Shown here one piece after another: positions 1 to 64,000 of a DNA stretch of 64,000 nucleotides. A model generated the notes under the pieces. The model was not told where the DNA came from, made no database searches, and saw nothing but the letters and a program-made list of their open reading frames with translations. The stretch lies in contig NC_080582.1 in NCBI RefSeq assembly GCF_029962835.1, positions 19,910,032 to 19,974,031 of the forward strand, written 5' to 3'. The position numbers were made by a program, and so were the translations under genes. Each line of letters starts with the position of its first letter. The stretch's first letter is position 1. The DNA is from Magnolia sinica (Eukaryota; Streptophyta; Magnoliopsida; Magnoliales; Magnoliaceae).

Positions 1-1552
1 TCCAAGCTTTCCAAGCATCAAGTGTGGCCCACCTTTTCATCCCTATATCTCTCATCCTAGCCATCCATTTTTCATCTTCCTCCATTAAAGAGAAGCACAA
101 GGAGCTAAGAAAGCCAAGGGAGCAAGAAGATTAAGCGGTGGGTACTTTGATAGGGTAGTTTTTGATGTTTTTAAGATGGGCCAAGTGAGGCCAACCGATC
201 AATGGTTTGGATCTCACTTTGGACCCTAAGATGTGGCCGATGGCCCACTTAGATCATCATGATCATTCCATGATGGGACTATTCTCCATGGACCCCATCA
301 TGATGTTTATTTTTCTTGCATATTTAGGGTCATCTAGACCGTCTAATTTAGTGGGGAAGGGATCTCCACCGTTGGATTTTGGATTTAAGAGGCCTATGTG
401 TAATGGGACCCACTTGATGTATGATTTAGTGCAAGGGAGGGCCCATAATGCCGGGGTCCCTCCATCACGCGTGTCCCACTCTCTATCCCTCTCTCTCCCT
501 CTCTTTCTCTTTTTTTATGTGTGATGATAATGAAGTTGTGTGGCCCACTTGAATGGACCCCACCACAAGGTATATATTCTATCCAAACCATCTACAAGTG
601 GGGCCCACTTTGTGTGTATTGTACCCACACTATACCCCACTTGGTGGCCCACCTAAGCAGGGCCCACCTCCAACGAATATGCTAAGTCCAGCGTCCAGGG
701 ACGCTGGACGTTTGCTGGAAAGAAAAACAAATATTGGCTTGGTTCCAAGCCAATGGGGGAGGCCCACTCATTTTGGCCCTACCTTGATGTATGTCTTCAA
801 TCCACGCCGTCCATTCCCCTCTCAACCTCATTTTAGGCGTTGAACCAAAAAATGGTGTCAACCCGAGGTCCTGGCAGGCCATACAGTAACAAATAGTGGT
901 TTTCACCATTAAAACCTTCCCTATTGCTTTTATACGGCGAAACATGCCCAATATTGGGCTTGTTTTGCTTGTCTGGATCCATGGAGGGCCATTGGACGGA
1001 GTAGATTGTCTAAATGTGGACCCCACCTGTAAAATCCACAGAAAGACTAGAAATCAAAAAAAAAAAACATCACAGCAGCTGCTGTGTCAGAAATGCAGCA
1101 CGCACTACCTGCGTACCAGCGTCCGGGCGGACAGGCAGCCACCCACGGCTCTAGCCGTGGGCCCCACCTTGATGTTTATTTGTCATCTACTCCGTTCAAA
1201 TGGTGGGCCCTAAGGTCAGTGGACCACCCTCCAAATTTCAAGTCTATCCAAGACTCAGGTGGTCGACACCATATGAAACAGTGGGATTGAATCTCTACCT
1301 TTGAAACCCTTTTGGGGTCCACAGAAGTTTTGGATCAGGGTGAAATTTGATTTCACCCTTCATCTAGGTCTACTTGACCTTACCAACGGGTTGGATGGCA
1401 TATCAGATATTATGGTGGGCCCCACATGGAGCCCACAATGATGCACGTGTTTAGCTGCCACCGTCCAGGCGGACGGTGGAGCCCACTGTGATGATGGTGT
1501 TGAGCCCACAGTGAGCCTGTTCGTGTGCGTGCATGTGTGGGTGTGTGTATGT

Positions 1553-1590
1553 ATATTTATATATATATATATAATATTATATTATGTGTA

Positions 1591-1632
<42 letters not shown>

Positions 1633-1650
1633 ATTATATATAATTTGCTG
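1553..1650. repeat. TA microsatellite in 5' LTR
   Basis: Two runs of alternating TA separated by a short TAATATTATATTATG spacer. The 3' LTR has the matching but longer tract near 10305-10410, so the tract changed length after insertion. Confidence 0.9.
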
Positions 1651-1659
1651 GTGATGGGA

Positions 1660-2060
1660 GGCCCATCTTAGTTTACTTGTGGCCTGTGGTCGAGGCCCAC
1701 TTTGATATGTATTTAAGGCCCATCTCAGCTTACTTGTGGCCCATGGTTGAGGCCCACTTTGATTTATATGTAAGGCCCATGGGTCGAGGCCCATTTGATG
1801 TATTAGGGGCCCATGGGTTAAGGCCCATTAAGATGTATAAGGACCTATGGGTTGAGGCCCATTTGATGTACATATGGGGCCCAATTGGCGAGGCCCATTT
1901 GATACACATAAGGCCCATAAGATTAGGCCCATTTGATGTATTCTAAGGCCCACGGGTTATGGCCCATTGCAATACACATAAGGCCCATTGGTGCGGCCCA
2001 TTGATGTGGCCCATTTGATGTATTGAAGGCCCAATGGGATATACCTAAGGTCCATTGCAA
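1660..2060 (+). repeat. GGCCCAT minisatellite inside LTR
   Basis: Irregular units of about 25-35 bp, each containing AGGCCCATTTGATGTAT or a close variant, in well over ten copies. The same array is in the 3' LTR (about 10430-10860), and a shorter related array is in the solo LTR near 28850-29000. It is therefore an old feature of this LTR family. Confidence 0.8.
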
Positions 2061-3476
2061 TGTGCAATCCCAACATGATTTATGTAATGATGTTTACGAC
2101 GGGCTATACCATGGGAGCAATGGCGGTTTGACGTCCCCATTGCAAGTATAGTGTTGGTTAAATGTCCACATTATGACTTTCCCTAGGGCCCATATGTGTA
2201 ATGTGTAGGCCGTTTAGGCCCATCTTCATTATGAACATCATCCATCCCATGTAACATGTTTAATTCCATGATTCATGATCATATGCATCATACGTATGCT
2301 TGATATGAGAAATGACTGATCATAGCATATGCCTTCGGGCAGATTGTTTAGGGGCTCCCATACAAGGGGTGTTGCCCTACATGAGCGCACGATACGCAGG
2401 ATTGCTGTATGACTGGATAGTGTGATTCATGCATTCGCATTGTGTGATATGGTTACTGTACGCCCTAGCGACATCAGGGCCGTAGCCTCCACAGACGTAT
2501 CGTGGTTGGTAGGATTGGATACTGAAAATACTGTTCTACATGGGGTGCGATAGATATCCCTGGGTGAAAGTCCCTAAACCCTTATGGTACCAAGAGGTTG
2601 CTCCAACGTCTAGACCGAGTAGCTGCATGAGCGCTGAGTGCCGATTACCAAATGGTTGCGCTTTCCACTGTGTTGTGGTCGGTTGGAAGGGGGTGCGGCC
2701 TTACCCGCACGAGAATAGGGGCAATGCTAGGCTGAGTCTGACCAGCTCGAGGTATGGGTCCGCTATTGATGAGCTGAGCCCAATATTGGCAGGCGGATAG
2801 TGAAGTCTTTTTCACTCACCTTATTGCGCGCGATGGGGCGGCAATCTGGCTTGGAGTGTACTAGACCCCGGTGATATTCCAGATTTTGAGCTGTATCGAT
2901 ATGTGGACTTAGATGAGGATTTGTATGCTTGAGTTGCATTTCGTATTGCATGGCCTTGGTATGGCCGACACCATCCTTTGCACCGCATGGCCTTAGTACG
3001 GCTATGGTATTCTTGGCATTCATCAGCATGTTCCGCATTACTCTGATACTACATAACTGCATTACCACCTTGCGCACACACTTATACCACCCTCTAAGCT
3101 TTCTATAAGCTTATGCATGACCGTTGCGTGCAGGTGACGTTGGATCGTAGCAGCGCTAAGGCTTGGGCGCGTGGCAGATCATTTTGAAGTTTTTGTTCAT
3201 CTTCATTGTATTTCTCTTTATGCTCATTGTACTTGTAAAGTTTTTGATCATAGTGGAAATGTGATAGAGTTTTTGGTTGTTGTTTGTGGGTTAGGCCTTT
3301 GGTTATGCTTATTACGAATCAAACTGATGTTGAAAATCCTCCTTGCATCCCAGGATCGAAACCTGGCGAATGGGCGCTGAGAGCCGAGAATGGGGTTCTA
3401 CGGAGGCTGTCGGCGCCGGATTCGGCGATCGGGAATTTTGTGAGCCCGATTTTCGAGTTTGGGGGGTGACAGAAGT

Positions 3477-3488
3477 TGGTATCAGAGC
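3477..3488 (+). promoter_or_regulatory. Primer-binding site (initiator tRNA-Met)
   Basis: TGGTATCAGAGC, the usual plant primer-binding site complementary to the 3' end of initiator tRNA-Met, lies five bases after the 5' LTR end. It fixes the orientation and the LTR boundary. Confidence 0.9.
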
Positions 3489-3646
3489 ATAACTCGGGAA
3501 TAACCAAGAACAACATTACATGTCTACTATGAATAATTAAGTCCTAAGTTTGGATAGCCTAAGCGATTTCTTATTACCGACCCTTAACGAGCGTGCCTTC
3601 GAGAGTTTTCAAAGTTGATTGGCACCTTCGCTCTTTCCTGTAGGAC

Positions 3647-4870
3647 ATGCCGCTGCGTAGGAGAGTGACTCGATCGACTCCGGCTCCACCACCTGCAGCT
3701 CCCGCCCTACCACCTACGATTCTCACTCCACCACCAGAAGTTCCTACCGCTCATCCTGAGGATGCTGATCCTCCACCAGAGACTGGTGCGGATCCGACCG
3801 TATCTTTGAGTGCCTCCCAGTTGCAGCAGATGTTGCAGGCTGTGATGGCCGCCCTTCAGGGCCAGGGCAGGCACCCCATCTTTTCACCAGCCCAGGCAGA
3901 ACAGGAGCGCGCGAGTGCCCTCCTTCGAGAGTTTCGACGGCTTGATCCCCCGTGTTTCCAGGGCGAGCCAGACCCTACTATAGCTAAGAGATGATGTTCC
4001 GATGTGGAGAAGATATTTGATACGATGGGATGTACGACCGATCGGCGAGTCCGATTAGCAATATTTCTTCTCCATGGTGAGGCTGAGCATTGGTGGACAT
4101 TAGTCTCTCGAGCAGCAGGCGCCGATTTTACGTGGACATGGGAGGATTTTGTGGATCGGTTTAACCGATAGTATTTTCCTGATCACATCCGACGACAGCG
4201 GGCGTTGGAGTTCGAGGCCTTGGTGCAGGGTGATATGACAGTGGCTCAGTATGCCGCTCGTTTTGTAACACTGTCCCGATTTGCACCATACTTAGTGGAT
4301 GATAAGGAGCGAGAGCCCGTCGATTTGAGGGTGGCTTGCGTTACGGTCTTCGAGGCCGTGTTATTGGGCATGAGCTCCCGACTTTTGAGGAAGTGGTGCG
4401 GAAGGCTCAGATTTTTGAAGCTGAGTGGGACGGTTCTCAGTCTAATCGCGGTCAGAGGAGAGACCGGAAGAGGCAGGCTCCTTCTAGTGATTCTCAGCAG
4501 GGTCGACCGCAGCAGAGGCGCATAGGTCGCCCAGCCTTCCGAGCGCCAGCAACACCTCCACCACCACCTCCGAGGCAGTTCACTGGCACTTGTTTTAGGT
4601 GCGGTGCAGCAAGACACCATATGTGGGAGTGTCCTCGCCCCCAGCAGCAGCAATAGAGAGGTCCACAGCAGCCCCCACCATCACAGCAGCAGCAGAGACC
4701 CCCACAGCAGCAGCGACAGCAGCCCCCACCACCGAGGCCACCTCAGCAGCAGCATCAGCACCAGCCTCCGAGGCCGCAGCAGCAGAGGCAGCAGTTTCGA
4801 CCACCTCAGCGACAGCAGCAGCAGCAGCACGCTCAGAGGGGACAGGCACCTCCCCAGCCGGCTCAGGCTA
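3647..4870 (+). pseudogene. Chromovirus gag remains
   Basis: Gag region of the chromovirus. The start has a Pro/Thr-rich head followed by the capsid-like segment with 'EFRRLDPPCFQGEPDP'. A CCHC zinc knuckle (CFRCGAARHHMWECP) follows near 4590-4640, then a long stretch of CAG-type codons (Gln/Pro-rich) to about 4870. The order and motifs match plant Ty3/gypsy gag proteins, which package the element RNA. It is a broken fossil. Confidence 0.85.
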
Positions 4871-4899
4871 GATTCTATGCGGCCCAGCAGGATCCTCAG

Positions 4900-7800
4900 T
4901 CATCTGGAGGAGTCGTTGAGGGTATACTTCCAGTATCCGCATGCATTGCACGTGTGTTGTTTGATTCTGGTGCATCTCATTCTTTTATGGCAGAGAGTTT
5001 TTGCCGATCGACTGGTTTGCCATTGGAGTCTGCTCATGAGGGGTTGACAGTATCGACTCCCTTGGGGAAGACTGCAGTGTTGGGCCGATTTTGCTCGTCT
5101 TGCCCCGTTCTGGTTGGGGATATCTTTTTGCCTGCCGATCTGTTTGCATTGCCGATGTCCGAGTTCGACGTCATCCTGGGCATGGATTGGCTTGCCGAGT
5201 ACCATGCCATATTAGATTGTTCCGCGAGGACAGTCACGTTTTATATACCTGGCTTGCCGCAGTTCCAGTTCATTGCTGAGCCCAGAGGAGAGTCGTTGTC
5301 TTATTTGATGTCTTGTGCCATAGAGGAGCCCATAGCGGTGAGCATCGACTAGTTGCTTGTGGTTTGCGATTTTCTCGATGTGTTTCAAGAGATTTCAGGA
5401 TTACCGTCTCGTCGACTCACCGAGTTTCAGATTGATCTCGTGCCCGGTACTGCGTCTATTTCAAAGGCCCCATATCATATGGCATCATTAGAGTTGCGGG
5501 AATTGCAGAAGCAGTTGGACGAGTTGCGCGAGTTAGGTTTTATCCGTCGGAGCAGTTCACTGTGGGGAGCGCCGGTACTATTCGTGAAGAAAAAGGATGG
5601 CACGTTGAGGCTCTTCATAGATTACCACGAGCTCAACAAGGTCACGATCAAGAACAAGTACCCGCTCTTGAGGATTGATGATTTGTTTGATCAGCTGCAG
5701 GGTGCACAGTTCTTTTCGAAGATTGACTTGCGTTCCGGTTATCATCAGATTTGGATCCGAGAGGAGGACATTCCGAAGACAGCATTCAGGACGCGTTATG
5801 GTCATTTCGAGTTTCAGGTCATGTCCTTCGGACTGACCAATGCGCCAGCTGTGTTCATGCAGTTGATGAACGAGGTCTTCCGTCCGTATCTCGATCAGTT
5901 TCTTATAGTCTTCATCGACGACATTCTGATTTATTCGAGGGCCCGTGAGGAGCACGAGCAGCATTTAGAGGTTACGTTGCAGACCCTCCGCGCACCCCAG
6001 TTGTATGCGAAGCTGGAGAAGTGCGAGTTTTGGCAGGAGGAGGTGAAGTTCCTCGGTCACGTGGTGACGAGGGAGGGTGTCGCAGTGGACCCCTCGAAGG
6101 TTGAGGCAGTGCGTCAGTGGGGCCAGCCCACGACTGTGTCCGAGATCCGCAGTTTCCTTGGTTTAGCGGACTACTACCTGCGTTTCATTGAGAGCTTCTC
6201 TTGTATTGTAGCCCCGTTGACCAGGTTAACTGGGAAGGGCGTAGAGTTTATTTGGAGTGACGCTTGCGAGTGAGCATTTATGGAGTTAAAGGACCGTCTG
6301 ACGTCCGCTCTTGTTCTCACTCTTCCCTCTGGGAGTGACGGATTTATTGTATTTACTGATGCCTCGCATATTGGTTTGGGTGCTGTCCTGATGCAGCGCG
6401 GGTGACCAGTGGCCTTCGCGTCTCGTCAGCTCAAGGTCCATGAGCTGAAGTACCCCACGCATGATTTAGAGTTGGCTGTAGTTGTCTTTGCACTGAAAGT
6501 GTGGAGACACTATCTCTATGGGGTTAGGTTCGAGCTCTTTTCTGACCATAAGAGCTTAAAGTACCTCTTCTCACAGTCTGAGTTGAACATGAGGCAGAGG
6601 CGCTGGATGGAGCTCCTAAAGAACTATGATTTTGATCTCCAGTACCACCCGGGTAAGGCGAACGTGGTGGCGGATGCCCTTAGCCATTAGCCACGAGGCC
6701 TGGTGGCACATATGATGATTCAGGAGTGGCGGATGCTCGAGGATATAGCAGAGTACGACTTTGAGTTTGGCTTGCAGTCTTCTATTGTGCAGTTATCGAG
6801 CCTGTCGATTCAACCCTCTCTTGTCGCAAGGGTGATCGAGGCTCAGCAGGCAGACGAGTCGTTACAGGATTACCAAGCAGAGGCAGCATCTGAGAGTCAG
6901 GCAAATTGGCAGGTTGGTACAGATGGTGGACTTCGCTTCAGAGGCCGATTATGTGTCCCAGATATTCCTGAGTTACGTAGAGATCTTATTACCGAGGCAC
7001 ATCGATCGCGGTTTTCTATCCATCCTCGCTCGACGAAGATGTACCACGACATGAGGCGACAGTATTTTTGGGTTGATGAAGCGCCAGATCGCCAATTTTG
7101 TGGCCGAGTGTGACACATGCCAGCGTGTCAAGGCCGATCATCAGAGACCCCCTGGTCTATTGCAGCCGTTGAGTGTCCCGATGTGGAAGTGGGAGCACGT
7201 GTCGACAGATTTCATTATGGGTTTGCCGAAGACTCAGCGCGGTCATGACGCCATCTGGGTTATCGTTGATCGACTGACGAAGTCGGCACATTTTATTACG
7301 ATACGTGCGACTTGGCCTTTGGACCGGCTTGAAAGGTTATTCATTGAGAATATTGTGAGACTGCATGGCGTTCCAGTTTCAATCGTTTCTGACCGAGACC
7401 CGAGGTTCACGTCTCAATTTTGGGGGAGCTTCTAGAGAGCGATGGGTTCTGATTTGCAGCTCAGCACCGCGTACCATCCGCAGACCGATGGCCAGACCGA
7501 GAGGGTCAACCAGATCCTTGAGGATATGCTTCGGGCCTATGCGATTGATTTCGGGGGTAGCTGGGATGAGCATCTGCGATTGGCTGAGTTCGCATACAAT
7601 AACAGCCATCAGGCGACCATCGACATGGCTCCTTTTGAGGCACTATATGGCAGACCATGTAGATCACCGAGTTGTTGGACCGAGGTTTGAGAGCGTCGTC
7701 TCCTAGGTCCCGAGCTTGTGCAGGAGACGTTAGAGGCTATTGATATCATCAGGCAGAGAATGCGCACAGCTCAGAGCCAGCAGAAGAGTTTTGCTGATCG

Positions 7801-8248
7801 TCGGCGTCGTCCCTTGGAGTTTGATGTAGGAGACCATGTGTATCTCAAGGTCTTGCCCATGAAGGGCATAGTTCGATTTGGAGCGAAGGGCAAGCTTGCC
7901 CCGAGATTCATAGGACCTTTTGAGATCACTGGGCGCGTTGGCGCTGTGGCCTATCGGCTTGCCTTGCCATCTCAGTTGTCTAGCGTCCACAACGTTGTTC
8001 ATGTCTCCATGTTGAGGAAGTGTGGGTCAGACATCGTTCCTGTTATCGATTGGCAGCCGTTAGAGGTTCGTGAGGACGCTTCCTATATTGAGCAGCCAGT
8101 CCGTATCCTTGATCGGAAGGAGCAGGTCTTCCGGACTAAGGTCATTCCGTTGGTGAAGGTTCAGTGGGGTCACCATTCTGTTGAAGAAGCTTCTTGGGAG
8201 CGCGAGGCTGAGATTCGAGACCGTTATCTCCATCTTTTTGATGATTGA
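4900..8248 (+). pseudogene. Chromovirus pol remains (PR-RT-RH-INT-chromodomain)
   Basis: Protease with the aspartyl motif DSGASHSF (about 4957-4985), reverse transcriptase from about 5500 to 6270 with the FIDDIL catalytic box, RNase H to about 6690 with the [14 protein letters not shown] signature at its end, the integrase zinc finger and DDE core from about 6960 to 7690, and a C-terminal chromodomain (about 8110-8245, 'VQWG..SVEEASWE') typical of plant chromoviruses. The chromodomain is known in this family to guide integration toward heterochromatin. The reading frame is interrupted several times. Confidence 0.9.
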
Positions 8249-8380
8249 TTGTGTTGTATTTTGTATGTTATCTCTGATGTTATATGATGATGGGTATGTT
8301 TCTTCTTCCTTGTGAGTTATGCTTTAGTTGCAATGATTATGTAAATTTCGAGGATGAAATTTTTATTAGGAGGGGAGAGC

Positions 8381-10343
8381 TTTAAGCCCTGTATCCTAGA
8401 CCGTACCGTTCCATAGGCTTCTGCGGTCTTTCCGGTCGAATTTCGACAACCTTCGACCCTTAACCGGTATTTGCACGCGACCTTAATTCTCTTGCCGTCA
8501 ACCCGAGTCGACTCAACCCAGGACTTGTACCTTAGCGACCGCGTCGTCGCCGCGGTTCCGATGCTACGACTCGCGCGCTGAGGCGATACCCTGGTTGGGA
8601 GATGTGGGCCAGCGTTCGGTGCGAGGAAAACGCCGCGAGTCCGAATTCTGAGAGAATCTCTATAAGGTGTCACATCAATCAATCAACCTATCAATCCCAT
8701 CATGTCAAGTACACATCACCTTTCACCCTTTCCCAAGCAAGCCCCAAAAGTCAAAAAGTTTCTTACAACCCATGCTTTTCTTACAATTTTTACCACAAAA
8801 GTCAAAAAGGAGCCTCTTACACCCATCACCACCACATCCATCACTCTATCACCCATCACTCCCTCTCTCTCTCCCTTTACAAGTCTCTCTCTCATTTTCA
8901 AACTCTCCTTTAAGCAAGAAAAATCCATACGTATGAACCTCTCCAAGCTTCCCAAACATCAAGTGTGGCCCACCTTTCCATCCCTAGATCTCTCATCCTA
9001 GCCATCCATTTCTCATCTTCCTCCATTAAAGAGAAGCACAAGGAGCTAAGGAAGCCAAGGGAGCAAGAAGATCAAGCGGTGGGTGCTTTGATAGGGTAGT
9101 TTTTGATGTTTTTAAGATGGGCCAAGTGAGGCCAACCGATCAATGGTTTGGATCTCACTTTGGACCCTAAGATGTGGCCGATGGCCCACTTGGATCATCA
9201 TGATCATTTCATGATGGGGCCATTCTCCATGGACCCCATCATGATGTTTATTTTCCTTGCATATTTAGGGTCATCTAGACCGTCTAATTTAGTGGGGAAG
9301 GGATCTCCACCATTGGATTTTGGATTTAAGAGGCCTATGTGTAATGAGACCCACTTGATGTATGATTTAGTGCAAGGGAGGGCCCATAATGCCGGGGTCC
9401 CTCCATCACGTGTGTCCCACTCTCTATCCCTCTCTCTCCCTCTCTTTTTCTTTTTTTTATGTGTGATGATAATGAAGTTGTGTGGCCCACTTAAATGGAC
9501 CCCACCACAAGGTATGTATTCCATCCAAACCATCTACAAGTGGGGCCCACTTTGTGTGTATTGAACCCACACCATACCCCACTTGGTGGCCCACCTAAGC
9601 ACGGCCCACCTCCAACGAATATGCTAAGTCCAGCGTCCAGGGACGCTGGACGTTTGCTGGAAAGAAAAACAAATATTGGCTTGGTTCCAAGCCAATGGGG
9701 GAGGCCCACTCATTCTGGCCCTACCTTGATGTATGTTTTCAATCCACGCCGTCCATTCCCCTTTCAACCTCATTTTAGGCGTTGAACCAAAAAATGGTGT
9801 CAACCCGAGGTCCTAGCGGGCCATACAGTAGCAAATGGTGGTTTTCACCATTAAAACCTTCCCTATTGCTTTTATACGGCGAAACATGCCCAATATTGGG
9901 CTTGTTTTGCTTGTCTGGAGCCATGGAGGGCCATTGGACGGAGTAGATTGTCTAAATGTGGACCACCCTCCAAATTTCAAGTCTATCCAAGACTCAGGTG
10001 GCCCACACCGTATGAAACAGTGGGATTGAATCTCTACCTTTGAAACCCTTTTGGGGTCCACAGAAGTTTTGGATCAGGGTGAAATTTAATTTCACCCTTC
10101 ATCTAGGTCTACTTGACCATACCAACGGGTTGGATGGCATATCAGATATTATGGTGGGCCCCACATGGAGCCCACAGTGATGCACGTGTTTAGCTGCCAC
10201 CGTCCAGGCGGACGGTGGAGCCCACTGTGATGATGGTGTTGAGGCCACAGTGAGCTTGTTCGTGTGCGTGCATGTGTGGGTGTGCGCGTGTGTGTATGTA
10301 TATTTATATATATATATATATAAAATATTATATTATGTGTAAT

Positions 10344-10401
<58 letters not shown>

Positions 10402-12281
10402 ATTATATATAATTTGCTAGTGATGGGAGGCCCATCTCAGTTTACTTGTGGCCTGTGGTCGAGGCCCACTTTGATATGTATTTAAGGCCCATCTCAGCTT
10501 ACTTGTGGCCCATGGTTGAGGCCCACTTTGATTTATATGTAAGGCCCATGGGTCGAGGCCCATTTGATGTATTAGGGGCCCATGGGTTAAGGCCCATTAA
10601 GATGTATTAGGACCTATGGGTTGAGGCCCATTTGATGTACATATGGGGCCCAATTGGCGAGGCCCATTTAATACACATAAGGCCCATAAGATTAGGCCCA
10701 TTTGATGCATTCTAAGGCCCACGGGTTATGGCCCATTGCAATGCACATAAGGCCCATTGGTGCGGCCCATTGATGTGGCCCATTTGATGAATATGAGGCC
10801 CATATGATACGGCCCATTTGATGTATTGAAGGCCCAATGGGATATACCTGAGGTCCATTGCAATGTGCAATCCCAACATGATTTATGTAATGATGTTTAC
10901 GACGGGCTATACCTTGGGAGCAATGGCGGTTTGACGTCCCCATTGCAAGTATATTGTTGGTTAAATGTCCGCATTATGACTTTTCCTAGGGCCCATATGT
11001 GTAATGTGTAGGCCGTCTAGGCCCATCTTCATTATGAACATCATCCATCCCATGTAACATGTTTAATTCCATGATTCATGATCATATGCATCATACGTAT
11101 GCTTGATATGAGAAATGACTGATCATAGCATATGCCTTCGGGCAGATTGTTTAGGGGCTCCCGTACAAGGGGTGTTGCCCTACATGAGCGCACGATACAT
11201 GCAGGATTGCTGTATGACTGGATAGTGTGATTCATGCATTCGCATTGTGTGATATGGTTACTGTACGCCCTAGCGACATCAGGGTCGTAGCCTTCACAGA
11301 CGTATCGTGGTTGGCAGGATTGGATACCGAAAATACTGTTCTACATGGGGTGCGATAGATATCCCTGGGTGAAAGTCCCTAAACCCTTATGGTACCAAGA
11401 GGTTGCTCCAACGTCTAGACCGAGTGGGTGCATGAGTGCTGATTTCCGATTACCAAACAGTTGCGCTTTCCACTGTGTCATGGTCGGTTGGAAGGGGGTG
11501 CGGCCTTACCCGCCCGAGAGTAGGGGGCAATGCTAGGCTGAGTCTGACCAGCTCGAGGAATGGGTCCGCTATTAACGAGCTGAGCCCGATATTGGCAGGC
11601 GGATAGTGAGGTCTTTTCCATTTACCTTATTGCGCGCGATGGGGCAGCAATCTGGCTTGGAGTGTACTAGACCCCGATGATATTCCAGATTTTGAGCTGT
11701 ATCGATATGTGGACTTAGATGAGGATTTGTATGCTTGAGTTGCATTTCGCATTGCATGGCCTTGATATGGCCGACACCATCCTTTGCACTGCATGGCCTT
11801 GGTACGGCTATGGTATTCTTGGCATTCATCAGCATGTTCCGCATTACTCTGATACTGCATAACTGCATTACCATCTTACGCACACACTCATACCACCCTC
11901 TAAGCTTTCTATAAGCTTATGCACGACCGTTGCATGCAGGTGACATTGGATCGCAGCAGCGCTGAGGCTTGGGCGTGTGGCAGATCATTTTGGAGTTTTT
12001 GTTCATCTTCATTGTATTTCCCTTTATGCTCATTGTACTTGTAAATTTTTTTATCATAGTGGATATGTGATGGAGTTTTTGGTTGTTGTTTGTGGGTTAT
12101 GCCTTTGGTTATGCTTATTACGAATCAAACTGATGTTGAAAATTCTCCTTGTAGCATCCCAAGATCGGAACCTGGCGAATGGGTGCTGGGAGCCGAGAAT
12201 GGGGTTCTACGGAAGCTGTCGGCGCCGGATTAGGCGATCGAAAATTTTGTGAGCCCGGTTTTCGAGTTTGGGGCGTGACAG
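8381..12281 (+). repeat. 3' LTR of the chromovirus
   Basis: About 3.9 kb. It follows the purine-rich AGGAGGGGAGAG and ends in GGGGCGTGACA, like the 5' LTR. The start was set by alignment with the solo LTR at 26281 (TGTAAGACCC there, a TTTAAGCCC variant here). The right neighbour is Athila DNA, so 12281/12282 is the insertion boundary. Confidence 0.85.
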
Positions 12282-13598
12282 TAAACTTAGCGCTCCTGGG
12301 AGGCAACCCAGCCTTTTATTTTATTTTATTTTATTTTATGTTAGTTAGTTCAAATATTTGTGGGTAACATTACTGCAAACCCTCACAAGATTACAACTCG
12401 TCCACTAAGGGTAACCTAGGGGTTTAAAGGCTTGTTGCATACGCTAAATGCAATCGAGAGCACCTGTGAAAGTGGTGTAGGTAGGATTTTATTTTTGTTA
12501 TTTTTATTTTACTTCTGTTGGTTTCTCTCTTGTGCTGACCCGCTCTTACGTAGATATCTTTGGAAAGCCTCTTGATTCTTTCATCCAGATACTATCTTTC
12601 CATCACTCCTCTTATATTTTCATTGTCCCATGTGCATTGCATGCCTATTTCTTTTACATTGAGGACAATGTAGATTTTAGGTTGGGGGTGGGAGATTAGG
12701 TTTCCTAATCTGTGTTTTCTTAGTCTTGAGTGAAAATTGTGAAAATTGTGAAATTTTTAAATTTTTCTGAAATTTCGTATGAATTCAAAGTGATTTTGAT
12801 GGCCATCTGGGACACTTGGAATTGCAAAATACATGATGTTGGTAATTTATGACTCTTGGATTCAGTTATCTGTTAGATTTCACAGCTAAGTTTGAATTAT
12901 TAATCCATTATTAGAAGTTGTAAACATTGATTGAGTCATGAATTCTCAGGACACATCTCGCCTGCACATTAAGGTTTCAGTTCGATATTGAATTGTAACT
13001 TGGTGATCATTAAGCATGGAAGGAACCAACCTGGGGAATTGTCCATCTTGCTCAATACAAAGAATACAAAAAAAAAAAAAAGAATGAATGAAAGAAAGAA
13101 AAAGAACACCCAGTTAAAAAAAAAAACAGTTGTCATCAGAAAGGGTTGGGTGTACAATCTTCAACATAGGTGTGCTCATTATAGGTGTGGATGCGATTCC
13201 CTTTCCCCTCGATGGAAAAATCAAAAGCTGGAAGAATAAAAAAAGAGAAAAAAAAGAGAAAAAAAAGAGAGAGAATTGTAAGGCAATTTCTGGCTTAGGT
13301 TTTGGTTGTCTTGAATGCTCAGTCGATCATCAATGTATCATAGGAATTGATAATTGGATCTCTTAATGATGGTAAGCCGTGATTACACTATACACCCATG
13401 AAACTCGATGTTTAGAATTGTTCTAATTAATGGATTAATATTTGAACTTGATTATAAAGTTTACCGTATTATGAATCGTAGACTTCTATTTCTGGATTAT
13501 TTTCAAAAATCACTCGAGTTCATATAAATTGTCCTGTAATTCTCAACTTATTTTTCGTATACTTTGCTTAGGACTAGCAAAACGCTGGTTGGGGGTTG

Positions 13599-14816
13599 TG
13601 TTGAGGGTCAAATATTACATATTAGACTCAATTATTACCTGGATTTACAAGCATGATACCATTCAATGGCCCGATTTAATCGTGTTTGTGATGCAGAGTG
13701 TATTTACGAGCATGGACTGAAAAATAGTATCAAAAGCGTAGATTTGACACTCCGAAGTCACCAGAGTAAGGGACGCACTCCAGAGAACTAAGAATGAAGA
13801 ATTTACATGCCAGGGATCCGAGGAAATCAAGCCATTCACGTTAAAGAGGCCCGAAATTGGTGAAGAATGCAAGATCACATAGTTCCCGCCATCTGATTGG
13901 CTCGAAAATTCATACATGGCCTGGGAGATATAAATAAACCGTACGTATTAAATTTCAACCATTGGAGATCTCGAGAAATGGGCCAACGGACAGATCAGCC
14001 CATTAATCTCCAATTTGGGGCCCACCTAGTTTCTAGATACGCTGCAATTTTGGACTCAACGCCTTAAATGAGGCGGAAAAATGGATGGACGGCACAGATT
14101 TCTCTCGAACATCACGATGAACCCATATGTAGATTGCATGTATATAGGGTACATGTGCACGAGAAGTGCACCGGACGGAGAGTCCGGTCAAGCAAAGGGC
14201 TGACCCGAAGTCCGTTTTTGAAAAGGAAATAGTGTCCGACGTTGTTTCGCCGGGTGATCGCTGTGGGCCCCACTCGCTCCTCAGTTCGATGATCCGACTT
14301 GTTCACATGTCTTATAAGATGGCTAAGACCAACGCCTAGGTGTCTTTTTGCCACTATGTAATTGTCTTCACGATCCCAGCCGTTAAACGCAGGATGGACG
14401 GCGGAGTAGAAGATCTTGTGTACCCCACCGCTTTCACTCCAAAAATCACCATTCCCGAATCGTTTTTCGCAAGGATTTCAATGGACGGTGTCGATTTCTC
14501 AACCGAACTCGATCATGGACTCCACCAACATCACAGCGCAAGAAGTGCACAGGCTCTGTTGCGCGCAACCGAAAGATCCGGGCCGTTCTGCAATCTCGGT
14601 GAGGATCGGACTGACGATCCTAGCCGACCAAATCCTTCCCCTGAGGCAATTGACCACCACCAAGAAGTTCGAATGGATCAGATGTTCGAAAGCGGGTCCT
14701 CCACCGGTTGCTGCGTACTGACTGCGTAAAGGTTGATACGCAAGCCCCAGCCGACCCCGCTGCTGCGGAAAACTTCCGCATAGAGTGCGGAAACTCTACT
14801 CCGACTATAGTTCTAT

Positions 14817-14880
<64 letters not shown>

Positions 14881-15698
14881 TGTGTGTGTGTGTGTAAAAG
14901 GTGATGAACCGGGATCCAAATCGTGGACGGCTGCACAAGAGAGAGAGAGTCAGAGTTTTTATTATTTAGTTTTTAGTACTTATGTTTATGTTTAAAAAAG
15001 TTAGCCGGATTATGTCGGGCTAAACCTCTTAGCTAGGGCTAAGAGGTGAAGCTTGTAGTCTGATGGGAGAGACTTTGCTTGTGCCTATTGTTTAGACTGA
15101 CTGATGTTGATTTTTGTTCAAATTAAAAAGAATACTTTCTGTTATTTTTAATGGTTTGTTGTGACTGAAATTACAATAGATCTGCGATGGTTTTGAGTAT
15201 TTCTTCCTCCTTTTGATGTTTATGACGTCAGGAAGCCCTGTTATTCACCATCGTCTCATGGGCATGGTCGGATGGCGGTATCCTTCCTAACTTCCATGCA
15301 TTGTTGATTGGTTGGTAATTAGTTTAATTCTGTTGTTTGCTTTGTCTCATGGGCATGGTTTGATGATGGAATCCATTCTGATTCATATACCTTTCATCTC
15401 GTGAAGACTAAATCAAGTAAGTTCAGTTTGATTTCGATGATTCTTGATGCAGGCATAAGATCTCCCTGATCTCTACAAGTGGATCCTCTGAATCCCTAGT
15501 TTCCTTCCTCTGAATTCCTTAAGTTTTAGATTAGTATTTCACCATTATTCATCAATTTATATTTGATTTCGATTTCATCTTAGGCTATTTCTATTTCTAC
15601 CCAGTTTCAGATAACGTACAGGTTTCAGTCCCTTGGGATTGACCTCGGTCTCACCTAGTTTATTACTACATCACAACCCTATACTTGGGGAGTGAACA
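13599..15698 (+). repeat. Athila 3' LTR abutting the DIM1 start codon
   Basis: The boundaries come from short inverted ends TGTT...AACA, the preceding purine tract (13588-13595), and the known Athila tail pattern (a 'CCCTTGGGATTGACCTCGGTCTCACC' type sequence near 15630, then CCCTATACTTGGGGAGTGAACA). A TATA-like CTATAAAG is at about 14812, followed by an AG/TG microsatellite, so the LTR promoter region would be intact enough to test. Length is about 2.1 kb. Confidence 0.7.
14810..14895 (+). promoter_or_regulatory. TATA-like box plus (AG)n(TG)n tract in the Athila LTR
   Basis: TCTATAAAG is directly followed by about 58 bp of AG repeat and about 18 bp of TG repeat. Within an LTR this is where the promoter and transcription start are expected. 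If used, transcription would run rightward into DIM1 exon 1 with a leader of roughly 0.8-0.9 kb. This is inference from position only. Confidence 0.4.
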
Positions 15699-15699
15699 G

Positions 15700-15819
15700 A
15701 TGTCATACCTTCTGCCCCACCTGCATTCGGGTTGGGCCGTCGATCAGGCGATCCTCGCCGAAAAAGAACGGGTGGTAGTCATACGCTTCGGCCACGACTG
15801 GGACGATATCTGCAAGCAG
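15700..15819 (+). CDS. YLS8: DIM1/YLS8 exon 1
   Basis: Encodes residues 1-40, including the family signature VVIRFGHDWD and the conserved Cys38. The ATG at 15700 matches the family N-terminus; the in-frame codons upstream belong to the Athila LTR. The segment DDICKQ differs from the usual D-E/P-T-C-M-Q/K. The donor CAG|GTATGTCAT is strong. Confidence 0.9.
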
Positions 15820-18800
15820 GTATGTCATCTTTTTTCTCTTCTTTCCTCTTTGAATTCCTCCACGGCAATGGTTTTTCCATTCAATTTGGATCTCAGCAAA
15901 CCCTAGACGATTAAGAATCCCCGAGTTCTGTTCCATAGATTCTTACCGCAGTTTTGATGATCGTCATCTGTTCTTTCCCTAGACTATAAAGAATCCTCGA
16001 TTTCTGTTCCATAGATTCTTACCGCAGTTTTTTATGATCTTCATCTGTTCTTTTATGTCTCCCATGATTTGCTGATCTTTGATGAATTCTAGTTTTTAGC
16101 TGTTTGAAATTGTTAGGGTTTTCTTGGACCAGTCTCGTTGTCCAGTGAAATCGACCTTTTTCATCAACTGATTTGAATTTGTATCGAAAGGAAGGAAGCA
16201 TATTCTCATCTGTTGATTGTTACTGTTTTGTAGATTTTTCAGTGAATTTTGGTGTTATGTTGTTGGTGGTCGCCTACGGGTTCTTGGATTGATGCAATCA
16301 AGCTGGAAAAATTATATATTTTTGTCAGATTGTAGGTAGAATATCATTGGTGTTGTGTGTGTGTGTGTGTTTATTTTTATTTTTATTTAAAAAAAAAAAA
16401 TATTTAAATAATGACAATTTATTGAAGGTAAAAATAAAAGAACTCCTAATGTGATAGTGTTGCCAACATGCAAGTACCATCTCACTGCCTCTTTAGCGAA
16501 TGTATCTGCATTGGAATTAGCCTATATGGGAACTAAACTAAAAGATATATAAAGAAGGTTCAGCTCCTTAATGTCATTACACAAAAGTAACACTACCAAA
16601 GAAACTGAATGGATCCAGCTGAGCACGATAATACACATTTTGCGTATCACCGTTGTACATATTTACAGACATGCATATAAATGCAATTTTGTATTTATCT
16701 GCACTATGCTAGGGCTCCAATGCAAAAGAAGGTGATCAGAAGACAAAAATACAATGGTATTAGAGAAAAGAGGATCATATGAATCCTTGGCCTCAGGCAT
16801 TCAGTTTTGACATGTGAGGCCCATAGCTTAACAACTCAGAATATTAGTTGGTTTTGGTATGACTAACAATGGAGATCGTTGCCCAAGATATGATTGTTTC
16901 AAGATATGATTGTTGGAACCCGAGCAACAAGGTGAAGACAGGCAAAACCTTGGGAAAGATGTCTCCTTCCCTTGCAAAACCGATGGGTTCGAAACATGCG
17001 GGTTCGGAAGTGATTATGCATTTGAATGTCCTCGAGCATGCATGGGGCTCCTTCCAATGGATCCTGGTTGCCTCTATTAGACCAAGAGCTGTGGAGGAGA
17101 TGTGAGAGTGGCAATCGTAGGATCGTAGCATGGAAGAAGGAGACAAGAGTCTTAAGCTTTTGAGTGATTTCACGATATGGATTTCTCTTCGACCTTAAGC
17201 AAATGTCGACAACTTCTTTATCATTTGCAATGTGTATAGGGATGGCTCAATTCGAGCTATCTATAGGTGGGAGGAATAGTCGACTTTCGGATGGGATGAA
17301 GCATGGTACAATATCTAGGAGCTCCCAATGGAGTACCAGATCCACAATTTTCATGGAGTTCTTACATTGGTGGAGTGGTTGTGATCGATCCAAGTTTAGA
17401 AAGGTGTGAAATGCTTCGGTTTGCCAGAATCTACATAAGATGGAATGAGCTTGCTCCTATGCTAGAGAAGATTTCCATCAGTGAAGGGATTACAGGATCA
17501 CGATTTGGATGATTATGGAATTAGCTAGTTGCTATGAGATTCAACAACAAAAGCATTCTCCAAGGCACTCCATCTCGATGAAGGATAAGGCAGATTGGGA
17601 GCTTGTGTTGTAAGTTGATTTAAAGGAAGATGATGTTTAGGTCTATTGCTCTTGTGGACCATCAGACATTGTGGAGGGGATGTGGAAGTGTCTGATATGT
17701 CTAGTGGGGTAGGTGGGGAAGTGTTGCTTGATGGAGTGACACACGTCCTGTCAAGTGGTGTATGCAAAGGTGAAGAGATGGAGAGAGGCACCACGTTGTT
17801 GCAAGGGGTATGTAGAGGGCTTTTGTCTGAGCTAGTGACACATGGCGATACTGCCACTCTTGACACAGGGGGAGGGTGATGGACATGTGTAATGGGCTGG
17901 TGGAAGGTGTTAAGGTGACCAATGGAAGCTTCACATGTGGCTAGTTTGCGGGTGCTAATTTCCAATTGTGTTTTTACCTATGTATGAAGTCGCTCGGGTC
18001 GAGAACTCTCTCGCGGTCCGTGTGGATGATCACTTAACAGACGACACGTGTGGGAGATGCTTCTCGATTTTTCAGCGAATGCAACCTCATTCAATTCAAA
18101 GGATCTGCTTGTTGTGGGAAGGGATGTGTGTGAGGTATTTTCTTGGCACCTCTTATGGATTACGATTTCTCTTCTCCAACTTCTTTGCCTAGGAATCTCC
18201 ACTGAGGGGTTGATTTCTGATTGTCGGTGAAGATAATTAGTTAGAATGTAAGCTCTTCTAAAAAAGAAAAAGAAAAAAAAAAAGAAAGAAAGAAAGAAGA
18301 AGATGCAGGTGATTGATTAGAGAATAGTAGACTCTTGCTTCTCTCTCTCTCTCTCTCTCTTTACAAATTGGGTTTGGTTGATTAAAGATTGGGTGGGGCT
18401 AGATGCAGTGGGATCATTGGGGGGCATTTTTGTATGTAAGGATCGGATTTCTAAAAATAGGAAAGAATTTTCAAATTGGATTCTACCAAATGAGATGGTG
18501 GATCTACTGAGGGGTGTGTGTGAAGGTTAAATGGGCAATCTAGAGTGGTTAAATCAAAATCGGATTTATTTTTTCCCACAGTTTGGGCACAGAAGCTTTC
18601 TCTCATGCATATAAGAGGACTTCCAAGGCTAATTTCAGACCGTTGCCCAGTTGCTTTGGCAATGGATGAGGATGATAGGGTCTGTGGCTATTTAGGTCTC
18701 AATTATCATGGCCTGAAATTGATGGATTTTCAAAGCTGTGGAAGAGCAGTGTTCATCCTTCGCGGTTGAGGGTTTTGTGGGTTTTTTGTTTTTTCAAAAA

Positions 18801-21800
18801 CTTCAGATTACTTAAGGGCATGTTTTTGTTACCAGTTACCACAATAATATAAAGGAAATGTCCAATGATCACAAATTACTTCTCTCCAACAACATTTGTA
18901 TTTAACTCTCGATTCTCGTGTTTGGTTTGTAGGCGGCAAAATCAAAATGATGGCATTTTTAGATTACTTAAATGTCAAATCATTACGAAAATATATTAAC
19001 GTCATTCTTTGGAATAAAGATTTTCACAGTAGTGCCATGAAAAAGTACAATGATTACAAATTCCTTTACCTGTCTCCTGAATGCATCTAAATTTGACTGA
19101 CGACTCCCATGTTTGGTTTGGTGGTGGTATAGTTGTAATGAAGACACTTTTCTTTTCAATTACAGGGGTAACTGGCAAAACAAATAAGCCCTAAAGGCAT
19201 GATTAATGCATGTAAGAAAGAGGTTCTTTGGAACCATGAAGCTAAGTTGTCAAATCGCATATGCGATTATATGCGATCAACATATGTTGTTCGCATATGC
19301 GATCGCACAATCGCATATGCCATAGCATATTTCTTATAAAATAATAAAAAATTTAAAAATGAAAAAAAATCTTAAAAAATAGGAAAAACTTGCCTAATTA
19401 GTACACATGATTGGATTGGGTTATTTTACTTATTTCATTATAGTTTGAGTGTTTCATTAAGTTATATATTTAATTATTTATATTATATTATATAAATTTT
19501 AACAAAACAATCAAGCTACATTAAAAGAGAACCAATTATTATAAACTTCGAGTAAAGAAATTTTACTGATAAATGGATAACTTGAAACAACTTACAAGTT
19601 ATAACTTACGGCTTAATTTACAAAAAGTAAGCACAATTATAAAACACAAAAAAAAAAAAAAAAAAAAAATACTTGAAGTAATTGTAGAGAGATTAGAGTA
19701 AGAGAGAGAGTAAGAGATTTAGAGCTTTGGAGTAAAGAATAGTGAAAATGGAGGGGATATGAGTGCCTATTTATAGGCAAAAGTTCTCCAAATTAAAAAA
19801 ATAAAAATAAAAAAATTGCTTCCACTCTGATTATTAGGAAATATGCAATCGCATATGCAATATGCGATTGCATACTTGCATATGCGATCGCATATTGGCC
19901 GCATATAAAAGTATGCCATGGCGTATGACATCATGGCATACTTGCCAAGATCGCATATGCCATCATGGCATATGCGATTTGATCCACAGTATGCGCTTAT
20001 GTGATCGTATATGCGCATATGCGATCGCATTTGACAACTTGTATTGTAATTGGGTACTGTTCATGTATACATTGAATGGTTTTGAGAATACATCCAAATC
20101 AACATGCCATTATTCAATGTTTGGATAGGACGTATTATTCGGGCAAATATACAATTTCTTATACTATGCAATGTTTGGATACGACATATTGAGCCTGCGT
20201 TTTGTACTGTCGTACAACATCTGGAGGGTTATTACCCAATGAAGGAGTAGTGACCTCAATCCAGGCCGTCCGATTTGCTGGCCTTTCGATGGATTCGGGT
20301 TTTTTCTTTTTCCCTCCAAGAGCAAAAATGAACTTAAAAAAAAATAAAAAAAATCACAAATCTAAGATTCTAAAAAGGAATAAAAATAAAAGAGAATAGT
20401 ATCACCTCATACTATTCTATTACCAAAAGCAGAAAGCATGGGTGTATTTATTAGTCAGATGGACTTTTTTAAAACGAAAAAAAAAACAAAGATCAAAACA
20501 GAGAGGATTATAAGAGAGAGGATCCTTCTTCAGTAGAGAGAGATTCGTGTTCTTCCGATCACCGTTGATACTCGATCGAGATGAAGGTACGACGGTCTGG
20601 ATGGAAGCAGGGATCCAGATCCTTAAGAGAGAAAATGCCATCTTGACCCTGGATAAGGTTTTGATAGACGGAGGAGGAGAAAGAGGATGTAGATGGAGAT
20701 GGAGAAAGAAAGGCACTGACAAGCGTCCTAAAACTATAAAGAAGATAATAACCATGATGATCCTAATAGTGTGGTTCTAGACTCATCTCTCACGGAATGC
20801 TGCTACATGCAGGGTTTTGCGTGGAGAGAGAGAAACAATGGAGAGGAGAGAGATTACACCATAGCCCAGTGGTATATAGATTATCAATACTAACAGAGGA
20901 AACTATTCCGCAGTTGAATGGCCACATGCACTGGGAAAAAAACGATACTATGCGATGATGGAACAGGATATCTCCGTTCTTCATAGTTGAAACGTATAAT
21001 ATCCAAAGAGGTATACGCCGCCCGATAATATTATGCATTGAAGAGACTGCACTGCACGATGCAGTGGCGTCTCAAATCAGTTTACCGCCTTTTGAAAGTT
21101 TTTGATTATTGGTGTATTCGCACGCATGGTAAACGCCGGAAGCCAGCTCTAATCCAAACGCTGTATAATGGGTATATTCGAGAATATTCTGTTATAATAC
21201 CATACAACGCACCCTTATACGCGAATCCAAACAGGCCCTAATGTAAAAATACTCAAGCCCTTGATATAATGGAAGAAGGTATGGCTCTTTCGAAAGGAAA
21301 AGCTTTGCCAGAGACTTATTTGGCGGCATATAATCTTTTGAGGGAAGAGAAAAACCATATGGAAGCATTGGTCTAGGGCGAGTTGGCTCAAAGAATTGGA
21401 CAAAAATACAAATTTTTTCATGCAATGGCTAGTGCCCGGGCTAGAGCTAACAAAGATCAAAAGTGTTTCGATGGATGGGGAGAGGTTAGAGGACAGATAA
21501 AAAATGTGTGGTGCCATTGTTAAGTTTTTCAAAGACCTTACTGGGAAAGGGTGAGTAAGGTCGTGACTAGAAATCTTGCGTTTTGATTTAATTTCAAGCA
21601 AAGGTAAGAGTATCCTGGTAGTGACAAGGCCTTTGGTCTGAATGGATTCCCCTTGGCTTTCTTTTAAAAGTATTTGTGAAGTAGTAAAAGGCGACTTGGT
21701 GGGCTTCATCAATGAATTTCATGGTAACGAGAACCCTGCAATAGAGTTGGGTCTAATTTTTATTGCTATCAAACCAAAAAAGGGAGGAGTAAAACATTTG

Positions 21801-24800
21801 AGGGAATTTAGTCTAATTAGTCTTCTGAGGATCCTTATAAAATATTAGCTAAAATTGTGGCCTTCAAATTTCGTGTGGTTTTGGGTAGTGTGATCTTTAA
21901 ATTTCAAGGAGCATGTGGCTGAGAGGTAGTTGTAGTTAGTGCATTAACAGCTCATGAATTCATTGATTCACAATACAGGGGAGGGAAAAGGTTGTTATCT
22001 GTAAGCTCGATATCAAAAAGGAGTATAATCATGTTGATTGAAAGTTTCTAGATTATGTGTTGGGTTGGCTGGGTTGCGGGCAAAAATGGAGAAGCTGGAT
22101 TTAAGTTTGTGTTTAGTCACCTAATTTCTAGGTCTTTCCCTCCCCACTTATTCCTTTAGGCAAGATGCTAGATAAGAGGTTAGCCGTGGGGTTACATCGA
22201 AGGTTTTAGTGTGGATAAGATAGATTTCCAAGTCACTCATCTTTAGCATCCAGACAATACTCTTTTATTATGTGATGGGGATGAGGCTAAAGTAGATAGT
22301 TTAAGGAAGGTCATTAGATGCTTTGAAGCTGTTTCATGATTAAAGGTGATTATCCTTAAGAGTGAGTTGTTGGGCATTCCTCTTTCTAAGGAGGAAGTGG
22401 TTAATTTTGTAGAAGTATTTGGCTGTCGTGTTGGATCACTTCTTCCTATCTCGGCCTCTTACTTTGAATAGGGAAACCGACCAAGCATTTATGGGACAAA
22501 GTCATGGGGAGTTTTGAAAGAAATTTGTTAAGATGGAAGAGTAGATATCAAGGCATTCCAAAATGGTCACAAAATGGTATTGGTAACAGTAACATTTGTA
22601 ACCATTACTCGTTAAGGGGCCATAACTTGACATGTAACGGGGCCGAAATAGGTTTTTTTAAAGTAAAAAAAGCTGTTATGGTTGTAGCGGCCCAATCATA
22701 TAACAGTAATGGCAATGACCATTGTGGTCACCATTACCGTTAAGGAACACCTTGATAGACATCTTTCCTTGGGAGGAAGGTTGAAACTAATAGAGACATC
22801 AATGTCTAATCGTCCGATTTGTTTTACGTCTATTTTCAGATGTCCAAAGTTTGTCTCATTTGAGAAGCTTAGGAGGGATTTCTTATGGCAGGGAGCTGAA
22901 GCGAAGCATAAGTTTCATTTGATAAAGTAGGATGAGTTGTGCAAACCATTTGATGAAGGCGGTTTGGTCTTAGGAAATTGGAGGCAATGAACTCGACTTT
23001 GCTAGGAAAATGGCTTTGGAGGTTTGGGTCTAAGGATGGCAATTTATGGGGTTCAGGGAGGGGGATGGTGACAAAGGCTCATCTCTATACAAGGCTTTGT
23101 CTCTAAAACAGTCTATAGTTGGGTTGACATTAAAGTTTTTAAGGGGGTGGGTTTTTCTTTGGGTGACGGTAAGATGATCCCTTTTTGGGAGGATATTTGG
23201 CTGGACAAGAAAGTGTTGTATGAAGACTTTCCAAGGCTAGATAAAATCGTGTTTGATGCAAATATCCTGATTGTGCAATGTCTCTCCTTTTCAGGAGATG
23301 AGTTGATTTGAGCTCCTCCTTGTCTTAGGAGTTTGACAAATGACGAGTTGGAAGATTTTGTCAGGCTATCGGAGTGGTTGCGCAACATTATTCCCTTGGT
23401 GGGAGGTGGGAGATAGTGATGCTATGATGTGGAATAAAGAAAAGTTTGGCTTGTTCTCTGTTAGTTCCTTGTATAGAACAATCACCAGCTCTTCGACGGG
23501 AGCGCAGTTGTGGCACACCATTTTTATGTGGCAATATGATGCAATAAGGTTGCAACTCTTGCTTTGTTCGTGGGTTAGAATAAGGTGTTGACTATTAATA
23601 ACATTTGAAAGAGAATGATGATGACAAGGTGCTTGCTATTGACAACCTTCGAAAGAGGATGATGATGCTGCTCCTAAATATGTGAGTAGAGAATGATTTG
23701 ATGATAATAATGTGAAGAAAAGAGGAGAATATTGAGAGAGAAGGAGGAGAGTTTAGGAGAGATGTTGTGTTAGGCTAGCTTGGCCTAATACATAATATTT
23801 TATTATAATAAAGCATATAGTACACCACAGGAGAAGAGGAAGGTGTGCACATGCACTTACACTAAAAAGGACTAAAAGGGCCACTAACCACATACACAAT
23901 ACGCTAGCATTCTCCATACTCCCCCTCAAGTTGGAGCATAGATGTTGATCATGCCCAACTTGGCACGAACATGATGAAGTACATCTCGACTCAAGGACTT
24001 TGTAAGAACATCAGCAAGTTGATCCCCAGATCGAACAAAAAGAGTGACGATTTCCTTAGAAGCTACTTTCTCCCGAATAAAGTGATAGTCGACCTTAATA
24101 TGCTTGGTTCGCTCGTGAAAACTGGGTTACGAGCAATATGGATGGCCGCTTGGTTATCACAGTGAAGAGGAACAGGATCCGAAGGAGGATAGCCAAGTTC
24201 TTCAAGAAGGTCGCGAAGCCACATGAGTTCACACGTCGCATGAGCCATAGCATGATATTCTGTTTCAGCCGAGGACCGCGCAACAACTGGCTGCCTTTTG
24301 CTCTTCCATGTTATAAGATTGCCACTTAGGAAGGTAAAGAAGCCGGATGTAGAGTGATGATCAAAAGTACTACATGCACAATCAGCATCGAAATAGCTAA
24401 AAAGATGAAGATGACTATGCGATTGAAAGCGGAGGCCAAGACCCAGGGTTGATTTTAGATACCGAAGTATGCGGTAGACAGCTGTGAGATGAGAAGTATG
24501 GGGAGCTTGCATGAATTGGTTAACAATGCTCATCGCAAATGAGAGATTTAGGCGAGTAATAGTCAGGTAAATAAGCCGGCCTACAAGTCGTCGATACATC
24601 CCGGGATCAGTAAGGAGAGCACCATCATCTGGTCGAAGCTTTTGTGAAGTATCCATGGGAGTAGTAGCAGGCTTACACCCTAACATGTCGGTCTCCATGA
24701 GAAGATCAAGCGCATATTTTCGTTGTGACAAGACCAATCTGGATGATGAGAGACCAACTTCAATTCCGAGGAAGTAGCGAAGAGGACCAAGATCCTTGAT

Positions 24801-27300
24801 CTCAAACTTGGTCTTCAAAAAATCTTTGACCTTCCTCATTTCAGCAAAATCACTACCGGACAGAACAATATCATCCACATAGACAATGAGAACCATGATG
24901 CTCATCGATCGATGACATATAAAGAGAAAATGATCGGCATGACTACGAACAAAGCCGAACTCCAAGAGAGCCGGACTAAATTTTTTGAACCATGCACGTG
25001 GGGATTGTTTGAGTCCATAAAGAGACTTCTTCAACCGACATACAAGGGCAGGGTTGTGAGAAGCAACAAAGTCAGGAGGTTAATGCATGTAAATTTCCTC
25101 TGCAAGGTCTCCATGGAGAAATACATTCTAAACATCAAGCTGAAACAAGGGCCATGATAAATTAACGGCCAAGGAGATCACAACGCGAATCGAATTAAGC
25201 TTAGCCACCGTAGAGAATGTCTCGAAGTAATCCACACCATGAGTCTGTGTGTAACCCTTAGCAACAAGACGGGCTTTCGATCAATGGAGCCGTCTGGAAA
25301 AAACTTGATTGTATAAACCCATCAACAGCCAACAAGTTTATGGCCTAAAGGAAGTGGCACAAGGTCCCAAGTATGATTCTTCTCAAGAGCAGACATTTCT
25401 TCTATCATCGCCTTAGTCCAGTCAGGACTTTGAAGAGTATGTGAGAGAGATCGAGGAATAGTCTGTGATGAAAGGGAAGCTGCAAACGACTAAAAAGACG
25501 CGGTGAAAGATAATCATATAAAATGAAATTACTAATGGGGTGTTGAGTACAAGATCGTGACCCTTTGCGCAAGGCAATGGGAAGATCTAAACTTGAGGTA
25601 GGAAAGTCACCTGAGTCAATATCCAAAGTGAGCAAAAGGGTAGATAGCCACCCGCAGAGGCTTAGGCTCACCCAAATCACCAACAGGATGTTGAATAGAG
25701 GGGAGAGGAGTTTTCCCATGATCACTAGTGGAAAGAGGATAAGAGTCATACTCCCTGACTCGTAAGAGGATCACAGAGGAATCGACTTAAAGCTGAGAAA
25801 AAAGAAATATCCTCAAAGAAGGTTACATCGGCAGAGACATATTTCTTGCGAGTCAATGGGTCAAAACATTTATACCCTTTCTGACTCCATGTATACCCTA
25901 GAAAGACACATTTAATTGCCCTGGGGCTAAGTTTATCATTACTTCTATCCAAAATTTGAACAAAACATGTACAACAAAAAACTTCAAGTGGTAGAGAAAA
26001 TGGATTATCATGAGGATACAATATAGTAAATGAAAATTTATAAGATAGGATATGTGAGAGTATACGATTAATAAGAAAAGTAGCAGTTAGAAGAGCATCA
26101 CCCTAAAAATATTTAGGTAGATGCATACCAAGCAGAAGGGTGCGAGCAACTTTAAGAAGATAATGATTCTTTTATTCTGCAACACTATTTTGTTGAGGTG
26201 TGCGAACACACGACGTTCTAGACAAAATACCCACGTTCTTGCAAGAAGGACAGAAAGGTAGTAGGCATGTATTCCCCCCCTGTAAGACCCGTGTCCTAAT
26301 CCGTACCGTTCCGTTAGCTTCCGCGGTTCTTCCGGTCAAATTTCGACAACCTTCGCACCATATCCGGCATTTGCACACGATCCTAAGCCAGGTCCCGCAC
26401 ACTGTCGTCGGCTCGATCTGAAACCTATGTCTTGGCGACCGCGTCATCGCCGCGGTTCCAACGCCGTGACTTGCGCACCAAACCGATACCCAGGCAAGAA
26501 GATGCCGATCTGCATTTATTTCGAAGAAACACCGCGCGTTGCGAATTTCGAGGGAATCTCTACAATTAGTCCCATCAATCAACCATTAATGCAAGCCTTA
26601 CCTCAAGTACTACAACCCATTCCCTCATTTTTCAAAAGTCCACCCTCTTTCCACCTCACCACTCCTCTTTTTCTCATTTTCAACAACAACCATACCCCTT
26701 TTCAAAAATTTCAACCCAACCCATCACCCATCACTCCATCACCTCACCTCACCCATCCATATCTTCTCTCTCCCTCATTTCTCAAAAAAAACAAATCTCT
26801 CCCAAGCAACTCAACCCCCACACGTCCAACCCTTCTCTCCCTCCCAAGTGTGGTCCACCCTCTCATCTCTCATCCCCACCATCAAAAGTCCATCAACCTC
26901 CATCAAAAGGCAAGCTAAGGAGCATTTGAGGCCAAGGGAGCAAGGAGGAGGCTTAAAGGTGGGTGATTTGTCATTATTTTAAATTTTTGGGCCCACTTGT
27001 TGGTGGGACCCATTTGGATGTATGTGATTTAATCAAGAGGGCCCATAGTGGCGAGGTCTCTCTATCTCACCGTATATCTCTCTCTCTCTATCTCTCTCTC
27101 TCTCTCTTTCTTTGTAATGGTGTGGATCCCACCAATATGTGTTACATCTACCCCGTCCATCTACATCAGACGGTGTGGCCCACTCTATTACAGGTGATGA
27201 TCCACACCATCCACTGTTTGGATGGGCCCAATGCACCCTTTTGTTTATATATATGTTATATTTTATATAATATATATAACATATATAATATGATATGTAT

Positions 27301-27339
<39 letters not shown>

Positions 27340-30300
27340 ATATAAGACGTATTATGTATATATTATATGTATACATGTTGGTGGGCCACATCCACGTGGG
27401 ACCCACCACGATAATGTGTTTATGCATGCTGTCCAGCGTCCCTGGACGCTGGACGTTTGCAAACAGGGAAGTGTAAACTGGCATGGGAGGTACTAACGAG
27501 CTAGCCAAAATGGTGGGCACTCATGCAGGCTCCACTTTAATGTATACATATAATCTAAGCAGTCTATCCCGTTGCCCAGATCATTTTATCCGTTGAGCTA
27601 AAATTTGGGACCAATCAGAAAATCAAGCGGGTCATACCGTAGGAAACAGTGTTCCTACCTTCGATTTACTCCATGATGCTCCTGTATATCAAAAATAGCC
27701 TAATATTGGACTCTATGGGCTTGTATCAAGCCACAGGGACCCATGGCTGGAGTGGATGTTGCTGATGTGGGCCCTACCATGGAGAATCCGTAGAAATACT
27801 ATTTTCTTAAAAAAAAAAAAAAAAAAGCAAGGGAGGAAGCAGAGCTGACGCTGCTGCTGCACTGACAGACGGACGGACGGGCTGGGGCTCACGGCCCCAG
27901 CTGTGGGCCCCACCTTGATGCGTTTCAACGATCAACACCGTGCATTTGATGGGTCGCCACAAACCGGATGTCCATCTCAAAAATCAGCCTTATACGGAAC
28001 TTAGGTGGGCCACACCATCTAAAATCATGTGAAGACATGTCTAAACATATAAAAACACTTGGTGGGGCCTACCTGAAATTTGAATGCGGCTGAAACTTGG
28101 TCTGTACCCTCAGCCAAGTGGGGCACACATAATGGGCGGGTTGGATTTGTAGACCACATCACGGTGGGCTCCCTTTCCATATGATATATATATGTATATA
28201 TAAAATAATAATAAATAAAATAAAATAAAAATCGTCACGGTGGGCTTCTGACAGTGTTATGGTGGGCCCAACCCACGGTCCGTGTGACCTTACGAATAGT
28301 TTGGGTGGAAAATAAACATTTCCAGTGGGCCCCAGTCCAGTGGGCCCTACCCTGGTCCACACGACCTATCAACAGGTTGTATGGAAAACAAACATTACAG
28401 TGGGCCCATTTTGTATGGAAAATAAATATTACAGTGGGCGCTATCCAGGCCCACGTGACCTCGGCCCATTTGGACGGAAAACAAATATTACAGTGGGCCC
28501 TATCCAGGCCCACGTGACCTCCTCAACAGTTGGATGGCATATAAATGTCACTGTGGGCCCTACTCAAGGTCCACATGACCTTATGAATAAATTAGATGAC
28601 AAATAAATATCAATGAGGGCCCTACTCAAGGTCCACATGACCATATGCATAGATTGGATGGCAAACAAGTATCACAGTGGGTCCTACCTTGGTCCACATG
28701 ACCTTATGAACAGTTGGTTGGAAAATAAACATTATGGTAGGCCCCACATGGGACCCACTTATGTATGTATTGCAAACCATACCCTCCACTAGAGTGGGCT
28801 CCATCATGATGCATGTGTTTCATCCAACTGTCCAACCGTTTCGTAGATAATTTAAGGCCCATTGTGGAGGCCCATCTTTATGTATTGGTGGTCCTTGTTG
28901 AGGCCCACCTTGAATTGTATTAAGCCCATATTATGATGCCCATTTGATGTACTGGAGGCCCACGGGTCAAGGCCCAATAGGACATATATAAGGCCCAATG
29001 TGGTGTAATTTCATCATGGTATATGTATTGATTTTGTAACGGGCCACGCCTTGGGAGCAATGCTGGTTTGACGTCCACATTGAATGGATAATGTTGGTTA
29101 AATGTCCGCATTATAACTCTCCCTAAGGCCCACTGATAGGCCCATACTTGTGGTAAGTAGGCCGTCTAGGCCCATCTCCGTTATACACAGAGCTCATCTC
29201 TTTATACATGTTTAGTATAGATCCATGAATCATGATCATCCGCATCATATGTATGCCTGATGTGAGGAGTGACCGATCATATCATATGCCTTCGGGTGGA
29301 CTGCTTGTGGGCTCCCTGATAGGCGGAGTTGCCTCATATAAGTGCATGGTACACGTAGGATTGTTGCATGACTGATAGTGTGGCTCATGCACTTGCATTT
29401 GTGTGATTGTAGTTACTGTATGCCCTAGCGACATCAGGGTCATAGCCTCCACAGACACATCGTGGATGGCAAGATTGGATACCGAAAATATTTGGTTCTA
29501 GCATACGGGCGCCATAGATGTCCCTGAGTGAAAATCCCTAAACCCGATGGTACCAGAGGATGACTCCAACGTCGAGATCGAGTGGATATATGAGCGCACG
29601 AGGACCGAATACCAGGAGGCCGCGTCTCCCACTGTGTCGTGGTTGGTTGGAAAAGAGTGTGGCCTTACTCGCCCGAGGGTAGGGGCAATACTAGGCTGAG
29701 TTTGACCAGCTCCCGAATGGGTCCGCTATCGACGTGCTGGATAGGTATTGGCAGACTATTGGCCAGGCGGATAGTGAGGTTTCTTACGCTCACTTGGACT
29801 GTGCGGCTAGGAGAGCGGCAGTGCCATTTGGAGTGTACTGAACCCCGGTGATTATCCAGAATGAGAACTGTACTGATACATGATGAGGATTGGCATGCTT
29901 GAGTTGCATCTCGCATCGCATGGCTGTGATATGGCCGATAGCATTCATATCTTGCACCGCATAGCCTTGGTACGGCTGATTGCATTCATGAGCTCATCAC
30001 CATGATTTCGCATTACTCTTACCTTGTATTTTGAGCACGCTTATATTGCGCACATACTTACACCACCCTCTAAGCTTTCTATAAGCTTATGCACGATTGA
30101 TGCGTGTAGGTGACGCCAGGACGCAGTCACAACCATAGTCTCGCTGTAGTTGGAGCATGTAGCCGAGCTTCTGGAGTTTTGTTTCTTTTGTTACATTGTA
30201 TTTTCCCTTTCAGTCGCATTGTACTCAAAAGTTTTTAATCATAGTGGATTTTGTAGTGTTCTTGTGGTTATTGTTCGTGGGTTATGCTTTTGGTTATGCT

Positions 30301-33300
30301 CGTTATGAATTAGACTGATGATTATAAATCCTCTTTGTAGTATCCCAGGATCGGAACCTGGTGAATGGGTGCCGGGATCCGAGAATGGGGTTCTACGGAA
30401 GCTGTCGGCGCCAGATTCGGTGATCGAGAATTTTGTGAGACCGGTTTCCGAGTTCGGGGCGTGACACCCCCAAATTATCAGAATGGAGGGTTTTGATAGA
30501 ACATTGAAATTGAGTGCACACTTCATGATAAAATACTTTAAACGCATCAAACACTTCACTTTTAGATTTCAAAAGATAAATCTAAGTCATGCATAAATAA
30601 TCATCAATAAAGGTGGCAAAATATCTAAATCCAAAAGTGGAGGTAACCGGAGCTGGTCCCTAGACATCTGAGTGAACCAGAAGAAAAGGTCGAGATTTCC
30701 TCCTAGAAGAGCTAGGTAGAAACGTAGCACGATGATATTTAGACAATTCACAAATATCACAGTATAAAGGTTTAGTGACAGATAAGGAGGGAAACAAAAT
30801 TTTCAATCTAGTTATGGATGGGTGGCCTAAGCGGCAATGCCACTGAGTCATGGACTCTCGATCCAAAGAAAGGGTACTAGAAGCGGCAACTGGTGTATCA
30901 TCGAAAAGATAAACGCCTCCTCGCTCATGCCCCCCACCAATCACTCTCTTCGTATGTAGGTCCTGAAACAAACAATAAGAAGGGAAGAAAGTAATGGAAC
31001 AATTTAATGATTTAGTAAGAGAGCTAACAGACAACAAGTGTAATGGAAAACGAGGCACATACAAGATTGAGGATAAAGACAAGGAAGAAAAAAGAGGGAT
31101 GGAACCAATCCCAGAGATGGGAGTTTGGGTTCCATCTGCGACTGCGACATGTTGAGTGTGAGGAGAAGGAAAATAGGAAGAAAAAAATTGAAACTTACCA
31201 GTCATATGGGAGGAAGCTTCAGAGTATATGACCCAGGAGGTAGGAGATGATAACGCAAGACAAGCAGTACCTGACTGGGCCGAAGTTGCGTGAGATGGCT
31301 CAAGAATATCATGAATATGAAGCCACATAAGGGCATCATATGCAACCCGAGAAATGATAAGAGACTCCCCTGAAGTAGACTGCTCAGCTGTCAGGGTGGA
31401 AGACTGTGTCTCATGAGCAACTGTGGATGCAATAGAAGCAGCGACATACGTAGGACGACCATATATCTGCCAGCGATCATCAACGGTGTGATTAGTTCCA
31501 CTGCAATATGAACAATGCGGGAACCATCATGTCCTTGTCCACGTCCACCACGACCACGAAGACTATGGCCGCCACGAATGTAATCTCCCTCGCGGCCTCT
31601 ATCACGACCACAAAAATCAGAAATGCACCCTCAACTCAAGGATGGTACCCGAAGACCAAAGGAGGATTGATCGCTAGCAAGATGTGCCGAACGCTCGAAT
31701 GGCACAAATGAATGAGAAGGAAGAGTAGAGATAGTAGCACGCTGACACATGGCATAAACTATCGTCAATGGGGGAAGAGAATCCTACATAATAACTTGAT
31801 CTCAAACATGAAGATAATCAGAATTCAACCCAGGTAAGAACTGCATGATACGAGTATCATCTCGCTGCTTATGAGCATGTTCATGATCCTCTTTACATTT
31901 GGAAGGAAGCGGCTGATACATATCCAACTCATCCCATATACCCTGAAGCGTCAAATAGTAATCTTTTAATGATCTGGAGTTTTGTTGGAACCAACCAATT
32001 TCTTAAATAAGCTGAAATACCCGTAAAAAATTCTGAGATTCTGAGAACAAATCATGAAGCGTATCCCAAATGCCTTTAGCTGAGGGTAAAAACATCACTG
32101 AATGGCTAATCGAGGAATTCATACTATTCAACAACCATGCAATAACTTGATAATTTTTCTTTGTCCAAGACTTGTAGGTAACATCTGTAGAGCTTTGGGG
32201 ATCATCCAAAATACACGACAACTTCTCACGGGCTCCTAAAAATACTTTTACAGATTGTGCCCATTTAAGATAGTTGTCATCATTCAACTTAGTGGAGGTA
32301 ATCTGCAAGGGGTCGGATTCGAGAGACCCTATGCCAAGAGATGAGAGCCCTTTGTCAGCTATAGGAGAGTCTAAGAGAGATAAACCTATGCCAAGAGAGG
32401 CTCTACGCTAAAAAGGATTGATTCAAACAACTCTATCTTACTCAATCCTTCAAGATAATAAGAGATAAACCTCAAACAAATATCAATCATCCAAAATACC
32501 ATGAAACTCAGTCAAAAAAGGCCCAACCAAGTGAAAAACGGCTCAGCCGCACGTCTGTTTGAGGTTAAAAACCTCTTAAACATTGATCTTAAGTTTTTTT
32601 TTTAAAAAAAAAAAAAAATCCTCCATGGGTATGTTGGGAGGAAGATTTCGGTCCATCTTGAGCAAAGAAACCAAAGAAAAGCTTACCGATTTGAGGTAAA
32701 TCGAAGAAAAATGGAAAATGAGCCTGATTTTCAAATTTCTCTATTTCGCCCAAACTACCATGAAAGGAGGTCCAAAAAATTCTTAAAAAATTATGACAAA
32801 TCTTCTAAAATCAAGATATATCAAACCCTTAAACTTTTAGCTCAAACGGAGTCCATATGTCCGTACAACGTTGACGTCAGTCGTACAGCTGTTGACGTGT
32901 CGCCTTTTAATTTGTTGGATGTGCAATACTTGGATCTATGCTCTGATACCAAGTAGAGAATGATTTGATAATAATAATGTGAAGAAAAGAGGAAAATATT
33001 GAGAGAGAAGAAGGAAGAGAGTTTGGGAGAGATGTTGTGTTAGGCTAGCTTGCCCTAACACATAATGTTTTATTATAATAAAGCATATAGTACACCGTAG
33101 GAGAAGAGGGAAGTGTGCACATGCACTTACACTAAAAGGGACTAAAACGGCCACTAACCACATACACAATACACTAGCATTCTCTATAGTGTGTGTGTTT
33201 GAAAAATGAGGAACTGGTTGTCCATTGCTCTTTTGTTAGGGAAGTTTGGGACAACAGCTTGCTCGGTGTGACGTGGGTGCTGGTGGGTTCAATTGATTTG

Positions 33301-34551
33301 CCTTTTGTCTTGGCACAGTGGAGGAGTGAGAAAGGTAGAGATGGCAATCTGGAGACTTTGTTGGCTGGCATTTGGTTTTACTTTGGGGGAGAGGAACAAT
33401 CATTGTTTTAGTTGTAGCGGGCGGGCTTTGGAGGTTTTTAGCAGGGCTAAATTGAATGTAATGGGGTAGGCCTTAGCCTCAAGGGTTTTAGTCGGTAGGT
33501 CTCCCCCTCCACACACACACACCCCTGCGATCTTTCTTGGTCTGATTTGTAGTTCTTTTTGCATTGGCCTCACTTAATAAAATCGTCACCTTCCACATTG
33601 TAGGAAAAAAATGAATTTCATAATGTGAAGGCATACATTGACAATGCAAAGCAAATAATGTATTTTTTTCATAATGTGGAGGGCATACATTGACAATGCA
33701 AAGCAAATAATGTATTTTTTTCATAATGTGGAGGGCATACATTGACAATGCAAAGCAAATAATGTGTCTTTTACAATGCTTTTGTACCTGAATGTGTTAG
33801 CAAAACAAATGGATAACTCTTTTTGTGATTGTGATGGGATTGATTTCACTTTTGGTTTGTATGTACCTGAATGTGTTAGCAAAACAAATGGATAACTCTT
33901 TTTGTGATTGTGATGGTATTGATTTCACTTTTGGTCTGTATGTAGATGGATGAGGTGCTGGCTTCAGTTGCAGAGACTATTCATTTTGCTTTGGCCTCAC
34001 TTAATAAAATCGTCACCTTCCACATCGTAGGAAAAAAAAATGAATTTCATAATGTGAAGGCATACATTGACAATGCAAAGCAAATAATGTATTTTTTCAT
34101 AATGTGGATGGCATACATTGACAATGCAAAGCAAATAATGTGTCTTTTACAATGCTTTTGTACCTGAATGTGTTAGCAAAACAAATGGATAACTCTTTTT
34201 TTGATTGTGATGGGATTGATTTCACTTTTGGTCTGTATGTAGATGGATGAGGTGCTGGCTAAAGTTGCAGAGACTATAAAGAACTTTGCTGTCATTTACC
34301 TGGTAGATATCACCGAGGTGCCCAACTTCAACACCTTGTATGAGCTGTACGACCCCTCGACTGTCATGTTCTTCTTCCGCAACAAGCGCATGATGATTGC
34401 CTTGGGCACGATAAACAACAACAAGATCAACTGGGCTCTCAAGGACAAGCAGGAGTTTATTGACATCATCGAGACTGTCTACAGGGGAGCAAGGAAAGGC
34501 CAAGGTCTGGTCATTGCACCAAAGGATTACTCAACTAGGTACCGATATTGA
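15700..34551 (+). CDS. YLS8: Thioredoxin-like U5 snRNP protein (DIM1/YLS8 homologue), two exons
   Basis: Exon 1 (15700-15819, 40 codons) joins exon 2 (34243-34551, 102 codons plus stop) in phase 0 with GT/AG borders (CAG|GTATGT and TGTAG|ATG). The product is 142 residues, exactly the family length. It begins MSYLLPHLHSGWAVDQAILA and ends KDYSTRYRY. The family (Dib1/DIM1, human TXNL4A) has a thioredoxin fold and is a component of the U5 snRNP and the U4/U6.U5 tri-snRNP in the nucleus, needed for pre-mRNA splicing. Several positions that are almost invariant from yeast to plants differ here (see findings). The 5' neighbour is an Athila LTR ending two bases before ATG, and the intron is 18.4 kb of nested mobile DNA. 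It may be a working gene with an unusual promoter or a decaying duplicate. Confidence 0.85.
15820..16430. other. Start of DIM1 intron, no gene
   Basis: T-rich intron-like sequence. It includes an imperfect direct repeat of 'AATCCCCGAGTTCTGTTCCATAGATTCTTACCGCAGTTTT' type sequence (about 15913-15955 and 15989-16030) and a GT tract near 16350-16370. I see no coding signal. Confidence 0.6.
16435..16640 (-). pseudogene. LINE RNase H-like (RVT_3) C-terminal fragment
   Basis: Reading the minus strand gives ANSNADTFAKEAVRWYLHVG, matching the conserved 'R.AN..AD.LAKE' end of the RNase H domain attached to plant non-LTR retrotransposons. The preceding minus-strand sequence also resembles that domain but is degraded. 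It is opposite in strand to the larger LINE that follows, so it is a separate insertion. Confidence 0.5.
16840..18240 (+). pseudogene. LINE ORF1-like region with DUF4283 remnant
   Basis: A degraded coding stretch. The best-preserved part (about 17310-17480) reads 'VVVIDPSLERCEMLRFARIY', which matches the core of DUF4283 proteins encoded by ORF1 of plant L1-type LINEs ('G.F..ID..T.....L..ARI.V'). Flanking frames are too eroded to name. Its position upstream of endonuclease and reverse transcriptase remains on the same strand supports a single LINE. Confidence 0.5.
18545..18770 (+). pseudogene. LINE endonuclease C-terminal fragment
   Basis: The frame contains 'LPRLISDRCPVALAMDEDD', matching the end of the apurinic-type endonuclease domain of plant LINEs ('LPR..SDH.P..L'). 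It is followed after the insertions at 18815-21239 by the reverse transcriptase part of what appears to be the same element. Confidence 0.6.
18815..19192. mobile_element. MITE with 26-bp inverted ends
   Basis: The left end AGGGCATGTTTTTGTTACCAG is the imperfect inverse of the right end CTGGCAAAACAAATAAGCCCT. Length is 378 bp, AT-rich, no coding. A clear target duplication is not visible. It lies inside the LINE. Confidence 0.6.
19244..20040. mobile_element. TIR element with GCATATGCGATCGC subterminal arrays
   Basis: The ends are inverse copies: AAGTTGTCAAATCGCATATG on the left and the complement ending TTTGACAACTT on the right. About 80 bp at the left and about 190 bp at the right are built from variants of the self-complementary word GCATATGCGATCGCATATGC; the middle is AT-rich and non-coding. 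Subterminal repeats of this kind are typical of non-autonomous hAT- or CACTA-like elements. The exact superfamily is uncertain because no clear target duplication is visible. Confidence 0.65.
20041..21239. other. Unassigned insert between LINE parts
   Basis: No recognisable coding domain. The right edge AATCCAAACAGGCCCTA is typical of the end of a plant DNA transposon (GGGCCTGTTTGGATT family), so part of this stretch is probably another non-autonomous insertion. The purine-rich part 20460-20720 has short open frames that I cannot name. Confidence 0.4.
22553..22748. mobile_element. Small MITE inside the LINE reverse transcriptase
   Basis: The LINE frame reads KSRY up to about 22553 and resumes at R(H)LSLGGR near 22755, which shows the insert. 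The ends are loosely inverse (ATGGTATTGGTAACAGTAAC and GTCACCATTACCGTT), with repeated GTAAC/GTTAC words. About 195 bp. Confidence 0.5.
23687..23916 (-). repeat. 3' LTR of the copia element (left copy)
   Basis: Matches 32954-33186 along its whole length. It is followed on the right by the complement of the polypurine tract. Confidence 0.85.
24063..25034 (-). pseudogene. Copia RT (3' part) and RNase H
   Basis: The best-preserved piece of the copia element. It has the YVDDIVLSG catalytic box of Ty1/copia reverse transcriptase, 'FLKTKFEIKDLGPLRYFLGIEV', and the RNase H signatures 'STSGFFTFLSGNLITWKSKRQ' and 'SSAETEYHAMA'. The tail 'LHCDNQAAIHIARNPVF' is also typical. It is part of a fossil element. 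Confidence 0.9.
25746..26240 (-). pseudogene. Copia integrase C-terminal part
   Basis: The minus strand reads 'PRAIKCVFLGYTWSQKGYKCFDP', the conserved end of Ty1/copia integrase, followed upstream by 'SRTSCVRTPQQNSVAE' of the integrase core, where the solo gypsy LTR interrupts. Degraded. Confidence 0.85.
26281..30466 (+). repeat. Solo LTR, Tekay-type gypsy, inserted in the copia element
   Basis: Starts TGTAAGACCC and ends GGGGCGTGACA, flanked on both sides by CCCCC (26276-26280 and 30467-30471) as a 5 bp target duplication. Its ends and several inner blocks are related to the chromovirus LTRs at the left of the window, but it is clearly diverged, so it is a different subfamily. No internal region is present, so it is the product of LTR-LTR recombination. 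It carries a TA microsatellite near 27305-27332 and a minisatellite at 28256-28760. Confidence 0.9.
28256..28760 (+). repeat. About 70-bp minisatellite in the solo LTR
   Basis: About seven to eight imperfect units, each with the pattern GTGGGCCCTA..CAGGTCCACATGACCT..(A)GTTGGATGG.AAA.AAA.AT(T/A). Unit length varies around 60-75 bp. Confidence 0.8.
30660..31328 (-). pseudogene. Copia gag end / gag-pre-integrase
   Basis: The minus strand reads 'HMTGKFQFFSSYFPSPH', 'DLHTKRVIGGGHERGGVYLF' and 'WHCRLGHPSITRLKILFP', the protease-to-pre-integrase stretch of Ty1/copia polyproteins (conserved HxxxGHP..R). Part of the fossil copia element. Confidence 0.9.
32003..32308 (-). pseudogene. Copia gag N-terminal part
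   Basis: 'LNDDNYLKWAQSVKVFLGAREKL' and 'IWDTLHDLFSESQN' are typical of the gag domain (UBN2 / retrotran_gag_2 type) of plant Ty1/copia elements. It lies just inside the 5' LTR and primer-binding site, as expected. Confidence 0.85.
32954..33186 (-). repeat. 5' LTR of the copia element (right copy)
   Basis: Matches 23687-23916. The LINE frame continues directly on its right side. Confidence 0.85.
33566..34277 (+). repeat. Tandem duplication spanning LINE tail, intron end and exon 2 start
   Basis: Unit 1 (33566-33981) and unit 2 (33982-34277) each run from the LINE tail (TTGCnTTGGCCTCACTTAATAAAATCG), through inner subrepeats (a 52-bp ATAATGTGGAGGGCATACATTG-type unit, three copies then two; a 79-bp GTACCTGAATGTGTTAGC-type unit, two copies then one), to the acceptor and the first 35 bp of exon 2. 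The joint fuses exon sequence GAGACTAT to LINE tail. Confidence 0.85.
33946..33980 (+). pseudogene. Decoy partial copy of DIM1 exon 2
   Basis: After an identical acceptor (GTCTGTATGTAG) it encodes MDEVLASVAETI, then runs into LINE-derived sequence and stops about 60 codons later. Ser at residue 47 matches the family consensus, whereas the real exon has Lys, so this copy keeps the older state. If spliced in, it would give a truncated product. Confidence 0.8.
34243..34551 (+). CDS. YLS8: DIM1/YLS8 exon 2
   Basis: Encodes residues 41-142 with the conserved blocks NFAVIYLVDITEVP, YELYDPSTVMFFFRNK and NNNKINWALKDKQEFIDIIE. The acceptor is CTGTATGTAG|ATG. Changes against the family consensus include D68N, H89R, D93A and G97I (numbering of the 142-residue protein). 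Confidence 0.9.
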   Translation: MDEVLAKVAETIKNFAVIYLVDITEVPNFNTLYELYDPSTVMFFFRNKRMMIALGTINNNKINWALKDKQEFIDIIETVYRGARKGQGLVIAPKDYSTRYRY

Positions 34552-35222
34552 GTTTCTTCTGGGACGACCTGGTGTTGGTCTCAGCTATTGGTTTGATCAA
34601 ACAATGAATTGTCTATATACATTGGTAACTACGTAACTCTATATCTGTGTTGGACATTAAATGGTGTACTTGCAGAGTGCTAGAACTTAACAACGCCAAG
34701 TCTCCTGTTACTAATTGGGTGTGAGAGGTTGCTTTTGTCATTCAAGCTCTTAGGTACCGTTGATACTTTTTTCCTCGAGTTTGGCTTTTCCCGTTCTTCC
34801 ATTTTCCTTCTGTGAAAATGATCAAATGCTCAGCCTCTTATCGTTAACCGACCAATCTCAATCATTTCGTCTTGTATAAGACAGATTTCCAATAAGGAAG
34901 TTAGCAATGGAATAGTCGGTTTGGATTGAGGTTCAGGTGTCCTACAGATGAGGCAACTGTGTAGTAATCTCCTGTCCAAAATTCTATAATAGAATATTCT
35001 TCCTTGCTGTATAATAGCTGTTTTATTGGCAATGAGGTATTTAATTAATGGTGCAGACTGCCAACTCAAGTAATTGGTAAATGCATCCACAAATTTTGAC
35101 CACCTCGTGGTTTGGAAAACCTGCCTTGTATGAAAGAAAAAAGAAGAAAATAAAAAAATCCCATCACATTCCCCAAATAAGTTCCCTAAAAATCAAAGGC
35201 TTCAACTCAAATTAAATCATAC
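34552..35222. other. 3' flank of DIM1, no gene recognised
   Basis: Likely 3' UTR and downstream sequence of DIM1. A minus-strand open frame at 34830-35090 has no family I recognise. Confidence 0.5.
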
Positions 35223-35393
35223 CGCTTCATAAGTCAAGGTGCCGGACCGAGAAACAATTCCTACACGCCCAGGCTTGTGAATATACCCAGGCATAATTCG
35301 GATTTTGCATTCTCCAGGTTTGATAATACCAGGGCAGTTTGGCCCAATCAGTTGTGTTTTGGTTTGCCTGTTAAGAGCAACCTTCACACGAAC
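35223..35393 (-). pseudogene. Isolated exon of succinyl-CoA ligase alpha subunit
   Basis: 57 codons read [20 protein letters not shown] then [11 protein letters not shown] and [23 protein letters not shown], a near-perfect match to the middle of plant mitochondrial succinyl-CoA synthetase alpha (including the phosphate-loop region SRSGTLTYE). The family enzyme makes ATP from succinyl-CoA in the TCA cycle. The exon has good borders on the minus strand (TTTCAG|GTT and GCG|GTATGA), but I find no neighbouring exons of the gene; in the unspliced frame a stop follows within two codons. It is an orphan exon, either captured or left from a lost copy. Confidence 0.75.
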
Positions 35394-35924
35394 CTGAAAT
35401 TTGGAAGGATGAATTAAAGGCTACCCATGGGAAAGGACATCCAACAGAATGCACAGTTAAAAAGCAGAACATGGCGTGTAAATTAGCAAAATATACACTC
35501 ATCTGCTAATACGAAGAAAGCAGCATATGCATGTGTTTGTGCATACTAACCCCCAATACAAAGAGGGGATCTCAACCTCTCTGGCAACTAGAAAGCAAGA
35601 TTCAAAAATCAGCATCAATTTGCTTGCATATCTCTTGGATTACCATCTCACTAAGGTGATATGCTTTTCAGTTTCATTCACAACCACTCTGTTTTCTTTC
35701 CTTGTTTCTTTTTCCATTGGTTCTTTTTTAAAGTCTGTAGATCTATCATACTCTCCTTTTCCTACTTTCAATTATGTGGTTCATCGTTGAATACATTGTT
35801 CTTACAGGTCTATGATTGAGTTAGACTCAAACTGTTCTGACTTCTGAAATATCGTTCTTTAAAAGCCTACTTGTTCAGCAGCAAAGCTAAATGTAGTTAT
35901 GCTTCTGTAGCAAGAGGTCTTAAA

Positions 35925-36146
35925 GATATGGCTAAGAATTAAATTCGTAGCTATTGAGACTATTGTTACGGATTAAATCCGTAGCTATAACTTAAAAGTA
36001 TATAGCTACGGATTATATTTGTAGCTGAAACTCGGACTAGGGCCGTAGCAATAACCTAACATTAGAAACAGCTACGGTTTCCAGATAAAGGGCCTATATT
36101 TAAATTTTTTTTTTATAATAATGGTATTTCTTAGCATTGTAGTACA
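35925..36146. mobile_element. CACTA-like terminal fragment
   Basis: Repeats of TAGCTACGGATTAAATCCGTAGCT and of GGACTAGGGCCGTAGC are the subterminal repeats found in many plant CACTA transposons. The right edge TTTCTTAGCATTGTAGTA resembles a decayed ...CTTGTAGTG terminus. No partner end is seen. Confidence 0.45.
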
Positions 36147-36946
36147 TGCCCTGATAGAAATTATAATAATAATGTCTGACAATAACTGATTTTACTAAGA
36201 GATCCCTGGTATCTACCTTCTTTCTCAAATAAGCGCCTACTACATGATAAAAGATCATTGAATTTCATGCTTAACTCTATTGAACTCAAATTTCAAGTTT
36301 TCATGTAGGTTCTTTTATAAATTTCACAATCACATGATAAGGCGTCACCTGGTCAAGATTTTGGATTGGCTCGACGGGATTGATGGGCTCAGCAGGATTC
36401 ACAGCCTTTGATATAGCAGCCATCACCAAAGCAGAATAATAAACGAGTTCCTATCAAAGTCGCACCTCACCTGTGCAGGCACTGTGCAACATAAGTTTTT
36501 GCTTGAATTTATCCTTGCAATTCACAATTGAATCAAATCTTCAGTAATTGAGTGCAGTACTCAAAATAACTAACACTAGGAAAGAATACAATGATTTTCT
36601 AATATCATCAATATATTTTTCTGCACACTAATTGTCAAAAGAACTGGATTTCCCTTCTTCTATTCAGGTTAACAGGCCCCTAATGTTGAGAGCATATCTG
36701 GTGTGAGAAAATAGTCTATGTCATGTATATTAAATCTTGTCCTCAAAAGAAAGGAAGCAATGCACGGAAACAGCTGGTAGAGACTGTAAAGTTGACCGGC
36801 CTTAAGCATATAACCACAAGCCTTTCCAAAATAGAAGGGGTATCAAGTTCACACATGCATCACAAACTTCCTAAATTAAACAATTAACTTCTGACGGGAA
36901 AAAAAATTCAAGGAATTGATGAGAGTTTGACATCTAGAGAACTCAC
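36147..36946. other. No gene recognised
   Basis: Between the CACTA-like fragment and the callose synthase exons. A minus-strand stretch near 36344-36423 (MAAISKAVNPAEPINP...) with a possible donor CAG|GTGACG could be another orphan exon, but I do not recognise it. Confidence 0.35.
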
Positions 36947-38034
36947 GAGAATGAAAGCATATCACGAACTTTAGGTGCTGGTGGCATATCCATGAACAAA
37001 GAATTTGAGAAGAAAGAAATTCGCCTTCGGGCTTCTAGGTTGGATGGTACATCCATTGCAGATTCCTTCACAGTGAGCAACAGATACAGCCCTTTGATCT
37101 GGAACAAGGAAAATAATCAGCGAGCCACAATTAGAAGACCAGAACTTCTCATTATATCAGCTTGCTTACCTTCTCTTTCCAGGCTTCTGATTCAGGTAGT
37201 GGAAATTTGATTGCTGCAGAGGATGCAAATAACCGATATTGTTGATCAAGAGGTGTCATCGCTTCATACCTTCCATAAGGACCACCACCATGGCTTGAAT
37301 CCAAAAGGCTGCACAAGAAAAATGTAGAACAACATTAAAACATCAACTAATAAATTAGCATTTTATGAAAGAATCAAATTGAAAATGCTTCACCTGGAAA
37401 ACTGTTCCTCCATTATGTCTCTAGTCACAACCTCCAGCATGTCTTGGAATAGAATGATGACCCGATCCCTTTCTTCAGGTTTATTGTCTAACTGAAATGA
37501 TTAAACAAAGATTTGGCTTTTATAGATTACACAACCAAGCTCGTTTGTGGCAGTAATGAAATATGAAACATTTCAGATATGAACCAAATATTTAATCAGC
37601 TTCACAAAATGGTCACAAAGGCTGGGGAGAGCACTCATCTTCAATTCACTTATTAGGGTGTCATAGGCTATATGTTTCTCAACTTCAGAAAATATATCAT
37701 TTATGACCCTGAAATGTAAGTGAAACCACAGACAAGAATTATCAGGAGATGCAACTGTAGTGAAATAATAATCCCACCAAAAGAAAAAAAGAAAAAGGCG
37801 GAGCCGGTAGATCCCATTGTATATCTGTTAAAAAATGAATTATTAGATCATTTGTAATTAAAACATTCCTTACTCTTTTTCATATGGCCCATCAACTAAG
37901 TGCTTGATAATGTTTCTAAATGATGCATAGCACTCGCGAACAACACAATACATGTAATTAGCTGCATTGATTCTCTTTTTGAGCTCACGGTCCTTACCAT
38001 TGCTATCTTTTGCCATATCTAACGCAATTGGAAT
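36947..38034 (-). pseudogene. Callose synthase fragment, five consecutive exons
   Basis: Five minus-strand exons with GT/AG borders and compatible phases: 37874-38034 (IPIALDMAKDSNGKDRELKK), 37585-37708 (VINDIFSEVEKHIAYDTLIS), 37394-37491 (LDNKPEERDRVIILFQDMLE), 37170-37308 (LLDSSHGGGPYGRYEAMTPL) and 36947-37098 (LYLLLTVKESAMDVPSNLEA...FMDMPPAPKVRDMLSFS). These match the cytosolic central region of plant callose synthases (GSL/CalS, family GT48), just before the catalytic part. The full protein is near 1,900 residues; only about 225 are here, in one open frame with no stop. The exons before and after are missing, so this is a fragment and not a working callose synthase. One donor (GTTCAT at 37584) is weak. 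Confidence 0.8.
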
Positions 38035-38752
38035 CTAATAGCAAATACAGCATATATTTTTGGCATTCATCTCCTTTTGAAACCAAGTTCAGCCCAAGAA
38101 ATGCTTGAAGATTCAGCAGATCAGGGCTATAGAGTGCCGGAGCTGACCAAAATGAAGGATGTAAGCAATGATGGATCTTAGTGATGGTTACTGTTTGTGG
38201 TCAAAGATTTGATTCCAAAAATGGTCATCTTATTTTTAGGATTTATTCAAGATCAAATGGTCATCCAACCATAGATCTTGACCCACCGCCAGCCGCCAAT
38301 GAAACACACACAAACCAGGTAAAAACCAAATCTTAAACACCTCCGACATCACAAATCAAGTTAAAAAAAGAAAATCCTAAATACAGGATAAATTATTTTG
38401 TTATATCTGGTTATAATCTACAGAAGCCACTCCATTCACCTTCTGACTAACCTGAGAAAAAAAAAATCCCACTGAACAGTCTCTTAGTTTTCTAATTACT
38501 AACTCAAGGTTTTCCAGATATCTTCAGTAACAATGTACGAAATAAGTAAGAAGAAGAGTATACCTGAATAGCTGCGCTCTGGGCATGACAATCGATACAG
38601 AGCCAATCATTGACCAAACAACAAATACAAAAAGATCAAAATAAAATAAATCAAACACAAAACGAGAAAAAACAAATCAGCTTGTTCTATTATATTTCCA
38701 ACTAAGATTTGCATCAAGTGGAAAATAAAATCTTCCAGCAACAAACACCAAC
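38035..38752. other. Intron-like sequence, no gene recognised
   Basis: AT-rich. A 15-bp candidate mini-exon (38564-38578, SAAIQ, minus) with AG and GT borders would keep frame between the orphan first exon and the callose synthase exons, but so short a match proves nothing. Confidence 0.35.
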
Positions 38753-38860
38753 CTTTGCTAGATGCAAGCGTGTGAAAACCTTGCTATCAGCATACAGAGC
38801 GTTACGTAGCCAGATATGGTGCCCATTTGCCAATGCCCTTCCCAGCAACCTACGCAACAT
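38753..38860 (-). CDS. Orphan first exon, possible mitochondrial presequence
   Basis: 36 codons from an ATG at 38860 read MLRRLLGRALANGHHIWLRN followed by ALYADSKVFTRLHLAK, ending in AAAG|GTTGGT. The basic, Leu/Arg/Ala-rich, acid-poor start looks like a mitochondrial targeting peptide. I do not recognise the protein. It lies upstream of the callose synthase exons on the same strand and in a compatible phase, so it could be the head of a chimeric transcript or the first exon of a lost gene. Confidence 0.35.
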
Positions 38861-40340
38861 TGTGGAGGAAGCACATTAACCAAAATGGACAAATTCATCA
38901 AACGAAACAAAATGGAGCAATTTGCATATTCATGTTTGGATGATCAATTGAACTGAATTGAGATTTCTGCGATTACTTTAAGAGGAAATGTGGAAGTGGA
39001 GGGTGCCATTTCATCTTACAATGAAAATCGAACTCTAATTTGCAATCCCACACATTACAAGTTGGACTTGAGAGCTTTTCTAAGAACACACGCATGTGTC
39101 GATGTGGCATTTTTGGTAAGATCCAGGCTATCCATCAGATGGCCCTCATGTAGATGTCCTAAACCAAGAATCAGGGTGGTCAGCTCATCAGGTGGGCCAC
39201 AATGCACAAAACAAGCTGACAGCTGCAAAAAGCTGGCCAATGCACAATGCATGGTAGGATTGCTGTTAGCATGCATCTGCAAATGCCAATGACAGCCCAC
39301 CTCTTACTGCTACAACATAAAGATACCTGCTTTATTTCTCAAAGTTTGTAGTTGGGTAACTTCAGGAAACCTATACGAGTGATCAATGTATGGGTAACAT
39401 ATCAAAGTTTTTCTCATCATTCAAGGGTCCATTTGGATGGAGAATTCAGGCTCATCTCTATCCAAAAGAATCAGATGTTTGGTCTATAAAAATGTTCTAT
39501 CTGAAAGCAAGTAAACATTGAAAAGGCACCCATTTCCAATCTGCTGCCTTTCATCGTGGCTCAAAACAAAATGGATGGTCTATCATATCCATTTTGATCA
39601 GGCCCACCCAAGCAAATAGGTCCTAAACGAATTTGGGGCTAGCCCAACTTCCCCTCACTTTGGAAGACTTAACTCCAAATTACACAACAATCCTAATAAA
39701 TTGATATGCAATTGAATTGAGCATCTAAACACACAAAAACTTATATAGCCAATAGCAAAATCCAAGGCCATATTCTCAAAACACCCAACACCAAAATTCC
39801 ACCCATTCGTTAATAACTAAACAAGTCAACCCAAGAAGGGAGAACACAAACAATTGCATATATAGAAGACAAGACTGTTTCTCTTGGCTAGAGAAACTTG
39901 ACTTCTCTCCAACCTCTCATGTAGAGAGTGGAAAGTAATTTTTTTTTTTATATAAAAAAAAGGAAAAAAGAAAAAAGAAAAATGAGTAGTCAAAACCTCT
40001 AAAAAGGACAAAAGGAGTACATGCACATGTTACTCCAGGAGTGAAGAAAGGGGAGCAAAAATAACCCTTAGGATTACATGGAATGGTACAGAGACAGTGA
40101 GAGAAGAGAGGGGAATTAGGATATTCCTAAGGGCATTTGGAATTTTTACCAGGCCCGCCATAATAAAAGAAGCTGCCCAACCGCCATTATTACCATTTTA
40201 CCTTCCAGACAAGTATACTGATATCATATTGGGAACCATGATAGCCTGAGACTGGGAAGATGTTGGCCCTATTGCTATTTCACTGTTTACTTGAATGAAA
40301 CCTGAGCATATGAGGTTGTAGCAGCTTGTGGCTTGATAAG
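38861..40340. other. No gene; probable MITE debris
   Basis: Includes pieces with GGTGGGCCACAATGC and AGGCCCACCCAAGC words like those of the window's MITEs (about 39120-39300 and 39430-39620) and an A/T-rich stretch near 39940. No coding family is recognised. Confidence 0.4.
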
Positions 40341-40471
40341 CATCTATCTGTCATTTTTGATTAAAAAAATAAAAAGAAAATGACACCTATCTGTCATTTT
40401 TCATTAAAAAAATAAAAAGAAAATGACATCTATCTGTCATTTTTCATTATAAAAATAAAAAGAAAATGACA
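40341..40471. repeat. 43-bp tandem repeat, three copies
   Basis: Unit CTATCTGTCATTTTTCATTA followed by AAAAAATAAAAAGAAAATGACAC, repeated three times with one or two changes per unit. Confidence 0.85.
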
Positions 40472-40669
40472 CACCCCAAAAATCCATTTTACTTGAGACC
40501 TAACTTCTAATAGAAACCAAAAATCCATGGTTGCCAGACATTTATTGTAGCCTTTGCTCCATAGTATTTATCTTCTTCTACATATGCAATTGCATGCTAC
40601 TCTCAAAAGAAAATTTTAAAATAACAGAACAATTAGGCCAACCAAAGTAAAGAAAAAGAGGCAAGAAAA

Positions 40670-40872
40670 TGAAATTTTGTGCTTCTTCCTACCATATCTT
40701 TTCACTGAGCTTGCTCTTAGAATATCCTCTTTCTTTGTTCTTCTGATGGGAATGGTGCCTTCAGGACATCTTCCATTCAAATACCACAGTTGTGTTATGG
40801 CTTTGAATTCCTTTGAAGATGCTATCTTGCTTTCATCAAACAAACCTTTTGGATGGAAAGTAGGCCTCAACT
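40670..40872 (-). pseudogene. Neprosin-propeptide (DUF4409/DUF239 family) fragment
   Basis: The minus strand reads MRPTFHPKGLFDESK, then ITQLWYLNGRCPEGTIPIRR and TKKEDILRASSVKRYGRKKH, the conserved activation-peptide block of plant Neprosin-domain proteins ('MRPS.HPEGLFDE..', 'W...G.CP..TIPIRRT'). The protease domain itself is absent and the frame runs into unrelated sequence. It is a fragment of one exon. Confidence 0.75.
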
Positions 40873-40875
40873 ATA

Positions 40876-41640
40876 TTTAAAAAGTAAAACCCCACCAACA
40901 TAAAAAACTATGGTAAAAAAAAAAAAACCTATAAAGTCTAGAGATGGCAAACACATTCCATTGGAATGGCATCTCGGTTCCCCAAACTCTTGGGCCAACA
41001 TGATAACTTCTCATGGTGGATATTACTCACATACTGACAAGCACAATGTTTATCTTGAGTTTCATGTTTTAGTTTCCTACAACAAAAATCTGTCAAGCAA
41101 ATGAGAGTGACATGGAATAGGCCCTACACAACTGCATTTTTCAAGCAAGGCATTGAAAACATGATATAAGTCACGCAAGATACAGAAGGCTAAATATTAA
41201 ATGTGAAACAGTTCAAACCCTTGTCATCTTTTTTCTTTTGTTTAGAAAGATTGAAGTTTGGTGATGTTGGTTAAATAAAAGGCAATCCAATTTAAGAAGA
41301 TCAAGCAACTTCAAATTGCTTTAGTAGCATACTGATGACTGTCAACAGAGAATTGGTTCAAGAAGCTTGTCACCATCTAGCATATGGGTGAATCTTGTCA
41401 CCATCTAATCTGGTTGGGTAGTTATAAGACTCATTAAACCTAATACATAAGTTGGTAAATATTTTAATTAGGAAAATGATCCGGTTTGAAGCAACCATTA
41501 GCTAGATGTTGAACCATTTTTTCAATAGTGGAACAGTTACCTTAAAATTAAATTAGTTTCACTGATAGTGTTGGCTTTGGTGAAACAGATAATTATGTGT
41601 TTGTAGGACTTATGTTCCTGTTTCCAGGCCCTCAATATCT
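40876..41640. other. No gene recognised
   Basis: AT-rich sequence between the Neprosin fragment and the copia remains. A 64-codon open frame at 40910-41104 has no family I know. Confidence 0.4.
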
Positions 41641-41830
41641 CCATGCAAGGGTTATGTTTCCAAGGTTGGTGAGTCCGAGGAAGCATATTCCTAAGTCTCA
41701 ATATCTCTAGATTCCACAGTGTTGGCCTCCTTGGAAGAACTCTATGATTTCTCCTTCCTAAACTTAGGATTCTGACATGTCATGCCACAATTTCAACACT
41801 TCAACTTGCGTTTGCCATTGTCCTTAGATT

Positions 41831-42023
41831 TGTTAGACAGGCCACATGCCTTGTATAACTAATTTCTATAGATAGATGATGTATAGCTAATTTCCATAGA
41901 TGGATGACTCTGTTTTTAAACATTTACCTTGTATAGACATCTGTAAAGCTCTATATATTCAACCCTTCAGGTTGTCTCAAATACACAGAAAACCAAAGGA
42001 GAATTGTTTTCTCTTTGCTTTCA
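41831..42023 (+). repeat. 5' LTR of plus-strand copia
   Basis: Starts TGTTAGACAGG and ends CTTTCA. It contains CTCTATATATTC, a probable TATA region, near 41950. Confidence 0.9.
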
Positions 42024-42499
42024 TGGTATCAAAGCCGTACCGATCCTGATCTGGCACCTCCTTCATCGCCGACACCATTTTCTGACAGATCCGGCCCCTC
42101 CTACATCAGAAAACCCTGTTCCGGACCATCCCTGCACCCCTTCTGCACTCCTGCTGCGTCAACAGCCCTGTCCGACCATCACTAACCTTTTTCCGAGCAT
42201 CCCCAGCCCATCCGATCTTACCCAGGCCCATCCGATCACACCCCGGCCTCATCCGATCTCTATCCGCACGTGTTGACACATCCTTACTGCGAACGCCCCT
42301 GCTGCACACGTCTCTGCTGCGCACGCCTCTACTTCGCACGTGCTGCGCATGCCCCTGCTACCTCCGTCCGCAACTATTGTGCTGCTTCCGTCCGCACAGT
42401 CCCCATTACTGGTGCTGTTGTTGTTCTGTTACCTGTCCCTGTGACCGACTCTCCTGCTGCAAGGTACATTCTTCCTTGGCATGGTTTATATCACTTCCT

Positions 42500-43450
42500 A
42501 ACTATGGACAAAGACTCTCGTACATAGGCCCCGCGATATAGTTTTGATGGTACCAACTACAATCTATGGGCCATCCACTTTCAGAGCTGTCTCAAGGGTT
42601 GTGGTTTGTAGGGACTAATTGATGGATCTGTTACTGTCCCCACTTCCACAGATGCCGACAAAGTGGCTGAGTGGGAAATGAAAAATGGACGGATTATTAT
42701 CTGGATTCTCGATTCGGTCGATCGATCCATTGCAGTTGGCCTCACGCCACATCGCACTGCTAAGGCCATGTGGGAGCATCTCCAGACTATTTATCAACAG
42801 AGTAATGCGGCTAGGTTATACCGCCTGGAACAAGATCTGATTTACCTTACTCAGGGTGACAAAAGTATTCAAACATTCTACTCTACAATGGTTACAATTT
42901 GAACGGAGATGGCTATGATGGATTTGGAATTCCCTAATGACTTTAAGATATTCCAAACAATGCGCGATAATGAGCGAGTTAGACAGTTTCTTATGAAGCT
43001 GCGTCTAGAATTTGAGCATTGTCGGGCTACTCTCCTGAACCATAGCCCAACTCCTTTACTGAATTCGGTTATTAATGATTTATTAGCTGAGAAACAACGA
43101 CTGTAAATCCTCTCTCAGGGACCATCTGACCTGGCACTCACTGTATCCACCTCTGCACCAAACCGTGGTTCTACTCCTTTAACGCGTCGCGACTGTAACA
43201 AAGTGGGACATGTCGTCGCTCAGTGCAAAGATTGGTGCGCTTATTGTCGACGGATTGGTCATAGTATTCAGGACTACCGTTCACGTGCCTATGCATCTTC
43301 ATTCGGCCATGGACGTGGTGGTCGAGGTCGTGTCCGTGGTCGTGTTCTTTCTACTACTTCTACGACTAGTTCTTCTGAGCCTTCTGTTAGTGATATTGCA
43401 TCTACTATTTATGCTGAAAGTCTTTCCTCACCTTTGACTCCTGCGATGCT
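42500..43450 (+). pseudogene. Copia gag
   Basis: Contains 'AMWEHLQTIYQQSNAARLYRLEQDL' and 'RQFLMKLRLEFEHCRATLLN' of the plant copia gag domain, and a Cys/His cluster near 43190-43280 (CNKVGHVVAQCKDWCAYCRRIGHS). Fossil. Confidence 0.85.
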
Positions 43451-43459
43451 CTAGCAAAT

Positions 43460-44864
43460 CGTGCAGGCCCTTTCTACGGTCGGATTGTTAGGTATATCTT
43501 CATCTTCTCCTTGGTTCTTCAATTCGAGTGCTTCCAATCATATGACTGGTGACATATCACATCTTCACAACATTCATCCCTATATTGGAAATCAGGCTAT
43601 TTATACCGTGGATGGCACTAAACAACCCATTCAGTCCGTTAGTTCATTGACTTTCTCTCCTTCTGCCCATCACCAGTTTACCCTTCGTGATGTGTTTTAT
43701 GTCTCTAAACTTTCCTCAAATTTAATTTCTATTAGTCAACTTACATCCAATAACTGCTTAGTCGTCTTTCTTCCAAATTGTTGTTTTGTGTAGGATTTGG
43801 CAATGGGGAAGGTACTTCGGAAGGGTAGGCGGCATGGATGTCTGTACGTGCTGTACTTTGACCCATCCGTCACTCTAGCTCGTTGTTTGTTCTCTCCATC
43901 TTCCTCGGATAATTGTTCGGCAAATAAAATGTGGAAACTCTGGCACTTTCGCCTGGGTCATCCACATTCTGATCGTTTGATTCAGCTCTTTTCTTCTGGC
44001 ATGTTAGGGGATATTTCTCTTAATAAAAGTACTTTAGATTATTCTTGTTCTTCCTGTTGCCTTTCAAAAAGTAAGTGTATTCCTTTTTTTCTAAGTACTA
44101 TAAAATCATCATCTATGTTTAAGCTAGTGCATATGGATGTCTGAGGCCCTTCACCAATTATGTCACTCTCTGGACTACGATACTATGTTATATTCATTGA
44201 TGATTTCACACATTATACCCGGATTTACTTTTTGCACTCTAAGTCACAGGTTTTTAAAAAATTCAAGATATTTCACTCTATGGTGGACACTCAATTTCGA
44301 GTAAAAATTCAAACTCTCCGCTCTGACTCAGGGGGAGAGTATCTCTCAACAACTTTTCAAACATATCTTCAAGGTCATGGGATTATTCATCAGACCACCT
44401 GTTCTGATACTCCACAACAGAATGGGGTGGCTGAACAAAAAAATCACCATATTGTTGAGACTGCCAATACCCTGATGACGGTTATGAGTGTTCCTTGTTC
44501 TTTCTGGGCGGAAGCTATGATGCATTCAGTCTATTTGATTAACCGGATGCCAACCACCATTCTACACAGTAAATCTCCCTACTTTGTTCTCACTAGTTCC
44601 CTTCCTACATATTCCACATTTCGTGTTTTTGGTTGTGTATATTATGTTCATCTGGCATCACATGAACGTAACAAACTTTCTCCAAAATCAGCCAAATATA
44701 TGTACTTGAGATTTGGAGAAACTCAGAAGGGTTTTCGTTACTATGATCCGGTCTCTCATCATGTTCAGGTGTCACGACATGTTATTTTTCTTGAGCATTG
44801 CCTTCCATTCACCTGTTCCTCCTTCGCCCACACCAAACTCCCCTGGTCTTACTGTTTTTCCTAA
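43460..44864 (+). pseudogene. Copia protease end, pre-integrase and integrase
   Basis: 'WFFNSSASNHMTGDISHLHN' (protease region, usual D at the first S), 'KLWHFRLGHPHSDRLIQLF' (pre-integrase), and the integrase core with 'YYVIFIDDFTHYTRIYFL', 'LRSDSGGEYLS' and 'CSDTPQQNGVAE' (DDE catalytic region). Fossil. Confidence 0.9.
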
Positions 44865-45189
44865 CATTCCTGTTGCCCCAAGTACACTTCCTTGTCCATT
44901 GCATGTTTACTCACGACGACCACGTACAGAGCCACCACCTACTACTCTCCCTACTGTACCTATTACCAATCTAGATCTTACCTTAGTACGTTGTTCTACT
45001 CGTGTTCATCGCCAACCTGATCGCTTCATATACTCTATGTCTGCCATGAATGCTACTCTGGATACTGTATCTATTCCTACTTCATACCATCAGGCAACCA
45101 CTCATGATTGTTGGAAGCAGGCTATGGTAGAAGAACTTAAAGCATTGCATGATAACCATACGTGGGACATTGTCACTTGACCCACTGAC

Positions 45190-46504
45190 CAACAATTAAT
45201 TGGTAGTAAATGGATTTATTCTGTCAAGCTCAAGTCTGACGGATCATTGGATCAATACACAGCTCGGCTTGTCGCTCAGGGATATAAACAGGAACACGGA
45301 ATTAACTACGATGAGACATTCGCTCCTGTGGCCAAGATAAAAACTATTCGCACTCTTCCGACAATATCATCTGTTCGTTCTTGGCCACTCACTCAGATGG
45401 ATGTGAAAAATACTTTTCTTCATGGAGACCTCTAAGAAACAGTATATTTGAAGCCTCCTCCTGGATCTTTAATCCTTGCCTATAAGGTCTGTCGCCTAAA
45501 GAAAGATTTATACGGCCTCAAACAGGCCCCTCAGGCATGGTTCCAATGCTTTCATGATTTGTTACAGGTGCTGGCTTTACTCAAATTGATTATGATCCAT
45601 CCTTATTCCTGTGCACCACTGATCGTGGAATTGTCATTGTTCTCATATATGTTGACGACCTACTTCTGACTGGTAGCGATGCTACTGGCATCTCGACATT
45701 AAAGGAAATTCTGAAATCATCCTTTAAGATGAAGGACCTTAGACATCTGACATACTTTCTTGGACTTGAATTTTCACGTTCTAAATGTGGAATCCTAGTC
45801 AGCCAGTGTAAATATACTAAGGATCTTCTCACCTTGGCCTCATTGACGGATCAGAAGATCGTTCAGACTCTCTTAGAACTTAACGTTCAATATGGCTGTG
45901 ACGATGGTGATCTCCTTGCAGAACCCACATTATATCGCCATTTAGTTGGAGTCTGGTTTACTTAATAATGACTCGCCCTGATATTGCCTACGCCATCCAA
46001 GTTATCAGCCAGTTTGTTTCTACTCCTCGGACTCTTGATATGACTGCAGTGTTACGCATCCTACGGTACATACGTGGAACTTTGGATCGATCACTGTTCT
46101 TCTCCTCCACGGCTATTCTGGACCTTCGTGCTTATTTGAATGCTGACTGGGCCAGTTGTACTCTCACACGTAGATCTACCACTGGCTACTGTATTTTTCT
46201 CGGCACTTCTCTCATCTCTTGGAAGTGTAAACAGCAGGTCACTATTTCTAAATCAAACACGGAAGCCGAGTATCGAGCGATGTTAGCTGCTTGCAGTGAG
46301 ATTATCTGGTTATGTGGACTTCTTTTCGACTTGGGCGTTCATCTACAAAATCCTACTCCACTCCATGTAAATAATATGAGTGTCATTCAGATTGCCTCTA
46401 ACCCAGTTTTCCATGAACGGACACTGCATATTGAAGTTGACTGTCACTTCATCCGAGAGAAGTTTCAGTCTCGGCTCATTTCTTCTACATGTCGCATCCC
46501 ATGA
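45190..46504 (+). pseudogene. Copia reverse transcriptase and RNase H
   Basis: 'ARLVAQGYKQEHGINYDETF', 'YGLKQAPQAWF', a YVDDL box near 45650, and the RNase H block 'ADWASC..TRRSTTGYCIFLG' with 'EAEYRAMLAACSEI'. Fossil, in several frames. Confidence 0.9.
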
Positions 46505-46606
46505 TCAGATTGCAGCATTCTCACGAAGTCCCTCACTTCTGCACATCACTCATTTCTAGTTGGCAAACTATTACTTATCGATGACCAGCATTAGTTTGAG
46601 GGGGGA

Positions 46607-46820
46607 TGTTAGACAGGCCACATGCCTTGTATAGCTAATTTCTATAGATAGATGATGTATAGCTAATTTCCATAGATAGATGATTCTGTTTTTAAACATT
46701 TACCTTGTATAGACATCTGTAAAGCTCTATATATTCAACCCTTTAGGGTTGTCTCAAATACACAGAAAACCAAAGGAGAATCGTTTTCTCTTTGCTTTCA
46801 TTGTGTTCTCTTTGCTTTTA
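46607..46820 (+). repeat. 3' LTR of plus-strand copia
   Basis: Matches the 5' LTR to 46800. The last 20 bases (46801-46820) repeat the LTR end, after which the target duplication AGATT follows. Confidence 0.85.
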
Positions 46821-47497
46821 AGATTTGGATCTCAATCGTGAAGATCCACTATCCCGCTCAAAATTTCTTCACACCACCACTTTTCTTTCTCATCGCCTTT
46901 GACTAAAGGGTTGAGATAATGGTCTCAACGCTAATGATCGTTCTACTGGTGCACAAGGAGTCTTTGAACGACTTACATGATTTTAGAAGAGAATTCAACA
47001 AAGTATACGCTTGATCTTAATCCTTCATCACCTCATCGACATCCAATAATTTGCAAACTAGCCTAATGAAGTTACTAATGTGGGTCTCAACATCATCCCC
47101 CTCAGTCATCTTCAAATTGAACAACTGGAACTTTAGATACAAACGATTTTCAAGAGACTTCTTCGTATATATGTTCTCTAACTTTGCTCATGTATCAGCC
47201 ACAGTCATTTCTCTCATAATATTGTAGATGACTTTATCTGTTAGACACAACTAGATTGAGATATTGGTCTTTTGATCTAACTTGTTCGACTCTTCTTCTT
47301 TCATAGAATTTTATAGCTTTCCAAAGAGTGCATCGTCAAATCCTTGTTGAACTAGAAGGCCCTTCATCTTCACTCACCTTACATAGTTTAAAGTTGTTTT
47401 TCCCAGAATACTTCTCTACATCGAACTTCCTGTTAGGTGTCATAGATACCTTGTCTTCAGATCTGATCAGCTTTCCAATGTTAACTCTGATACCACA

Positions 47498-47995
47498 TGT
47501 TGGGACTCGCGGAAGCACATAGAGAAGAATTAAACGAGAGAATTTCAATTGCACAAGCAAATCCAACAGAGAGCACTCCGAATTTACATGAAGAAAAAAC
47601 CCTTGCGAGAAAAAAAAAAAAAAACCACAACACAAAGCAATAATGTACTATGAATAACAAAGTTACAAGAGATGAAGCCTTACCGATTCAAAGCCCACGA
47701 AAGAAAAATCCTAGCCTTTTTCTCTCTCTAAAACCCTCTTAGCCCCTTAAGCACTCCTTGCATTAACCCTAAGCTTATTTACAACCATATGTTTAAGAAA
47801 AAAATGGAAATAGAAACAATTTGTGTAAAAATGCACAAAATTGTGCAGCACGTCGACCTGTCGACCAGAACTTTCGACGTGTCAAAAACTCCAAAAACTA
47901 TCCAAAGAGTTTTGAAAAAATAAAATAAAATTTATTTTGATATCCTTTGATCGGTCGACAAGACTGTCAATCGGTCAAAGGCCCCTGTTTCAACA
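47498..47995 (-). repeat. LTR of the minus-strand copia
   Basis: About 500 bp with short inverse ends TGTTG/CAACA, next to the primer-binding site. The right boundary is inferred from the ends only, since the second LTR is not in the window. Confidence 0.55.
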
Positions 47996-48107
47996 TAGAT
48001 TTTAAGGCATCTGATTTTCCACATAAGGTTTATTTTCCAATTTTTAGTCCTACACCCAAAAGATATACCGTCTAAAACTCTAGTGGAATATGCTTTGGGG
48101 AATAATT

Positions 48108-48735
48108 AGGGGTGTACGTCGAGTCGAACCGAGTTAAGCTGGCCTTAGCTCGACTCAGCTCGGCCACTAGCTAACCTCAGCTCGAACTTGGCTCAGCTTG
48201 GTCCTCGAGCCTGACTGGCCAACTCAGCTCTGCTCCGTCAGCAGCTCGAGCCAGTTTGAGCCAAGATCAAGCCGAGTTCGCCATTGCAGTATTTTCACAA
48301 ACACCTGAACTGTACCTTCAAAATCTCACTGTATTTGAGACAGCAGCAATGGATTTAAAGGTATTTTATCAAACACCTTCTAAGCAACATAAAAATCAAG
48401 AAAAAAAAGGGTGTTGGTTTCATATACATACCTTCCTTGCCACTAGCCATGCTTTTTTGAGTCATTTCATCAAACACTTGGTGAGCAACATCAATATCAA
48501 AGTAACCGAGTCACTGAACTGGTTCGATCCGAGTTCGGTTTGAGCTGGGTTCGATCCGAGCCGAGTTCGAGCTGGCCCGAGTTGAGTCGAGCTGGGGCTA
48601 GCTCAAACTCGGCTCGAACTCATTTTCAAGCTAAAAAAATCAGCTTGACTTGGCTCAAACTCAGCTTCGAACCGAGTCGAATCATGCTTTTTCTAGTTGA
48701 GTCGAGCGAGCTAAGCGAGCTAGCTCGTGATGAAC
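48108..48735. mobile_element. CGAGTCGAG-rich TIR element, copy A
   Basis: Starts AGGGGTGTACGTCGAGTCGA. Both flanks are rich in GAGTCGAGC/GCTCGACTC words in inverse orientation, and it has a 200-bp AT-rich middle (ATTTTATCAAACACCTTCTAAGCAAC). The middle is the inverse of copies B and C. It sits in a segment present twice (48036-48107 plus 48736-48800, and 48880-49000), and the second copy is an empty site. Confidence 0.7.
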
Positions 48736-49498
48736 GAAATTCTATCCATAGAAATTTTCTAACAGTTGTATGGTAAAAAAAATTGGTGAAAATATGTTGA
48801 ATTTTGCACATTTGCCAATCCTCCCTAGCCTATATATAATAGGTAACATAAATGTGCATGATTCATTCTTTCCATAAGGTCTGTTTTCCATAGTTTAGTC
48901 CAAGAGCTCAAAAGATAGACCATCCAAAATTCAAGTTGGATATGCTATGAGGAATAATGGTGAAGGAAATTCTAGCCATAGGAATCTTCCATATGATATT
49001 CATTAGGTAGCTTAACTGCCTAGCAGTAATCTTCTTTTGTGAGAATCTGCAGAACTATGCGTATATGACAATCCTCCCATGTCTGTATATAATATATAAC
49101 ATAGAAACATAGTTAATGTGTGTATAATAGAGATACATGAGCTCGAGACTAATCAAATTAGATTGAGGATAACCTAAGGTCAGTTTAAAATTGTTCATGC
49201 TTTTATTTCTAAGTCCAAGTCCATCTTATGCATCTAAAAGGCATTGCTTAAACCTGCCCAAATGCCTATCCAAACCAAAAAGCCTATGGGTCAACCCCAT
49301 CCACTCACATACCCATTTTTATCATTTAAAACATAAAGCATAGGATGAAAAATTATTTTTCATGTAATTCATCTTAAAAGCGAGAATTAAAAGAATAAAT
49401 TTTAAAAATAAAATTTCCATAAAATTCATTTTCCATCCATTCTCCAAAATAAAAAATAAAATCAATCCATTTTCAAGGGCAACTTGGATGCAACTCGT
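48736..49498. other. Duplicated flank and AT-rich spacer
   Basis: 48880-49000 repeats the sequence around copy A. The rest is AT-rich without coding signal. Confidence 0.5.
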
Positions 49499-49898
49499 AA
49501 GGCCCACCTTGATGTATGCATTATATATCCATGCCGTCCCTATGTTTTTTTAGTTTATTTTAAGGCATGGTCCAAAAAATGAGACAAATAAAAATTTCAG
49601 GTGAACCACACCATGGGAAACAGTGGTTATTGACTATTAAAAATCTTCCATGAGCCACAAAAGTTTTGGATCAAGCTAATATTAGTTCTTTCTTTTCATT
49701 AGATCTGTGTAACCTTATCAACAGGTTGGATGGTCAAAAAACATTATAGTGGGCCTAGGAAGAATAAATGATGCTTCCTATGGTGTGGTCCACTTGAAAT
49801 TTTTATCGTCTTCATTTCTATGACCTGGCCCCAAAATAAGCTTGAAAAACATGTGGATGAAAAAGATATACAATGCATACATCAAGGTGGGCCCTACA
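49499..49898. mobile_element. GGCCCACC/GTCCATCC-type foldback MITE
   Basis: The left end GGCCCACCTTGATGTATGCA is the inverse of the right end TGCATACATCAAGGTGGGCC. About 400 bp, no coding. The whole element can fold as a long imperfect hairpin (for example CAGTGGTTATTG inside both arms). Confidence 0.8.
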
Positions 49899-50358
49899 AT
49901 TAGGGTTTCAGGTCACAGCCAAGAATTCATTTTGTACCTCAATTCCCGGCAGCCAAATGAACCCTAATAAAATTCAGATATTTTGCCAACATAAGTTATC
50001 AAAATAAGGGTGGGCCGAATAAATGTGAGTCAATTGTTGATGGGACTACTAATCTTCCACTTAAAAGTGTGAAATTTTGAGGTGTGTTGGTCGAGGTGGA
50101 CAGTCGAGATTGACTGACCACTCCAATTGTCCAAGATGACCGGATCCTTGCAACCAAAGTACTGTTGGTGACCTGGTTAAGATGATCCATCGCGTCATAT
50201 ACTAATTACCGAAAATATACTAAGATGGTCATTTCAGATGTACATCTCCCTCTCTTTCTTTTCATCTGGATTTTTCCTCTCTCTCCATCTAGCTTTTCAA
50301 AGAGAAGTCTAGAATTTCACCTGCTCCCACGTGACACTTTTTTGTCTGCTGGTTAATG

Positions 50359-50719
50359 TGGGGCCCACCTTGATTTATGTATATCCTACATTCACATCGT
50401 CCATCCATTTTGCTACATTATTTTAGTTCACCAGCATAAGGGTGAAAAGGATCCAAATCTCATGTGGCCTATGACATTGAAAACAATAGTAACTGACGAT
50501 TTTAAAAAACTTCCGGTGGGCCACAAAAGTTTTGAACGGAGCTGACATTCATTACAGCTAGCAATAGGAAGTTTTTATGGGTAAGCTATTCAATCAGCAC
50601 TGTTTCTTATATTATGGTCCACAAAAATGAATCTGTTTTATTTTTGGGCTAATGCTCTTTCAAAACGGATGAATAGCGTGGATGTAGAAGAATTCATACA
50701 CCAAGGTGGCCGGCCCCAC
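50359..50719. mobile_element. GGCCCACC/GTCCATCC-type foldback MITE
   Basis: The left end GTGGGGCCCACCTTGATTTATG is inverse to the right end ...CATACACCAAGGTGGCCGGCCCCAC. The inner arm pair CATCGTCCATCCATTTTG / CAAAACGGATGAATAGCGTGG confirms a foldback. Confidence 0.8.
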
Positions 50720-51233
50720 GTTAGGGGCCGCACCTAATCCTCAATTAAAAAAATAAAAGTCAAGAGACCGAAATAAATAAAAGAACCCATTAACGGCACT
50801 CGCCATTACCGCCCAATACCACTTCTGGCACTATAACAGTACAAAAACTGTACTATTTTCTTACTAAAAAGATAAAATAAAGGGTGCATTTATCAATCGG
50901 GGTTGGGTGTCCAAATATCATTTCCCAAATAAATAAAATCGTTAACAAAAAAAAAAAAGAAAAAAAGAGAAGCAAAACCCAGCACCGTCACACATTCAAG
51001 AAACCTTTACAACTGTCCAACAAAATATGAAAAAAAGAAATAAATAAAAGAAATTTCTAACACACCATAAAAAATCAAAATTACAAATAATCACAAATAA
51101 ATAAAACCAACCAAACACCACCCCACAAAAAAATGGGCAACTTATTTCATAATTATAAAAAAAGAAAAAAAGAAAAAAACCTAATTCACACATACAAACC
51201 AAAAGAAAATAATTTTTTTTTAAAAAAAAAAAT
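50720..51233. other. A-rich 3' flank of FLA gene
   Basis: Very A-rich on the plus strand (T-rich on the FLA strand). Likely the 3' UTR and flank of the FLA gene; no separate gene is seen. Confidence 0.5.
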
Positions 51234-51833
51234 CTAAATTAACAACATAACTCCCAAACCCACAACCATGGCCCACCCGCCGTTAAATCTAACGGATCCA
51301 GAGTCATCATCCGCCGCCTTTTGATCATCCGACGGAGCTAGATCGGGCCCCTCCGGCGCCGGCGGTGACAGCTTCTTCCCCTTCGGCGCAGGCGAGGGCT
51401 TCTCCGGTGCCGGCGCCGGCGCCGGTGTCTCGACCTTCTTGAACAGCTCCTTGGGCTCCAGCACCTTATCGAGAGTGTAAACGGCTAACGGCTCTTCGTC
51501 AACTACCGTTCCCGTTATCTTCGCCGTTACGATCTTGGTCTGGAGGGTCACCTCTTCTCCGTTGTTCTGGACCGTGAAATCGAACTTCTTCACGCCGTCT
51601 GTGGCCAGCGTGTTCATCACACCGTTGTTTGACTTCAGCATCGCGATCGATTGGTAGACCGGAACGCCGTGGAATAACAGCAGCGATGCTTTCCCCTCAG
51701 CCGTTAGATTCTTGTACTTGGGCATGAACTTCTTCGTGGCATCGTCGCCAGGGCAGAAAACCGTTAAACCACCGTCCAAGTTGTCTTCGAACGTTTTAAG
51801 GGATCCTGACGCCGTTAAGAGGTCGGCGAAGAC
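51234..51833 (-). CDS. FLA exon 2
   Basis: Begins VFADLLTASGSLKTFEDN and holds the second FAS1 domain, the AP-rich segment and the GPI signal. GC-rich, unlike the surrounding AT-rich DNA. Confidence 0.93.
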   Translation of the reverse strand, partial: VFADLLTASGSLKTFEDNLDGGLTVFCPGDDATKKFMPKYKNLTAEGKASLLLFHGVPVYQSIAMLKSNNGVMNTLATDGVKKFDFTVQNNGEEVTLQTKIVTAKITGTVVDEEPLAVYTLDKVLEPKELFKKVETPAPAPAPEKPSPAPKGKKLSPPAPEGPDLAPSDDQKAADDDSGSVRFNGGWAMVVGLGVMLLI

Positions 51834-54800
51834 CTTTTGTGGGAATTTGAAATGGTGTTAGCAAATAGCTTGAGAAAGTAATCCAGACCGTAGATCTGAT
51901 TAACTCGATTCCTTACAATCCTAAACCTTGGAGTAGTGGGCCTGATCCAGATTTAGGGCATTGTCAATCTACGACCCAGCCCATCAGATCAACGGCCTGG
52001 ATTGCTGAACCATGGGCCCCACTAGGAAACCCCCCTCCATGTGCTGAAGTGGCCTGCATGTGAGAGATCCAAACCGTTCATCATGGGTCCCACCCAAGAA
52101 TCTCATCCTAGTTTCTCTCGGGAGAATCTACTCGGTGGGATTTACCCAATGGACGGCTTGGATCTCCCACTCTGGGCCACGTTCGAATATGGCGTGGCGC
52201 GTGTACATGGCTATCTCGCACACGCGTGCGACATATTCTATCCGCAGCTACTGTTCAAACCCACCCGTTTGGGAAAACACGCCCTTTCTTCCTACTTTTC
52301 ACAAAAGAAAGTACAACCCGAATTACAAAAAATGGTTGTAAGTGACGATCTGGGTCGTAAATATCAGTTCCGTTGGAGTTGCGAGCTTCATTGTCACGGC
52401 CGTTATAACGGACATTCAACAAAAGGAAAGGAAAACACATTGAGATATGCTCACATCCAATCAAGTTACTGTCCAGCCATGGATTATTTACTACCTTTCA
52501 TGTGAATGTTAAATCCAACCCATCCAATAGGTTGGTCACATCATTAGAATGTCCTACTGAAAAATTCAATCCATTCCACCCAGTAGGTGGGACACACCAA
52601 AGAAATACAATGGATACGCGTTGATATAATAAAGAAATAAAGGTATGCCCATCTAATGGATGGATTTGGATGATTTTTGACTACGTTGATTCTCATGGTG
52701 GGGCGAATCTTCTGGACAGGTTGGATTTTGCATGAGCATGATAGGGTGAAAAATACCCACTTGCTGGACACTAAAGTAGCAGTCCAACCCGTTGGATGTT
52801 ATCGTTCCTCATAATTATAATACACCCTTTTGTCTTTTTATTTTGGTTATTCAACAGTGCAAAATTGTCCCGTTTGGATATATAAAAGTAGTATGAATGG
52901 ATGATGCTAGCAATCTGAGTGGGGGTAGATAGTAACTTTTAGGAACCTAACTCCCAACTGCGATTATGAAACAGGGACACTACTGCGTGCCAATATATGC
53001 CACACGTGTGAGAGATCCAAGCTTTCCATTAGGGGAACCATACTGATGAAACAGTGGCTGTTTGTACAAAACAAATGGACGGCTTGAAAGAGCCTCTCTC
53101 CATCCGCTCGTTTTTAAGCCCCAGGATGACTCGGTAGTGATTCCTCCAGTACCGACGTCAGTGCTATGTGGGCCACGCCATGATCTATGTGTTTTATCCA
53201 CTCCGTCCATCCATATTGCCAGCTCATTTTAGGTCAAGATCACCAAAATGAGGCAGATCTATCAGGTGGACCACACCACAGGAAACAGTGGTAATTGAAC
53301 GGCTGTCATTAACAAATTCCTAAGGCCCACTAATTTTTATTTGCCATCCAATATCCAACCCGTTGATTACGTCATACAGATCTGGATGAAGGGAAACCAC
53401 AAAATTCAGCTTGATCTAAAACTACTGTAGCTCACAAGAAGTTTTTAATGGTGGGCGTCCAATCACCACTGTTTCCTGAAGTGTGGTTCGCCTGAGATTT
53501 GGATCTGCCTCTTTTTTTTGTCTTATACCCTAAAATGAGCTGGCAAAATGGATGGACGGCGTGGATAAAACACATATCGTGGTGGGGTCCACGAGCTTCT
53601 CCATCACCGACAAGTACCGTCGTCATGGTTACCTTAAGGTCACCACCGCATCAGAATCCAGGATCTTAAAATGTGAGGCCCTGACAGCTCCCAAGTACCA
53701 CGTATTTCAAATCGACACGTGTGCTTCTGCTTTACTTAGAAGCACCGGACCTTATCCCCATAACGGACGTTATAACGGCCGTAGTAAAATAGAGGAAAAA
53801 TCATGACGGCGCGGGATCCGGACTACGGATCAGTCGTGCAGTAGTGGTTAAGATCTGCCCGTTGAAAAAAAAATCAAATCGTTTCAATCCTCATGTGGGC
53901 CACAACGTACGGAAAAGCGAGTCCACTTATGCTGTCGGCCACGACATCTGACGATGTGATCCACCCGGTGGAAAGCTCCGATCTTGCACGTTTGTAAGCG
54001 ACTGCAGAGATCGGCGTTATAACTGCCGGAACAGAAAAGACTCTGCCAGCTGTTATAAAGACGAACTGTCAAAGAAAAACGACCGTCACACGCGCACGAA
54101 TCTGCGACGCCTTTATTCAGACTCACGAGCTCTCTCACATCGTGGCAATTCTCGTTCTCGGAAATTTCTCGGGAGATTTTCAATTTTCACGTTTTTCTCG
54201 TGATGTTATCGGGAAAATCTAGTGGTAAATCAAATATTTAAAAACTATTTATTATAAATTTATAATCGATTTTAAAATTTTAAAATATATGCATATAAAA
54301 ATGATTTTGAGACGCGAAAAAAAAAAACAGCGGAAATTGTAAAATATCGCGATATTATTGCGATCATATCATTTGATCCAAATTCGGCAATAATATCACG
54401 ATATTTTCAAAATCTGAGCGATATTTTGTCACACTGATATCTCAGACTCACCTTGCAACCCTGCTTCGACATCAGAGCCGTCAGATTCATCTCGTTGGGG
54501 GCTGGGGTGGGGGCCTCGGCCTCGGGTGAGGTGAGGATCTTGCTGATGTGGATAATGGAGATGTTGTACGGAATCTCCTGCACCGATTTCACGAAGGAAG
54601 CATCCAACGTCCCGCTATCCTCCGCTCCAAACCCTACCTTTCCGCCCTTAAGATCAGTGATATTTACGAACCCTGCCGTACCAGGGGCGGAGCCCGTGGC
54701 CTGGTACATGGTCGCCGAGAGGGCTGTACCGTTGGTGATCTGGTGCAGCTTCTTCGCACCGAAGTAATCGAGGAGGATGTGGAGAGAGAGGACGTTCTTG

Positions 54801-55030
54801 AGAGCGTAGATGGTGAGGTGCTTCGAGAGAAGCTCCGACATGCCGGCATTGTCGACGGCCAGGACTGTGATCGTCTCTCGGCGGTTGATTTCGGGGGCCA
54901 GGTGGGTGAGGGACAGGTAGTGGTTGAAGGTGGAGAATTCAGGGTGCTTGGCGAGGATCTTGGTGATGTTGTGCGCATCTGCGGCGCAGATTAGCAGCAG
55001 TAGTAGGAAAGCTGCTGGGAGGAGCTGCAT
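51234..55030 (-). CDS. Fasciclin-like arabinogalactan protein, two exons
   Basis: Exon 1 (54452-55030, 193 codons) and exon 2 (51234-51833, 199 codons plus stop) join in phase 0 (CAAG|GTGAGT, AAAG|GTC). The 392-residue product has a signal peptide (MQLLPAAFLLLLLICAADA), a FAS1 domain (about 21-170, with 'ETITVLAVDN' and 'LSLHILLDYF'), a Pro/Ala linker SPEAEAPTPAP (an arabinogalactan glycomodule), a second FAS1 domain (about 187-325, 'GLTVFCPGDDA', 'LLLFHGVPVYQS'), an AP-rich tail APAPAPEKPSPAP and a hydrophobic end WAMVVGLGVMLLI for GPI anchoring. It belongs with the two-FAS1, FLA1/2/8/10-like group, cell-surface proteins linked to wall properties and adhesion. No stops or frameshifts are seen, so it looks functional. 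The 2.6 kb intron carries a MITE. Confidence 0.93.
51834..54451 (-). other. FLA intron with MITE
   Basis: About 2.6 kb between the two FLA exons. It holds the foldback MITE at 53168-53592. The remaining sequence has only short open frames without known families. Confidence 0.8.
53168..53592. mobile_element. Foldback MITE in the FLA intron
   Basis: The arms are near-perfect inverses: GTGGGCCACGCCATGATCTATGTG...ATCCACTCCGTCCATCCATATTGCC against GGCAAAATGGATGGACGGCGTGGAT...CACATATCGTGGTGGGGTCCAC. The hairpin continues through CAGGAAACAGTGG / CCACTGTTTCCTG in the middle. It is the best-preserved member of this family in the window. Confidence 0.85.
54452..55030 (-). CDS. FLA exon 1
   Basis: Signal peptide, first FAS1 domain and linker, ending MSKQGCK|. 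The start ATG is the first in the frame and gives a clean signal peptide. Several N-glycosylation sequons are visible (NIT, NGT, NIT, NIS, NLT). Confidence 0.93.
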
Positions 55031-55039
55031 TGTGGTGTG

Positions 55040-55075
<36 letters not shown>
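55040..55075 (-). repeat. (GA)n tract in FLA 5' leader
   Basis: GA repeat about 15-20 bp upstream of the FLA start codon. On the gene strand it is a CT-rich leader, common in plant 5' UTRs. Confidence 0.8.
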
Positions 55076-55076
<1 letters not shown>

Positions 55077-55450
55077 AGAGGCGAGCTGCAGAGAAGAGTG
55101 AGGGGTGTTTGTAGTGGAGATCTGAAGCAGGTGCGGATGGAAATGGGGCGGGGTTTTGGGAAGAATTACGAAGGGTGACATTGGGTTTTTTTTGGACGCG
55201 TGGGGGGCGGTTTGTGGATTTAAATTACTAAAATGCCCTCGGCATTTGATGGAATTACGTGGGGCGAATTTCGCCGACCGGAATCGTCTACAGCACCTGT
55301 TTCATGTGATTTTTGGTTTACGGTCAATCACCATCGAATCCGTACCTGGGGGGCCTCTGGATTACCGTACAAGTGTGCCACGTGCGAAGTGAATGTGGAC
55401 ACCTGGAATGGTGTCCACTCAACTTTCATGCAATTGCATGTGCCACGCTT

Positions 55451-56088
55451 AGGGCTGTACACGAACCGAGTTAGCTTGGTTAGCTCGCGCGACTTGACTC
55501 AAAAATGACCGATTCAGCTTGCTTTGAAACTGAGTTAGAGCTGAGGGGAGCTGATTTTTTAAGCTGGAATAATTTTTGAAGCAGAGCTTGCCTAAGCTTG
55601 ACTTGACTAAGCTTAACTTGACTCAACTCGACTCGAATCGAACCCCATTCTAATCGAACTATGATCGAATCAATTCAGTGACTCAGTTACTTTGATATTG
55701 ATGATGTTCACCAAGTGTTTGATGAAATGACTCAATAAAGTGTTGGCTAGTGGCAATGAATATATGTATATGAAACAGATACCATTTTTCTTGATTTTGA
55801 TGTTGCCTATAAAGTGTTTAATGAAATACCTGGAAACGGCTGCTACTGTTTTACATACAATGAGAAATTGAAAGTGCAATCCATGTGTTTGTGAAAATGT
55901 CGAATAGGATTGATCTTGGCTCAAACTTAGCTTGAATTGGCCCGAGCTGCTAATCAAACTAAGCTGAGCTAGCCAGTTAAGCTTAAGGACTAAGCTGAGT
56001 CGAGCCAAATTCGAGTTGGGGTCAGCTAGTGGCTAAGCCGAGTCGAGTTGTGCCAAGCTCAACTCGATTCGACTCGTGCACACTTCTA
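55451..56088. mobile_element. CGAGTCGAG-rich TIR element, copy B
   Basis: Starts AGGGCTGTACACGAACCGAG and ends CGACTCGTGCACACTTCTA, approximate inverses. The AT-rich middle (ACCAAGTGTTTGATGAAATG...GCTGCTACTGTTTTACATAC) is shared with copies A and C. About 640 bp, non-coding. Confidence 0.75.
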
Positions 56089-56387
56089 GCCATGCGACGC
56101 ATCTTTAGTGGATCACACGGTCCACCAAGGGCGGTGGATCCCTGACTGTGGGGGCCACCATTATGTATTTTTCTTATATCCATGTCATTCATCCGTTTCC
56201 CCACAACATTTTAGAGCAAGATCCCAAAAATGCAACAAATCTAAATCTAATGTGGACCACACCACATGAAACAGTGGTTATTGAATGCCAACCATTAGAA
56301 ACTTCTCGGGGGCCACCGGAATGTTTATCTGTCATCCAACCTATTGATAAGGTCAAAAGGACATGGATGAAGGGACCACACAAATAT

Positions 56388-56564
56388 TTAGGGTTGTACA
56401 TGAACTGGGCTAGCCCGGTTAACTCGCTCGACTCGGCCTGACTTGGAACTGAGTTCGAGTCGGGACAGGCCATTTTTTTCAGTCCGAAACTGAGTTCGGA
56501 CCGAGTTTGGATAGGTCCCAATTCGGCCTAACTCGGTGCCCAACTCGGCCCGACTCGGTCAAGT

Positions 56565-56649
<85 letters not shown>

Positions 56650-57075
56650 TTCTTCCCGTCCCTTTCCCCTTTACCCTTTTGGGATAGTTTATCGCCCATC
56701 TTTGAAGTGACAGTGACTCATCCACCTCATAGACGTATAACTTGAACGACCTATATTCATCCAAATACAAAAAGGAATTATAATGTCCTAACTAGTTAGA
56801 TTTTTTGTGGAGTCTATAGTTCAACTATTTAAACCGTTGATCGAGGGCCTTGTAATGGGACGTGGATTACCTGCCAAAGCCCTTCCCATGAACTTGCCGT
56901 AAGGTTCGAAACTGGCCCGAACTTGGCCCGAACTCGCACGATTACTGACCGGGCCGGCAGGCTAGACATGTTGGCCCGGTGATCGAGTCGGGCCGGGTTC
57001 GGGCTGGGTGTGGCTGGTGACCGGGCCGAGCCGGGTTAAGCTCAGTTTGACTCGGATCGACTTGTGTACACCCCT
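56388..57075. mobile_element. hAT-like element D with 8-bp target duplication
   Basis: Ends AGGGTTGTACA and TGTACACCCCT are inverse. ACAAATAT flanks both sides (56380-56387 and 57076-57083), an 8-bp duplication as made by hAT transposases. The body is rich in CTCGACTCGGCC / GGCCCGAACTCG words like copies A-C, but with a GC-richer core and a TG/TA microsatellite (56571-56642). It is inserted into the MITE at 56148-57266. Confidence 0.7.
56571..56642. repeat. (TG)n(TA)n microsatellite
   Basis: About 24 bp of TG followed by about 46 bp of TA inside element D. Confidence 0.9.
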
Positions 57076-57302
57076 ACAAATATCAACTTGATCCAAACCT
57101 TTTGTCACCCACAAAAAATTTTTTAATGGTCAATCACCACTATTTCCTGTGGTTTGGTCCACCTGAGATTTGGATCTGTTTCATTTTTGTGCTTGTACCA
57201 TCAAATGATCTGTAGAAACAGATGGATGGTGTGGATACAAGAAAAATACATCACAGTGGCCTCCATAGGAATCCACTAAAGCCACTTTCGTGAGAACGCT
57301 AT

Positions 57303-57675
57303 GCGGGGCCTACCGCAATGCACTCCATCCACCAGTTTAGCTTGATTATGTAATAGCAGGTGTCCAAACGAGGCAGATCCAAAACTCAAGTGGGCCATGC
57401 CACACGAAACAGTGTGGATTGAACACCCACCTTTGAAAGGTTTGTGGGGGCCACAGAAGTTTAGAATTGTGTTAATATTGGTTTAACGGTATGGATGGCA
57501 TATAAGCATCATGATGGGCTTCAATTTAACGGTAGGTGTATTCACCCTACTATTTATTGTCATGTGGCCCACTTAAGTCTTAGATCTGCCTCATTTTTGG
57601 ACTACTAATCTAATATGATCTCACAAAGCTGATGGACGGAGTGGATTTCACATTGACATTGTAGGAGGTCTGCCT
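57303..57675. mobile_element. Foldback MITE, decayed
   Basis: The left end GGGGCCTACCGCAATGCACTCC and the right part GACGGAGTGGATTTCACATTG...GTAGG form weak inverse arms. The inner CAAAACTCAAGTGGGCC / GGCCCACTTAAGTCTTAG pair is clearer. More decayed than its relatives. Confidence 0.6.
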
Positions 57676-57860
57676 ATGCAACCCACCTTCCACGTGAAGC
57701 CTGTCGTTCAAAGTTCACATAAGGGTTGGATATCCAATCCAAATCTGATTGGATTCATATCTCCCATCGGGTCTAATTGGTTTTGATCCAGACCCGACCT
57801 CATTCCTAATATGAGTCCAAGAATCCGAGCAGGACCCGATTATCAATAGAGCAAAAAATT

Positions 57861-58417
57861 AGAGCTATATACGAACCGAATTAGCTCATATAGGCTCGCT
57901 CGACTCGACTCGAAAAAGCTTGATTCGAATTGCTTTGTTTTCGAGTCGAGTTCGAGCTTCCCTGAGCTCGACTCAACTTGGTTCGAACCTCAACTCAAAT
58001 TGATCTCGGATCGAACTAGTTCGGTGACTCAGCTATTTTGATATTGATGTTGCTTACCAAGTGTTTGATCAAATGACTCAACAAAGTGTCCGCCGATGGC
58101 GAGGAAGGTATGGATATAAAACAAGTACTCTTGTATTTTGATTTTGATGTTACCAACTTGAGTGTCTGATAAAATAGATGTAAAATGCTGCTACTAGTTT
58201 ACATATAGTGAGAAGTAGAAGGTGTACTCTATGTGTTTGAGAAAATGCCGGATAGGCTCAATCTTGGCTCAAACTTGGATCAAACTGGCCCAAGTTGCTG
58301 ATTGAACTGAGCCAAGCTAGCCAGTTAGGCTCGATGACCAAGCTAAGCAGAGTTCGAGCTAAGGTCAGTTAAGGCCGAGCCGAGTGAGCTGTCCCAGCTC
58401 GACTCCTGTACGGCTCC
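57861..58417. mobile_element. CGAGTCGAG-rich TIR element, copy C
   Basis: Starts AGAGCTATATACGAACCGAA and ends CTCGACTCCTGTACGGCTC. The middle (TTGATATTGATGTTGCTTACC...GCTGCTACTAGTTTACATA) matches copy B in the same orientation and copy A in the opposite one. Confidence 0.7.
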
Positions 58418-59328
58418 ACCAAAAATATAAATTTAGGTCTGATTATATCCGTATCCAGGCATCAATTGACAGCCCTACTTCTAACCATGCAATTGTTGAT
58501 TATATCCGTATACGGTCAAGATCCTGCACGCTTGTGAAACGTTGGCATATATAGATGCACCAAAAATCTACCGTATGAAAAAAAAAAAAAAATCCTAATA
58601 TTTTGATAATGGTCAACAATTAGACGGTTGAGAAAGAACATACAGCAAAGGGTCACGTTTAATCAGATAAAAAAAGATCCATCCGTTTAGATCACTGAAA
58701 AAGGGGCCCCACTTGTACTAGACAAACTGGCAGGGGCCTCGTTGAAAGTAACTTACCGGATTGCCCTTTTTTTTATGAGATGGATGTGTGAATTTGACGA
58801 GAAGAATAAAGGGTAAATTAGGGAGACTTTTGTGATGTAAAGGATCAAACTGCGGACACCTTTTCTGTGCACGTGTTAAGAGATCCGGACCGTTCATCAA
58901 GAGCCCTTACGTGGATGGAATGGCACAGAAAGCTCACTTGCCGAATGGCCCTAACCATATAATCAGAGGGCTTTCAACAATTACAGATGGACAGTTAAGA
59001 TAGGTCCGACTGTGGCGTCTAACGGTCCATGCTAGCATTCGTGAGATCAACGTTCCAGATCTTATACACATGTTCCATGCCATGCAATACAGTGTATGAT
59101 ATATCTAAGAGAGGGATTTTGGTAATTTACCCCCATTTAAATATAATTTAAATATAAGGGAATTGGATTCGGGTCCTACTTGCCTAGGCATCAGGATTCG
59201 AATCTGATCACATGGGCTCGGATCTGTAACCGGGTCTGAATTCAAATCCGGCCATGGTCAATGTTTACTCCATGCCAGAAACATTCTTATCCACAAAAGT
59301 TAAATAAAAACAAAAAAAACCTAAGTGC
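58418..59328. other. No gene recognised
   Basis: AT-rich spacer with short open frames only. Confidence 0.5.
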
Positions 59329-60211
59329 GAAATGGTACTATGAGGTCGACCTCATGGGAACTTCCCATGAGGTCAAGATGTGTGGGCCCCACTGTGATGT
59401 GTGTCGAACATCTACCCCATTAGTCATATGCATCATTTTATGGTGGGCCATGGGCTTAAAAATCAAATCAATTCATGTTTTCGTTGGCCACACCATAGAC
59501 AGCAGTTGAGAGAGGTTATCCTCCCATTAAAACATTTATAATCATTTATTGGGCCCATCGAGATGTGATTTACAAATCCAGACCATTCATTGTGTGTCCC
59601 AATTGGATGAGGGGTCAAACCAAGTTTCAGCCGCATCCAAAACTAAGTTGCCCCACCAAGTACTTTTATATGTTTTAGTATATCTTCACATGATTTTAGA
59701 TGGTATGGCCCACCTGAGTTCTGCATACGGTTGATTTTTGACATATCCCTTGATCTAAAGGGGACCCATCAAATTCAATGCGTTGATGTTCGACACACAT
59801 CAAGCTGAGATAGGCATGATGAGCCAAACAGATCTGGTGAACTTGTCCCGGGATATGAGCAATCCCATGGATCTTAAGACAATCCACTGACATCACCATC
59901 ATTACCTTAAAATTGATCCTATCCCTCGGTTGGATGGATTAGAACGTAAAATCCCGGGTTATGCAGGGTGTGCCAAACAGACCGAGTGAACAAGTCCCAG
60001 GATATAAGCAATCCCATAGATCTTAAGACAATCCACTGAGACCACCATCATTACCTTAAAATTGATCCCATCCCTCCTAATACCATGGGATCTGCCGGCC
60101 AAACAAGCCCTTAAGATCCATGGGATTGTAGTATCCCAAGACAAGTTCACCGAATACATAGTTCGGCTTCATGGGAAGTTCCCATGAGGTCTACCTTATG
60201 GTACCATTTTC
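59329..60211. mobile_element. TIR element with inner insertion and internal duplication
   Basis: The outer ends are inverse: AAATGGTACTATGAGGTCGACC...CATGGGAACTTCCCATGAGGT on the left, and CATGGGAAGTTCCCATGAGGTCTACCTTATGGTACCATTTT on the right. Inside lies a GTGGGCCCC foldback (59382 to about 59810) and two about 115-bp copies of GAGCCAAACAGATCTGGTGAAC...CCATCATTACCTTAAAATTG (59812-59930 and 59965-60080). The GGGAACTTCCC core is itself palindromic. Confidence 0.7.
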
Positions 60212-60329
60212 CAAACTGGAAAAATAAATTCAGGCCTGAAATTATATTATGAGATCGGGTACAGTGAGTATCCATGGATCCAGACACCAATTGACAGTCT
60301 ATTCGGGTATCCCCTTATCGGAGTCGTCT

Positions 60330-61450
60330 GATGCTCTGGTAGCGTAAAATGGCCAATACACATGCAGACAGAACTTGTCCACGTGGCACATTTAGGATCA
60401 AATTAGATCGTATATACACCTGACCTCTAATTAGTGATCTGTGGACACTTATTATTTGACTTCGGACTTTTTGGCATTCTTTCCTTACAACCGTCCAATA
60501 AATACCCCACCAAATCAGTATCATTTATGGTTTATAGTCAATCTAATTATGGCCGATAATTTAGACGGTTTAAATTAAGTGTCAGGCAAAGTTACCATAA
60601 TTGGAAAAAAATATGCATATAAGATACTCAGGCTAAGTATGACACTTGATACACAGGCACACAGAAATTGTACATGTGGCAAATATTAAATAAAAAATAA
60701 AACCGACTACATTCATATTGGTGTCTCAAAGTTGCATTCCGAGATCAGATTGTTTGAAAAATCGTAATCTCTGATTGGTGGATACTTGATTATCGAAATA
60801 GGACCGTTGGATATTTTTCATTTTAACCGTCCAATAAATATCCACCAATCCGCGAGTCAGATAATCGAATAAGCTTAATTTTTGTTCTATGATACATCTA
60901 CACTAGGTAACATTTTTTGGACGGTTTGATTTGACTGCTTGTAAGATACTCATGCAATTTCTGTGTATCAGACTATCAGCCAATACACTCCGCCAGAGTA
61001 TCAATTTCTTTTATCTTTTGACAAAACCTGTAATTTGCTAACTTGCGCTTTGAAAAAGCAACGATGGTAACGAGGTTTAAGTAATAGATCAAATTATTTG
61101 ATACTCTGGAAAAGTAAGAAGCTTGATACTCAGGCAACTCCGAACTTTTTCACGTGCCATATAATAATCAAATTAAACCAACTAAATTATGTAAACTGCT
61201 GTCAATAGTCGTACCCCGAAACTCGAGTTGTTTGAAAAATTCTAACCCCACTAACCATTGGATATTTCATTTTTAACCGTCCAATTAATGTCCACCAATA
61301 ATCAAATATACGTAATTTTGGTTAATGGCACATCTAAACTTGGACCATAATTTGGATAGTTTAAATTGGATTATTTTATAAGTCATTTATGCAATTTATA
61401 AGTAAGCCTTGAGTGCCTGAGTATCATCTAACACATACTGCCAGAGTATC
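60330..61450. mobile_element. Three related foldback MITEs in a row
   Basis: Three diverged copies (about 60330-60600, 60618-60995, 61095-61450) share GATACTC(A/T)GG ends, 'TTTTAACCGTCCAATAAATATCCACCAAT' type middles and 'GGACGGTTT..ATT' arms. The second shows clear inverse ends: GATACTCAGGCTAAGTATGAC..CACAGAAATTG against CAATTTCTGTGTATCAG..CCAGAGTATC. Non-coding. Confidence 0.65.
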
Positions 61451-62880
61451 ATAGTTTTTCTCTTTAAATAAAGCCTTCGCTATCACGTGATTTGGGCATC
61501 TTTATCAGAAAACAAGGCATTAAAGCAATGCACCCCTTTCTTTACCGAGGGTATATCTAACGTGCACGGGTCCCCTAATGCGCTAAACGCGGCCTATCTG
61601 AGCCGTTGATCTCGCCGTCTGAAGGTGAAGGCGTTGAGACCGGGGCGCACGTTAGCAGGGACCCCGAAACGGAAAACGAGACTGGACTGACACGTTACCA
61701 CATGCCTAACGGTCAATCACAGCAAGAGGGGTATTTCCGTAGTTTTGATGAACTCTGTGGGTGTTTTTCGTTTGTATCCTTACCTGGGTTAGGTAACCAT
61801 GGTTAGGACGTGGGGCCTCGGTCCAGCTCCTGGCCATGCATTCCAAAAGAGCGCCAGGCTGGTCGAGAAGATCTTATTGGATGCTGCCACGTGTACGAAG
61901 ATCGGGCCTTTCTCTTACGTCAGGAGATGCCTCCACCGACAAATGCTCTTTGGCTGGGGCGAGTGGTTGGGAGCAACAGCGCATTCGACGGCTGTGATTT
62001 CTGGCCGCCGCGAGTTCTAGCACTCCGCACGTGCTATCCTCCTCACTAGTAAAGGTTGGGTGTGTTCTCGACTAGGGTTTTGCACGTGTGGGAATCGTGG
62101 ATTAATGATCTAAACCGTTGATCAGATGGACCAAACAGGATGGGGAATTCATCTGAAATTTCTATCTAAAAAGTTGATGTTTCGGCCTACGGTTATAGAC
62201 GGTTGGGAAAACAGATGGACCCATGGTCTACTTCCACAGATTTAGGAAATTTCACTGTATAAGATTTAAAGGGTGTCTTTAAGGAAAGTGGGCCCAACCA
62301 TATCAACGGTTTAGATCACAAAAAAGGTCCCACGTGTTAATCCAGCGTGTCAGAGAACAATGCGCTTGCTGATAAGAAGGACGCTATTATTCTTCAAACA
62401 AGCGAAAGTAAAATGATCGGAGCCGTTCATACGATGGCCACCGTGGTGATTGTTCCCTACTCCAAAATTAAGGCCTGTCTATTAAGCAGGTTGGCCACAC
62501 AGTTACGGGGAAATGGACGGTTAGGATTTTGATAGCCAGTTGTCTACCCTCAGAGTACGAGTTGCTCACTAACCGTACAATTCATGCACCTCAATCCAGG
62601 CCGTTCAAACCGCCAGGCTGTTTGTTATTGCTAAATTTATTTATTTTTACCTAATATGGAATTTGAAAAGCGACCAGTGGTAAATAATGTTTGTTAATGC
62701 CAATCATGAAAAAATATTCCTAATTTTTGTCGAATTTTTTCAGCAAGAAAGTCTAACTTAATGATTAATACATAATGCGCTGTGTTGATTTTATTAAAAT
62801 TGTCGCGTGCACGCTATTATAAAAAATTTCTCTCTAAAGAATAAATTGCTAGCTTAGCACATTACTCAACTTTTAATGTG
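61451..62880. other. No gene recognised
   Basis: Short open frames at 61606-61806, 61799-62049 and 62347-62532 match no family I know. Words such as CCAGGCCGTTCAAAC and CCGTTGATCAGATGG suggest decayed mobile repeats. Confidence 0.4.
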
Positions 62881-62882
62881 AA

Positions 62883-63290
62883 ACTTCTCTAGCCCTGCCA
62901 TAACTTATGTGTTAGATCTACATAAATGAGGCACATCCAAATCATTGTAGAGCATAAGCCCGGAAAGTGAGGTACTTTCAAAGTTTAAGTGGATCACATG
63001 TACAAAATAATGAGAATTGAACAACTATCATTGAAACCTTCTTAAGGCCATTATGGGATTTGTTTGCCATCTAACATTTTTTTAAGGTCATGCAAAACTG
63101 GATGAAGGGAAAAAATAAATATCATCTTGATTAGGGCTTTTTGTAATCACAACAAGTTTTCAATGATAGGCACTTAATTCCCATTTGTTTCCTGTAATGT
63201 AGTTTACTTAAGCTTTATATATACATCACATTTTATCTTATGTCTTAAAGTAGTATAAAAAAATAGATAGAAAATGTCTTTTATACATCA
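62883..63290. mobile_element. Decayed foldback MITE
   Basis: Weak inverse pairing of 'ATAACTTATGTGTTAGATCTACATAAATGAGGCACATCCAAATC' with 'TATACATCACATTTTATCTTATG', and an inner CAACTATCATTGAAACCTTC / CAATGATAGGCACTTAATTCC pair, as in the other family members. Confidence 0.45.
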
Positions 63291-63400
63291 TAGTAGGTGA
63301 TGGTTCATATGGCTAAGTTCCAATGATGTAGTAACCATTCTCGCCTGGAATATTGAAAACCACCAACCTACCAAGTGTATCAAGGTTACCAAGATCTATA

Positions 63401-63816
63401 GGCCCAACATGATATATGTATTTTATCCTACTGTCCACCCAATTTACGAGATATTTTTAGGATATGGGCTAAAAACTAAGGTTGATCCAAGGTTTAAATG
63501 GACCACACCATATAATGTGGGGGGATTGAGTGTGTTGTTGAAAACTTCTTGGGGCATTGAAGTTTTTGAATCAATTGATATTTGTTTTTTACCTTTCATT
63601 TAAGTTTGTGTGACCTCATGAACATGTTAGATGGCAAATAAACATCACGGTGGTCTTTAGGAAGTTTTCAATAGTAGAAATTATAGTCACTAATGTTTTA
63701 TATTTTGTGGTCCACTTGAGTTTTAGATGAATCTTATTTTTTAGGTCATAACCTAAAGTAATGTAGCCAAATGTATGTATAGTGTGGATACAACACATAC
63801 ATCACGGTGGAGCCTA
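63401..63816. mobile_element. GGCCCAAC/GGTGGAGCC foldback MITE
   Basis: The left arm GGCCCAACATGATATATGTATTTTATCC and right arm GGATACAACACATACATCACGGTGGAGCC are inverses. 'GGTTTAAATGGACCACACCATATAATG' pairs with 'TTTATATTTTGTGGTCCACTTGAGTT' inside. Confidence 0.7.
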
Positions 63817-63884
63817 CATAACTTGATAATGTCAACACACCACTAACACACTATATTGCTATTGAAGTGACATCACCACGTTTT

Positions 63885-64000
63885 ATGGGCCCCACCATAA
63901 TGTATGTATTGTATTCACATGGTCCATCCATTTGGAGAGATCATCTTAGGGCATGAGCCAAAGAATAAGGCAATTCCAAAGCTCAAGTAGACCCCACCAC
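63885..64000. mobile_element. Left end of another foldback MITE, cut by window
   Basis: ATGGGCCCCACCATAATGTATGTATTG...CATGGTCCATCCATTTGG is the typical left arm of this family; the right arm would lie beyond the window. Confidence 0.65.

Follow-up and report, generated by a model that had tools for sequence, protein, structure and literature searches.

In Magnolia sinica, an Athila-like Ty3/gypsy retrotransposon has inserted at the start codon of one copy of DIM1, the gene for the protein U5-15K, and the five bases that are duplicated on its two sides include the ATG. We are fairly confident of the following reading: the gene was a redundant duplicate, probably free of constraint by the time the element hit it, it lost its promoter, and it is now probably a pseudogene. 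The window, that is, the whole stretch of 64,000 nucleotides that was analysed (C10:19910032-19974031), belongs to a genome described as having a size of 1.84 Gb, 19 chromosomes and a scaffold N50 of 92 Mb (PMC10999834); ONT data and a PacBio transcriptome of the species are mentioned in the same paper. The literature that was searched yielded no report on the locus itself.

A preliminary description of the window had the LTR end at 15698 and the DIM1 ATG start at 15700. This is indeed the arrangement: after the 3' LTR comes a single G, the only intervening base, and then the ATG at 15700-15702. The boundary is a property of the LTR family. A genome search for the LTR gave 4820 candidates, of which 40 were scored. 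Apart from the window, which is among them, these matches (39 in number) all break off between window positions 15696 and 15706. In seven other LTRs that we read (L002-L008), the terminal sequence GAGTGAACA precedes sequence dissimilar to DIM1; one of them, L002, is the 5' LTR of the same element, and there the PBS region comes next. An LTR end recognized by a mere chance match can thus be rejected, since the boundary is common to the 39 scored matches and the seven LTRs read. The 22 bases spanning the junction between LTR and DIM1 have one exact match in the genome; C3 and C18 hold two further matches, with 2 mismatches. As far as the exact junction goes, its single occurrence leads us to reject a retrocopy of an mRNA running from the LTR into DIM1.

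The left junction of the element lies outside the window, and reads AAGGAGAAGAGATGT followed by TGTTGAGGG (L018:4115-4138). The 5' LTR starts at C10:19901129 (L018:4130), and the five bases immediately before it are GATGT. A duplication of GATGT including the start codon had been predicted, together with the place where its left copy should be sought, and both copies are where they should be; two 5-mers agree by chance once in 1024 times. The DIM1 paralogue on C4 provides the empty site: it reads GGAGCAGAGATGTCATACC, with a single GATGT and without LTR, and in the same stretch this copy, C4a, is uninterrupted (AGAGATGTCATACC). Each of the two flanks on C10, taken up to GATGT, aligns to this one contiguous paralogue. 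The matching pentamers and the uninterrupted paralogue therefore place the element at the start codon, with the native promoter 24.6 kb away. They also answer the suspicion that a read ending in an LTR was misjoined to DIM1 during assembly: the region is rich in repeats, and one assembly was examined, but an artefact would have to produce identical 5-bp duplications 24.6 kb apart, and flanks that both match one contiguous paralogue. We reject misassembly on this evidence, and give it next to no credence. Table 1 gives the coordinates of the features.

Table 1. Features of the locus and of the DIM1 family; positions are those of the window unless a contig or a scale in Mb is given.
Feature	Position	Strand	Remarks
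3' LTR, 2100 bp, TGTTGAGG...GTGAACA	13599..15698	+	pair of the 5' LTR in the 24.6-kb Athila-like element
5' LTR, 2081 bp	C10:19901129-19903209, outside the window		from alignment to the 3' LTR; PBS-like sequence next
Right target-site duplication GATGT	15699..15703	+	ATG inside; left copy C10:19901124-19901128
DIM1 (U5-15K) exon 1, 40 codons	15700..15819	+	intact GT donor
DIM1 exon 2, 102 codons and stop TGA	34243..34551	+	open
Decoy start of exon 2, 35 bases long	33946..33980	+	tandem duplication with a 297-bp shift; own AG acceptor
TATA-like box CTATAAA	14813..14819	+	directly upstream of a GA/GT microsatellite
Putative LTR leader (R-U5)	14840..15699	+	20 upstream ATGs
Second LTR element, inside the Athila-like element	1..12281	+	left LTR starts ~0.56 kb before the window
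C4a	C4:29099456 to 29087554		encodes the canonical protein
C4b	C4, 29.20 Mb		one-base deletion in exon 1, TAA in exon 2
C10b	19.147 Mb		exon 1 not found; resemblance to DIM1 lost from codon 125 on, TGA there
Distant DIM1-like gene (L029)	C10:81139830-81141080		TXNL4B type by reading; apart from the four close copies

The native promoter and 5' UTR had been described as displaced, and they can now be located upstream of the element, 24.6 kb from the coding exon. Over about 0.5 kb, the left flank shows homology to the promoter of C4a, the copy at C4:29099456 (57 differences in 505 aligned sites), the final part of this flank matches the 5' leader of C4a, and the native TATA box lies 111 bp left of the element. 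Transcripts from this promoter would now read into ATGTTGTTG, in which the left ATG opens a frame of 33 codons that terminates in the 5' LTR. The right-hand ATG has a C at position -3, formerly a G. One might conjecture that the native promoter still drives DIM1, the retention of its TATA box being in favour, with some 24.6 kb removed as an intron. However, such a transcript would have to cross two LTR retroelements, and the left ATG opens the short frame into the LTR; we hold this to be extremely improbable.

The element has paired LTRs of 2081 and 2100 bp, with ends TG...CA, and the 5-bp duplication GATGT. These traits are shared by most plant LTR elements, and are hence not specific to Athila (PMC6317226). 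Its inner part was scanned against Pfam as eight separate frame pieces: four have matches and four match no family. The matches, each above its cut-off, come in the order Retrotrans_gag, Asp_protease_2, RVT_1, RT_RNaseH, Integrase_H2C2, rve, which is the order gag-protease-RT-RNaseH-integrase of Ty3/gypsy elements. Following the 5' LTR is AGTTTTTGGCGCCATTGCCGGGGA, composed of AGTTTT and then TGGCGCCATTGCCGGGGA. It may be a primer site of the tRNA-Asp type, the 3' end of tRNA-Asp having one mismatch to TGGCGCCATTGCCGGGGA.

The putative primer site and the size of the LTRs, compared with those of Diaspora, an Athila element of soybean (PMC1142308), make Athila the likely assignment. As described there, Diaspora also has a long LTR, of 2524 bp, the same domain order and a 5-bp target duplication; the putative primer site here would correspond to its tRNA-Asp-type PBS a few bases past the LTR. 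Here the spacer before the PBS has 6 bases, against 5 in Athila and Diaspora (PMC1142308). Unlike these elements, ours is interrupted by a nested element, and the eight frame pieces scanned contain no match to ATHILA ORF-1 (PF03078), a domain given as present in only 16% of Athila elements (PMC6317226).

The nested element has LTRs of 3.9-4.0 kb, at 1-3472 (truncated where the window begins) and at about 8381-12281, a PBS that reads TGGTATCAGAGC, and, by reading its ends, a target duplication GTAAA. The divergence of the two pairs of LTRs does not follow the order of the nesting. The LTRs of the Athila-like host have 67 differences in 2046 aligned sites, a K2P distance of 0.0337, or 0.0172 outside CG/CHG sites; those of the nested element, which must be younger, stand at K = 0.0369, or 0.0271 outside CG/CHG. 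They are thus not less diverged than those of the older host, with P = 0.60 for all sites and P = 0.04 outside CG/CHG, which suggests LTR conversion or differences in rate.

The gene at the right of the element has 142 open codons, and its two exons are separated by an intron of 18.4 kb with GT/AG ends; the C4 paralogue is likewise laid out in two exons. Residues 1-142 match human hDim1 (1qgv) over its full length with E = 2e-77, and both exons match PF02966; the DIM1/U5-15K/YLS8 proteins, of thioredoxin fold, likewise have 142 residues in the account of PMC6897961. Identity to hDim1 is 111/142 for the window copy and 122/142 for C4a. The intron contains a decoy of the start of exon 2, and splicing at its acceptor, just before 33946, would give a product of 113 residues without most of the protein encoded by exon 2. 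This duplication is found only in the window copy, the examined stretches of C4a, C4b and C10b being single copy. The decoy retains the ancestral codon for S47, which the real exon 2 has lost.

A PF02966 profile search of the genome yields nine exon matches, which we read as five loci. Over 4.6-4.7 kb of shared intron, the four close copies form the tree ((window, C10b), (C4a, C4b)). Dim1 is called essential in fission yeast (PMC10457676). As far as sequence goes, the window copy is dispensable to the set, since C4 carries a canonical copy that is intact. Together with the two broken siblings, C4b and C10b, this intact paralogue makes the family a small natural series on the death of duplicates of a conserved spliceosomal gene.

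Between the window copy and C4a, 24 coding nucleotides differ. In protein sequence, 14 of the 142 residues are not the same, and at 8 of these sites C4a, human and 2av4 DIM1 all have one and the same residue. With C4b used to assign changes to branches, the window branch carries 16 replacements and 6 silent changes, and the C4a branch 0 and 2; one ambiguous silent site, at position 288, was assigned to the window branch. Four sites, two of them silent and two replacement, are common to the window copy and C10b; one of the replacement sites falls in the damaged tail of C10b. The share of replacements on the window branch, 16/22, does not depart from the neutral share of 0.78 (P = 0.60), as would be the case for a gene that has lost its constraint, with the reserve that the numbers are small. 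Similarly, 22 neutral changes are expected to alter 14.7 residues on average, and 14 are altered. A Fisher test finds no significant difference between the window and C4a branches (P = 0.10).

The number of replacements can also be compared with the age of the insertion. Since that event, 5.6 replacements are expected by the LTR clock, and 6.2 by the clock of the nested element; the observed 16 have Poisson probabilities of 0.0003 and 0.0007, respectively. By contrast with these clocks, the branch length of 0.045-0.054, our own range from the intron tree, predicts 15-18 replacements. In view of this excess over the LTR clock, the window copy was probably already free of constraint before the element arrived, and much of the coding change probably predates the insertion. 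The LTR clock is a weak one: conversion makes an insertion look younger, and, because the LTRs of the younger nested element are not less diverged, the clock may be too young.

A search of the window coding sequence for frame-breaking lesions found none: start, stop, frame and main splice sites are intact. The lesions of this copy are regulatory and related to splicing, whereas C4b and C10b have coding breaks. According to a simulation, start, stop and frame are kept through 22 neutral substitutions with a chance of about 0.38; the chance of no indel is about 0.17, assuming 0.08 indels per substitution after gap counts in the intron. The joint chance of an intact frame under neutrality is thus about 0.07 (0.38 x 0.17), a mild hint of selection that counts against decay.

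A candidate for a new promoter is the 3' LTR. A TATA-like box near 14812 had been proposed, and CTATAAA is present close by (Table 1), at a distance from the LTR end that exceeds the one in the 5' LTR by 52 bp. Six of the seven other LTRs have a similar box 834-880 bp before their end, L007 being without one at that distance: four read CTATAAA, including the 5' LTR of the element, and two read CTATAAG. Five of the six belong to copies that, beyond the conserved end block, have mostly diverged in their upstream sequence. A box kept at a like distance amid diverged surroundings supports a real LTR promoter. Transcription would then start about 30 bases past the box, near 14845, and a leader of about 0.85 kb is plausible. 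The upstream frames in this putative leader have at most 24 codons, and all terminate before 15700. An N-terminal extension encoded by the LTR is rejected: the 19 open codons that precede the DIM1 ATG contain no in-frame ATG.

From such a start, splicing 15819 to 34243 would yield a variant form of the U5-15K protein, confined perhaps to cells with active LTRs. The LTR lies on the sense strand, its box recurs in relatives, and the ATG and the open frame are preserved. But a ribosome would meet 20 ATGs before a start codon with a pyrimidine at -3, the intron offers the decoy acceptor, replacements have accumulated at the neutral rate, and, the exact junction occurring once in the genome, the search for it brought up no retrocopy. 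Little speaks for an LTR-driven variant, and we consider it unlikely. The stronger conjecture, that of a divergent U5-15K paralogue, changed at 14 residues and driven by the LTR as a second, LTR-regulated spliceosomal subunit of this species, is very unlikely. If the LTR does drive a variant U5 protein, the locus matters more, and only then.

Our preferred reading is the dying duplicate. The close copies, the canonical copy on C4 and a pattern of change that looks unconstrained favour it over a rewired essential gene. Most likely, the window copy makes no useful DIM1 protein, because its promoter is lost, a repeat LTR lies overhead, the leader is rich in upstream ATGs and the intron has a decoy acceptor.

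The history would then run as follows. An Athila-like Ty3/gypsy retrotransposon inserts at the start codon of the duplicated DIM1 gene on C10. Integrases make staggered cuts that are subsequently filled in; a 5-bp cut at GATGT would thus have left the ATG that is observed on each side. The native TATA box and 5' UTR would have kept the left ATG, and the intact coding exon the right one. Later, a second LTR element would have entered the first, in which it is nested, bringing the gap between promoter and gene to 24.6 kb. Coding change would have gone on at a neutral pace, much of it, judging from the clocks, before the insertion.

The locus is a clean natural case in which a target-site duplication copies a start codon: promoter and coding sequence each retain an ATG, and the frame survives. 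The detail is elegant and yet not novel in kind: that transposons insert upstream of genes in plants is well known (PMC10794571). In TaMATE1B and the grape colour gene, as presented there, the element likewise lies upstream of the coding sequence; here, contrary to these two, the start codon itself is part of the duplication, and the genome has an intact gene to which this one is redundant. TaMATE1B and the grape gene are also genes altered by a transposon (PMC10794571); the DIM1 copy is not known to have changed in expression.

Other repeats were seen in the window. Within the DIM1 intron, a copia-like element, so labeled by its reading frames, occupies 23739-33188 of the minus strand. Its terminal repeats of about 180 bp are 93% alike, and it contains, near 29.0-30.5 kb, fragments of the LTR family of the nested element. 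A second copia-like element, also labeled by reading, lies on the plus strand at 41831-46747, with terminal repeats of at least 141 bp that are 97% alike. Further on, at 51234-55030 on the minus strand, two frames about 2.6 kb apart are presumably parts of a gene for a fasciclin-like arabinogalactan protein, which they resemble.
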